Assembly (NCBI GenBank): GCA_037043015.1
Contig: CM073321.1
Coordinates: forward strand, 28,199,010 to 28,263,009
Length of the DNA: 64,000 nt
Reading direction: 5' to 3'
DNA from: Bryum argenteum
Taxonomy: Eukaryota; Streptophyta; Bryopsida; Bryales; Bryaceae
Shown here: positions 1-64,000 of the stretch, in pieces
Numbering within the stretch: the first letter of the stretch is position 1
Layout: each line of letters begins with the position of its first letter
Made by a program: the position numbers and the translations under genes
Notes under the pieces: generated by a model
The model's input: the letters and a program-made list of their open reading frames with translations, nothing else
Databases searched by the model: none
What the model was told of the DNA's origin: nothing

Positions 1-273
1 ATAGTACATGTCAAACATGATCATTTTTGTTCCGCTAATCCGCTTTCCTCGGGTTACAACCTTGCCGTACATCTCTAAGACGGATGCTATTTTGTAGAGA
101 GATGGGATTTCATCCGAAGGGATAAGGTCGGTGCGGAAAAGTGCTACAGAATTTTTCGCCAATACATTCTTCTCTACAACCTATGTGGATCCATCCACTA
201 AATCAAACTTTTTCTTTTCCTTCTCGAATTTATGTTTAGTAGAGTCGGTATAGTACTTTTGTGGCCTATAAAC
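1..273 (-). pseudogene. Decayed exon of an unrecognised gene
   Basis: On the minus strand a pyrimidine-rich stretch ending in CAG (complement of 274-276) is followed by an open frame that begins V-Y-R-P-Q-K and runs to the window edge. The frame is interrupted once, by a TAG at 181-183. After it the frame goes on sensibly (V-V-E-K-N-V-L-A, then V-A-L-F-R-T-D-L, then K-M-I-M-F-D-M-Y-Y). The charged, non-repetitive composition is protein-like. I do not recognise the family. The gene continues to the left of the window, and possible upstream exons on the same strand (about 370-720) are too broken to model. Confidence 0.35.
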
Positions 274-904
274 CTGTAAAAATAAACACACATAAATTAT
301 TGGTGAAATATAATCTATAAAGAAATATCGAATAAATATGCAAAACATTGAAAATACCTTAGAAACCACCAATGTGGAAATCTCAAAAGTCTTCGGCTTG
401 GAGATACTACGCTGTACTTGTAATGATCAGCCATACCTTTGAAATTGAGCGGCATTACGTGATTACATGTCGTGCAATTCTAAGTAACCGTATTGCCTTC
501 TACCTTTTGAGTTCCCCAACTTGTGAGGATGGTGTGCTTCTCCACAAGCTCAAGAAGCCTTATGTGTTTCTAACCTGCGGTGTGACGTGCTATGTGTGGT
601 ATGCTTAAGGACATTGGTTTGGATTTACAAATCTCGCATCCAACACGAGGTTGTTCTTCCCCTTTCCTTTTGTTTCCCTTGATGTTTACGCGTTTCCCTC
701 AAATAAATGAATCTGAAATAATTTCAGAAATTATAAAAAGTTTAGAAAAACTTAGATAAGTGTAATCACTAAATATCGTCATATCTAATACCACAGAACT
801 ACAAATTTTATTAGTAGATCTCTTATTAGAATTCTATTACAAATTCTATTACAAATATAATAATAAATTTCACTATATCTTCGTTTCTGTTATTTCCCAT
901 GTCA

Positions 905-1195
905 AAGTTAGGCTAATCTCAATTAGAAAGAACTGAACGAGTCCATAGAGATATATAATGGATTGTATTAAACCCCAATATCAAGGTTAGCCCAATGTCA
1001 TTGTGAACCGAACGAGTCCGTTGGGGGTATATATTAGACTGTATTAATCTCAACTTCAAGGTTGGGCCAATCTCATCGAGAAAGAACTGAACGAGTCCGT
1101 ATGAATATATCATGAAAAGTATTAATCTCAGCGTCAAGGTTGGACCAATCTCAGAGAGAAAGAACCAAACGAGTTCGCAGAGATATTTCATGCTT
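905..1195. repeat. Four-copy tandem repeat, period about 75-79 bp
   Basis: The phrase GAACGAGTCC and its surroundings recur at about 935, 1010, 1089 and 1167. Each copy also holds a version of TCAAGGTTGGCCAATCTC. The copies are diverged, so this is an old minisatellite. It keeps a 90-codon minus-strand frame open by chance, which I do not call as a gene. Confidence 0.85.
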
Positions 1196-2147
1196 TTTAT
1201 ACCAGTCTCTGCAATATATCACATTCTAATAAAATATCAAAACATGAGGAAATGAAAAACGTACACTGTTCTTAGATTTTTGCAGCCTTGCTGGAATTGA
1301 TTTAAAATTACACCAGTTTGTTGTTTCTTAGCCTTCTGCAAGCAAAAAACAAACTTCACCATAATCAAGATAATTGAGTTTTTCAAAAGAAAAGTGATTG
1401 CAACTTACTCAGTCTGCAGTTTAATGAAGTTCAAGAGCGACACGGGGAAGGTATAAGCTTTGAAATCATTGTCGCTCAAGTCTTTGAAATTCATGTTTCT
1501 ACGAGCTACCAACGGAAGGTGCAAACTAGGCATGGAGTTGGTGATGATGATGGTTACAGAGGCCGGATTTGACCTAATTAGAAGAAACCAGACACCCTAT
1601 GCACAAGCACATTTGGCTCTTTCCAATGTCCTCAGAGCTTCGTTAACTCAATCCCTTGAGCAAGAAAACGGAAAACCGAACACGAGCATATGAGCAGCAC
1701 ATGATACAACTACTAGGCAATTGCAGGCAATCTCCGATCGGGGTTTATTCTTAAGACTGTAAAGACACCGGATTGAGAGATGATGATCTGATCCAAGCAT
1801 GCAAATATGTAGATCTGAAGTTCAAGTCTATAGACCAAAATTGCCTCAGAAAAAACGACCAACCAAAAAGCAAAAAGCACCTCTAAAACCGGAATGATCT
1901 CAATCTCGTAATTTGAGAGGAATAAAGAAAGATGATCTTACTGTTGTCTCAGGTGACTAGACGAAAGAGGCCCTAAACCGCTGTTAACGCTGGTGATACG
2001 ACGGCAAGGGCTGCGGCCTCGTGACCAAACTCGAACGCCCGGATTCTAATTGAAACGATGATCACAACCGGCCATGCTTCAACGCTGCCCTAATACTTCG
2101 AAGAGACAAGAGCATGAACCTTGGGGGGGCAACGTTACATTAGACAG
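1196..2147. other. No gene recognised
   Basis: Mixed-composition sequence between the short tandem repeat and the satellite array. A 77-codon plus-strand frame at 1460-1693 has no recognisable motif and no supporting context. The last part (about 1980-2140) is richer in GC and directly abuts the first satellite unit. Confidence 0.5.
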
Positions 2148-3799
2148 CGCTTCAAAGGCACCCAAGAAACAACACTGCAGTTAGTGCTCCTGCAGAAACT
2201 GGTGACGCAAAAATACCATGCAAAGCAAGCACCGTAAACCTTTAAAGGGCACCGCAGAAACAACACTGCAGCTAGTACTCTTGCAGAAGCTGGGTTCTCA
2301 ACAGGGTCCAAATAATCACCAAAGAGCTTCAAAGGCACCGAAGAAACAACACTGCAGTTAGTGCTCCTGCAGAAACTGGTGACGTAAAAATACCATGCAA
2401 AGCAAGCACCGATACGCTTCAAAGGGCACCACAAAAACAACACTGCAGCTAGTAGTCTTGCAGAAATTGGGTTCTCAACAGAGTCCAAGCAATCACCAAA
2501 GCGCTTCAAAGGCACCGAAGAAACAACACTGCAGTTAGTACTCATGGAGAAACTGGTGACGCAAAAATACCATGCAAACCAAGCACCGAAAAGCTTTACA
2601 GGGCACCGCAGAATCAACACTGCAGCTACTAGTCTTGCACAAATTGGGTTCTCAACAGGGTCCAAGCAATCACCCAAGAGCCTCAAAGGCACCGAAGAAA
2701 CATCACTGCAGTAAGTGCTCTTGTAGAAAATGGTGACGCAAATATACCATGCAAACCAAGCACGGAAAAGCTTAAAAGGGCACCGCAAAGACAACACTGC
2801 AGCTAGTACTCCTGCAGAAATTGGGTTCTCAACAGGGTCCAAGCAATCACCAAAGAGCTTGAATGGCACTGAAGAAACATCAGTGTAGTTAGTGCTCTTG
2901 GAGAAACTCATGACGCAAAAAAACCATGCAAAGCAAGTACCGAAAACCTTTAAAGGGCACCGCAGAAACAACATTGCAACTAATACTCTTGCGTAAATTA
3001 GGTTCTCAACAGGGTCCAAGCAACCACCAAAGCGCTTCAAAGGCACCGATGAAACAGCATTGCTGTTAGTGCTCTTGCAGAAACTGATGACGCAAATATA
3101 CCATGCAAAGCAAGTACCAAAAAACCTTAAAAGGCACCAAAGAAACAACACTGGAGCTAGTACTCTTGCAAAAATTGGGTTCCCAACAGGGTCCAAGCAA
3201 TCACCAAAGAGCTTCAAAGGCACCGATGAAACAACACTGCAGTAAGAGCTCTTGCACAAACTGGTGACGCAAAAATACCATGCAAACCAAGCACCGAAAA
3301 GCTTTAAAGGGCACCGCAGAATCAACACTGCAGCTAGTACTCTTGCAGAAATTGGGTTCTCAACAGGGTCCAAGCAATCACCAAAGAGCTTCAAAGGCAC
3401 CGAAGAAACATCACTTTAGTTAGTGCTCTTGCAGAAACTGGTGACGCAAAAATACCATGCAAACCAAGCACCGAAAAGCTTTAAAGCGCACCGCAGAAAC
3501 AACACTCCAGCTAGTAGTCTTGCAGAAATTGGGTTCTCAACAAAGTCCAAGCAATCACCAAAGAGCTTCAAAGGCACCGAAGATACATCACTTTAGTTAG
3601 TGCTCTTGCAGAAACTAGTGACGCAAAAATACCATGAAAACCAAGCACCGAAAAGCTTTACAGGGCACCGCAGAATCAACACGCGCAAGCTAGTAGTCTT
3701 GCGTAGTCGGGTTCTCAACAGGTCCAAATAATCACCAAAGAGCTTCAAAGGCACCGAAGAAACAACACCGCAGATTAGTGCTCCCGCAGTAAACCGGTG

Positions 3800-6700
3800 A
3801 CGTAAAAATACCATGCAAACCAAGCACCGATAAGCTTCAAAGGGCACCACAAAAACAACACTGCAGCTAGTAGTCTTGCAGAAATTGGGTTCTCAACAGA
3901 GTCCAAGCAATCACCAAAGCGCTTCAAAGGCACCGAAGAAACAACACTGCAGTTAGTACTCATGGAGAAACTGGTGACGCAAAAATACCATGCAAACCAA
4001 GCACCGAAAAGCTTTTACAGGCACCGCAGAATCAACACTGCAGCTACTAGTCTTGCACAAATTGGGTTCTCAACAGGGTCCAAGCAATCACCCAAGAGCC
4101 TCAAAGGCACCGAAGAAACATCACTGCAGTAAGTGCTCTTGTAGAAACTGGTGACGCAAATATACCATGCAAACCAAGCACCAAAAAGCTTTAAAGGGCA
4201 CCGCAAAGACAACACTGCAGCTAGTACTCCTGCAGAAATTGGGTTCTCAACAGGGTCCAAGCAATCACCAAAGAGCTTGAATGGCACTGAAGAAACGTTA
4301 GTGCAGTTAGTGCTCCTGGAGAAACTCATGACGCAAAAAAACCATGCAAAGCAAGTACCGAAAACCATTAAAGGGCACCACAGAAACAACATTGCAGCTA
4401 ATACTCTTGCGTAAATTAGGTTCTCAACAGGGTCCAAGCAACCACCAAAGCGCTTCAAAGGCACCGATGAAACAACATTGCTGTTAGTGCTCTTGCAGAA
4501 ACTGATGACGCAAATATACCATGCAAAGCAAGTACCAAAAAACCTTAAAAGGCACCGCAGAAACAACACTCCAGCTAGTAGTCTTGCAGAAATTGGGTTC
4601 TCAACAGGGTCCAAGCAATCACCAAAGAGCTTCAAAGGCACCGAAGAAACATCACTGCAGTAAGTGCTCTTGCAGAAACTGGTGACGCAAAAATACCATG
4701 CAAACCAAGCACCGATAAGCTTTAAAGGGCACCGCAGAAACAACACTGCAGCTAGTATTCGTGCAGAAATTGGGTTCTCAACAGGGTCCAAGCAACCACC
4801 AAAGCGCTTCAAAGGCACCGATGAAACAACATTGCTGTTAGTGCTCTTGCAGAAACTGATGACGCAAATATACCATGCAAAGCAAGTACCAAAAAACCTT
4901 AAAAGGCACCGCAGAAACAACACTCCAGCTAGTAGTCTTGCAGAAATTGGGTTCTCAACAGGGTCCAAGCAATCACCAAAGAGCTTCAAAGGCACCGAAG
5001 AAACATCACTGCAGTAAGTGCTCTTGCAGAAACTGGTGACGCAAAAATACCATGCAAACCAAGCACCGAAAAGCTTTAAAGGGCACCGCAGAAACAACAC
5101 TGCAGCTAGTATTCGTGCAGAAATTGGGTTCTCAACAAAGTCCAAGCAATCACCAAAGAGCTTCAAAGGCACCGAAGATACATCACTTTAGTAAGTGCTC
5201 TTGCAGAAACTGGTGACGCAAATATACCATGCAAACCAAGCACCGAAAAGCTTTAAAGGGCACCGCTAAAACAACACTGCAGCTAGTACTCTTGGAGAAA
5301 TTGGGTTCCCAACAGGGTCCAAGCACTCACCAAAGAGCTTCAAAGGCACCGAAGAAACATCACTGCAGTAAGTGCTCTTGCAGAAACTGGTGACGCAAAT
5401 ATAGCATGCAAAGCAAGCACCGAAAAGCTATAAAGGGCACCGCAGAAACAACACTGCAGCTAGTATTCGTGCAGAAATTGGGTTCCCAACATGGTCCAAG
5501 CAATAACCAAAGAGCTTCAAAGGCACCAATGAAACAAGTGTGCAGTTAGTCCTCTTGCAGAAACTGGTGACGGGAATCTACCAGGCAAACCAAGCATCGA
5601 AAAGCTTTAAAGGGCATCGCAAAAACAACACTGCAGCTAGTACTCTTGCAGAAATTGGGTTCCCAACAAGGTCCAAGCAATCACCAAAGAGCTTCAGAGG
5701 GACCCTTCAAACAACTGTGCAGTTAGTGCTCTTGATGGAACTCGTGACGCAAAAATACCATGCAAACCAAGCATCGAAAAGCTTTAAAGAGCATCAAAAA
5801 AACAACACTGCAGCTAGTACTCTTGCCGAAATTGGGTTCCCAACAGGGTCCAAGCAATCACTAAAGAGCTTCAAAGGCACCGAAAAAACATCACTGCAGT
5901 TAGTGCTCTTCTTAAAACCGGTGACGCAAAAAGTACCATGCAAAGTCAGCATCGAAAAGCATTAAAGGGCACCGCAAAAACAACACTGCAGCTAATACCC
6001 TTGCAGAAATTGGGTACTCAAGAGGGTCCAAGCAATCACCAAATAGCTTCAAAGGCACCGAAGAAACATCACTGCAGTTAGTGCTCTTGCAGAAACTGGT
6101 GACGCAAAAATACCATGCAAACCAAGCACCGAAAAGCTTTAAAGCGCACCGCAGAAACAACACTCCAACTAGTAGTCTTGCAGAAATTGGGTTCTCAACA
6201 AAGTCCAAGCAATCACCAAAGAGCTTCAAAGGCACCGAAGATACATCACTTTTGTTAGTGCTCTTGCAGAAACTAGTGACGCAAAAATACCATGAAAACC
6301 AAGCACCGAAAAGCTTTACAGGGCACCGCAGAATCAACACTGCAGCTAGTAGTCTTGCAGAAGCTGGGTTCTCAACAGGGTCCAAATAATCACCAAAGAG
6401 CTTCAAAGGCACCGAAGAAACAACACTGCAGTTAGTGCTCCTGCAGAAACTGGTGACGTAAAAATACCATGCAAACCAAGCACCGATAAGCTTCAAAGGG
6501 CACCACAAAAACAACACTGCAGCTAGTAGTCTTGCAGAAATTGGGTTCTCAACAGAGTCCAAGCAATCACCAAAGCGCTTCAAAGGCACCGAAGAAACAA
6601 CACTGCAGTTAGTACTCATGGAGAAACTGGTGACGCAAAAATACCATGCAAACCAAGCACCGAAAAGCTTTACAGGGCACCGCAGAATCAACACTGCAGC

Positions 6701-9070
6701 TACTAGTCTTGCACAAATTGGGTTCTCAACAGGGTCCAAGCAATCACCCAAGAGCCTCAAAGGCACCGAAGAAACATCACTGCAGTAAGTGCTCTTGTAG
6801 AAACTGGTGACGCAAATATACCATGCAAACCAAGCACCAAAAAGCTTTAAAGGGCACCGCAAAGACAACACTGCAGCTAGTACTCCTGCAGAAATTGGGT
6901 TCTCAACAGGGTCCAAGCAATCACCAAAGAGCTTGAATGGCACTGAAGAAACGTCAGTGCAGTTAGTGCTCCTGGAGAAACTCATGACGCAAAAAAACCA
7001 TGCAAAGCAAGTACCGAAAACCTTTAAAGGGCACCACAGAAACAACATTGCAGCTAATACTCTTGCGTAAATTAGGTTCTCAACAGGGTCCAAGCAACCA
7101 CCAAAGCGCTTCAAAGGCACCGATGAAACAGCATTGCTGTTAGTGCTCTTGCAGAAACTGATGACGCAAATATACCATGCAAAGCAAGTACCAAAAAACC
7201 TTAAAAGGCACCGCAGAAACAACACTCCAGCTAGTAGTCTTGCAGAAATTGGGTTCTCAACAGGGTCCAAGCAATCACCAAAGAGCTTCAAAGGCACCGA
7301 AGAAACATCACTGCAGTTAGTGCTCTTGCAGAAACTGGTGACGCAAAAATACCATGCAAACCAAGCACCGATAAGCTTTAAAGGGCACCGCTGAAACAAC
7401 ACTGCAGCTAGTATTCGTGCAGAAATTGGGTTCTCAACAAAGTCCAAGCAATCACCAAAGAGCTTCAAAGGCACCGAAGATACATCACTTTAGTTAGTGC
7501 TCTTGCAGAAACTGGTGACGCAAAAATACCATGCAAACCAAGCACCGTAAAGCTTTAAAGCGCACCGCAGAAACAACACTCCAGATAGTAGTCTTGCAGA
7601 AATTGGGTTCCCAACAGGGTCCAAGCAACCACCAAAGCGCTTCAAAGGCACCGATGAAACAACATTGTTGTTAGTGCTCTTGCAGAAACTGATGACGCAA
7701 ATATACCATGCAAAGCAAGTACCAAAAAACCTTAAAAGGCACCGCAGAAACAACACTCCAGCTAGTAGTCTTGCAGAAATTGGGTTCTCAACAGGGTCCA
7801 AGCAATCACCAAAGAGCTTCAAAGGCACCGAAGAAACATCACTGCAGTAAGTGCTCTTGCAGAAACTGGTGACGCAAAAATACCATGCAAACCAAGCACC
7901 GAAAAGCTTTAAAGGGCACCGCAGAATCAACACTGCAGCTAGTACTCTTGCAGAAATTGGGTTCTCAACAGGGTCCAAGCAATCACTAAAGAGTTTCAAA
8001 GGCACCGAAGAAACATCACTGCAGTTAGTGCTCTTGCAGAAACTGGTGACGCAAAAATACCATGCAAACCAAGCACCGAAAAGCTTTAAAGCGCACCGCA
8101 GAAACAACACTCCAGCTAGTAGTCTTGCTGAAATTGGGTTCTCAACAGGGTCCAAGCAATCACCAAAGAGCTTCAAAGGCACCGAAGATACATCACTTTA
8201 GTTAGTGCTCTTGCAGAAACTAGTGACGCAAAAATACCATGAAAACCAAGCACCGAAAAGCTTTACAGGGCACCGCAGAATCAACACTGCAGCTAGTAGT
8301 CTTGCAGAAGCTGGGTTCTCAACAGGGTCCAAATAATCACCAAAGAGCTTCAAAGGCACCGAAGAAACAACACTGCAGTTAGTGCTCCTGCAGAAACTGG
8401 TGACGTAAAAATACCATGCAAACCAAGCACCGATAAGCTTCAAAGGGCACCACAAAAACAACACTGCAGCTAGTAGTCTTGCAGAAATTGGGTTCTCAAC
8501 AGAGTCCAAGCAATCACCAAAGCGCTTCAAAGGCACCGAAGAAACAACACTGCGGTAAGAACTCATGGAGAAACTGGTGACGCAAAAATACCATGCAAAC
8601 CAAGCACCGAAAAGCTTTACAGGGCACCGCAGAATCAACACTGCAGCTACTAGTCTTGCACAAATTGGGTTCTCAACAGGGTCCAAGCAATCACCCAAGA
8701 GCCTCAAAGGCACCGAAGAAACATCACTGCAGTAAGTGCTCTTGTAGAAACTGGTGACGCAAATATACCATGCAAACCAAGCACCAAAAAGCTTTAAAGG
8801 GCACCGCAAAGACAACACTGCAGCTAGTACTCCTGCAGAAATTGGGTTCTCAACAGGGTCCAAGCAATCACCAAAGAGCTTGAATGGCACTGAAGAAACG
8901 TCAGTGCAGTTAGTGCTCCTGGAGAAACTCATGACGCAAAAAAACCATGCAAAGCAAGTACCGAAAACCATTAAAGGGCACCACAGAAACAACATTGCAG
9001 CTAATACTCTTGCGTAAATTAGGTTCTCAACAGGGTCCAAGCAACCACCAAAGCGCTTCAAAGGCACCGA
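3800..9070. repeat. Higher-order duplications inside the satellite (lags 2656 and 1947 bp)
   Basis: The same ordered series of variant units appears three times. For example the variant with GATAAGCTTCAAAGGGCACC occurs just after 3811, 6467 and 8414. The spacings are 2656 bp (15 units) and 1947 bp (11 units), so blocks of many units were copied as a whole. A further long-range copy, lag about 4601 bp (26 units), links about 5250-6370 with about 9850-10790 through rare variants such as CCGGGAATCTACC-type and GGACCCTTCAAACAAC units. Confidence 0.8.
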
Positions 9071-11387
9071 TGAAACAAAGATTCTTTGTTAGTGCTCTTG
9101 CAGAAACTGATGACGCAAATATACCATGCAAAGCAAGTACCAAAAAACCTTAAAAGGCACCGCAGAAACAACACTCCAGCTAGTAGTCTTGCAGAAATTG
9201 GGTTCTCAACAGGGTCCAAGCAATCACCAAAGAGCTTCAAAGGCACCGAAGAAACATCACTGCAGTTAGTGCTCTTGCAGAAACTGGTGACGCAAAAATA
9301 CCATGCAAACCAAGCACCGAAAAGCTTTAAAGGGCACCGCAGAATCAACACTGCAGCTAGTACTCTTGCAGAAATTGGGTTCTCAACAGGGTCCAAGCAA
9401 TCACTAAAGAGTTTCAAAGGCACCGAAGAAACATCAGTGCAGTTAGTGCTCTTGCAGAAACTGGTGACGCAAAAGTACCATGCAAACCAAGCACCGAAAA
9501 GCTTTAAAGCGCACCGCAGAAACAACACTCCAGCTAGTAGTCTTGCAGAAATTGGGTTCTCAACAGGGTCCAAGCAATAACCAAAGAGCTTCAAAGGCAC
9601 CGAAGATACATCACTTTAGTTAGTGCTCTTGCAGAAACTAGTGACGCAAAAATACCATGAAAACCAAGCACCGAAAAGCTTTACAGGGCACCGCAGAATC
9701 AACACAGACTAGTAGTCTTGCAGGTCGGGTTCTCAACAGGGTCCAAATAATCACCAAAGAGCTTCAAAGGCACCGAAGAAACAACACTGCAGTTAGAGCT
9801 CCTGCAGAAACTGGTGACGTAAAAATACCATGCAAACCAAGCACCGATAAGCTTTAAAGGGCACCGCTAAAACATCACTGCAGCTAGTACTCTTGGAGAA
9901 ATTGGGTTCCCAACAGGGTCCAAGCACTCACCAAAGAGCTTCAAAGGCACCGAAGAAACATCACTGCAGTAAGTGCTCTTGCAGAAACTGGTGACGCAAA
10001 TATAGCATGCAAAGCAAGCACCGAAAAGCTATAAAGGGCACCGCAGAAACAACACTGCAGCTAGTATTCGTGCAGAAATTGGGTTCCCAACATGGTCCAA
10101 GCAATAACCAAAGAGCTTCAAAGGCACCAATGAAACAAGTGTGCAGTTAGTCCTCTTGCAGAAACTGGTGACGGGAATCTACCAGGCAAACCAAGCATCG
10201 AAAAGCTTTAAAGGGCATCGCAAAAACAACACTGCAGCTAGTACTCTTGCAGAAATTGGGTTCCCAACAGGGTCCAAGCAATCACCAAAGAGCTTCAGAG
10301 GGACCCTTCAAACAACTGTGCAGTTAGTGCTCTTGATGGAACTCGTGACGCAATAATACCATGCAAACCAAGCATCGAAAAGCTTTAAAGGGCATCAAAA
10401 AAACAACACTGCTGCTAGTACTCTTGCCGAAATTGGGTTCCCAACAGGGTCCAAGCAATCACTAAAGAGCTTCAAAGGCACCGAAAAAACATCACTGCAG
10501 TTAGTGCTCTTGCAGAAACTGGTGACGCAAAAGTACCATGCAAAGTCAGCATCGAAAAGCATTAAAGGGCACCGCAAAAACAACACTGCAGCTAATACCC
10601 TTGCAGAAATTGGGTACTCAAGAGGGTCCAAGCAATCACCAAATAGCTTCAAAGGCACCGAAGAAACATCACTGCAGTTAGTGCTCTTGCAGAAGCTGGT
10701 GACGCAAATATACCATGCAAAACAAGCACCATTAAGCTTTAAAGGGCACCGCAAAAACAACACTGCAGCTAGTACTCTTGCAGAAACTGGATTTCCCAAC
10801 AAGGTCCAAGCAATCACCAAAGAGCTTCAAAGGCACCAATGAAACAAGTGTGGAGTAAGTGCTCTTGCAGAAACTGATGACCCAAAAATACCATGCAAAG
10901 CAATTACCGAAAAGCCTTAAAAGGCACCTCAGAAACAACAGTGCTGCTAGTACCCTTGCGGAAATTGGGTTCCCAACAGGGTCCAAGCACTCACCAAAGG
11001 GCTTCAAAGGCACCGATGAAACAACTGTGCAGTAAGAGCTCTTGCAGAAACTGGTGACGCAAAAATACCATGCAAACCAAGCACCGAAAAGCTTTAAAGG
11101 GCACCGCAGAAACAACACTGCACCTAGTACTCTTGCAGAAATTGGGTTCTCAACAGGGTCCAAGCAATCACTAAAGAGTTTCAAAGGCACCGAAGAAACA
11201 TCACTGCAGTTAGTGCTCTTGCAGAAACTGGTGACGCAAAAATACCATGCAAACCAAGCACCGAAAAGCTTTACAGGGCACCGCAGAAACAACACTCCAG
11301 CTAGTAGTCTTGCAGAAATTGGGTTCTCAACAGGGTCCAAGCAATCACCAAAGAGCTTCAAAGGCACCGAAGATACATCACTTTAGT

Positions 11388-14213
11388 AAGTGCTCTTGCA
11401 GAAACTGGTCACGCAAATATACCATGCAAACCAAGCACCGAAAAGCTTTAAAGGGCACCACAGAAACAACACTGTAGCTAGTAGTCTTGCAGAAATTGGG
11501 TTCTCAACAGGGTCCAAGCAATCACCAAAGAGCTTCAAAGGCACCGATGAGAGAACTGTGCACTAAGTTCTCTTGCAGAAACAAGTGACGCAAAAATACC
11601 ATGCAAACCAAGCACCGAAAAGCTTTAAAGGGCACCGCAAAAACAACACTGCACCTAGTACTCTTGCAGAAATTGGGTTCCCAACACGGTCCAAGCAATC
11701 ACCAAAGAGCTTCAAAGGCACCGATGAAAGAACTGTGCAGTAAGTGCTCTTGCAGAAACTGGTGACGCAAAAATACCATGCAAACCAAGCACCGAAAAGC
11801 TTTAAAAGGCACCGCGGAAACAACACTGCTGCTAGTACTCTTGTAGAAATATGGTTCTCAACAGGGTCCAAGCAATGACCAAAGAGCTTCAAAGGCACCG
11901 AAGAAACAGCACTGCAGTTGATGCTCTTGCAGAAACAGGTGACGCAAAAATACCATGCAAATCAAGCACCGAAAAGCATTGAAGGGCACCGAAGAAACAA
12001 CACTGCAGCTAGTACTCTTGCACAAATCGGGTTCTCAATAGGTTCCAAGCAATCACCAAAGACCATCAAAGGCACCGAATAAACAACACTGCACTAAGTG
12101 CTCTTGAAGAAACTAGTGACGCAAAAATACCATGCAAAGCAAGCACCATTAAGCTTTAAAGGGCACCGTAAAAACAACATTACAGCTAGTACTCTTGCAG
12201 AAATTGGGTTCCCAACAGGGTCCAAGCAATCACCAAAGAGCTTCAAAGGCACCGATGAAACAACACTGCGGTAAGAGCTCTTTTAAACCGGTGACGCAAA
12301 AATACCATGCAAACCAAGCATCGAAAAGCTTTAAAGGGCATCAAAAAAAAACACTGCAGCTAGTACTCTTGCAGAAATTGGGTTCTCAACAGGGTCCAAG
12401 CAATCACTAAAGAGTTTCAAAGACACCGAAGAAACATCACTTTAGTTAGTGCTCTTGCAGAAACTGGTGACGCAAAAATACCATGCAAACCAAGCACCGA
12501 AAAGCTTTAAAGCGCACCGCAGAAACAACACTGCAGCTAGTAGTCTTGCAGACATTGGGTTCTCAACAGGGTCCAAGCAATCACCAAAGAGCTTCAAAGG
12601 CACCGAAGATACATCACTTTAGTAAGTGCTCTTGCAGAAACTGGTGACGCAAATATACCATGCAAACCAAGCACCGAAAAGCTTTAAAGGGCACCGCAAA
12701 AACAACACTGTAGCTAGTAGTCTTGCAGAAATTGGGTTCTCAACAGGGTCCAAGCAATCACCAAAGAGCTTCAAAGGCACCGATGATACATCACTTTAGT
12801 AAGTGCTCTTGCAGAAACTGGTCACGCAAATATACCATGCAAACCAAGCACCGAAAAGCTTTAAAGGGCACCGCAGAAACAACACTGTAGCTAGTAGTCT
12901 TGCAGAAATTGGGTTCTCAACAGGGTCCAAGCAATCACCAAAGAGCTTCAAAGGCACCGATGAGAGAACTGTGCACTAAGTTCTCTTGCAGAAACAAGTG
13001 ACGCAAAAATACCATGCAAACCAAGCACCGAAAAGCTTTAAAGGGCACCGCAAAAACAACACTGCACCTAGTACTCTTGCAGAAATTGGGTTCCCAACAC
13101 GGTCCAAGCAATCACCAAAGAGCTTCAAAGGCACCGATGAAAGAACTGTGCAGTAAGTGCTCTTGCAGAAACTGGTGACGCAAAAATACCATGCAAACCA
13201 AGCACCGAAAAGCTTTAAAAGGCACCGCGGAAACAACACTGCTGCTAGTACTCTTGTAGAAATTGGGTTCTCAACAGGGTCCAAGCAATGACCAAAGAGC
13301 TTCAAAGGCACCGAAGAAACAGCACTGCAGTTGATGCTCTTGCAGAAACAGGTGACGCAAAAATACCATGCAAATCAAGCACCGAAAAGCATTGAAGGGC
13401 ACCGAAGAAACAACACTGCAGCTAGTACTCTTGCACAAATCGGGTTCTCAATAGGTTCCAAGCAATCACCAAAGACCATCAAAGGCACCGAATAAACAAC
13501 ACTGCACTAAGTGCTCTTGAAGAAACTAGTGACGCAAAAATACCATGCAAAGCAAGCACCATTAAGCTTTAAAGGGCACCGTAAAAACAACATTACAGCT
13601 AGTACTCTTGCAGAAATTGGGTTCCCAACAGGGTCCAAGCAATCACCAAAGAGCTTCAAAGGCACCGATGAAACAACACTGCGGTAAGAGCTCTTGCAGA
13701 AACTGGTGACGCAAAAATACCATGCAAACCAAGCATCGAAAAGCTTTAAAGGGCATCAAAAAAAAACACTGCAGCTAGTACTCTTGCAGAAATTGGGTTC
13801 TCAACAGGGTCCAAGCAATCACTAAAGAGTTTCAAAGACACCGAAGAAACATCACTTTAGTTAGTGCTCTTGCAGAAACTGGTGACGCAAAAATACCATG
13901 CAAACCAAGCACCGAAAAGCTTTAAAGCGCACCGCAGAAACAACACTGCAGCTAGTAGTCTTGCAGACATTGGGTTCTCAACAGGGTCCAAGCAATCACC
14001 AAAGAGCTTCAAAGGCACCGAAGATACATCACTTTAGTAAGTGCTCTTACAGAAACTGGTGACGCAAATATACCATGCAAACCAAGCACCGAAAAGCTTT
14101 AAAGCGCACCGCAGAATCAACACTGCAACTAGTAGTCTTGCAGAAATTGGGTTCTCAACAGGGTCCAAGCAATCACCAAAGAGCTTCAAAGGCACCGAAG
14201 ATACATCACTTTA
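11388..14213. repeat. Two adjacent copies of a 1413-bp higher-order repeat
   Basis: The unit containing GAAACTGGTCACGCAAATAT begins at 11388 and again at 12801, and the following units match in order through about 14130. The lag of 1413 is eight units minus 3 bp. The missing 3 bp fall where the first copy has CTTTTAAACCGG near 12280 and the second has CTTGCAGAAACTGG. The two copies are nearly identical, so the duplication is recent compared with divergence between neighbouring units. Confidence 0.8.
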
Positions 14214-15187
14214 GTAAGTGCTCTTGCAGAAACTGGTGACGCAAATATACCATGCAAACCAAGCACCGAAAAGCTTTAAAGGGCACCGCAAAAACAACAC
14301 TGCACCTAGTACTCTTGCAGAAATTGGGTTCCCAACAGGGTCCAAGCAATCACCAAAGAGCTTCAAAGGCACCGATGAAACAACACTGCAGTAAGAGCTC
14401 TTGCAGAAACTGGTGACGCAAAAATACCATGCAAACCAAGCACCGAAAAGCTTTAAAGGGCACCGCAGAATCAACACTGCAGCTAGTACTCTTGCAGAAA
14501 TTGGGTTCTCAACAGGGTCCAAGCAATCACTAAAGAGTTTCAAAGGCACCGAAGAAACATCACTGCAGTTAGTGCTCTTGATGGAACTCGTGACGCAAAA
14601 ATACCATGCAAACCAAACACCGAAAAGCTTTAAAGGGCACCGCGGAAACAACACTGGAGCTAGTACTTTTGCAGAAATTGGGTTCTCAATAGGGTCCAAG
14701 CAATGACCAAAGAGCTTCAAAGCCACCGAAGAAACAGCACTGCAGTTAGTGCTCTTGCAGAAACTGGGGACGCAAAAATACCATGCAAACCAAGCACGGA
14801 AAAGCTTTAAAGGGCATCGCAAAAACAACACTGCAGCTAGTAGTCTTGCAGAAATTGGGTTCTCAACAGGGTCCAAGCACTCACCAAAGAGCTTCAAAGG
14901 CACCGATGAAAGAACTGTGCAGTAAGTGCTCTTGCAGAAACTGGTGACGCAAAAATACCATGCAAAGCAAGCACCAATAAGCTTTAAAGGGCACCGTAAA
15001 AACAACACTGCAGCAAGTACTCTTATCGAAATTGGGTTCTCAACAGGGTCCAATCAATCACCAAAGAGCTTCAAAGGCACCGAAGAAACATCACTGCAGC
15101 TAGTACTCATGCAGAAATTGGGTTCTCAACAGGGTCCAAGCAATGACCAAAGAGCTTCAAAGGCACCGAAGAAACAACACTGCAGTT

Positions 15188-18100
15188 AGTGCTCTTGCAG
15201 AAACTGGTGACGCAAAAATACCATGCAAAGCAAGCACCGAAAAGCTTTGAAGGGCACCTTAAAAACAACACTGCACCTAGTACTCTTGCAGAAGCTGGGT
15301 TGTCAACAGGGTCCAAGCAATCACCAAAGAGCTCCAAAGGCACCGAAGAAACATCACTGCAGTTAGTGCTCTTGCAGAAACTGGTGACTCAAAAATACCA
15401 TGCAAAGCAAGCACCGAAAAGCTTCAAAGGGCACCGGAGAAACAACACTGCAGCTAGTACCCTTGCAGAAATTGGGTTCTCAACAGGGTCCAAGCAATCA
15501 CCATAGGGATTCAATGGCACCGAAGAAACAATTGCGCAGTTACTGCTCCTGCAGTAACTGGTGACGCATAAATACCATGCAAACCAAGCACCGAAAAGCT
15601 TTAAAGGGCATTGCAAAAACAACACTGCAGCTAGTACTCTTGGAGAAATTGGGTTCCCAACAGGGTCCAAGCAATCACCAAATAGCTTCAAAGGCACCGA
15701 AGAAACAACACTGCAGTTAGTGCTCTTGCAGAAACTGGTGACGCAAAAATACCATGCCAAGCAAGCACCAATAAGCTTTAAAGGGCACCGTAAAAACAAC
15801 ACTGCAGCAAGTACTCTTATCGAAATTGGGTTCTCAACAGGGTCCAATCAATCACCAAAGAGCTTCAAAGGCACCGAAGAAACATCACTGCAGTTAGTGC
15901 TCATGCAGAAATTGGGTTCTCAACAGGGTCCAATCAATCACCAAAGAGCTTCAAAGGCACCGAAGAAACATCACTGCAGTTAGTGCTCATGCAGAAATTG
16001 GGTTCTCAACAGGGTCCAAGCAATGACCAAAGAGCTTCAAAGGCACCGAAGAAACAGCACTGCAGTTAGTGCTCTTGCAGAAACTGGTGACGCAAAAATA
16101 CCATGCAAAGCAAGCACCGAAAAGCTTTGAAGGGCACCTTAAAAACAACACTGCACCTAGTACTCTTGCAGAAGCTGGGTTCTCAACAGGGTCCAAGCAA
16201 TCACCAAAGAGCTCCAAAGGCACCGATGAAACAACTGTGCAGTTAGTGCTTGTGCACAAACTGGTGACGCAAAAATACCATGCAAAGCAAGCACCAATAA
16301 GCTTTAAAGGGCACCGCAAAAACAACATTGCAGCTAGTACTCTTGCAGAAATTGGATTCTCAACAGGGTCCAATCAATCACCAAAGAGCTTCAAAGGCAC
16401 CGAAGAAACATCACTGCAGTTAGTGCTCTTGCAGAAACTGGTGACTCAAAAATACCATGCAAAGCAAGCACCGAAAAGCTTCAAAGGGCACCGGAGAAAC
16501 AACACTGCAGCTAGTACCCTTGCAGAAATTGGGTTCTCAACAGGGTCCAAGCAATCACCATAGGGATTCAATGGCACCGAAGAAACAATTGCGCAGTTAC
16601 TGCTCCTGCAGTAACTAGTGACGCATAAATACCATGCAAACCAAGCACCGAAAAGCTTTAAAGGGCATTGCAAAAACAACACTGCAGCTAGTACTCTTGG
16701 AGAAATTGGGTTCCCAACAGGGTCCAAGCAATCACCAAATAGCTTCAAAGGCACCGAAGAAACAACACTGCAGTTAGTGCTCTTGCAGAAACTGGTGACG
16801 CAAAAATACCATGCCAAGCAAGCACCAATAAGCTTTAAAGGGCACCGTAAAAACAACACTGCAGCAAGTACTCTTATCGAAATTGGGTTCTCAACAGGGT
16901 CCAATCAATCACCAAAGAGCTTCAAAGGCAATCAAGAAACATCATCGCAGATTAGTGCTCATGCGTAAATTGGGTTCTCAACAGTGGTCCAATCAATCAC
17001 CAAAGAGCTTCAAAGGCACCGAAGAAACATCACTGCAGTTAGTGCTCATGCAGAAATTGGGTTCTCAACAGGGTCCAAGCAATGACCAAAGAGCTTCAAA
17101 GGCACCGAAGAAACAGCACTGCAGTTAGTGCTCTTGCAGAAACTGGTGACGCAAAAATACCATGCAAAGCAAGCACCGAAAAGCTTTGAAGGGCACCTTA
17201 AAAACAACACTGCACCTAGTACTCTTGCAGAAGCTGGGTTCTCAACAGGGTCCAAGCAATCACCAAAGAGCTCCAAAGGCACCGATGAAACAACTGTGCA
17301 GTTAGTGCTTGTGCACAAACTGGTGACGCAAAAATACCATGCAAAGCAAGCACCAATAAGCTTTAAAGGGCACCGCAAAAACAACATTGCAGCTAGTACT
17401 CTTGCAGAAATTGGATTCTCAACAGGGTCCAATCAATCACCAAAGAGCTTCAAAGGCACCGAAGAAACATCGCATAGTTAGTGCTCTTTTGTAAACCGGT
17501 GACTCAAAAATACCATGCAAAGCAAGCACCGAAAAGCTTCAAAGGGCACCGGAGAAACAACACTGCAGCTAGTACCCTTGCAGAAATTGGGTTCTCAACA
17601 GGGTCCAAGCAATCACCATAGGGATTCAATGGCACCGAAGAAACAATTGCGCGATTCGCTCCCTGCAGAATCGTGACGCATAAATACCATGCAAACCAAG
17701 CACCGAAAAGCTTTAAAGGGCATTGCAAAAACAACACTGCAGCTAGTACTCTTGGAGAAATTGGGTTCCCAACAGGGTCCAAGCAATCACCAAATAGCTT
17801 CAAAGGCACCGAAGAAACAACACTGCAGTTAGTGCTCTTGCAGAAACTGGTGACGCAAAAATACCATGCCAAGCAAGCACCAATAAGCTTTAAAGGGCAC
17901 CGTAAAAACAACACTGCAGCAAGTACTCTTATCGAAATTGGGTTCTCAACAGGGTCCAATCAATCACCAAAGAGCTTCAAAGGCACCGAAGAAACATCAC
18001 TGCAGTTAGTGCTCATGCAGAAATTGGGTTCTCAACAGGGTCCAATCAATCACCAAAGAGCTTCAAAGGCAATCAAGAAACATCACTGCAGTTAGTGCTC

Positions 18101-18190
18101 ATGCAGAAATTGGGTTCTCAACAGGGTCCAAGCAATGACCAAAGAGCTTCAAAGGCACCGAAGAAACAGCACTGCAGTTAGTGCTCTTGC
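15188..18190. repeat. Three copies of a roughly 1057-bp higher-order repeat
   Basis: Rare variants such as GGTGACTCAAAAATACC, the ATAGGGATTCAATGGCACCG unit and the AAGTACTCTTATCGAAATTG unit recur at lags of 1057-1058 bp, about six satellite units. The block is not a multiple of three, so copying shifts any reading frame. That argues against selection on an encoded peptide. The third copy carries local irregularities near 17480 and 17650. Confidence 0.8.
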
Positions 18191-18637
18191 GGAAACTGGT
18201 GAATCAAAAATACCATGCAAACGAGGCACTGATTAGCCTTAAATGGCACCACAGAAACAACGTTGCAGCTAGTACTCTTGCAGAAATTGGGTTCCCAACA
18301 GGGTCCAAGCACTCACCAAAGAGCTTCAAAGGCACCGAAGAAACATCACTTTAGTAAGTGCTCTTGCAGAAACTGGTGACGCAAAATACCATGCAAAGCA
18401 AGTACCGAAAAGCCTTAAATGGCACCACAGAAACGACATTGCAGCTAGTACTCTTGCAGAAATCGGGTTCTCAACAGGGTCCGAGCAATCACCAAAGAGC
18501 TTCAAAGGCACCAAAGAAACGACATTGTAGTTAGTGCTCTTGCAGAAACAGGTGACGCAAAAATACCATGCAAAGCAAGCACCGAAAAGTTTTAAAGGGC
18601 ACCGCATAAACAACATTGCGGCTAGTACTCTTGTAGA

Positions 18638-20210
18638 ATGATGTCTTTGGCAATGTCTAGAAACTACATAGACAAAATTAGTGGAATGCCTTATGAGCAA
18701 GGAGTTGTTGCATGGAGAAAGGAGTTGCACTTGTTAACAAGAAAGCTTGATCCCACTGTAGGAAACATCAATCCTTATCCACCGGGTGCTGTAAAAGAGG
18801 TTGCTCACTGGATACAAGAAACTTAGGAGTATAGTGCGCCCATCAACAAAGAATATCTGAAGGATGTTGTTGTTCGTGGCGTGTCCTTGAAGCGGTCAGG
18901 TCTTTGGAGGATGATTTGAAAGGCTAAGATTTGCAGCATTATTGATGTGGCCCGAACCAACTTTGAAAGATCAGACTCCTTAAGAGAAGTTGGAGTGTGC
19001 GATAGACTTTGGCAGAAGCTGAAGAGTTCATCCGAGCCTTAAGAAAATAGTAGGGAGATGGCTAGGGACAAGGGGTACAACGGCCGCAGTAAACACTGTA
19101 AACCATTGGATAATCTCATGCATGGCAGTAGAAATGAACGTGTGGATTTGCGGAGTGACCACATTTCCAAAACTTCAGGGGAGCCTCAGATAGAATCCCC
19201 TTGTACCTTCTCAAGTCGAGGAGAAACGTCTACCAATATAGGAGTGCAATTCCATGATAGCAGGAACTCGTTACTTCTTCCAAACAACAACACTCCCTCT
19301 AGAGTGTCGACGATCATTGAAGAAGAAATTGCATGACACTCCCTGGTTTTGAAGATGATACAAAGGCTGGAGGCGTTGGAGGGCAAGAAATCGCAGATCA
19401 TAGCATAGAATGAGGTCGTGCTTGCAGAAAATGACGCAACAAATGGAATATAACAACGCAATCTGGTAGAGGAGGACCAAGTGGAACAAAACATACATGT
19501 AGAGAACCCGATTGCTATGCATGTACAAATCTTGTAAAATTTTAGTGAATCTGTGAGTTTCTATAGTCAATGTAAGGTGAGGCAGAACTCAGTTACTTAG
19601 AATAATATTAGGTAAGTGCTAGGATCATATTTCGTTTCAAAATATAGTTAAATAGTTTTTTGTGATGTAGCAGGTACAAGTGGAGACGATGGAGCCGGCT
19701 TCAACGCAAACAAAAAGGAAATTTAGTCGCCTGAGGAAGAAAGCCAAGTGGTCGTAAAAGGTAAGGAACTTAATTCCGATGTTTTCCATAAATTTGCTTG
19801 GAAATGGTACATAACATGCATCACTGTTTTTAAAATTCCTCTTTATGATGCGCTTGGGCCAAATGACGATTTGGAATTGCAAAGTAGGAGTACTCAAGTT
19901 TTTGTGAATTGAGAAGATCTGTTGCCTTCACTAAATTCAATGAAACTGACAATCTCTTGAGAAATAAAACACATATCCATTTTGCATATTCAATGCTAAT
20001 TGAGAGATTTGAAGCAAAGAGAAACCTTGAATGAGAGGTATTACTCGATGCTCACTTCCAATTTGTGTAGTTAAGATTCAAGCAGTTGAAGCAGGAAACG
20101 ATGCACTTCGTGCTGGAAGATAAGGAAGGAGCCAATTTCAAAAAACACGCAACAGAGTAGCAGGGGGAGAAGGCAGGAGATAATTTATTGATTAGTTTTG
20201 GCGTGGATTA
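18638..20210 (+). pseudogene. Decayed multi-exon gene of unknown function at the satellite edge
   Basis: A single plus-strand frame starts at ATGATGTCT (18638) right where the satellite stops and runs to about 19345 with coherent protein-like content (Y-I-D-K-I-S-G-M-P-Y, then W-R-K-E-L, then P-Y-P-P-G-A-V-K-E-V). It is broken by TAG at about 18824, TGA at about 18918 and TAA at about 19040. Fragments after a possible intron ending in TAGCAG at about 19671 read F-A-W-K-W-Y-I-T-C and D-A-L-G-P-N-D-D-L. A charged tail-like segment lies near 20080-20170. I do not recognise a domain. The stops fit former CAG, CGA/TGG and CAA codons. Whether the start codon is original or created by the junction is unknown. 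Confidence 0.4.
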
Positions 20211-22186
20211 AATGAGCTATCATATGTGCGTCTTCATCATAAAACTTGTGTTGTAATAGGAACTTATGCACAATGTACATATGGTGTCTTCAAGTTCTAT
20301 TTATATTGCATGATTCTACAGTACATCAGATTCATTCAATCTAGGAGAAATTGAGGTGCCGATACTCAGGTAGTAGAGGCTTTTTATATGCAAGGGAGCA
20401 TATCAATGCATTAAAAAGTTCCATATATAGTATGTAAACAATATTCCTACTAGACCATAATCTTTGCATGCCTATGGATTTAAATATATCACATGTCAAA
20501 TTCCATACGAGCGTCCTGTAAAATTAGTTTAATATCACATATTTTGTATTTGTTTGTGTTTCTCATAATATGCTTGATTGATTTACATTAATCCACGTCG
20601 ACGTTGGGGTGCTAATGAGAAACTAACAAACCCTATAATGCAATTACGCCTTTGGTCCACTTGTCACCACTTTTATGTAAGAAACAACCTTAAATTTTGA
20701 AGAGAGTGTGGCACATGCGTTACATTCAAAAACCAGTTTTAGCTCTTACTTGGATAAATCCACCAAGGTAAATCTACTTTTAACAGTTTACAAATTTCTA
20801 TAACCTTCGAGAGATTAATCGACCATAAGTGCTCAATCCACTTTAAACAATTCGGAAAATGTTGTTATCTACAAAGAATAGAACCACCGTGGCAACATCA
20901 ATAAACCGTTGCAACATCAATAAATCCATCGTGGAAATAACCTTCGAGAAAAAATTTGTCCGTGTGTATCGGTGTCCAAATCAATAGCATAATTAACTAA
21001 ATTTTGTCAACAAAACGTCTAAAACATGCCCTCCAAATTGACAGCACAATTGATGGAATTTTGTCATTATTTTGTCATTTAGGACACTATAATCTTTGTA
21101 GTCTCAATAGCAACTACAGAGTGTGTTTTCAATAGGTTAGCCCTCCCTCCGTCTTCTACCACCTCTGCCTCATCTTTTGAAACCCAAATTTGGTCGACTT
21201 TTGTTCTTCCATCCCTCCACCTTCTGGCTGCATCCTTTGCATTCGAAGTGTTGTATGCTGTCCTCATTTTCTCTATTTCTGCAACCATCATTGCCTCATG
21301 TTTGAGAGACCTTTCCTTGGCAACAACCTTAATACGTTCATGCTTACAAAATTTGTGTTGTATGTTTCTTTACCAATGTTGGTATCGCTAAGCAATGGAG
21401 CTTATTATATCTTTCTTTTACCATGTTGTGAGTGATGCTAATTAGCAGCCTTGGCTCCATGATGCAATTTTTCCATTTCCCTAGTTGCTCCAAACAGCGA
21501 GGCTTCCATAAGTTTCCACGTACCAAGGTTCGTGTCGTACCAAGTTATGCTTCAAAACACAAACCATAAAAGAAAATAAGTTTACCTTCCATATAAAATT
21601 AGCATCATATGCATCAAATTCACTCTCAGTTTCTTAAAGATTTAGAGGTGGCACATGAATTCTCTCACTATGATGTTGGAAACAATCATAATACCACACT
21701 AAATAGCACATGACATTGGGAACATGTAAGCAATCACCAAAATTTTTCAAACACACTATTTATGTTTGACACAAGTGCGACTTTGCCTCTACCATTGGAA
21801 TCTTTTGTAACATCGTAGGATATTTGAGCATTTTGGCAACTTGTTTAATAACAAGCTGGGACATTGGCCCAAGCAAATACATGTTGGCAACAAATTAGAT
21901 TACCTAATGGTTGATCTACCGACCTTCGATACCCTGAGATTACTGATTAATTACTAAGATTTTTCAAGAACACGTCTAATGGCAAATGGGACAACAGACC
22001 GTTGGAGTCATGTGCTAGTATGCGTTAAGAAAATTGACCAGTCTATGTCAAAAAATGTACCCAGCCAATGTTGAACACAAGTGTCAAAAGCGCCACCACC
22101 TCTTGTCAACAACCGTTTTCCATACTACAGTAGAAGCTTGCTACAATTGCATGCATGTTGCAAGCAACTTTGTGGAGGCAATAAGA
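20211..22186. other. No gene recognised (AT-rich intergenic DNA)
   Basis: About 2 kb of AT-rich sequence with only short, non-conserved open frames. I see no RNA gene, TIR pair or clear tandem repeat in it. Confidence 0.5.
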
Positions 22187-22561
22187 TTATACTTTAACTT
22201 TCTTGGAAGAACTAGTTGTAGTTGCTAAAAGAAGTTTACTAATACTATCAAGTTGGGTTCCTACAAGAGTATTCACAATCCATTCTACCTTCCTCTGCAT
22301 TCTTAGTAAGGCCTTTCTAGCGGCAATGAGTTCCTGCTCCAATCCTAGTAATTCTTAAGCAGCAGCTTCTCGTCGTTGTTCATTGGCAATGAGAAGATTG
22401 ATTTTGAAACCATCTTCACTCTTTTGCAACTCTTCTTCAAGTGCTACACATCTACACTTGAGTAAGTCAGATTCCCTCTTCAGTGTTGCAATCTCTTCTG
22501 TACTTTATGCCCAACGTCTATTGGCAACATACACTTCTTCTGTTACAAATGTAATAGATTC
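22187..22561 (-). pseudogene. Decayed coiled-coil gene fragment
   Basis: The minus strand from 22561 to the stop at 22187-22189 reads in one frame as a Glu/Lys/Leu-rich coiled coil (A-T-L-K-R-E-S-D-L-L-K, then A-L-E-E-E-L-Q-K-S-E, then L-G-L-E-Q-E-L-I-A-A-R-K-A). Two in-frame TAA codons interrupt it, at 22505-22507 and 22355-22357, both where Gln is plausible. The heptad-like spacing of Leu supports a coiled coil. Coiled-coil composition does not identify a family, so function is unknown. Confidence 0.4.
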
Positions 22562-25475
22562 TTATAATATCCCCGATTTTGTTAAAATGGCGTTATGCCG
22601 CTAAAATGACACACCTCAACTTTCTGAACTGCAGTTCAGAAACCATGTGATATAATAGAATTTGAAGGTTATATTATGGAAAATGAGTGACAATGTTATA
22701 AAGGAGTGATATTATTAAAAAATTGTGATATTACACAATAAACAATTCCATGTAAACACATATGAAAGATTTGGTGAAAAAAAATGGCACATGACATAGT
22801 GCCAATTTAACGGAATTGAGGTTTAATTTCCTAGTTTTTAAAAACAATGCGCTTGCGTATTTTCTGGTTGTTGCTAAAAGCCCCTCACTCCATCACATGT
22901 GCTCATGAGGTGATCACAATACCTAAGAAGTCCAAAATTACCATAACAAGCAAATTCCACTGTCGCGACCCTAATGACTCCAACTCTTTTTTTCCTTAGT
23001 GAGTCTTACTTGGTAGGGGAATCCCGGCTTACTTAGTTGGTAGCAACCGGCCACGACTTTGCTAACACTTGCATGTGCCTACACACACAATGTTAGCACC
23101 ATTCTAAGTCAAGGTGTCCAACCCACCTTGACTCCATAACTCATTACCGGATACTCATTACCCGGAACTCCCTCCAACACATGGGCATGTCAACCCGGAA
23201 CTCCCACCAATACATGGGCATGCCATTTGGTGGCTCGGGGCGGCCTTCCACAAATGTCCAAGCTTCCAAGGGTGACACTAATCACCCCTGGAGCTAACCG
23301 CCCTTATCCATTGTCCAACTTCCCACTAGTCCTGTTTCACTCTTGTTTCTCACTCCATTCGGGACTTTGCCGGAAACCGTTTCGGAATCCGGCACTAGTT
23401 TTTCGGGGACTAGTTTGGAGCGGGACTCTTTGCAACCCAATGTTGCGGGATGCTCAAGATCATCCCACAATGCCCAAGGTATAGGAGTGAGGCTTTTTTT
23501 CCATGCCTCACTCTTTTGAGCCATTCCCGGATACTCCCACGAACCGGCACTACTTATCACGGGGACTAATTTGGAGAGGGACACTTCCCAACCCCATGTT
23601 TAGAGATGCTCCAAAGCACTCTCCATTTTCCACAAGGTGCGGGAGTGAGACCCCATCCCAAGCCTCACCCCTTGGAGCCACACCGGCTCCTTATGGCACC
23701 ATGTACAAGTGAGGAGGGAGACCACCCCTCCTCATAGTACTCTCTGGAGTCTTCGGTAGGCCCCGCCCCTCTTCTGTTGAGGGGCCTTCCGTGACACACT
23801 TTCTTTTTGGAAGACCATCCGTTTTTGCCTTAGCCTCAAAAACAGGCCTTAACTTCTCCTCGGGCTAGCTCCTAGCTCAAGTATTGGAATGGGACGTGCG
23901 AGCCCATTTTCGACATCTACTCTATAAGTAGATATTGATGAACCACCTACTTGCTCCAATTGGAGGTGTTCCAAGGGAGATATGCCCCTCTGAACATTCG
24001 GTGTCCCGGGAGGCAACCTTCCCGAGTCATGAAGTCCCGACCACTTTGAGGAGCCATATCTCCTACACTATTGCTTTGCTCATCATGAGTCTTAGCATTC
24101 TAGAAATCCCTTGTCATTAGGTTTTTTTCCATATGCAACATGCCGGCCTTCACGAAGGTCGACACATTGAGTCCCGAAAGGCTACACTCGGAACGCACTC
24201 CAACTTTGAAGAGCCATATTTCATGACTCACAACTCCAAATCACGCGTTCATTGGACCCTTGGGTGCGTGCTTGAACAAGGTTTTTAACCATGTAAGGCG
24301 CACTACCAAGTTTGTCTCAATCACGACGCCATTGCGTGCTGTTTGCTTGGGACTCTCCTTGGTCACCTCACCTTGTCTTTGCCAAGCTCGAGGCGTCACT
24401 CACGGGGTCCTCTTGGCTCAGCACGGTGTTCGGGCATCCTTTGGAAAGGGATGTGACATCCACGTAGCTCCGTATAGTTCGAAATGGTGGTGGCTTTTTT
24501 GTCAAAGCATCTACTTGATACAAGTTGCCATCGAGCGACAAATCTATGTTAGTTGCTCCTGAATCCCTCAATGCTGAAAATTCCAATCTAGACCATTGTG
24601 TTTCAATTCGAACACCTTTCTTCACAACAAATGCAAATACATTCTCTAAAACTACTTTTGCTACACAAGGACTTCTCTTTCATATATTGGTGATATCTTG
24701 CAATGCCATATTTGTAGACAACAAACTACATGCAGAACTAAGCAAATCCATGTTGATAAAAAATCACATGATTGTTTAAAACACTTAAAGGTGGCAACTA
24801 GCAAAACTTGTAGGCTCATATTAGCGAGGTCATCTTGGAGAAAGGTGGCCAATAAAAGAAGGTAATCATTCCAGTTGTTATTAAGCATGCAAATAGTGAT
24901 GCTAGCATCTTTACGTGGAATCACTTGAGGTCACCATTGGATCTCCTGCCATGTTCAAACTTCCGCCGCAAATACCATCACCGCAAGTACAATTCCAATT
25001 AATGGTTTGCATGGTACAACAAGTTTAATCAGGTTAAGATGAGGCATTTTACCAAGTTGCATACTTGAAGGAGATGCATAAAATACGTGGCTTGAAATTC
25101 TATTTAAAGAAAGCGCTCATTACAGTAACCAACCATCCCCCAACTCCCAACCTTAGCTTAGTCGGCTCGCCTTGCCTCGTCGAGCGACCTCTTTCCATAC
25201 ACGGTCCTTGCAACATCCGACGGTCTGCAATCCGCTTCAGAGATCGACGGCCTAGATTGTCCTAGCGAGACAAGACTACTGGGGGGGAGTGTAGTTTCGG
25301 GGCTGTGTAATGTCGACGGAGTTCCTGCCGGAGTCTGTCTGCGGCGGACGATGACATTTGCGCGTGGCCTATTCAAAATTTCTACTCTGCTACCTAGCAG
25401 AAGCTCATCTCGAAATCTTTGCAGACTCTATTGAAGTGGTTTTCCATATCTATTGAACTTTTTCTTGGTGACAAG
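22562..25475. other. Non-coding DNA with a diverged two-copy repeat; SPF30 upstream region at the right end
   Basis: No recognisable gene. Two diverged copies of a roughly 155-bp module lie at about 23386-23520 and 23545-23660. Each has GGACTAGTTTGGAGCGGGAC or its variant with AATTTGGAGAGG, followed by AACCCCATGTT-like and GATGCTC text. A looser pair of GAGCCATAT phrases lies near 24050 and 24210. The final 330 bases (about 25140-25475) precede the SPF30 start and should hold its promoter and 5' UTR. I see no convincing TATA box there. Confidence 0.5.
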
Positions 25476-28097
25476 ATGACCCTACAGGATATTGAGGAGT
25501 TGAAGGGCAACCTTTTGACTTACAAAGAGCAGCTTCTCCAAGTATGTGACGTTTACACTTTCATTCCTAGTCTTTTGTACCTCATAGCCGAGTTTTGTGG
25601 GGAAATATATGGGTGGCGACTGACGATTTTATCGTTTTGCTTGTGAGCGCAGGTGAAGGAAGTGCTGGTTGTGGATCCTGGAAATGTCGAGTATCAAGAA
25701 ATGGCGGAAGGTCTGACCGAGGTAAGTAGCGAATGAACGCCCTGTGTAGAGCGATTTTGTAATCTAGGTTACGCTTGGTTTCCTGAGAAGGTCAGATAGC
25801 GTCATGTGTGTTCGTACAGGTGCACGGACCGTTATGGTGTAGAGGATTAGTTAGGGTTTGAAATTGTCCTAAGGATCATCAATGTTGTTTAAGCAGGGCA
25901 GCACGACCTCGCTGCATGTGAGAGACGACCTTTGTCGGAGTTGCTTTGCAAGGTGAATTGATTTGGTGCATGCGAATGTGGTCGGGGTTTTCTTCTTCGC
26001 TCGCCTCTTACACTTCGCTGTGATATTCTGTCGGTTTCCTGCAAGTTTACAGCAATCGAAACATTCAATTTCAGTCGCACTACTATCTGTTCTGCAAGGT
26101 ATTGGTGTAGGTCGTGTCCAAATATTGACTTCTTTCCTCCGCATTCAGCAAATTGACCTGCTAGTTTACCTGACGTCTTGCAGGTTTTAGAATTAACCTA
26201 CGATCTGCTCAACCAAGCTCAACAAGTCAGAGAAGATACCTTGGAGCAGGAGCAGCGTGAAGCTTTCCAGACTGAAAGCATCCAAAGGCCTCCTCTCCCT
26301 CCTGTAGCCACGTTCAAGACGCTACAGGTGACATTAGCTCAATATTGAGATAGTTCTTACTGTCGAGAGCATTCCTTGTGATGACGTGGGCCTGGTATGA
26401 GTGACGTAGTTGTCAATGCTTTCCACATCAAAGGAGTGTGTCTTGAAGGGTTTTTGTTTTATTCTGTATCGGCTTCAAGAGACGTCCACCGGTGTTCATG
26501 GCAATTTCTTCTGATCAGGACAAGCTGTGGACGCCAAAGACTTCTGGTAGACTTCCAGTTGGTTCGAAAGTTCAGGCCATCTGGAGTGAAGATGGCAGCT
26601 GGTAAGAAATTTTGGACTGTTATAATGTGGTACCATTAATCCCTTGTAAATACGTATCTTGTAATACTTACCACTGATTGTTATTTTCTCCCGAAGTCGC
26701 AGATACTTTTGGTTCCTCTGCGTGTAGTGGTTTTACTTTCGTACCTTCGATTGTACTTTGTGGTACCTTATGACTATGTAAATACACTTTCTGGGAATGT
26801 TGTACTTTTTTGGAAGAGTGATTCTGTTTCGTACGGTATATGGACCTACTGACCTTTGGTTCTTACGCAGGTACAGAGCCACAGTGGAGGCGGTTACGTC
26901 GCGAGGTTACTCTGTCGTCTACGATGGATGGGGGAATAAAGAAGAGGTTTGTTTGTTGCGACGGTATGCTGTTTTGATGATGCGCTAGGTTTGATTATCG
27001 TCTGGGATTTAACTTTACGGTTTTTAAGCACCAAATTGTCCTCTGCAGGTTGATGTTTTAAACGTAAGGGAGCTGATAGTCTCAGATGGTGATGCGGATA
27101 CCTTAGATCAATGGCTTGATGGAGCTCCAGCCGTCGACGTTCTGAATGTGGATCCGTTGTTTGATGCTGAGCAAGAAGCCAACCTCACAAAACTTGCCTT
27201 GAAGAAGAAAATCGAAGCGGCTGCCGACATTGATGTTATTTCCCGGGACTTGCCTCCGAAATTGCGAATCAAACCTGATGATTCTGAGGATGTGGTAAGT
27301 GACATCTAGTTTAACAAAACAGCTTTTAAGCGAGATGTAGAATGCATGTGTGTCCTCGTATGTGTGATGAGGGCAGTAATCGAAAGAATTTTTTTGCAGA
27401 GAGCAGCAAAGAAGAAGAAGATACATGCTTTCAAGTCGAAGGCAAGGCTTGAGCAGATGGAGCTTACACAAAACAAGCGTCAAAATGCTTGGCAGCAATT
27501 TCAGACCACCAAGGGAAAAATAAAAAAGGTGCGCGCCACTTCTTTCTTGTCAGCAATTGCATTACATCTTACCAACTTTCTATCACTGATTTCTTGCGTA
27601 TAAAAAGTAGACGTAATACTCTTAGAACTTACGGTTCCGTCTGGAGTTATTTTTTGATGACGAGATCTGGACGCAGCCAGTTTTTATAATTTTCGCAACC
27701 GTTGTCTATTTCTCCTACGAATTAGAGAGTCGTATAGAGACATGCACCTGAGATTTTTGATTGATGTTCATCTCTACACTTCCATTTCGATTCCACAAGA
27801 AGATATGATTCTGGCTTACAACGTCAAAGAAGAATCAGAAATAATTTTCTGCAGGGTTATAACCAAGTTTAAGTAACAGTTTCCGCCGTTTCCTAATTTA
27901 GCGCATGGTATGTGTTTTTCTAGCAGCAGACGGGCTTCTTCACAGGGCGAAAGAGGGAGAGTATTTTCAAGTCACCAGACGATCCCAAGGGGAAGGTAGG
28001 TGTCACTGGCAGTGGAAAGGGAACGACGGAATTTCACAAACGTGAGAAGCATTTGCACTTAAAAGTAGATGGAGATAATGGGGAGGATCATGTTTAA
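25476..28097 (+). CDS. SPF30: Survival-of-motor-neuron-related splicing factor 30 (SPF30/SMNDC1), eight coding exons
   Basis: This is the one intact gene in the window. Coding exons, all bounded by GT..AG, are 25476-25541, 25653-25721, 26184-26327, 26519-26601, 26871-26946, 27049-27294, 27400-27528 and 27927-28097. They add to 984 nt, or 327 residues plus stop. The N-terminus (D-I-E-E-L-K, L-L-Q-V-K-E-V-L) is the short coiled coil of the family. Residues about 105-160 form a Tudor domain (V-G-S-K-V-Q-A-I-W-S-E-D-G, Y-R-A-T-V-E-A, V-V-Y-D-G-W-G-N-K-E-E-V). The C-terminus has a Lys-rich segment and the family's R-K-R-E-S-I-F-K-S-P-x(5)-G-K-V-G-V block. SPF30 binds spliceosomal proteins through its Tudor domain and is needed for pre-spliceosome to spliceosome maturation in the nucleus. 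The start was chosen because it opens the family N-terminus; the frame also reaches an ATG at 25419. The last exon has a TAGCAG tandem acceptor. Confidence 0.93.
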
Positions 28098-29187
28098 ATA
28101 ACTCTACAGCTTCACTCTGTAGGGGTAGCTGTTTCTTCAAAGATGACTTCTGGTGCTTGATGTGACGACCAATCTTCATCAATCCTTCCAGTGTTTTGTT
28201 TCCCTTAGATCGTAATAGTGAAGGGCTGTTGTATTTTCTGGGACGTGGATCACGTATCGGACGTGTAAACTTCGCGTTCGTACCTTAAACCTCCCAATTT
28301 CTCAGAAGCGGACACCTCCCCCCCCCAAAAAAAACTGTTCAGTTTAGATTCCTACAGTTTTATTGATCTCACTGAAGTTGAGAAATCTTCTTTTGTAGAC
28401 TAATTGAATGGTATCATACAAGATCGGATCTTGTTGAATTTCTTCAAATCAAGTTCAATTTTTTTTCTATGGAATGAATTCAGAAAGGCGTGTAAGTAGT
28501 CATCTATCTGCTAGATCATTTACTGATCTAACATTCAGTGCAAAAATTCGAAATAGTGTATGGGTGATAACTAGTGCAGCAAATAGTATTTATCAAATGT
28601 AGTGCAGTTATTGCATATTTGTATGGAGTCTGCTGAACCCCTTGCAGGGGAACCTTGCTGTCACTGTCCTGTGATTTACTCGCAGAAAATCTGGCCACGA
28701 CTCACTAACTTTGGTGATTGTTATAGCTTTCACTTGCCATTCGCACTCCCATTGCATTCCATCCAGGCACTTGCTTCACGTCCCTTGTTATCTCGTCATT
28801 GCATTTCTTTGGTCCTCAAGCGTCCTTTGGCAATCTTCCGGATCTAGAGCACCTTTTCTGCATGAGTGTGTAACGAGTGCTTGGCTTTGGCGAGAGAAGC
28901 ACACAAACCCTCCCACGCTTGTGTTTGAATTTGTATGTTTTTTTTTTTTTTTTTTTCCTCCATGTGTATTATAATTGCTCTATTGGTGGAATACATTCTC
29001 GAGTTTAGGCTGTGTTACTTGTTCCATGATCAGATTCGCCTCCTAACAGCACTTTAGAGTTCTCACATGGCATATCTTGTTGTAGCACTTGCATTTTCAA
29101 ACAATACTTTTAGAATTGAAGTCATTGAATTCGTTGAGTTCCTTCTGAATTCGTTGACTTACATGCTATCTTGTAGTCCAATGAAGA
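28098..29187. other. SPF30 downstream region; no gene recognised
   Basis: This holds the SPF30 3' UTR (end not determinable; no canonical AATAAA close by) and AT-rich DNA. There is a C-run followed by an A-run at about 28317-28337 and a T-run at 28938-28956. Nothing else is supported. Confidence 0.5.
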
Positions 29188-29672
29188 ATCACAAGAGAGA
29201 TGGAAGTGCATGGAGCGAATTTCAAGATTTATGAGAAGATTCAGAGTGTCTCGTTCCAAAGCTTGCAGATTATAGAAGACCTAGTTTTGGAGTTTGCGGT
29301 AAATGCAAGGGTGATATCAAACAGGGTAGCAATAACGGGTTTTTCGTTTATGCTTACTTTGGAAATAATGACTTTTCAATCAAGATGATGCTCAGGTGTC
29401 CTTCAGCACTCGGTCTTGATGGAAAACCGGTTCTGCTACTACTATATCCTGACTTCGAGAAGGGTCAATAGAAGGTGGAGGCATTGGCGAAAAAAGAGAA
29501 GTCTCAAAAAGACAATGGCTGTGGAGAAGATGATGACTTCGAAGACAATCTACCAATGACGAACGTCACGACAATAACTCTGAAAGACTATCGTGGTTCA
29601 GTAAAGCATGATTGCTTATCTTTAGAGACATGGTTGATGTCACTGCTTTGGACTGGGTTGGGAAGAGCTTAG
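29188..29672 (+). pseudogene. Decayed gene fragment of unknown function
   Basis: From about 29268 one plus-strand frame reads coherently for about 130 codons: V-C-G-K-C-K-G-D-I, then G-F-F-V-Y-A-Y-F-G-N-N-D-F-S-I-K, then C-P-S-A-L-G-L-D-G-K-P-V-L-L-L-L-Y-P-D-F-E-K-G-Q, a TAG, then an acidic and Lys-rich segment ending at 29672. The 80 bases before it read as protein in another frame, so at least one frameshift and one stop are present. The C-x2-C pair hints at a zinc-binding turn, but no family is recognised. Confidence 0.4.
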
Positions 29673-30300
29673 GGGAGTCCAAGAAAAAGGTGAAGAAGTA
29701 GAAAGGAATGCTAGACGTGACCGAGGCCTTAGACTGAATAAAGTAACAAAGAGGAAGTGGATGTGGATTCCTCAAGGTATTAAACACTGTTTCAGGCGAC
29801 GTTGTCGCTCACGCAGATGTCACAGTCGACTAAGAAGACAATGCTCCTTTCCTAGCTCGCAAAAAATCCAAGAAGAATCGCATTAAGTTTGTGGTTGATA
29901 CTCCAAGGATTTGGATAGTGTTATCAATCCTTCCGCAACATACTTTACAACATCTTACTTTACAACATCTTTTACATTTTTTTGTTCGATGAAATTAATT
30001 TTGAGATTAGTCGCGCATTCTTTCAGTACAACAAAGCATGGAATAGAGTCACGTGACGAGCAAGGAATGCAGTCGCTCAACAAGCTAGGAGTAGGGTTGC
30101 TTGGCGACTAAGAAGGAAGGTCCAATGTCGAGCCACCAATATCACCTGCCAAGCGGGCAACGTCACTCGGCGAGCTAGCAGCGAGACATAAGGTGCTACG
30201 GGTGTCACTTGCTTCTCATGCAATCCTAACTTCTTAACCTCAAGCGCCACATGGTGAATTTGCGTCTACACTCACTCTGAGCTCTTACTGTCAAAATTCC

Positions 30301-30660
30301 GTGGTTGAAAAGTCTGGAAGATACATTGTTACTTTTCACACCATGGATATTTTGGATTTAGAGTCTCCAACTAAACGGAAGCATAATAGCTCTCTGCCAA
30401 ATGAATGGCATTCCGATCTAGAAGAGAACATCGATGTTGAGCGTCAACTTCTAGAGTAGCTTCAACGTCGGATGTTTGTCAAATCATTGGGGGAAGCGAA
30501 GATGGTGGCGAATGAAAAGGGGTTATTGGCAAGGAGGCACGAACAGCAAACGTCAGCTTCAACCTCCCACTCAGCCTTAGCTGTGAGTTCCGTGATCACC
30601 AAACCTCAGCTGTTGTTGCATATTAAGCCTCCACGTGATCATCAACCACTCCATGCGTGA
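30301..30660 (+). pseudogene. Decayed gene fragment, charged C-terminal region
   Basis: One plus-strand frame from 30301 (V-V-E-K-S-G-R-Y-I-V-T-F) to the stop at 30658-30660, broken by a single TAG at 30457-30459 within a charged stretch (D-V-E-R-Q-L-L-E, stop, L-Q-R-R-M-F-V-K-S-L-G-E-A-K). CAG (Gln) would suit that position. There is no known domain. Flanking sequence on both sides shows only scraps of open frame. Confidence 0.35.
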
Positions 30661-31120
30661 GTTGTGATATAAAGTCCGAACATCAAATTACCTATTGAGC
30701 CAATTTTGGGTTGATGGCCACGGAGATAATCTACTATTTGACTTCCATCCGTAGGTAAAGAAGCTATTCATGAAGAAACTGGGAGGTTTTCAACACAAAG
30801 AAGATATGCGGGCCAATGTTGCAAAAATTAATGCAAACACTAAGCTGCAGGGATTGCCTCAACCTGATTTGCACGGATTGTAAGTTGCTAGTAGCCATGA
30901 GAGTACAACTCTATCGTGGAACAGATGAGGGAGATCAAGTTAGGAAAAAAGGACGCTACATTACGTTTTATGATGGAAGAGGTGCAAGTGGTCCAACTTT
31001 GTGGATTGCAAGACTTCATGGCAGAGTACTCTAGGGTCTTTGAAAAATTCAAGACCTGCCCTTTATCCAAAAGCTGGCGAAAGGATGAAGCACAATAGGT
31101 GCAAACACTGCGGGCGTACT

Positions 31121-31610
31121 TCGGCTCTAACGGCGCCTGACTGGGGCGTCGGCGCCCGCCCCAACGGCAGCCTGAAAGAGCCGGGGCGGCAAGCTCTGGC
31201 CCGCCTTGCCCCGCCCGCCCGAAGGCACAGCACGAGGTCTCCTCGTCAATTGGAGTTGGCTTCCCCGGCGCTGGTTCCTTGCCGTCCCTCGCCTCTAAGG
31301 GCGGGACAGTGAGGGACTTGCGCTTCACTGCCCGCACAGGCTCTCTTGCCCGCCCGTCGAGCCCGCAAGTCGCCGCCCTCCCTCAGCTCAAAGACCAGCA
31401 CCAAGTCTCCGGCTCCGATCGCTGCTCGCTAGTGTCGTTCGCCTGCTCCAAGCCCCGCTCCTGAGCCGTTCGCCTGCCAGCCCGTTCGCTCGCTGCCGGC
31501 GTGGTGGCGCAGTCACGAGTAGGAGTATATCATGAGCACTTATAAACTCCATAGGCGCACCTCAAAGAATGCCCTCGTTGATACAGTAAAACAAAAACTT
31601 ACCGATAAAA
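31121..31610 (+). repeat. Outer TIR, left arm (Mutator-like style long TIR)
   Basis: The arm starts TCGGCTCTAACGGCGCC and is inverted relative to two stretches on the right. Bases 31121-31285 pair with 46036-46259, and 31285-31610 pair with 44850-45165 (for example CCTCAAAGAATGCCCTCGTT near 31560 against its complement near 44900). Identity looks high over hundreds of bases although I could not compute it. Long TIRs of this kind are usual in Mutator-like elements. A clean 9-bp target duplication is not visible at the ends (GGGCGTACT against GGGCGGGTG). Confidence 0.75.
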
Positions 31611-32651
31611 GTCATTGTTCGGAGAGCGAGAATGTGAAGCGCCGGCAGACATTCATGCCTGCTGCCAACTCATTTTCATTCGTTGCTAATCGCCATATTT
31701 AACAAAGGCTTCATGTCGGATGCCATGTATCTACGTTGTCTTCCCTTACACGTTTATTAGTGTAATACCCCTGTTTAGGTGACTCGTGTATCGTTCCAGG
31801 GATTCTATGAAGTGACCAATACCAAATAGTGCTAAGACAACCAACCACCAACCGTGCTATTCCCAAACTTATGTTTAATCTTGCTTGGCAAGGGTATCCC
31901 TTTGCAAGAGGGGATGCACAAAGACTCTTTCCCTTATGTTTACTGTGGCGGAAACCTCTACATCTAAACTCTACTTACACAAACACCCGCACTTAGGCAA
32001 GCATTACGTCCTCACAACTAATCCAACCAGGCCAGATTAGCGTGTCACGCAGGCCGTCCTGGTTGCCCTATCGCACTTACTACAATAACAAACTCCAGGA
32101 GATCCGAATCCGGCTAGAGGACGTCTTCACGTAATCCAAGTCTGTAGCTGTTGGAGGTCGGATTGGTATCCGGACTCGCAGACTTAACTCCCAGACCCTC
32201 CCAGACCGTAAGGTGTTTACCACAGGAGTTTTCCTCTCTCAGACACCTAGACCAGTTCAAGACACAAGGCACTCGCTAATACGCCCAACCCGACCTCAAT
32301 TCCACAGATACGATCTAGCAAGGAATCCGGATTCCTATCCCCCAACTTACAACTCAGATACAGTAGATATGACTTCTAAGCACTCGACCTCAAAAGGGAG
32401 ACAGAGCAAGGATCACACTGAATATGCGCATAAGAGGTTGTTGATTAACAAGTAAGGAATGTTTTAGGTGATCAAACATTCACCTATAAGTACTTCTAAG
32501 TCAACGGCTTAGGAACCTAACTAGATTGCGGCGCCGACCTACACGACCTACTCCACAAAAAGCGTCTTGCTTTTAAAAAGATCCTACCTACTGTTCTATT
32601 CAGACTTCCTAACCCTAGGCCGGATTCTAACTTACGGACTCGGAATCCGTC
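31611..32651. other. No gene recognised inside the outer TIR element
   Basis: About 1 kb of unremarkable sequence between the left TIR arm and the 3' end of the split minus-strand gene. It probably contains that gene's 3' UTR. I see no further ORF with protein-like content. Confidence 0.45.
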
Positions 32652-34256
32652 CTACCTCTTCTGCTTTGAGCTTAATCCATGCTTCGGCCATTTGAGGGGT
32701 GTTGCTGCAATCCGGCCCGCCTTGACTCTCTTGCCCGTGTCGGTTACAAACTCCTCGTCACTCTTGTCCTCTTCCGTATCAGCATTGCTCTTCAATTCCT
32801 CTTCTTCTGAGACGTTGATGCCGATCTCGTGGAGCTTCTGAGCGGCTGGGAATTTCTCCCATTCTTTGTTCCTAAGCCTCCTCGCCACTGAGCGGGTATT
32901 CTTGGCCGGAGAATCAAGTGGGCCGGCCTCGCTTTCCTCCATCTTCACCTTGCCCTTGGCCGGACTCAAAGGTCCTGCATCTGTCCTTTGAGCTTCGACT
33001 GGCTCCGCCTTCTTGACCGGAGTCTGCGCTCGCGTACTTGCGAAGGCCGGAGTTGAAGCCATCCCTCCAATCCGCTCGCAGACGGAATCCAACACCACCT
33101 TCACTTCGTTGTTGCTCTTCTTGATCTTAGTCAAGTAAATCTTCGCTGCAAGGAGGAACTTGCGGAAAGTCTCTGCCTTGAAGACTTCCGAGTGCAAGAT
33201 TCCGGCCTCAAACAGGTTTGCCTTTTTGAGGACCTCGGCCGGAACCTCACAAACCTCCACGAGTTTGACCACCTGCTCGTGAGCACATTGAAGTGCTTGT
33301 CGGCTGGTCACGAGCTCTTTTTCCATTTGTTTGACCGTCTTCCTCAAGCGTCTATTGTCGATTGTCAGCTTCGTGATCTCCCTCTCCAATTGTTGATACT
33401 GCTCCTCGGTCGGCTTGGACTCCCACTTCGTCTTCATCTCCAACAAAGTCTGCACTCCAAATTCCTTACACATCCTTGCAATCGGTTCCTGATAATGGAA
33501 ATAAGTGGTGCAGGCCTCAGTAAAATGATGCCATGCCTTCATCATTGGGTCCGGATGGTTTGGGGAGGATACGGCCAAACGGAGTCAGGGGTCGTTAGGC
33601 TGCATCGGAGTTGTCCAATCTGCTGTAACCTTGTAATCATCTCCGGCCGTGGAAGTTTGGCCGCGGTCGGTTTGAACTCCGACCGAGGCCGGACGCTCAG
33701 TAGGGGACAGGGACGAAAGTACGATTACCTCTGGTGCTGCTCATGGCGGGGTCACCTCGCGAACTGGCTCCTGGGGCGCTTCCGGCTGCACCTCTTTGTC
33801 CTTGGCTCCGGCCTCCTCTTCCTCATCCGAGGAGACAGCCTTGCTGTCTACGTCCTCCTCGGATTCAAAGACGCCGTTGTTTTGAGCCGCCAACGACATC
33901 TCATACGCCGACTCCTCTACCTCCGTTAGAACCTCCTCTTTGTGATACAAGGGGTAAATAAATGGGGTGATGGAGCTCGGATGGCTCTTACCCACATTCT
34001 CCGTGAGTCAGACAACAAAATCGCGGATGACAATCCCCCAATCTACCTCACGCTCTCCACGAAGCGAGCCCAGGACGGTGTTGGCAAGCCAGACGGTGAT
34101 ACAGTGCGGCTTTTCCGCATGTATTATCAGCGCCAGAAACATGACGACCGCACGCTCCCTCAGGTCCTTGCAGTCTTCCACCGCGTATCCGTTATTCTTG
34201 TGCGGCTTCCCGTGAAAGGCCGTCTTTGCCCACTTGTGTTTCTACCCGCATAACCC
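32652..34256 (-). pseudogene. Split gene of unknown function, C-terminal part
   Basis: One minus-strand frame covers this whole stretch with a few in-frame interruptions. In order it contains a hydrophobic globular region (L-A-L-I-I-H-A-E-K-P-H, V-W-L-A-N-T-V-L-G-S-L, S-S-I-T-P-F-I-Y-P-L-Y), an acidic linker rich in Glu/Asp, a coiled coil (Q-Q-L-E-R-E-I-T-K-L-T to K-Q-M-E-K-E-L), and a Lys-rich, acidic tail ending S-S-K-Q-K-R at 32652. The globular part reminds me of plant mobile-domain proteins carried by transposons, but I cannot assign it. Its N-terminal part lies at 43962-44269, on the other side of the 9.7-kb insertion. About four breaks in all. Confidence 0.55.
34249..34256 (+). repeat. 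Target-site duplication, left copy (CATAACCC)
   Basis: CATAACCC directly precedes the left TIR of the 9.7-kb element, and the identical 8-mer directly follows its right TIR at 43962-43969. An 8-bp duplication is the mark of hAT-superfamily insertion. If the final G of the element is counted as target, a 9-bp reading (GCATAACCC) is also possible and would point to a Mutator-like element. Confidence 0.85.
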
Positions 34257-34429
34257 CAAGGTTGTCATATCGGGCGTGTCGAGGTAATCGGGCGGACAAA
34301 ACGGACGTACGAGTTGTCTCGGACGGACGGGCGTGCCTGCCCACCTTGATTGTAGGGGGTGTGTAATTTTTGCATGGGTAAGAAACTTTGCAGTAAAAAG
34401 CCACGTAGGATATGAAGTGTAAGTCCATC

Positions 34430-34690
34430 GTGGTGCGGGGCGGGTGAAATTGTGCCAGGGCAGGTGAACTTTTGTTAGGGCGGGAGAACTTTTGAGGGGA
34501 CGGGTGAACTTTAAAGGGGGCGGGTGAACTTTTGAGGGTTCGGGTTACATTGGTTGCGGGGCGGGTGAGGGGGGGAGGGGGGTGGGTGAGGGGGGGAGGG
34601 TGGCGGGTGAGTGAGGAAGGGGGCGGGGGAGGGGGGGGGCTAGGGCGGAGGAGGGGAAGGGAAGGAAAGGCAGAGGAAGGGGGGGCCAGC
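34430..34690. repeat. G-rich subterminal minisatellite
   Basis: Repeats of GGGCGGGTGAACTTTTGAGG and shorter GGGCGGGTGAGGGGG units. The matching C-rich array lies at 43606-43790 near the other end of the element, in inverted orientation. Runs of three or more G with short spacers could form G-quadruplexes. Confidence 0.8.
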
Positions 34691-34949
34691 CTTGGCTCTA
34701 ACGGCGCCTAGGATCGGCGCCGGCGCCTGACCCAACGTCAGCCAGCAGTGACCGGGGCGGCAGGCTCTGGCCCGCCTTAGGCAGCCTTGCCCGCCCGAAG
34801 GCACAGCTCGTCCGCCCGCCCGAAGGCACAGCCTGCGCGCCGATCTTAGTTTAGATATATCGACTCAGTCGCTAGCACCTTGCATCAATCTGATCATCCC
34901 TATCAAACAATACAATACATCGATCCATAGGGCCGTGGCACCGTGACAA

Positions 34950-35310
34950 GTAGAACCAGAGTATGAAAGAACAGAAAATCTCACAAGCAGGGTTCCAATT
35001 GTTTCAACACAGTCACAACCCCGGAATGCATTGACGGGAAGGATCTTAAGTGTACTTACACCCTTCATTTCTAGCCAAAGAGAAAGCAAAAACAGAGGAC
35101 GATTGTAACGAAGAGAAATATGGACCAGGTAGTACCAGACTATAAGTGTACAGAATGTCAAAACTGAAATCCTCACAAGTAGGGTTTCAATGGTCACAAC
35201 AGAGTCGCTCCCGTCTGATCCGGATCCTTTGTCGGTACGGCTCTCACAGGGATCATTTCTAGCCTGGAGAAGGAGAGCAATAACAGAGAACGCTTGCATG
35301 TAGAGAAATG
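34950..35310. repeat. Two-copy tandem repeat, period about 180 bp
   Basis: ACCAGAGTATGAAAG (near 34955) and ACCAGACTATAAGTG (near 35134) head two diverged copies. Each continues with CTCACAAG-AGGGTT-CAAT, a CACAAC stretch, TTTCTAGCC and an AGAGAAATG end. It fills the left half of the 1.8-kb Pack-type element. The 144-codon minus-strand frame across it mirrors the duplication and is not called as a gene. Confidence 0.7.
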
Positions 35311-35706
35311 CACTTCAATCTCTTTATTATGTCAATTTTTCACATCAGATATGTTACATGTACAAAGAGCGCTACCGAATCACTCATTGCTTCCTCCACA
35401 ATAGCAGCTTGGGCCTGGGATTTCAGGATTTATCAACAGTTTTAAAGTTCATGCAAACTACCACCACTACTTCAGACGTTAACAATTCTTTCAGCTTTAA
35501 GCTCTTTCAATGAAAGAATACCATCTGTGTGATGCGTCCCGAGTGGAACTTACAATCCTTCGTGTGGCTCTGTCAATGGATGCTCGAAATAGATAGTAGA
35601 ACCCCAAGGCTTCGCAGTTCTTAGAAACTTGGACCATAGCTTGACTCGTCAGAAAATATGCAAGGCTGTTCCGAACCTAAACTAACGGAGTGTGCTGTGT
35701 CTGCAG

Positions 35707-36194
35707 AAACTATTCGGGTGTCGAGCCATGATGCTCGAGACAGTAGCCGCGGTTCCCGGGATGGTGAGCGGAATGCTCCTCCACTGCAAGTCCCTCCGCA
35801 GGTTTGAAACCTCAGGGGGCTGGATCATGGCCCTCCTCGAAGAAGCGGAGAACGAGCAAATGCATCTGATGACGTTCATGGAAGTGGCGCAGCCGAAGTG
35901 GTGGGAGCGTGCGCTCGTGTTCGCAGTGCAAGGCGTCTTCTTCAACGCTTATTTCTTCCTCTACCTCGTTTCCCACCGTCTTGCGCATCGCGTGACGGGG
36001 TACCTTGAGGAGGAAGCCATTTGGTTGTACACGCAATTTCTGAAGGAGATTGATGCGGAGAGGATCTCGAATGGTCCTGCTCCGGCTATTGCTATCGACA
36101 TCGGGCGGCTCCCGAAGAATGCTACTGTGAGGATGTTGTGATGGTTGTCAGGGCTGATGAAGCTCATCACCGTGATGTCAACCATTTTGCAGCG
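35707..36194 (+). pseudogene. AOX: Alternative oxidase, single internal exon (captured fragment)
   Basis: AOX is the non-proton-pumping ubiquinol oxidase of the inner mitochondrial membrane. Visible motifs are [43 protein letters not shown] and G-Y-L-E-E-E-A-I. These include the Glu and His residues that hold the di-iron centre. The last motif, [12 protein letters not shown], is present but one base out of frame: a single base is missing at about 36131-36133, giving a stop at 36139-36141. The exon is 488 bp between CTGCAG and GGTACG, one base short of the 489-bp third exon I recall for plant AOX genes. The usual I-D-Y-W-R-L-P reads I-D-I-G-R-L-P. No upstream exons and no short final exon are present. 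Confidence 0.88.
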
Positions 36195-36473
36195 GTACGC
36201 TCTAGCTCCATCCTTTCTCTCTAATGCTCACACATTCATACTTTTCCAACAACCGCACCTAAAAGGTGAAAGCTTTCTACAGAAAATAACAAGTAAAAAA
36301 CCCTGGCGCGGAAGATCGGCGCATGCGTTGTGCCGGCGGGCGGGCGGACGGGGCTTTGTGCCTTGGCGGGAAAGGCAAGGTCGCCAAGGCGGGGGAGAGC
36401 TCGCCGCCCCGCCATCGCTGGCCGATCTTTGGGTCAGTCTTGCGCGCCGATCCTAGGCGCGTTAGAGAGCCAA

Positions 36474-36930
36474 GGGGAGGCGAGGGCGGTGGAGGAGGAG
36501 GCACGGCGGGAAAGGGGGGCACGCAGGGAGGGGGGGCACGGCAGGAGAGGGGGGCACGCGGGGGGAGGGAGGGGCACGGCATAGAAAGAGGAGGGCCACG
36601 GTGGGGGGGGGTTAGCGGCGAGAGAGGGGGTTAGAGGCGGTGGAGGGGGGGTTAGGGGGGGGGGGGGAGGTTACGGGCGGGGGGAGGGGGAGGTTACGGG
36701 CGGGGGGGGGGGAGGTTACGAGCGGGGAGCGGGGAGGTGAGGGGCAGGGGAGGGGCGGAGGTTAGGGGCGGAGGAGGGACAGAAGGAGGGGAGGGAGAAG
36801 AAGGGGGAGGGGGAAGGGGGCGGTACGAGAGTAAGCGGGGGTAGGGCGAGGGATAGGGGGAGGTAGGGAGAGAGGGAAAGGGGGGGAGGTGGGATAGGAG
36901 AGGGGGTAAGCGGTAGTAAGGAAGGTTGCT
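36474..36930. repeat. G-rich array next to the Pack-type element
   Basis: Purine-rich repeats such as GGAGGTTACGGGCGGGGGG and GGGGCAGGGGAGGGGCGGAG. It continues the type of sequence seen at 34430-34690, so the Pack-type element may have inserted into one long G-rich array. It ends in an AT-rich stretch (TTTTTTAAATTTTTAAAAAT) like the one after the arrays at 41040-41400. Confidence 0.75.
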
Positions 36931-36980
36931 GCGTTTTTTAAATTTTTAAAAATCTTTTTAAATAAAATGTTATTTGAAAG

Positions 36981-37262
36981 AGAATCAAATAAACATAATA
37001 CCACCCACCAGTATATTCCTTAGTCGTAATATAAATTTTGAGCGTAAAATCAAATATATGATTAAACCATTAGGATGATAAATTTATTTGTAATATAGCG
37101 TTGGGAAAAAGAATCAAATAAACATAATACTACCCACCTGTATATTCTTCAGTCTTAATATAAATTTTGAGCGTAAAGTCAAATATATGATTAAACTATT
37201 AGGATGATAAATATATTTTTAATATAGCATTGGGAAAAGAATCATATAAAAATAATACAAGG
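36981..37262. repeat. Tandem repeat, period about 129 bp, 2.2 copies
   Basis: GAATCAAATAAACATAATAC recurs at 36982 and 37111, and a truncated third copy (GAATCATATAAAAATAATAC) begins at about 37239. The AT-rich unit also holds CACCCACC and AATATAAATTTTGAGCGTAAA. Confidence 0.85.
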
Positions 37263-37462
37263 TGGAATTGGAGAGAAATAGCACACATTTTAAGGTCATT
37301 GTTTTGGGATGTGGTAGCTCGAATTTGAAATAGAGGATAAAAATTGATTTGTGGTGGGGCAAATTTGAATAAGAGGGGGAAGAACGGAAACTTCAATTCT
37401 TTTTTTCCTTGGATCCCCCCTTGGCCCCTTCTTCCACCTACGGGGTATATTTAAGGTAATGA

Positions 37463-38280
37463 AGTCCAAACATTCCTCCCTAAAGCCGATTTTGACTTTC
37501 TCGGATATAGTGGGGGAATGTTTGACTTTTCAACGATTGAATTGACTATGCCTTCCCTTCCCTCCTCTTTTATCCCCACTCCTCTCTTTCTTTTCTTCTC
37601 CTCCCCCCTCCACCCCTCCACCTAACCCTCCACCTCCCCTTACCCCCTCACCCTCACTCCCCTCACTCTCCTCTTACCTCCTCCGACTTACCCCCCCGGT
37701 ACCCGTCCTACCCCCCCCGATACCCGTCCTACCCCCCATGATACCCGCCCTACCCCCCGTGATACCCGCCCTACCCCCACCGATACCCGCCCTACCCCCC
37801 TGTTACCCGCCCTACCCCCCGTGATACCCGATCTACCCCCCGTGGTACCAGCCCCTCCCCCCATAACTCCCCTCCCCCCATAACTCCCCTCCCCCCTCTT
37901 ACCCCCCATAACTCCCCTCCCCCCTCCCCCCACATAGTATTCTAAAATTTTTTGCATAAGTTTTTCTCATCTCTCTCAGCAATCTAATGTTTTGCAAAGA
38001 AGCATCATTAATAGAAAAAACAAATCCAAACATTCCCTCATTAAAGCCGGCATTTGGAGTATCCCGGATATAGTGGGGGGATGTTTGGATTTGCAATGAT
38101 TGGATTGACCATCCTTCCACTCCTCTTCCCCTTCCTCTCCTTCTCTAGTCTTCCCTCCCCACTCCTCCCTTTCTTTTCTTCTCCTCCCCTCTCCACCTCC
38201 CCTCACCCGCCCTCCCCCCTCACCCTCACCCTCCATCACCCTCACTTCCCCTCTCTCCCCCCTCACTTTGGATTGACATC
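37463..38280. repeat. C-rich tracts with two copies of a palindromic module
   Basis: A module of about 175 bp occurs at 37463-37640 and 38027-38200. Its first 65 bases form an inverted repeat: TCCAAACATTCCCTC at the start and, inverted, TCCAAACATCCCCCCAC at the end, around CGGATATAGTGG. The two modules enclose a minisatellite of roughly 20-bp units like CCTACCCCCCGTGATACCCG (37683-37915). The palindrome looks like a very short MITE-type sequence or element end. Confidence 0.6.
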
Positions 38281-38804
38281 CCCTACCCGTATGTTTATTT
38301 TTTTATTGTCCTATCATGTTCATGAGATATTTATTAGTTGTAACAAGATTTAAAATTATTTTTTCTCCGACTTAACCTACTTATCAAGCTAACCATACAA
38401 TGACACCATGATAATTAGCATTCACATGATCATATGATTATAACACATGCATAGAGTGTTCCAACAAGTTTGCAAGAGAAAAGCATATGTATTTTCAATA
38501 GTGTTTAACCATACAGAAAACGAAAAGTATATCTTGGTTGCTACTCAACTACGAAAATTTTCAATTAGTTCTCGTTCATCGCTGCACCGCTTGGGCCGGC
38601 CTCGGCATCATTTGTACCCTCCGGCAAATCTTCACCCCCGCCCAATTGAAGTCTACAAACTACTAATCAAGTCCTTCTCGCAGGCCCGTCTTCTTGTAAA
38701 TATTCCTCAGGATTTCGATTGTTGCATGGCTCAAGCATGCGTCCGGTTTGGGGACTATGTTGTTCCATCAGAAAATCAATGCTTCGATGGTGTAAAATGT
38801 CTGT

Positions 38805-40917
38805 TCAGTCGGATTCATCCGTTGCCCAGTTCATCTCGTAATCGCGGTCGGAACGCTCTTCCGACGAATACATCATTCCATCGGACTTCCAGTTTAGCCC
38901 TTCTGGATGAATCCGAAATCGAAACTCCTTGTGCGCTTTGTCCCAATACCCGTTGTAAACATGGTAGAAGAAGTTTCGCTTGCCATTGGCATTTGAGACA
39001 TTTGATGGAATTAAATGATGGCACGCCCTTGTAATTGTGTCCAGATCCCTTTCCCACCGAATTCGGGCGGCAAAAGCGCTTCTCTATAGAAGTGCAAGAC
39101 AATTTCCAACTCCATACCAAGTCTTCTCCCCATTTCCCTTTGTGTTTAGGAGCATTGGTTTCATTATACTCCCAATGCGGTGGCATGTAATTTTCTAATC
39201 CAAAAAGGTTGTACAAGCGCTTGTAGAAGGGAGATTTACATAGCGGACATCATTGTCGAACAACCATGAAGCCAATCAGGCAAATCGGATGAAACATGTG
39301 GCGGCAAGTGCCTACGCAAAATCCCCCTTCAGGTCCAAAGGGGTTGCAAGACATCGCACAATTTTCACCATTCGTCACGAACGTTGCTAGTGCAGGCCAC
39401 AGTTTGGCTGCTTAATTGATGTTCATCATGTTTTCAAAATCCCACTCGTACGGGACCCAATCAATTGTTTCATCCGGTTTTTTTGGCAATTTGTCCGAAA
39501 ACATCTCGTCTACAATTGCCCATGATGACAAACCAAATACCTGCTCTTGATTATGATCCTTCCATGTCCTATCAATCTTCCTCAACTCCTCAGCTATTTG
39601 GTCACCCTTGGCGACGGATAAAATGCATGTCAACTTCCACTAGTAGTATTGCTCTGCCATTTGATTCATTCGACTCTTCAAGACCTCATTATCTCGTCGA
39701 ACATCTACCAAATAAACTTCAAGGGGTGTTGCAGGCGAGCCTAATACCTCATTATCTGGTCGAACATCTACCAAATCAACTTCAAGGGGTGTTGCCGGCG
39801 AGCCTAATCCTTTGTTGAAATCTGCATTATCGAATGCCAAGGAGTCAAGCACACTTCCTATGACCAATCCGTTTGGACTAGTCGATGTACTAGGTCGTGT
39901 TTGTGATGTAGAAGCCCCCCTCCCCTTTGCCATGGCCCCCTCAAGCTCCATGATACGTCGTTGCTGAGATGAGATTTCGTCGCTAGCTCTTCGCATGTCC
40001 TCTTTCAGCCGTTGATTCTCTTCCTTCAAGCGTTGATTTGCTCCCATCAATTGCTGAATTTGGCCTTCTCTTGCATCAAAATGCTCCATCTCGACGGACA
40101 AATCTACTGGTGGAATTTCATCCGGCACGCCCCTAGCCACAACAACCTCCACTTCTTGGAGCTCAATGTCTCCACCAACTGCATGAACCATCTCCACATC
40201 TACTATGTCGGGAAGTAGCTGCACCGGAACTGGTTGTATTACTTGGGCCAATGAAGCCGTCGGCATAGGTTCTAATGATCGAGCTAGCCTCTTCCGCTTA
40301 TTCCTTTCCATCGTTTTGCGTCGAGGTAAAACTATCTCGTGGGAGCCATCGGAGTCGGAATCAGGCGGGAAGTCAGACATATGGTTATGAGGGTCTAATT
40401 CCGTAGGTCTGTCGGCCAAGGGAAACCACCCAGGATCTTCTACCGCCCAAGTTCCAAAGCCAGGGAAACCATTTTGTACTTGTGGTGCTCGAGCCTTGCC
40501 TTCTAAACCCTTCAGAGTAGACCAATCGAACCTCTTCTTCAAAATAATCTTCACATGAACGCCGCCCACTAAATATAACCCGACCTGGTTCTTGTTTGGT
40601 AACTTTGTGGCGTAAAGGAGTTGGTAAATTTGAAGACGTCGGGAAAGGAACTCCGGGTTGGTGCAGTAGCGCAAATTGGCCTTGTTGCTACTCAATTGTA
40701 AAACATGGCGTTCAGGCTGGAAGGATTTATCGATGGGGTACCACTCAAAGTATTGCTGTGCATGGTCAAAATCCCATGGGTCAGCTACATCTTCACAGCC
40801 TTTGAATGCCAATTTGAACGGATTATTTAACACATGTAGACGGGCCCGCTGCTATATTCCTTGTCGCACTCGATCTTTGTCTTTTTCTCCCTTGCGGATC
40901 GCACCTGGTGTCGCCAT
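38805..40917 (-). pseudogene. Decayed RING-finger protein gene inside the 9.7-kb element
   Basis: From ATG at 40915-40917 one minus-strand frame runs about 590 codons. After a globular N-terminus (N-P-F-K-L-A-F-K-G-C-E-D-V) comes an acidic/basic linker with a nuclear-type K-R-K-R-L cluster, then a coiled coil (N-Q-R-L-K-E-E-N-Q-R-L-K-E-D) and a 21-codon duplication (DNA 39685-39810, 63-bp units). Last is a RING-like domain: C-A-M-S-C, C-V-G-T-C-R-H-M-F-H-P-I-C-L, then C-P-L-C-K-S-P-F. RING proteins are mostly E3 ubiquitin ligases. In-frame stops lie at about 40852 (TAG), 39640 (TAG), 39412 (TAA) and 39262 (TGA, just before C-P-L-C, where Trp is common). Two frame changes follow near 39050-39090. 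The last segment reads F-Y-H-V-Y-N-G-Y-W-D-K and ends at 38805-38807. Confidence 0.7.
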
Positions 40918-41039
40918 CGTTGTAGAAAAGAAATTTAAAAACCTCCCCCAAATGTGCCCAAACACCTTCCCCAAACCCGAATCCAACCCTCACGAAGAGA
41001 AGTGAATCTTGGGAGCTAGGAAGGGCGGGTTACAAATAG

Positions 41040-41480
41040 AAAGTCCGCCTCTTATATAGTGATACCGGGAGTGGGGCGGGGGAGTGGGGGGGGAATAGGA
41101 CGGGGGAAGGAGGTTAGGGGGGTAGAGGGGGTAGGAGGCGGGGGAGGGAGGTTAAGCGGGGTAGGGGGCGGGGGAGGTTAGAGTAAGAGAGGGGTTAAGG
41201 GGGGTAGGGGGCGTAAGGGGGGATTGTAGTATTTTTAATTTTAATTTTACTTTTTTATTATTTTTAAAAATTATTTTTTATTAATTTTTAAAAAAATTTT
41301 AAAAATTTTCTTAGGGAAGAAAAAGGGGGGTTAGGAGCGGGGTAGATAAATGAGGGAGGAGTTAAGGGGGTAGGGGTGGGGGTAAGGAGGGTAGCGGCGT
41401 TCTTTACTTGTTTTTACTTTATTTAAAACTTTTAAAAAACTTTTTGTCTAATTTTTAAAAAAAGTATTTTTTTGATTTTT
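41040..41480. repeat. Two G-rich arrays each followed by an AT-rich tract
   Basis: G-rich text of the GGGGTTAGGGGGGTAGGGGG type at 41040-41225 is followed by AT-rich sequence to 41310. The same pairing repeats at 41325-41400 and 41410-41480 (GTAGCGGCGTTCTTTA then TTTAAAACTTTTAAAAAAC). The arrangement matches the end of the array at 36474-36980 in the same orientation. It separates the RING gene from the kinase-like gene and lies where the RING gene promoter would be. Confidence 0.65.
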
Positions 41481-41748
41481 TTAAATAAAATTTTTTCGTG
41501 GTATTTACAAACCGATTCATGCATAGGTTGAGTGGTATTTGGCATGGTATACAACCAGTAAATATGTGCACCCAAATCAAAACAATGCAATTAAATATGT
41601 CATACGAAGATGTACAAATGCATCGAATAAGAGAAGTTGCTGCATATATTATATGTATGTGCACAATTGGAAGTACATATAGTATTGTAATTATCCATGC
41701 AATCCTTCTACATACAATATGCACACGCTAACTTTGGAGACCGCTAAA

Positions 41749-43477
41749 TTAATTAGCTGAATTATGGAAACAACACATGGGCATGGTCCAACTAAATGGA
41801 TACTTTTCCAAGGCCTCAATAACATCGGCCACGGTCAACCTTTTGGACACATCTGGGTTCTGGAGGGCTTTTAATTTGAACCTAAGATACTCGTGATTCA
41901 TGGCGCGGTCTGTGCGATGTGGCATAAAATACTTCATATCGTAGTCTTCTTGCCAAATGTGTTGTGCTAACCACCCGGCGAAGAATGCATCGGCTGCGTT
42001 GGAATTTATATGTGTTTGCATTCCATAACCTCAAGGGGATTGTCAGAACCGCGTGGACCATACAAAAACCATGATTCCGGTGCCACAAATTTTCGCCATT
42101 TGCGTTCTTCATCCAACTCCTCTTGCTTCGCAAATCCATACTTGGATGGCGCTTGATCTACCACTCGACTTGAAATCCCCAATCACAAAGCCCGATGTAA
42201 ACCGTATCAGGTTTCCAATCATCGAAATGCATTAGAACATTGGTTGGAGTGATGTCGTTGTGTAGATAATTTTGTTCATGACACTTTTCCACAATGACAA
42301 GCAACGAAAATGCCAAGTCAAGTTGTCGTTTACGGAATGTTACAACCCAATGTAGTTGTATATCGGATAGCCCTAAGTTGAGCTCTTTTGGAATGTCGTC
42401 GTATTCCAAGTGCTTTGGGATTTTCCGATTGATATGGATGTCAAAATCTTTGTAGCTACCTCCGTTCCACCATAGCAAAAATCCATCCATTGTTCTAGGA
42501 TGCAACTACGATAGTCTGATGATTTCACGGTGCTTCATTGGACATCCACCAGCCTCATTTACGATTGCCATGCGCTTCTCCCTCTTGTTGTTCACATTCG
42601 TCAATTGTTTACGCGCGAATGGAATCCGACTATGAATATGTTGAAGTTTCGTAAGCACCACCTTAGTAACCTTCCCATATCCACCTTGGATACGTTGTCT
42701 TGGCATAGATACCACGGTAACGGTTGATTCTAGCCACTTGAAAGTTCCACTGTTGCAATGAGACATAACAACATCCTCGGCTTTTAATTTCCATCTCTCA
42801 TTCCTCTTCCCACGACCTTTCAAAAAGGATCGACCAAAACTTTTCACTATATCTAGCTTTGTAACTAGCTCTTCATCTTCAATTGTCCATTTGCTCTTGT
42901 CTGTCAATTTCTTCCCTGAAATATACGTCCAGGCGTCCACGGTGCTGGTAGTCAACTCTACCACTCTCAGGTCCAACCATGCACCGTGGTCATAGAAGTT
43001 GGTCCAATCACAAAGTTCGTAATTGTTTTCAAAACAATGCTCTAGGTATTGGTGAAGCTTCTGACACAAATTGTGGTATCCTTCCTCATTCGCCCAAATG
43101 TAAGACCTATGCAAATTTGGCATAGTTCGTATCTCATAGAAATGTATAGGATTCCGTTGAGCAAATTTAAGATACTCCTTGGTTGGCATAAGTGGTGTCT
43201 CTTCCTCCTGTAGCAAGATCAAATTGTTCTTTTCTGACCCCTTACTTTTTTTCTTTTTTCCCTTTCTTTTCCGTGATCCCGATGAAGAAGGGTTTGTAGA
43301 TTCTGTCCCCTTTGGAATTTCCTCTGTTTCCTCAGGACGTTCAAGGGGGGTTTCCAAATCTTGATTTCCGTGTCGCATACTCGAACCTTGGTTCCCTTCA
43401 CCCTCCATTTCGAATCTGAGAAAAAAACGGCAAAAACTCCTCCCTTGTGCTGATAAAACACCCCACCAAGTGCCCAC
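41749..43477 (-). pseudogene. Decayed protein-kinase-like gene with a long N-terminal region
   Basis: The likely start is M-E-G-E-G-N-Q at 43408; an upstream ATG in frame is at 43477. A basic Ser/Lys-rich segment (G-S-R-K-R-K-G-K-K-K-K) and an unfamiliar domain (I-W-A-N-E-E-G-Y-H, W-T-N-F-Y-D-H-G-A-W-L-D-L) precede kinase features: glycine loop Q-G-G-Y-G-K-V (about residue 274), beta-3-like F-A-R-K-Q-L, catalytic loop L-H-N-D-I-T-P-T-N-V-L, metal-binding C-D-W-G-F in place of DFG, and A-P-E-S-W-F. The C-lobe helix reads D-A-F-F-A-G-W-L-A-Q-H-I-W. A TAG at 42506-42508 interrupts the frame between the two lobes, and a frame change lies near 42020-42040 after the APE motif. The HxN/D-type loop (H-N-D) and DWG are unusual. 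Substrate unknown. The plant or element role cannot be told. Confidence 0.7.
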
Positions 43478-43605
43478 ACTAACTCAATGAAGAAGTAGTG
43501 CTTGGCAACTAGCGGAGTGAGGTGCATAATGAAACAACTTGGCTTTTATAGGGGAGGGGAGTGGGGGCACTTGGAGTGTGGAAAAGGAAAAGGAGGGTGG
43601 GCCCA

Positions 43606-43641
43606 ACTCCACCCCTCCCCCCCCCCCTCCCCCCCCCCCCC

Positions 43642-43676
<35 letters not shown>

Positions 43677-43790
43677 CCCCCCCCCCGCCTTGCCCCCTCT
43701 TACCCCCCCTGGACCCTTCTTACTCGCCCCGCCCCCTCACCCGCCCCTAACCCCTTTCACCCGCCCCTGTCCCGATCCTATTTTATACAG
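43606..43790. repeat. Poly-C tract and C-rich subterminal array
   Basis: A nearly pure run of C with scattered T (43612-43687) followed by units such as CCCCTCACCCGCCCCTAACC. It is the inverted counterpart of the G-rich array at the other end of the 9.7-kb element. Pro-rich open frames across it are artefacts of composition. Homopolymer length here is likely uncertain in any assembly. Confidence 0.85.
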
Positions 43791-43961
43791 ACGTGGCGGC
43801 CAAGTGGCTTGGTTTTTACCCAAACTCTTGCCACGTCCTCTTTTTTTTACCTAAACTAAAAGTCAACAGAAGTTTGACCGTATCGGGCGAGCGAGAGCTC
43901 AATCGGACGGACAAGGCGGACGGACGGGCAGGCGGCGTGCTCGCCCGGTATGACAACCTTG

Positions 43962-43969
43962 CATAACCC
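43962..43969 (+). repeat. Target-site duplication, right copy (CATAACCC)
   Basis: Identical to 34249-34256 and directly adjacent to the right TIR of the 9.7-kb element. It lies inside the coding sequence of the minus-strand gene that the element splits. Confidence 0.85.
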
Positions 43970-44269
43970 TACTCCGCTGTTTCGGATCAGGCTGTAAACC
44001 GCCCTCCAATGATAGGTCGTCCAGGTCGGTAGTTTGCCTCTGACCGTCCTCTCAAATTGGTTCGGCGCGCCGGTCTTTATCTCGCGCACCATCCTCGCAT
44101 TGCGCATTCCCCACGGGGTGCTTTGCATGCCGGAAATTCCCATCCTATCGAGGTCTTTGATCGACGCCTTCTTCTCCTCTCCCTCTGCTGAAATGGTCGG
44201 AAGTACCAACTTAATGGAGATCTTGAGCTCCTCCTGCGCCAGAGCGGAAGCAGAGGTCGATATTGCCAT
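43970..44269 (-). pseudogene. Split gene of unknown function, N-terminal part
   Basis: An ATG at 44269 opens M-A-I-S-T-S-A-S-A-L-A-Q-E-E-L and continues with a basic region (R-M-V-R-E-I-K-T-G-A-P-N-Q-F-E-R-T-V-R-G-K-L-P) and W-T-T-Y-H-W-R-A-V-Y-S-L-I up to the insertion point. Strand and frame agree with the part at 32652-34256. Upstream the frame stays open to 44458 with hydrophobic text that I take as 5' UTR read by chance. The family is unrecognised. Confidence 0.5.
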
Positions 44270-44849
44270 CGGGAAGAAAAATGACAAAAAGTAACGAGTG
44301 GCTGGGCTGAGATCAGCCAGAGGGCCGGATCGGAACAATAGGACGGAAAGCGAGAAAGCAGAAAGGAGGATTGCAAGAAGGCGAGAAAGCAGGAAAGCGT
44401 GAAGGCAGGTAACGACAAGAACGGACGGGTCGCGTTTTATAGGGAGGGTCGGATTCACATCCAGCCATCATAACTTGTCCGTCCGCCATCATGACCGTCC
44501 TCGTACGGAGCCGTCTTTGGCACTACGCGTCATTATTGTCCTTCCACCCACTCCGGCCTTTATCCGCCGTCTTTAAACCCTGTCCGGCTTCTGACAGTAC
44601 GTCCTTGCCGTTCGAGTGCGGAGTACGGGTTTATGAACACGTCTTTCTTATTTAAAACTACATTCTAAGGTTATCGTATAAATGTTTTAAACTTATTTGC
44701 CTTATAGTATATGACCTATCACATACTTAGGTCGGATTCTAGACACTATACTTATTCTTTATGCGCATTTATATATTTTGAGCACTCAATCAAAAAAACA
44801 GGGCCCGACACTTTACAGGAAAATGCTTATCACTACACGTGCATCAACT
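44270..44849. other. Upstream region of the split gene; no other gene seen
   Basis: About 580 bases between the split gene's start and the right TIR arm. It would contain the promoter and 5' UTR. AT-rich near 44640-44790. No motif is strong enough to call. Confidence 0.4.
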
Positions 44850-46259
44850 CTTGGAACAGTGACTTTCGTCGGTAAGATTCTGTTTTACTGTATCAACGAG
44901 GGCATTCTTTGAGGTGCAGCTATGGAGTTTATGAGTGTTCCTGCTCCTGGCTACGCCTCCAAGCCGACAGCGAGCGAACAGGGTGGCAGGCAAACGGCTC
45001 GGGAGCGGAGCTTGGAGCAAGCGAACGACGACAGCGAGCTTGGGGTTGGTCTTCGAGCTAAGGGAGGGCGGCGACTAGCGGGCTTGACGAGCGGGCAGGA
45101 GGGCCTCCGCGGGCAGTGAGGCGCAGGTCCCTCACTGTATTGCCCTTAGAAGCGAGGCTCGCCGTCTCGGTCCTTCCGCAACTTCGTCCACTCCATTTTT
45201 AAATCTCCCGCCCACGTCGTCATGCTCTTCTCTTTCGCTCATCTTCTCTTCCGCTTGTTTTCTCTTCCATCCCCCTTGCTTTTCCACGCCAAGGATTCTC
45301 CGATCTCTCATTGTCATTCCCACTCCCTGCCCAGTAATGATTTTTGGGTGCCACAAAGAACCGGAATGGTCTCTATCAATCATATGCAAGAGCATGGCAG
45401 TTTGTACACTTATAATTCCAGTGGAGAAGTGCACTTGAGTCTAAACGAGACATCTGAGTGTAAGCCCCAAGTTTTGAAAGGCCAATAACAAAAACAATCA
45501 ATATTTTTCATATTCTTTGTCAGAACTTCATCTAATTCTCCCCATTGAGCAGACTTCTATAGCCCAAGAATTTGGTCATACAATTCAATTTTCTTACTTA
45601 AGAACATCATAGCATGGTCTGATTTCAGTGTCTTGTTAAGGTTGCAGCGAACTGATTGTATCTACATGGGAAATGGTATTGTGGAATATGTTTGTTTCAG
45701 AAAGTGGGTTTGCAATTAACTCCTCTTATGCTCTCAACACTCTTTTTTTGCAAAGATTTGTCAGTGAATATACGTTCATTTTGGTGAGGTTGCTATCTCA
45801 CACCAAAGTTTGCCTTCTGGTACACGACAGAACGAGGAGCACTATTGAAACATAAAATGGTCCTATCGAGGAAGAACAAAAACAATCTGGACAAACGAGG
45901 ACCAGCGGCAATATAAGGACCAAAGTATGCAAGAAAATCATGCCAGTATGCGCATTGTCTGCAAGTGGGAGTTGAGACCGAAATAGAGAGATCTGCAATG
46001 GACGACGAGAGCTGCGCGGAGCTGGGCGGGAGAGAGGAAGAAGCAGTTGCGGGAGAACGACGGCGAGGAACCAGCGCCGGGGAAGCCAACTACGGTTGAC
46101 GAGGAGACCTCGTGCTGTGCCTTTGGGCGGGTGGGTGGGCTGTGCCATCGGGCGGGCGGAGCAAGGCTGCCTAAGGCGGGCCAGAGCCTGCTGCCCCGGC
46201 TCTTTCAAGCTGCCGCTCGGGCAAGCGCCGGCGCCCTAGCCAGGCGCCGTTAGAGCCGA
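44850..46259 (-). repeat. Outer TIR, right arm, interrupted by about 870 bp
   Basis: Bases 44850-45165 are the inverted copy of 31285-31610, and 46036-46259 are the inverted copy of 31121-31285, ending GGCGCCGTTAGAGCCGA at 46259. The 45166-46035 stretch has no counterpart in the left arm. It starts with CT-rich text and contains an open frame at 45222-45488 with exon-like content (F-W-V-P-Q-R-T-G-M-V-S-I-N-H-M-Q). Either something inserted here or the left arm lost it. I do not recognise its content. Confidence 0.7.
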
Positions 46260-46262
46260 GGG

Positions 46263-47773
46263 CGGGTGTGTGAAAATCATGACTTTGCATGGATTGGGAC
46301 AACTCATGGCCCTCGCACATGAGGGTTTTGGGCTCAGCCTCGGCCTGGCCAGGGCCCTCTATTATTGGAAGGGGCCTGGTTGTGCCTCGCAGCAGCTGCT
46401 GCGGCAGGGGCCGGCAGCTCGCTGGTAGGCAGCCATCGCAACCCCGCCGCCAGCCCTCCCAATTTACCCCAACACCCCCCCCCCCTCGACCCCCCAGCCC
46501 CCCTTACCCCTATGTAGACCTAATAAATTAAAAGTTACACATAATTTTGATTTTTCAAAGAATAGATAAATTTAATGGTTCACAAAAGAATATAAGAACA
46601 ACTTCCTTGTTGAAAGGATTTTATCCCGCATAAGACAAAGAAATGTACAAGAATTAGAAGTTCAATTAGAAAATATTTTATTAGAAGAAAAGTTTGAAAG
46701 TTTAGGCTTTTCCCGATTTTTACAGAATAGAATCTCAATTGTCTAATAACCCTATGTTATGTATTGGAGGACGCTTTCTTTGGGACCGTACTAGTTTATT
46801 ATTTCAAAATCATCACTTTATTTTTTCATGTCAAAACTTAGATATAGATGAAGAAATGCTAAGAAGATTATATGTTACTCATGGAGCAGAAGAGAACAAG
46901 AAAAATCTAGTTGAAGTCAAAAAATTAAACAGTTTTTTCTTTATTGAGGGTATGGTCGAGATTCCATAAATGATTTTTCCATAAATTGTTGGAATCAATT
47001 ACCTTTTATAGAAAAAAATATTTTTGAAAATTTTAAGTGTATTGAAAAAATTGGTGTTCAATTAAAATGCCCACAAGTATTTACTCTTGTATATCAGAGT
47101 TGGTTATTTGAAAACCTACTAGAAAATATAACTCGTTTTGAATTATTAAATAATCAACAAAGATGGTTAAAAAATTAAAAATTTATCATTTAACAATTTT
47201 TTTTTTTTTTTTTTTTTTTACTGTTTTAGAAATTTATTAATACTTTTTTTATAAAAAAAAATTGCATCAAAGTTCATTGAATGAAATGACAAAAATATTA
47301 CTTTAGAGTGGTTCAAGTCACTGGAACTTTGAATAATAGTGAAAATTAAAATAAGAAGAGAGGAAAAATATTTCTTATAAATATTGGAATAGCTAATTAA
47401 TATCTAATAGAAATGATGGAATCATAAGAAAAATCGGTAGGTAAGGGGATGGGGAAAATACAAACGGTTGGGGAAAATGCAAAGGGATGGGGAAAATACA
47501 AAGGGATGGGGACAATAATGAAGAAAAGAAGAGAGAAGAGGTGGGGTCAAAGGGGTGAGGGTAAGTGTCGTTAAGGGGTAGTTAAGGGGCCACTTTTGGC
47601 TTTTGTGGTTTGGGCAGGTTGGTGGAGAGTCGGGCAGGTGCCGCTCGACTTGGCTGAGGCTGGTAGCTCGTTTCCCGTCAGCCTCGGAGAGGGCTCAAAG
47701 CAGGCTGAGGCTGGCGGAAGAGCCGTCGCTCAGCCCTCCTTCAGCCCCATGTGTGCAGGCCATCACACACCCG
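46263..47773. mobile_element. Possible short-TIR element enclosing the ycf2 fragment
   Basis: CGGGTGTGTGA at 46263 is inverted at 47763-47773 (TCACACACCCG), and each side continues inward with GC-rich then C-rich or G-rich sequence (for example CCCCAACACCCCCC near 46470, and the repeated GGGATGGGGAAAATAC near 47450-47510). The chloroplast-derived piece sits between. An 11-bp match could be chance, and no exact target duplication is visible. Confidence 0.3.
46612..47178 (+). pseudogene. ycf2: Nuclear copy of the 3' part of chloroplast ycf2
   Basis: Very AT-rich sequence unlike its neighbours reads, with breaks, as the C-terminal part of the large chloroplast protein Ycf2, an FtsH-like import motor component. 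Matches to what I remember of liverwort and moss Ycf2 are E-R-I-L-S-R-I-R-Q-R-N, L-E-V-Q-L-E-N-I-L-L-E-E, G-R-F-L-W-D, D-E-E-M-L-R-R-L-Y-V-T, N-C-W-N-Q-L-P-F-I-E-K-N-I-F and F-E-L-L-N-N-Q-Q-R-W-L-K. The frame is interrupted by TAA at about 46743 and by frame changes near 46930-46980 and in the segment before L-F-E-N-L-L. It is a decayed plastid insertion. Its presence shows that the window is nuclear. Confidence 0.8.
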
Positions 47774-48290
47774 TGTAGAGCAGAAGAACATGTAGAATTT
47801 GTACCAATATCATCCAACTTGCTGGTAACCTGCCACATACTATCATCTTCATCGTCGTTGATTAACGGAGTATAGTAGTAGAAATTGATTAAAGCATGTC
47901 TAGAATGTCACTAGAGCAGAGGCTGACATCGACTGCAGTCTGATAGCAAGAATGGGTCAGGGCGAGGAATCCCCGATCGCAGCTGAGGTTGTGACAATGT
48001 TTGTGGATGCGGCTGCTTCTCCAACAGTTGCACGTACTAGTTAAGCGACTATCGAGACCCCTACTTAAGCCGATGGAGGTGTTTCTTTATCAACTGTCAC
48101 AAACCGTACTCAACAAATGCAATTATTTAATAAGCGACTGTTCCGGGTGCTCATTTATCAACTATTGAGGTTGCTTCTCTTGCAGATGCGGGTGTACCTT
48201 CATCGACTATCATTGTTGGAACTCCAATGGATGCGGGTGTTGGAACTCCAATGGACGCAGCTACTACTCCAATAGGTGTTGTTTCGGTGG
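47179..48290. other. No gene recognised
   Basis: Begins with a T-run (47197-47219) and AT-rich DNA, then a short GGGATGGGGAAAATAC tandem repeat (about 47450-47510) and a GC-rich patch with repeated GGCTGAGGCTGG (47640-47760). Near 48180-48260 a phrase containing GTTGGAACTCCAATGGA is repeated directly. Confidence 0.5.
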
Positions 48291-48294
48291 ATGT

Positions 48295-48687
48295 CAGTAT
48301 GAACAAGGGTCTATCCAAAATCCAGGTCTTGTGGGGCAGTGGGAAGAGAACATTGTGTGTACGGATGTTTGGCTCGCATTGGAAGACATGTTTCAAGTGG
48401 AGGATGGTGAACCTGTGATCAGTGACACACAAATCATTAGGAGGGTGCACAACGTAGAAGTACAAAAGAATGTAGACAATGTGAGAGTCTTCATGTGGTT
48501 GGCTCCTACTACTGCAAGGGCGTGGTCTTTGGATGAAGACGTCCGTCTTTGCCGGTAAAAACTAGAGGCAAAGTTTGAAGATGTTGTGGATGATGTTGTG
48601 GAGAGAGAGGTGGACACTGCAACTCAGGATACAATAGTCCCCTTTCATGTTGTCGAGCGAAGGGTCTCTAACGCTACGGGCGTGTAG
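48295..48687 (+). pseudogene. Decayed gene fragment of unknown function
   Basis: One plus-strand frame from about 48295 to the TAG at 48685 reads G-Q-W-E-E-N-I-V-C-T-D-V-W-L-A-L-E-D-M-F, then V-R-V-F-M-W-L-A-P-T-T-A-R-A-W-S-L-D-E-D-V. A TAA at 48556-48558 is followed by K-L-E-A-K-F-E-D-V-V-D-D-V-V-E-R-E. Weaker scraps of the same strand go on to about 49260. The text is protein-like but matches no family I know. Confidence 0.4.
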
Positions 48688-49996
48688 TGTCACGGCAACA
48701 ATTCCTCTTTCGGAGAATGTGCGGCTACTAAAGTCTACAAGAATCTCCAGATTGATTCACTTTTAAGGAATTAGGGACGGGAGTAATTGTTGGAGGTGTG
48801 CGTAAAGCAGAGGTTGTGTTTTACTCCCATTGTGGAAAAGAGATCATCCTCTTACACAAACAATTTTTTTGGAGATTGAAGAATTAGGTAGAATGGCTTG
48901 GTAATGAAATGGTCGACTATGTTGTGTCACGGGTGCACCATCAAGCGGCTAAGAATATCAACAAGAAATCATCTTGTTAGTTTGCACGCAACTTCAGCTA
49001 CACGGTTTTCAACTTTATTGGTTTGAGTGGCGCGTAATTGGCTCCATCCTCTGAGTGGAGTGGATATCAATTAGGTCAAAGAGTTCATCTTCCTCTAGGT
49101 GACCAACGACTAGTGGTCGGTGTTGGTTTTTGACCAAGTTCTCTACATGGACTTTTTGGCGGCAGAATCTATTTTTCCGAGACAATACATAATCAATTCA
49201 TATGGTGGCTGTGTGAAGCTTGGCAACGCCTCTGAGGCAGGGAGGAGTATGTAGTGACTAATGTCCTTAGCCTTTATGTTTATCAATAGCCTTACGACTT
49301 TGCGCTTGGGCAGCATTGCATTTGTACGAATGCTTTGTATCTGAAGGCACATTTTTCCACTCTCTGACCTTAATAACGGTGTCTATAATACTGTTACGAA
49401 GCCCGTAACTTAGTCACTGACTTTTGTAAGACTGCCTTTGTTATGTTTATTTTGGAGCGGAGAACAATGCAGAAGCTAGTTTGCATCTTGTACCCCAGTA
49501 GTTGCGGCCTTCTGGAGCATCAATTATCAACAAGGAGATCATTGCCCTCCTAACAAAGGAACTGGATTCCTTGCAAAGAGACACAATGTTTAAGATACCA
49601 TTTTCCACAGTTTGTCCAGCACAAAAACACGCAGAGGGCAATGATGATTGTGTCGTTATAGACGCGCAGCCTCTTGCTACACTAAAAAGGGTAACTTGTA
49701 CATAAGAGAAGTCTACTAATGAAATACTTTTGTTGCCAACAATTACTACTTCTTTGGTGGATAGGTAAGGGCGATGTTGACATTAAACGGATATTTTACT
49801 AATTATGGACAAATTCCAAACTTATGGATATTCTAACTAAAAAAATAAGTATCAAAATGTATCCCAAATTAATAAAGAATAGAAAACATTTCTAAACTAT
49901 GAGAAAACGAGCCGGAAAATCAAGCAAGATTTACAACAAAGTCCATGACAAATAATAAAACTATCTGAATTACCCAAAAATAAACTATTGAAATTA
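48688..49996. other. Decayed sequence; no intact gene
   Basis: Scraps of plus-strand coding-like sequence (for example V-L-Y-M-D-F-L-A-A-E-S-I-F-P-R-Q-Y-I near 49140) separated by stops, then AT-rich DNA up to the transposon region. No RNA gene or repeat is recognised. Confidence 0.4.
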
Positions 49997-50021
49997 TATC
50001 GGCCGAAGGCCAATATAAGGG

Positions 50022-50090
50022 AAACCCTAAACCCTAAAACCCTAGACCCTAAACCCTAAACCCTAGACTCCAGACTCTAGACCCAAAATC
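50022..50090 (-). repeat. Interstitial telomere-like repeats (CCCTAAA)
   Basis: CCCTAAACCCTAAAACCCTA and degenerate versions (CCCTAGA, CTCCAGACTCTAGA). The plant-type TTTAGGG motif on the minus strand. It lies just inside the left edge of the palindrome-rich region. Confidence 0.8.
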
Positions 50091-50948
50091 CTAGACCGTT
50101 GACCGTAGTTCCCATCCCCAACCCACATTAGCTGAAATGCTGTATCGAACGGCCGCCGATAGAAGCCCCAAGATTATATCGAAGTAGTAGTAACTTATCA
50201 GAACAGAATAAATTTGAGCTCAGAAACGAAATTCGAAAATTTGTTGCACATTGATAGATACATAGATCAATTGGATATGATTGAGAGGAATACAGTAGCA
50301 TAATGTATTGAATAGCAAAGTCCAATATCGGCCGCCAATCGAGAAACGCAAGACTAATAAAATAAGAGGAATACATTATAATTGTACAATGCAATGCACG
50401 CTATGATAATGACACAGTAGGATATACTGTATCGAAAAGTTATAGGAAGATAAGTCCAATATCGGCCACCAGCCGAGAAACTGTAAACTAGAGAAATGGG
50501 CGGAGCACATCGAAAGTATCACTGAACGCCACCATTTTGAAAACGATGAACATACTGCAATCAAATGTCATGGACAGCTAAGTCCGGTATCGGCTGCCAG
50601 CCGAGACACTGTAAAACTAGAGAAATGGGATGAGTACAACGATAGTGACGAAGAGCTCTAGCAATTTGACTAAGAAGAATATGTCGTAGCGAAAATATAA
50701 CAGGTTCGCAGAAACTATAGACATGAAACGTAGTATCCGGTGAGTTGCAAATGGACGAGTGACTGGAGAGCAGTGTCGGCCGGCAGCCGATAGGAGGTCG
50801 GAGTTGCTGGTGCGAAAGCATATGAGTGAAGATTAGTATCGACCGGCAGCCGACAAGTGCAGCATGTCCGTCATAGAGTGTGAGGAGGCGAGTGAGGCTC
50901 ACATGAAGCGTATCGGCCGGAAGCCGATACAACTGTATGCAGAACACC

Positions 50949-53900
50949 TTAGGGAACAGCTCCAGCGACCTCAAGGTTAGACATTGCAGCTGCAGCGGCC
51001 TGCTCGGGAATGACATGTGTAGTTGGTGGACCTTTCTTTGCATGTGACAACATCCCATGAGAGAACATGACAATGTTCACATTCACAATATGAGGAAGAC
51101 AAGGCTCTTTATGCCAACGGCGAGTCCAGCACTCTCTAGCGATGATCGATTTCCCTTCCTTCTTAGCTCGCATAGGGGTCCACCATTCAATCTTGAAATT
51201 GCCATAGGTAAGACCAGGTGTAAGATCAAGACACTCAAGGACTCGCCCCAGCCAGACAGGAAGGAAATGGTCGTCGCTCGGGCGGCATAAGACAAAGTCT
51301 CCAAGAAGCACACCACGGAATGGATTAAAGTTGAGCCTCGGTCGGTCTTTAGCAGGACCACAGTAAGGATAAGCATCTGCATCATCCTCAGGCGTAATGT
51401 TGTGTGAGTGAGAGGAACTAGATCCAGAATCGTGAGAGGCACGAGTATGATCACGAGTCCAGTCTGAAATAGGCCAAAATCCTTCAAAAAGAACGTCGGG
51501 GGTAGAAGGTAATGGTGAATTGATCTCCCGGTTGATACGCTCCGAGTAGCCAACAGGTCCAGCCGTCTCATCGCAGTATCATCTATTGCGCGCCATACCG
51601 GTCTTCCAGAACTCAATGAACTTAGATACACCGTCCTTGATGAATCCCTGTTTGTCATTGCACTCCGAGGCACAAGCTTGCTCCTTCACAGAGTTTAACT
51701 TGGTGGGGTTAACCTCCGTAACGCCCCATAACGACTTAAAAGGAACAAGACGTGGGTCGCCTTGTGGAATTCTAGGTCTTCCGAAGTCCACATCTTGACC
51801 GGGGGACCGGGTAGGAGCCATGACGAATCACTCGTTTTCCTCTTATACCTCATGACAGGCCAGCCACGATCGTCACCGTCCTCTTCAGGCCAGAACTTAC
51901 AAAGATGCATATCACCAAATCCAACAATTTTATTGACGTCGTCGTGATGAAAGTCCTTGACGTAAGATTTGAAATCTGCAACCTCTTGAACGAATTCAGG
52001 AATAAATGCGACTGTCTTCTGCGAGTCCATGAAAGCCTTCATGAGATTGCCTAGAACATACGTGTTTTTCTACTTGATGAGCTTGAAAAGGTAACTGAAA
52101 TGGGCATCAATATCCTCATGAGTGTGGCCAACAATCAGGAACCCAACAGTGACTTCCTTGAATATGCACCGAGCGGTCGGCAAAGAGCATAAGGCCATCA
52201 CAAATCTGTTGTTGTCTTTGGCGGAATTATCAAGCTGCAAGAAGAGCATATGCGGAAGCGGAACGAGCGAACGTCCTGGTTGTGGAGGACCAAATTGAGT
52301 CCCGGTGGCGGGTGGGATAGATGCGAAACACCTAGACTTTCCATGTAGCAAAGCTTGGAAGAAGTTGTTTTGTGGAGGTGTGGGAAACAGCTCCCGAGAT
52401 TCACGTACCGGTGGCTTCTCAAGCGCACGCAGTACACGACACAAGGAGAAGATTGTGAAGTTCGAATTACCCGGCCAGAGCGTTGTGGAGTAGTGCGCAT
52501 ACGCACCATCACCGTGGTCGTGAGTCAACATGCCTGTAACAGAAACCGGAATCTGTCCAAGGCCACCAGTGGCTTTTGTAATCCCCTGCACTCTGGGAAT
52601 GGCCGTCTTCGTGGTATCCATCTTGTCGTGGATTATACATAGAAACTCCGACAGGTTCTGGCAGGACTGGGAACTCTAGCCACCATAAATATGGCGGCAG
52701 GCACGCTGATAATTGAGATGGTGATTCCGGTCATCGACTAATGCCTGCCACTCACCACAGCCCCTTGGGTACTTGGATATGCACTTCACAAGGAAGTCGC
52801 ACTCAGTATACTTGGAGAAGCTGCTCCCAACAGCTTTAACCTCAACGTTCTTGAAGTGGTTCTGTCGAAGCTGACTGATGGTGGACTGGGAGACCGGCTT
52901 ATGGTGGCATTTGATATTCACCTAGAAGGCGGATATAAAGAAGGATGTCAATATCCTGGTCGACGCCTCCTATCGGCCGGCAGCCGACAGGAGTGCAATG
53001 AGACTAGCGGAAACTAATCGCTAAAGGAGTATCGGCTGCCAGCCAACAACTAACTCAACGACGACTGGATAAGCAACGACGGAAATGACCTTAGGTGGCA
53101 TAGTAAAATCGTCTAGTTAAAAACATCCGAAACATATCGACCAAGTGTATCAGCCGGCGGCGGACATAGAGGACAAAAAAGAAATAAGAATTATTGGGAC
53201 TTACTTGATTCACTTGCTCGCGCATTGTGTCCCAGTTGAGAGCAGATGGAACAACCTTCAGATTGTCAACTTGCTTATTTCCAATAAGCCTAAACTCGTT
53301 AGGCATCTGGTCCGCATTCTCGTCAATAATCTTCTGCAGGGTTGCTCTGGCCCTGAATCGTATGCGGGCGTGGACGTACTGCTCCAGAATTGCCATGCGA
53401 TCCGCTCACTGATCCACCCATTGCTGCGGCCTTGTAGACGTGGTAAGCTGATCTGGAAACACCGTGAATGATATACCAAGCGTTCTCGCAGACCTCAGCA
53501 TTCTCAAGCGTGATGAATTTCCTCCCTCTTGGTGCATGTACATGAAGTTGACTTTGAACGGCATACGCTATCTCTCTTCTAATTTCAAAAGAGCAAGCAT
53601 AGTACTTACGACGTAGAAAACGAGTAGACTCCCACGGAAATGTCTGGCAGCACCTACTCTTGCAGCACAACTGATAGCTAACCTTGCGAATCTCATCATC
53701 TGAGGTCTTTGATTTGAGCCTAGACCCAGTGGGCTGCTCCTTGGACAAGAGTCTACAACGAACGGACCTGGAGGGATTCCAAGGGACCCCCTCAAGTTCC
53801 GGATGGTCAAAAGTGCTGTTCTAAGTTGCCTCAGAGCATAGCATGACAATGTCAGAGAAGAGTTGACCGCCTTCAAGACAAGTTTGCAAAAGTGGCCACC

Positions 53901-55140
53901 TCATTGTCGTGAGCTGCAGGGTATCGTACTCTGAAATGAACATTACACCAACATCTGTATCGCCAAGAAGGTTCTCATCGCAGGCTTCATCTAGAAGACA
54001 AACTTGAATGATCGCCTGCCCAAACAAGGTAAGATCCTCGTTCAATAGGTCGCACTGCTTATTCCTCCAGTCGGGCCGATCAAGGACTCGCAGAAATTCC
54101 GGTTGTAGAACATAAGTGTCGCCTTAGATAGAAGGGCGAAAGTTGATAGCGCTATCACTGTCAGAACTATTTGAAGAGGGCTGCAAGAAGATACTGTTGT
54201 CATTCGGAGAAGCATGAAGAGCATCAGCGGAATCATTCCCTGGAGTAGAGACGATATTGACGCGGATTGGCGGATTCTTTCTGAACCCGCAGTCATCGCT
54301 GCAATCAAAATGAGGGAGCCCAGTTGCAGGATGCGGGTGACCCGAACTACCGCAGCAGTCAGTAGACGGTGAGTCCTTGGCACTGTCATGGCTGTCGTGT
54401 TCAACCTTGACACTCTTCATCGTGGGGTGTGTCGGCTGCCGGCCGATAGAGTTGCCATTCAGCTGCGTAGCATCGAGGGGACGAGTATTGTAACTGCTCC
54501 AAAGGATTTCATACCCAAGGCACTCACCAAGCAGAGTGAGAGAAGGATGCTCACAATACGCTACCAGACCAACAAAGTCCTTATACACCGTGATGAGCTT
54601 GACAACTGCAAAGAAGCTATGGGAGACGCGAAAACCCTCCCAGGTGCCCTTAGACAAGCACTCGACGATAACACCCACTCCGACACAGTGGTGATTGGTC
54701 CCATCAACATGCAGTAGAGCGACCTCCATGTTTACAAAGAGAGTGAGAAACTGATTTATGGGCTTCTCATCTAATGGCCCCGATGTCGGCTGCCAGCCGA
54801 CAGGCTCGGAAGATTCATCAAGGTTATCAATGAAGGGTCTCACGTCTTTCACCTCCCATGTGATGTTGTTACTAGGACACTGACTAAGATACTTAATGCT
54901 AGGCGTGGGAAACGGAATGATCATCTCAATATTTGGACCAACGTCAAGAACGTGGACGTCTAAAAGAAATAGCTTTCGCGAGATAATCTGGTTGATAGAA
55001 GCAGTATCAGCATAGTAAAGTCCTGCATATGACACAGCGATAACAGCGCCCTTGGCTAAACGCCAACGCTCGGAACCGCCGTTCTTCAGAAAACTGTCAA
55101 TCGGTTCGGTTCCTAACATCATGGAGCATGATCTCTTCAT
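50949..55140 (-). pseudogene. DDE-like (DUF7869-like) DNA transposase gene, multi-exon, broken
   Basis: Minus-strand pieces follow each other in family order. The N-terminal part (55140-53821) opens M-K-R-S-C-S and holds R-V-L-D-R-P-D-W-R-N-K. A Cys-rich part (53748-53323) has C-C-K-S-R-C-C and a segment ending H-G-N-S-G. Next come D-E-N-A-D-Q-M-P, an intron of about 280 bp with donor GTAAGT near 53203 and acceptor TTCTAG near 52922, then F-S-K-Y-T-E-C-D-F-L. The catalytic-like core is H-D-K-M-D, L-D-N-S-A-K-D-N and V-G-H-T-H-E-D-I-D-A-H-F-S. The C-terminal part has G-D-F-V-L-C-R-P and F-L-P-V-W-L-G-R. TAA at 54124-54126 and TAG at 52070-52072 replace likely Gln codons, and a frame change lies near 53370. 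The DUF7869 name is from memory of the conserved D-N and H-T-H-x-D motifs. Confidence 0.75.
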
Positions 55141-55799
55141 GGATCTATCGGCTGCCGGCCGACACTACTGAAAATCTAGAAAGTTATCGAGATGAAAGAA
55201 TAACTATAGACCTGACAGAAGTGAAATTGATACAACCTACTCTGGTATCGGCTGGCGGCCGGTACTACGTACTGCAAAACTCGGGCGACCGGACAGTCGA
55301 TGAGGGACACATGATACGCATGTATTGGCTGGCGGCCGACAGCTCAGAAAACAATATCAGCTGGCAGCCGATATCAAGAGATCCGACTAATTCTCGGAGT
55401 ATTGTATTGGCAGGTGTGATGCACTATGTCGGCTGGCGTCAAATTCCAGGGTAATGAACCTCTAGCTATTAGATCGATCTAATCGTAGTAATGAAAGACT
55501 TCAACCTACTGCCCTCTATATGGAAAGAAGCGCACAAACACGGGAAACACAATGACGCAATTCTTGACTACTTTTGGCTAGGGAAAAGAACAAAAATAGC
55601 AAAGCAGATCGCTCAGAATGACGGCAGAGAGTCAGGAAACGCTGGAGAAATGAAATGAAATGTCGGAAACAGTTAAAAAAGGGTAGCGATCTGAAACCCC
55701 TTAGCGTGGTTGGCGCTCAAATTAAGAAAATTTCAAACTCAAATTTGAAATGATTCTGAATTTTTTGAGAGCTAAATGCTAGGCAGGATGAAAACCAAT

Positions 55800-55990
55800 G
55801 ATGAAAGGGATGAATAAATTTGAAATGACGTTTTGGCGGCGCGAGCTCCAAAAAATTTGGCGGGCGGGCAAGCGGATGCGAGGGCGGGCATGCGATGGAA
55901 AAGCGGGCAAGGGCGCTAATCAGTGGGCAAGCGGATGCGAGGGCGAGCATGCGATGGAAAAGCGGGCAAGGGCGCAAAGCGGCGGGCAGC
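55800..55990. repeat. Direct repeat of a 61-bp GC-rich unit
   Basis: GGCAAGCGGATGCGAGGGCG followed by GGCATGCGATGGAAAAGCGG occurs at about 55866 and again at about 55927. It lies upstream of the transposase start, between the transposase and the dense palindrome cluster. Confidence 0.75.
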
Positions 55991-56242
55991 CGATAGCCAT
56001 CATTCCAATATTTTAGAAGGGGGGTAAACCTTTCACCCTCCCTCATTTGCTCTCATTTGCAACTTGCCCTCTCCTCTCTCCCTCATTTGCTCTCATCTTG
56101 CTCTCTCCTCTCTGAGTTATGCTCTATGAGTTTTGCTCTCAACTCTGAGTTCTCCTCTCCTCTCTCCTTTCTTGCTATCTCCTCTTCTCTCTGCTTTCTT
56201 GTCTTAGCCGCTCAGTCTGCAGGCAGTTGATATTTAGCTTTA

Positions 56243-56262
56243 GGGTTTAGGGTTTCTAGCAG
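56243..56262 (+). repeat. Telomere-like motif (TTTAGGG), opposite orientation to 50022
   Basis: TTTAGGGTTTAGGGTTT. Orientation is inverted relative to the repeats at 50022-50090, so the two sit like a short inverted pair around the transposase. Confidence 0.65.
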
Positions 56263-57030
56263 CAGCCGACAGAAGTTACGCAGCAGCCGATAGCTTTTTG
56301 AGAAAGCGGAGGCGATTTCGTCAACGGCCGACATTTCTTACGCACCAGCTGACAGATTTGCACAGGAGCAGAGGCGATCTGGTCACCAGTCAACATCGGA
56401 CACGCGCCAGCCAATACAGCATCGATGGCTTTGTCGAAGGGGTAAATTGATTTAGCTCTTGGTGACGTTTCAGTTGGTGACGTTTCAGCTCTTGGTGACG
56501 TTTCGCTTTATTCAACTCTTGGTGACCTTAGTATGTTCTGTGTGTCGGCTGGCAGCCGATAGCTCTCACGCTGTCGGCTGGCAGCCGAGAGCTTGCTATG
56601 CAGCTGGATTTTCTATTATAAAGTGCTTAGTGTTTTGTGCTTTGTGCTTAGTGTTTAGTGTTTTGTGCTTAGTGCTTAGCTGGAAGCCGATAGCTTGCTT
56701 TCTAGCTGCATCATTACCTTATAGTGCTTAGTGTTTCGGCTGGCAGCCGACAGTTCTCATGCTGTCGGCTGGCAGCCGATAGCTCTCATGCTGTTGGCTG
56801 GCAGCCGATAGCTTGCTTTGTAGCTATTTAGTATCTTTACATTATTGTGCTTAGTGTGTCAGCTGGGAGCCGATAGCTCTCATGTTGTCCGCTGGCAGCC
56901 GATAGCTTGCTTTGCAGCTGTTTAGTATCTTTACATTATCGTGCTTAGTTTGTTGGCTGGCAGCCGATAGCTCTCATGCTGTCGGCTGGCAGCCGATACG
57001 TCATGTTGTATCAGCTGCCAGCCGACATTT

Positions 57031-57893
57031 TAATCATTGTGACTTAGGCGTTTACTAATATCATCTCAAATGACGTGGTCATGCAAAAAACCACCAGTCC
57101 TAGCAAGATTGCTAGGAGTCGAGCTGGCTCACACAAAAGTCAAGCACCGAAGCTGGCTCACACAGAAGTCAAGTGGTTGTTGCCACTGGATTTGTGCAGG
57201 CGCTACAAAAAAGGCATTGTATTATAAATACCAAAAGTTCAGCCTTCTGGTGCTCCCTGTCACAGATTTACGGCTGTTGGTCACATATGTATAAGTCCGT
57301 CCGACCGTCTTCGTACACAGGCACTTGCATCAACAATACTAATACGATCTAATCTCTGGTAAGTCACTCTTCCTAGCAAGCAATATTTCTCCTAGCAAGC
57401 AAATGCCCTAGCAAGCAAATATTTCAAATGCCCAGGGAGGTAGGACTCCTGCTACGGGATGGACATTCTCGTGTCTTCGATTGAAATTGACAACCGGCAC
57501 GCCGGGTTTCCGGAGTCTGAATCAAAAATCCACTGGAACAATATAACCCAACATAATGCAGACCTCTCGACGAATATGTGACAACCGCCATGTTTTTTCC
57601 ACTTCAAGCGTCGCCACTGTCACACCTCCAAACAAACAAGGAAGAATCACCAAATCCTCCTCTTGAACTTGGTCAATCTGTTGCCAACTTACACCATCTA
57701 GCCCTAGACCCTCTCTCCCTTACTTTAAATTTGCGTACAACGTCGATCGCCCCACATGGTACCTGCGTTGCACAACAAACGTTTAAGGTCTTAAATTGAT
57801 CTCAAAAACGGTTTTTCTTGACAGCCGCTCCCTCCTCCCAAGCTTGAAAATTAGATTTCACTGGCATTCATGAAAGCATTGACAATAGCAACC
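57031..57893. other. No gene recognised
   Basis: A short direct repeat GCTGGCTCACACAAAAGTCA lies near 57122 and 57150, a TATA-like TATTATAAATACC near 57219-57231, and three copies of CCTAGCAAGCAA at about 57372-57415. The TATA-like box followed by GGTAAGT could be a promoter and first donor site, but no gene can be tied to it. Confidence 0.35.
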
Positions 57894-58465
57894 TACATAC
57901 CTGAAGGTAACAGTGTGCATCAATATTGTGCACCTCACGATATCCTTACCAAACACAATTTTTTGATGCCAACCTGGATCCATGAGGCTCAAATATAGTT
58001 CATCAGATGGATTTTGAACGATATACAAGGTGGCTGTGTGCCTCATGTTTGCCTCCTTGGGTGCAAATAAATTGACAAAGACATGCAGTGGTAAAAACCA
58101 GTGCACATGCCCCATTCAGCTTCTAGTGGTGGGTTTTGTAACGGCTTGAAAGTCATAAAGCGAAACATAAAGTGAAACGCTTTGTTGGTGTGCATGTCCG
58201 GGAGGGGCCACTCTGAGTCGATGAACGCCGGCAAAAGGAGTGGCTCAATTGATCCATAGAGCAGGCCTGGTGTAGGCGGAAGATACACAAGATTAGAGTA
58301 AAAAATTCCATTGTCGAGAAGCTCGTTGTGAGATCTACCATTGCGAGTGGCTTCCCCGATGTCGCTGTGGAGAACCACAATGGGTCCAAGTATAGAATCG
58401 AAGTCCACCCAATCCACTGATCTCGCTCTGTGGTCGCCAATTCTCCATAGTGACTTACACGACAA
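57894..58465 (-). pseudogene. Decayed gene fragment of unknown function
   Basis: The minus strand reads M-S-C-K-S-L-W-R-I-G-D-H, then W-V-D-F-D-S-I-L-G-P-I-V-V-L, L-V-Y-L-P-P-T-P-G-L-L-Y-G-S-I and F-R-F-M-T-F-K-P-L-Q-N-P. Near 58100 it changes frame and continues F-V-N-L-F-A-P-K-E-A-N, L-Y-L-S-L-M-D-P-G-W-H-Q-K-I-V-F-G-K-D-I. Content on both sides of the frame change is protein-like. No family is recognised. Confidence 0.45.
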
Positions 58466-59001
58466 GAAACACTGACAAGGAAAATTTGTTGCAAGAAGAA
58501 ATGTGCAAGCCTATTATTCCCCCCATTAGTTTGAAATCAGCCGTCACCATCCGCCACAACTCCACAGTATGCACGGCATGTCATCTTCATTTGGCATCAT
58601 GAGGCATACAACCAATGGTGCGGCACCAAGGACAGTGCTATCACTCGTGCTATTAGTACCTCTACTGGGTACACGAATATTATATACTTTTGGCTCATTT
58701 TGTTTTGATTGGTCAATACTTGCCCAAGATATGATGTTGGCACTGTGTGTGCCAAGGTGGAGGGCTGATTTTTTGAATTAAAATCGACGTTAATTGAAAA
58801 AGGAAGTTGGTCTTTTTTACACCCCAAATTTTCTCTAATGATCGTCGATGCTGGAACTCGGCTATACGCCGGGACTTCCATTCCGTCACCTACTGCTCGA
58901 CAATCCGACACCTATGGCGGTCACACCCGACCCACAGCCTGGCACAACCTCCACATGACACCCTCCCGGAAGCGCCCACTCCCAGAGTCATCGACCCAGG
59001 T

Positions 59002-59023
59002 GTGAACCGTCGAAACGGTTCAC
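59002..59023. repeat. Perfect 9-bp-arm hairpin
   Basis: GTGAACCGT, loop CGAA, ACGGTTCAC. It stands alone, with no T-run or gene end beside it. Confidence 0.8.
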
Positions 59024-59333
59024 GCTTGTACGAAATATTATCTACAAGCATTAGTCTAATATTTTTATGTTCAAAATCCCCAATTGGGACATTTAGGCTA
59101 ATTCCTTCGGTTTCCGGAAATTCTATGATAATTGGAGGGGCCTTGCCTAAATGGCCCGGTAGTGTTTAGTCTATACCAAATTAGCAATATTAAATTGTAT
59201 CAAAGTAGAATGACATGTTTTTGATTATGTTTTATGAGTTTATCATTATTTATAATTACCTAGAATCATCCTAATGAATAAGCATAATCAAAGTAATTAG
59301 TTAAATGCTGAGGATGAAATGCTGGATGAACAA

Positions 59334-59362
59334 AGTTTCATCCGGTAAAACCGGATGAAACT
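59334..59362. repeat. Perfect 13-bp-arm hairpin
   Basis: AGTTTCATCCGGT, loop AAA, ACCGGATGAAACT. Related GGATGAA phrases precede it at about 59311 and 59324. It could be the end of an element or a recombination scar. Function unknown. Confidence 0.85.
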
Positions 59363-61673
59363 CTACCACATCCAAGTGCACAACTAGGGAGAGGAAGTAG
59401 AGTTAGTGTTCTAGTTTTTTGGGGGATTATGTGTTTTGGTGGGTAATGAGAAGTGTGTGCGTGGGAAGAGCTAAGGGGTTTTTTGAGTAACATTTTGAAG
59501 GATTGGGTTTTGTGTGTGGTTTTTGTATGTGATTGTTGTTTAGCATGAAGAAGTGAGGGTACAAGGGAGCTTCCAGCCGCTCGAAGCGACGGCGATAATG
59601 AGAAGAAAGGGGCTAAGGACCACCGAAAAAAACCTTGGCACCGATTTGAGCAGCTCGACGGCTGGAGTCCAATCTCAGCATTGGAGCGACCACTACGGCA
59701 TCGGAGCGACCGTCCAACCTCCAACAACGGCTGAGCGACGAGCAGGGGTCTCTCGCGATCTGGTGGCCTGGGCGCAGTTAAAGCCTGCGACTGCTGCGGC
59801 GTTCTTAAAGTGCGGCGGAACTGCAGCCGATCCGACAATGGCACCGTTGGAATTGTCAACGATCACCCAGCTGTCGTGGAGGGAGTGCGGCCGTCACCAA
59901 GAAAGGCGTGAGCAGCACCGACCATTGCGTTACCTTGAAGCAGGACCGGAGCTCGGAGGTGGAACGTCGGCGCCCACAAGAGAGCCGGCCATCGAGCCAG
60001 TCACACGAGGCTTCGGCAACAGCGATCCAGCACGGACGACGGCGACAAGCACGTGATTCAGCACCACCGGCCGAGGAGCAGCGCCGGCTCCGGATCGACA
60101 AGAGGATCGCAGGGCGACGGCGGATTGCTAATAGTGAGCGACAGCAAGCGCGGTGGAGCAGCTACGAGGCTGCCAGCCACCGGTACTTGGCACCACAACA
60201 TCACGAGGATCCCATCGCGATTCAACGATCCCTCGACGTAGCAGATCCGGAGCTCTGAGGTCGAGGCGGCGGTGATCCAAAGCAGGCCAATCGGAGGCGA
60301 TCAACCAGCACGAAGAACGGCCAACGATCCGAAGCTGAGCACGAGCTCAACGCCGCGGAGCAGCAACAGCGCCAGCGTCGGTGCTGGCAGCGACGCGGTC
60401 GCCATCAGCTGCGGAGGACCAGCATCACCGAAATTTCAAGCCCAGCATCAGCGACGGAGGGACGGGGAAGAGCGGACGGCTGCGTGCCAGCACCGGTGCC
60501 CTCACCGGCCAGCAGCATCGTCCTGAGCCCGGCGCAGCAGCAGCATAGCGAAGAACCAGCATCGCAGGAGCGCGATCGGCCGACGGTGGCGAGGACGACG
60601 AACCTGGCTTCGAGCTGCACGTGGATCGGACAGCGCTGGGATCGGACAGCGCTGGGAGCAGCGCGTCGGAGCAAGTAGCCGATCCGGTCGTCGCAGACAA
60701 CGTGAAGGCGGCGGCGCGACCCCGACGAGGTCGGTGCTGGGCAGGCGACTGCGACGGCAGCACGCTCGAGCTCTGAGGGCCGCCAAGGTTCAGTAGCCAA
60801 GTGCCGATCACCACCCTCACCGACGCCTTGTTCCCTCCGTGATAATACGGAGGGTACATAGGGTGACATTAGAGAGTGAGCCATTTCCTCCCCTCCCTTG
60901 CTTTTAATTGTTCGTGATTGTTTGGTCACCTTGCGTGTGTTGATTGCAGTAGATTAAATTGTGAACTTCCATATAAAAAATGGAAAAAGTGATTGCCAAA
61001 AAGAATTGATTGTTGTGTTTTGTTTTTGATTTATGTTACTTTATGAATGTGTGATGGTTTTTTATTGAATGAATGCGCCTTGCTGGAATGTTGTCTTAAG
61101 TAGCTAGTGTACACCGCGTGTGAGGATAGTGTGGAAGCGCTGTTCAAATTTTATGTTGAATTCATAGATTTAGGTTAAAAATTGGAAATTTGGAGCCAAG
61201 CGCGGAAGCGCTGCCCAATTCACTCCGAACTTCATGGTCCAACTTGGAATGGTTAAAATGGTTGTCTAGAAGCTGGTTATGTTGTCCATTGCTTGGAAGG
61301 ATTGTATTGGTTGCACCACCCCCATGGCCCGACTTGTGAGCTAGGACCTTGCCATCGGGATTTAGCCTCACACCAGGCTCGGACCCGGGGCAAACGCCCG
61401 GTGGAAGTAGGCAGTGTTCCTACGACCGAGCACGCCGACATCGCCGACCCGACACTCAAAGCATTTGACCCGACCCAACAGAAGACCAGTTCCCTTTGAC
61501 GATCGACACGACTTACACAGTCGGGCAAACAAATTGGACGAGCAACAGTCGGCCCCAGTGACGTCAACCAACCGATCATCCTTGAGTCACCGGAGAAACC
61601 CGACTCGGAAGACACCGATGCATTCCCGGACCCAGCGGAGCCTGCCAACCTAGGTCCAGTTCACCAAACCCAA
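59363..61673. other. GC-rich tract without a convincing gene
   Basis: From about 59550 to 60830 the sequence is GC-rich and rich in CGAC/GCAGC text. It keeps frames open in several phases on both strands, which is a composition effect. None has a recognisable motif. The region might be the leader or terminal part of an old element. GGATCGGACAGCGCT is repeated in tandem at about 60625-60655. After 60850 the DNA becomes AT-rich, then GC-rich again. Confidence 0.4.
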
Positions 61674-63178
61674 GTGAACCGTCCGCTGTTCCGACCGCCA
61701 CCCCCAATTCAGGTATTGGCCCGCCCGTTCTCTTCCGCATCCCCCTCTTGCTTCTCCACGCACTCCCCCGAGGCCCGGGTGGTCGGCGCGTCAAATGCTA
61801 TTAATGTCATGAAGGACTGGATTTCGTACTTGGAGGAGATCCACAAGAGGAATGGTTAGTACGTCCTCGACTACCACGAGCGTCGGGCTGCCTTTCAGAG
61901 CCAGATCGACTTGGCGAATCAGGAGAAGGCGCAACTTGCAAAGGAGGTTGCGCAGTACAAGACGGCCATCCAGACGCACCGCAACAACATCCAAAACCTC
62001 CAACAATCACTCGCAAACACGTCCTCCCACCTCAACGGTACAAGGAAGCTGCAAGATGACCTCGTTCGTGAAGTCAACAACCGCAACGCCGACCTCACCA
62101 CCCTCCGGGCTCAGTTCAAGCAGCAGGCGGACGAATTAGAGGAACAAAAGCACCTAGTTGAGACGCATGAACAGACGATTCGCGACCTCTAGATGGAAAC
62201 CGACCTCGCCAGGCGCACTATCACCGACCAGAAGGCCGCCATCGAGCAAGCGGATGCCCGACTTGCTCAAATGAAGGAGCAATCGGACTTGTCGGCCATC
62301 GTTGCGACGCGTGTCACCCAGCTCAACAACTCCGCTGACAGAAGTTCAAGAACCGCCTGGCAGCACGACAACGTATCAAGGATTTGAAGACACAACTCCG
62401 ACAGGACCAAGGCCAGATGCTCCGCTACCAGAAGCAACTTGACCTCCTATAGTCAGAGCACAATATGGTGATTCCAGAGCCCGTGGAGGACAAGGATGAC
62501 ATCGAGGTCGACCCAACCACTGCCGGCCCCGAATTTTGGAAGAACCAACGCACCAGCAATGACAAATATAAAGACGACTTCGAAAACAGTGACGAGGCCA
62601 ACTCTACGTTCCGAAGGACTACGCCAAAAAAGCTCGACTCCAAGGACGATGATACCAAGGACAACGCTGACGACCTCGGCACTGGAGGACCCGACAAGTC
62701 GCGTTGATCTGGCGGCCCAAGAGGTTCCGATGGCAATGGAGGCACTAGAGGATCGGGAGGCGATGCCGATGGGGTGCAACAGGCAGTTTGGGCGGCCCTC
62801 CTGGTACAAGCGGCTTGAATGCAGCCCACGACACGGCCTGCCTCTAGCACTGCAGGTGGAACAGGCAATTCAGTCGGGGCAACGGCCTCGGCCGCGACAG
62901 GCAGCCCATCGGTAGCCGACTCAGCCGCATCGATGGCTCCCTCTTCCCGAACCACATCTGCACCACATAGAACGTCCTGCCAGCCCCTCCTCGCGTCAAC
63001 ATCCACTGCGACATCGACCTACAGCGGCCTCCTTTCACCAATCCCAACAAGGCCCTTCTTTTTGCTATCGCCTGAGCCTCCTCGCGAAGCCAACCCACGT
63101 GATGGCTACCCGATTGTCAAGGACCTGATGGAGTTGCAGGACGACTTCCCGTCATTGAAGATCACCACACTTCGATAG
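61674..63178 (+). pseudogene. Fossil coiled-coil ORF, possibly gag-like, next to an LTR-like sequence
   Basis: One plus-strand direction holds a Pro/Ser-rich start, a long coiled coil (Q-S-Q-I-D-L-A-N-Q-E-K-A-Q-L-A-K-E-V), an acidic stretch and a Ser/Thr/Ala-rich tail. It is broken in roughly four to six places. No reverse transcriptase, protease or integrase is recognisable. With the LTR-like sequence that follows, it could be the remains of a non-autonomous LTR element, but a host coiled-coil gene is not excluded. Confidence 0.4.
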
Positions 63179-63621
63179 GAAGAGACGCGGTCATACTCGC
63201 CTGACATGATCGAGCTATCCCGAGTGCCTGGGGTTCAGCACCGACCAAAGAGTTTGGGCACCACCTTTAGTGCCCAGTCGCCTCCAGCTCGTTGTCGCGG
63301 CACCCCCCTAACCAATGACTAGGAGCCTCACCTGCGGTCGACCTTTAGGATGCTTCATCCGACACACGTCGTCAATCCCTTGCAAGAGACGACGAACCGC
63401 CGAACCCGCCGATCGACGACACCTTCCACGGGTAAACCGAAGGCACCACCATTGTCCCCCTCGACCGATTAACAGACCACTAGTTCCGATTCTCCCTGAC
63501 TAGCGATCGACTTCTTGACTTTTTCGAACCGACCTATTGTGTGGCCAATGGTTGCTCGGTCCCCCCTCGAGGGTCCTTAGCTTCTGTCCACAGGGGTGTA
63601 CTTGGCTTAGAGGGAGGGCAA

Positions 63622-64000
63622 TATTAACCAGATATTCTCCGAATATTCCCTTAGGCTAAGTTTGGCTAGTAGACACCTAGTCGATAGTTGACCCATTCGA
63701 TATCCATTTGATATCCGGTAGAGAGTAGGAGAAATAGGCAGGTTTATACCCGACCTAGGCGGCCGACCAGTTAGCCGACACTGCAAATCGAGTGACTGGG
63801 TCGACCCGACCAGATCGGGTAGACCAGGTCTGACACAGTGTCAGACCTGGGACTGTATGTACTCCTCTTCTCGAGTAGAAGGGTGTTGCTCTTCATTTCA
63901 TACTATGTTTTCTCCTTCTCTTAAGCAATTGCCTCTTATTTCTTTATTTAAGTTTGTAGTCGACTTTGTCTTATGTCACGTGAGTCTCGTCGATTTCAGC
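63622..64000 (+). mobile_element. LTR-like sequence (possible Copia-type fossil), cut by the window end
   Basis: A purine tract (AGAGGGAGGGCA) at 63610-63620 is followed by TATTAACCAGATATTCTCCG. Further on a promoter-like and CT-rich part (TGTATGTACTCC, then TTTTCTCCTTCTCTTAAGC) resembles plant Copia LTRs. The right end and any target duplication lie outside the window. Age and family are uncertain. Confidence 0.4.

Follow-up and report, generated by a model that had tools for sequence, protein, structure and literature searches.

The 9705-bp unit at 34257–43961 of the window (the whole stretch of 64,000 nucleotides that was analysed) belongs, as far as its sequence tells, to a large family of hAT transposons and is a decayed, non-autonomous copy that has lost its transposase. 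Taken as a whole, we consider it likely that this family has genes for a protein kinase and a RING-H2 protein as standing components beside the transposase gene, and that the window contains a decayed copy. The analysis covers one genome throughout. The features of the window are as follows.

31119–46261, unstranded: outer member of the nested element's MULE-like family, into which the hAT element is inserted
34249–34256, unstranded: left 8-bp target site duplication (TSD) CATAACCC
34257–43961, minus strand (strand of its genes): non-autonomous hAT element of family 1, 9705 bp (from ends, TSD and sister comparison)
34257–34276, plus strand: left terminal inverted repeat (TIR) CAAGGTTGTCATATCGGGCG
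34437–34538, plus strand: subterminal 20-bp tandem repeat, 5.1 copies
34690–36475, unstranded: nested MULE-like (Pack-TYPE) element with inverted repeats of ~160 bp, 77% alike
35535–36265, plus strand: captured AOX gene segment (Pfam, 185 bits)
36476–36920, unstranded: G-rich low-complexity stretch, extent set by eye
36976–37258, unstranded: 129-bp tandem repeat, 2.2 copies
38565–40917, minus strand: RING-H2 gene, ~780 codons judged from its ends (Pfam and ORFs; ends by eye)
41749–43408, minus strand: protein-kinase-like gene (Pfam and ORFs; ends by eye)
43942–43961, minus strand: right TIR, 19/20 against the left one
43962–43969, unstranded: right 8-bp TSD CATAACCC

The preliminary description had read 34257–43961 as one inserted TIR unit, and the ends matching at 19 of 20 positions, together with an exact CATAACCC on both flanks, bear this out. 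It had also called the unit non-autonomous, in agreement with the absence of the window copy from the matches of the family-1 transposase query. Between the left arm (reference 1–412) and the G-rich stretch, the window copy lacks the transposase gene (~1.1–4.6 kb in the reference copy), most likely because the sequence separating two G-rich repeats was deleted. The 129-bp tandem repeat has more copies in the 13.9-kb reference copy than in the window copy, and the subterminal repeat at 34437–34538 might possibly provide transposase-binding sites. Both remaining genes are broken in the window copy (one in-frame stop and two frameshift runs in the kinase gene, five stops and five frameshift runs in the RING gene), and their Pfam matches are weak there (Pkinase, E = 0.0007; RING, E = 0.009) and clearer in open sister copies.

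The genome was searched with each 20-bp end, and the best 40 of 483 and best 40 of 419 candidates were scored. Among the matches listed, 20 pairs of ends are convergent and 4.2–17.8 kb apart, versus two non-convergent pairs within 25 kb; this pairing is above chance. Further copies with matching ends, as the preliminary description had envisaged, were thereby collected, and 12 of the 14 sister copies with both flanks compared have an exact 8-bp TSD (11/13 and 1/1), the two exceptions showing four and five mismatches. Full-length sisters measure 12.8–15.0 kb and contain the hAT transposase gene that the window copy lacks (Pfam in a sister copy: DUF659, E = 9.8e-33, 113 bits; Dimer_Tnp_hAT, E = 7.3e-9, 35.7 bits against a cut-off of 21.4), so the earlier remark that no transposase could be recognised holds for the window copy and fails for the family. 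The TIR sequences, CAAGGTTGTC in family 1 and CAGGGTTGTC in the second family described below, were judged hAT-type against what we take to be the hAT TIR consensus. With an 8-bp TSD, a short TIR of this type and, in a sister copy, a transposase with the C-terminal dimerisation region, the family of the window element is a high-copy hAT transposon family. Many copies contain small indels, at a density of up to 15.5 per kb for a single gene in one of them. A complete family-1 member would have the hAT transposase, protein-kinase and RING-H2 genes between 20-bp ends, and its 8-bp target duplications and superfamily suggest cut-and-paste movement.

The layout of the genes was recounted after all 125 kinase, 118 RING and 81 transposase matches had been merged into 89, 64 and 55 places, with seven divergent RING and three divergent transposase matches set aside as family 2. 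Among the matches listed, 55 of 89 kinase places have a RING gene no more than 6 kb away, which is downstream and in the same orientation in 48 of them and upstream and in the opposite orientation in 7; the other 34 of 89 have none within that distance. On C1 alone the value is 38 of 66, while random placement gave a mean of 0.7 and a maximum of 4 (300 draws). A transposase lies within 16 kb of the RING gene in 38 of 64 places, always downstream on the same strand (38/38), and is lacking within 16 kb in the other 26 among the matches listed. A narrower count based on 61 of the 125 kinase matches, which omitted fragments and many lower-scoring places, found a RING match at 39 of 61 places, 38 of them on the same strand. 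Because this fixed order recurs across copies, RING and kinase belong to the element as components and are not captured cargo. The preliminary description had allowed for this outcome if other copies carried the pair, and its treatment of the two genes as cargo is contradicted by the same genes in the same layout in sister copies. The head-to-head arrangement of kinase and RING in 7 of 89 family-1 places differs from that in the copies read.

The AOX exon reported within the unit is present, and it belongs to a separate nested TIR element. Because it lies inside this element, which has long inverted repeats of its own, the exon is not hAT cargo in the usual sense. The 9-bp flanks of the nested element, GGGGGCCAG and GGAGGCGAG, match at 7 of 9 positions; an exact 9-bp TSD was found in three of its four relatives (L055, L057 and L058), and none was seen in the fourth (L056), for which no left end could be located. 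Longer relatives of the nested element are also present. The AOX segment is 95.6% identical to the AOX locus at C6:13217200-13219300 over a 733-column alignment, and its reading frame is disrupted near its end. The window copy would have taken in this MULE-like element, with its fragment of the AOX gene of the host, probably after the loss of the transposase. The 9-bp flanks of the outer MULE-like element, GCGGGCGTA and GCGGGTGTG, match at 7 of 9 positions as well. Among seven ORFs of the outer element and its flanks, Pfam gave weak matches to one alone, mostly to coiled-coil models below cut-off.

These comparisons bear on two other readings of the window copy. An assembly chimera, with the two ends derived from different molecules, might be suspected in a repeat-rich region where indel-rich repeat copies hint at an imperfect consensus; we regard it as hardly credible, since the TSD is exact, the last 6.5 kb of the window copy are collinear with a sister copy at 87–88% identity, and 20 convergent end pairs exist. 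A non-autonomous vehicle with three separately captured genes would agree with the missing transposase match in the window copy, and is nevertheless very improbable given that sister copies have a transposase as well as both genes at matching positions and that the AOX piece sits in its own nested element. On the evidence of these sister copies and the nested element, the three-cargo reading of AOX, RING and kinase was rejected.

In an open sister copy, the kinase gene comprises 552 codons from its ATG. Pkinase scores in other copies are 36–43 bits, above the cut-off of 31.7, and the motifs GGxG of the glycine loop, AxK with the ATP lysine, HNDxxPxN, DWG and APE are invariant in four family-1 proteins and one family-2 protein. 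By these motifs and the Pkinase scores, the protein is a predicted eukaryotic protein kinase. No alpha-kinase model was listed for it in Pfam at E up to 1, and its best relative by sequence among solved structures is VRK1, a nuclear chromatin kinase. The RING gene has an open frame of 748 codons in one sister copy. Its zf-RING_2 scores in sister copies (22.5 and 25.9 bits) are below the curated cut-off of 27.3, and its best PDB match is RNF24 (E = 8e-4). The C3H2C3 spacing C-x2-C-x14-C-x-H-x2-H-x2-C-x10-C-x2-C is identical in the one protein compared per family, and by this zinc-ligand spacing the product is a predicted RING-H2 E3 ligase. No convincing Pfam or PDB relative was found for the N-terminal domain that the RING proteins have in common with three additional paralogues.

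Purifying selection on all three genes is supported by shared substitutions in a masked codon alignment (RING, w = 0.26, p = 4e-11; transposase, w = 0.38, p = 1e-5; kinase, w = 0.49, p = 0.002), to be read with the singleton class, expected near neutral, also lying below 1 (w = 0.64–0.71). Pairwise dN/dS from tblastn segments was set aside because out-of-frame stretches inflate the values.

A second hAT family contains the same genes at 32% (kinase), 38% (RING) and 45% (transposase) protein identity to family 1. One copy was delimited at C1:446463-464218 through the exact ATCTTATG TSD on its two flanks, and part of its interior was read. The pattern of its right end plus left flank matches the genome once, and the reversed control 0 times. 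A transposase relic lies inside the bounded element (E = 5e-99), and three transposase matches at 47–48% identity lie 12.0, 12.2 and 27.2 kb downstream of a RING-2 gene. Kinase and RING are head-to-head in 65 of 92 places, and 27 of 92 kinases have no RING-2 within 8 kb among the matches listed (92 of 97 kinase and 103 of 108 RING matches counted, second fragments omitted). On C1 the head-to-head arrangement occurs in 48 of 69 places, against a random mean of 1.8 and a maximum of 6 (300 draws). No enrichment of the hAT dimer domain (PF05699) was found near family-2 kinases, with 6 of 92 within 30 kb among the best 150 matches, the list being used without its C18 row; all six are on C1, where 7.6 of 69 were expected by chance. 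Proximity to PF05699 was therefore dropped as a route to family-2 transposases, and bounding by TSD was used instead. Both families are common in the genome and distantly related, and the occurrence of kinase and RING beside a transposase in both suggests that the element uses them. We hold it very probable that the two genes are element components under selection.

Two further readings concern what the genes do. A hAT ancestor could have picked up host RING and kinase genes in a single event, and these could have remained passengers since, as in Pack-TYPE elements; transposons do capture host gene pieces, the window copy itself has the AOX piece in its nested element, and many kinase and RING copies have stops or frameshifts. 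Yet both genes occur in two hAT families whose proteins are 30–45% identical and whose catalytic and zinc-binding residues are invariant, a divergence at which passengers should have decayed, and shared substitutions point to purifying selection, with the lowest ratio for RING. We therefore judge the passenger reading improbable. Most likely the two products would modify proteins that limit transposition, which the kinase would mark and the RING protein ubiquitinate in the role of an E3 ligase; the target would be either a host silencing factor or repressor, or a transposase partner or other part of the transposition machinery. Action on host defence is quite conceivable, at somewhat less than an even chance. 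Action on the element's own transposase (its activity, stability or cell-cycle timing) or its partners, instead of host defence, is a slightly less probable reading: VRK1 as the best solved relative of the kinase speaks for it, and in other transposons accessory genes often have a role in transposition, yet the large size and the coiled coil of the RING protein would suit the binding of a host target equally well. The most specific proposal, a giant plant hAT clade whose kinase and RING-H2 module, conserved in at least two families, tags a silencing factor of the host for destruction as a post-translational counter-defence, is a speculative one that we think rather unlikely in full.

The retention of kinase and RING in two hAT families would point to phosphorylation and ubiquitination of proteins as a means for transposons to deal with their hosts, and it provides defined kinase and RING proteins whose targets can be sought. 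It is also a warning for annotation, because in such genomes transposons may account for dozens to a hundred of the genes annotated as "kinase" or "RING". To our knowledge, few plant transposons have conserved helper genes, and our search of an open-access library of papers listed no hAT element with a kinase and RING pair.

The family shares with the hAT superfamily (Ac, Tag1, Hermes) the 8-bp TSD, a short TIR starting CARGG, and the DUF659 and Dimer_Tnp_hAT domains, and Hermes is a weak match to the C-terminal region of its transposase (E = 0.04). The usual hAT carries a transposase alone; the present elements add conserved kinase and RING-H2 genes, and full-length copies measure 12.8–17.8 kb. 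Pack-MULEs are characterised by long TIRs, 9-bp TSDs and a host gene fragment inside, all of which recur in the nested unit at 34690–36475 or, for the TSDs, in three of its four relatives; the unit's own TSD matches at 7/9. VANDAL transposons are of the Mutator superfamily, unlike the present hAT. They too are plant DNA transposons with an accessory gene countering silencing, and their VANC proteins are sequence-specific binding proteins instead of an enzyme pair (PMC5735166, PMC10398659). hAT7 and other TET/JBP-carrying fungal DNA transposons have an extra enzyme that can act on DNA methylation (PMC12730594). Like the present element, hAT7 combines a hAT transposase with an extra enzyme gene; it differs in its 7-bp TSD, its fungal hosts and a dioxygenase in place of kinase and RING (PMC12730594). 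IS3EU, described in a text in which the word RING is absent, is likewise a DNA transposon with a transposase and a kinase gene, but it has a 6-bp TSD, a transposase of another superfamily and an alpha-kinase, while the present element has an 8-bp TSD and a Pkinase-type enzyme (PMC12730594).

The element of the window begins at 34257 with CAAGGTTGTCATATCGGGCG, of which 19 of 20 bases match the right end, and stops at 43961, exactly where the preliminary description had placed a TIR element, with the 8-bp target duplication CATAACCC on both flanks. The genome (258.8 Mb, 25 contigs; the window is C1:28199010-28263009) was searched with 144 bp of the left end and 162 bp of the right end. Among the matches listed (the best 40 scored of 483 candidates for the left end, the best 40 of 419 for the right end), 20 convergent end pairs were found at a spacing of 4.2-17.8 kb, and 2 pairs within 25 kb were non-convergent. 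This collection of copies, suggested as a check in the preliminary description, revealed exact 8-bp duplications in 12 of the 14 sister copies whose flanks were compared, and no two of these 12 sites share a duplicated sequence; the other two (C9:1982 kb and C6:1901 kb) lacked an exact 8-bp duplication. Among the sisters read, full-length ones measure 12.8-15.0 kb. Some 30-40 kb separate the window copy from one sister, C1:28272985-28282676, which is 97% identical to it in the RING region and also has a transposase match and the left end; the two copies are perhaps related by a local hop.

Using a 13.9-kb sister (C4:2583 kb) as the reference, the window element aligns to positions 1-412, jumps to about 4.9-5.0 kb and continues through the right end, with an identity of 76-80% initially and 87-88% across the last 6.5 kb. 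The reference segment absent from the window element contains a minus-strand transposase gene, and the transposase query obtained no match in the window copy. The earlier observation of no transposase thus holds for this copy, but not for its family, because sisters encode a hAT transposase: it is one open frame of 1164 codons in one sister, and in another Pfam detected DUF659 (E = 9.8e-33) and Dimer_Tnp_hAT (E = 7.3e-9), above cut-off. Transposase domains, 8-bp duplications and CARGG ends place the family (family 1) in the hAT superfamily. Since G-rich repeats flank the lost segment on either side in the reference, the transposase was likely lost from the window copy by deletion between such repeats.

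The preliminary description treated the RING and kinase genes as captured cargo, or as components of the element if other copies shared them. The window kinase and RING queries had at least 125 and at least 118 matches in the genome, and merging of match rows gave 89 kinase places and 64 family-1 RING places. Among the matches listed, a RING match was located within 6 kb of the kinase at 55 of the 89 kinase places (downstream on the same strand at 48, in agreement with the layout of the copies read; on the opposite strand, upstream, at 7). For C1 alone, 38 of 66 kinase places were paired with RING, while random placement gave a mean of 0.7 and a maximum of 4 (300 draws). Also among the matches listed, 38 of the 64 RING places had a transposase match within 16 kb, always downstream on the same strand (38/38). 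The kinase-RING-transposase layout recurs across places, so captured cargo was not upheld, and the RING and kinase genes are components of the hAT element. Seven of the 89 kinase places have kinase and RING head to head like family 2 (see below), without the tandem order, and perhaps represent a further sub-lineage or rearranged copies.

Open frames were identified for the kinase in three family-1 copies (566-596 codons) and for RING in one (748 codons). The kinase scored 36 bits against Pfam Pkinase (cut-off 31.7); among proteins of solved structure, VRK1 kinases are closest to it in sequence (E = 4e-6). In the RING protein, Pfam recognized a RING-H2 motif slightly below its cut-off, along with weak coiled-coil matches. 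In the window, the kinase gene contains 1 stop and 2 frameshift runs and the RING gene 5 stops and 5 frameshift runs; therefore this copy is broken in addition to non-autonomous. It has lost its transposase, and its other genes have decayed.

The AOX exon, also described as hAT cargo, is indeed present within the element, but inside a nested MULE-like TIR element. Two inverted repeats, about 160 bp long and 77% similar to each other, enclose it at 34690 and 36475, and the left repeat has at least 41 genome matches, its own arms counted. Exact 9-bp duplications were found in three of the four relatives read (GCTGCCCTG, GCAGGCCGG and ATGGCCCTC); the left end of the fourth was not found. The flanks of the AOX unit itself match at 7/9 within G-rich sequence, so its assignment as MULE-like is based on the relatives' duplications and its TIR. 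The same TIR family encloses the entire hAT, at 31119 and 46261 (flanks 7/9), and the arrangement reads as a MULE-like element containing the hAT, which in turn contains the AOX-bearing MULE-like element. Pfam search of ORFs inside the outer element (31119-46261) gave no convincing match. Three AOX matches exist in the genome: the one in the window, a C6 locus (91% protein identity; 95.6% identical to the window AOX segment across 733 columns) and a distant one (27%). The window AOX frame is disrupted close to its end. Elsewhere in the window are:

2149-18638, tandem array of 16.5 kb with a unit of 177 bp (86 bp fits too)
52073-52621, minus strand, ORF with DUF7869 (94.7 bits)

The array shows a strong AT skew of about 0.35.

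Matches of the RING N-terminus at 38-42% identity led to a locus at C1:449 kb. Its kinase (30% identity to the family-1 kinase across 462 residues, E = 6e-60) and its RING protein (38-41% identity to that of family 1) are arranged head to head. Homology between two copies of this locus stops sharply at GACAACCCTG, which mirrors CAGGGTTGTC, closely resembles the family-1 end and adjoins the flank ATCTTATG. The genome-wide pattern of the other end followed by ATCTTATG had exactly one match, 17.8 kb off and in the right orientation, and its reversed control had none. This single match bounds an element of a second hAT family, whose TIRs match and whose 8-bp duplication is exact:

C1:446463-464218, family-2 element (loci L066, L064, L067, L070 and L069)

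It contains a decayed transposase matching that of family 1 in two stretches (45% and 35% identity, E = 5e-99), with a DUF659 piece under the cut-off (28.1 bits against 34.7, E = 2e-6). There are three more transposase matches with an identity of 47-48%, of which one has a frame of 1059 codons; each lies downstream of a family-2 RING gene (RING-2) on the same strand, at distances of 12.0, 12.2 and 27.2 kb. Kinase-2 and RING-2 had at least 97 and at least 108 match rows, 22 and 30 of them stop-free inside (counted by eye, short fragments included). Among the matches listed, they are head to head at 65 of 92 places, and on C1 alone at 48 of 69 (random mean 1.8, maximum 6, 300 placements). Both families carry the same trio of transposase, kinase and RING, and the presence of the kinase-RING pair in a second hAT family shows that it is old.

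Besides kinase-2 and RING-2, the family-2 element has three further proteins or relics with the N-terminal domain of the RING protein, one open for 543 codons; no relative of this domain was found in Pfam or PDB. C1 is enriched in kinase-2 (69 of 92 places, 15.7 expected by length) and in the family-1 kinase (66 of 89, 15.2 expected), and may, as a guess, be a repeat-rich or sex chromosome.

Between the families, the kinases keep GGxG, the ATP lysine, HNDxxPxN, DWG and APE at 32% overall identity, and the RING proteins keep all eight C3H2C3 zinc ligands at 38%. Family-1 codon alignments, masked around indels, comprised 14 kinase, 8 RING and 8 transposase sequences. With related sequences treated as independent, few copies and possible assembly errors in indel-rich ones, the nonsynonymous/synonymous ratio for substitutions common to at least two copies was 0.49 for kinase, 0.26 for RING and 0.38 for transposase (binomial P-value = 0.002, 4e-11 and 1e-5), and for singletons 0.68, 0.71 and 0.64 (P-value = 0.03, 0.06 and 0.007). 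With shared-substitution ratios below 1, the lineages behind the copies appear to have held all three proteins under constraint. Family-1 copies on C2, C4, C9 and C10 have many 1-bp indels relative to few substitution stops, caused either by fast decay or by unpolished assembly repeats.

The hAT families would move by cut and paste, their proteins would be made, and the kinase and RING would be active; as a best guess, these two would modify a protein limiting transposition. A host silencing factor is narrowly and tentatively favored as the target, although less likely than not, the transposase with its partners follows close behind, and the remaining probability is unassigned. We claim no membership of the pair in a known anti-silencing system.

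Within the available text of the open-access literature surveyed, which covered neither subscription papers nor Repbase, no hAT was found to combine a RING gene with a kinase of the Pkinase type, which is no proof of novelty. Within this literature, the closest published systems are fungal hAT7 elements, which carry a TET/JBP gene, and IS3EU elements, which carry an alpha-kinase gene (PMC12730594); the VANDAL/VANC systems provide a further comparison (PMC5735166, PMC10398659).
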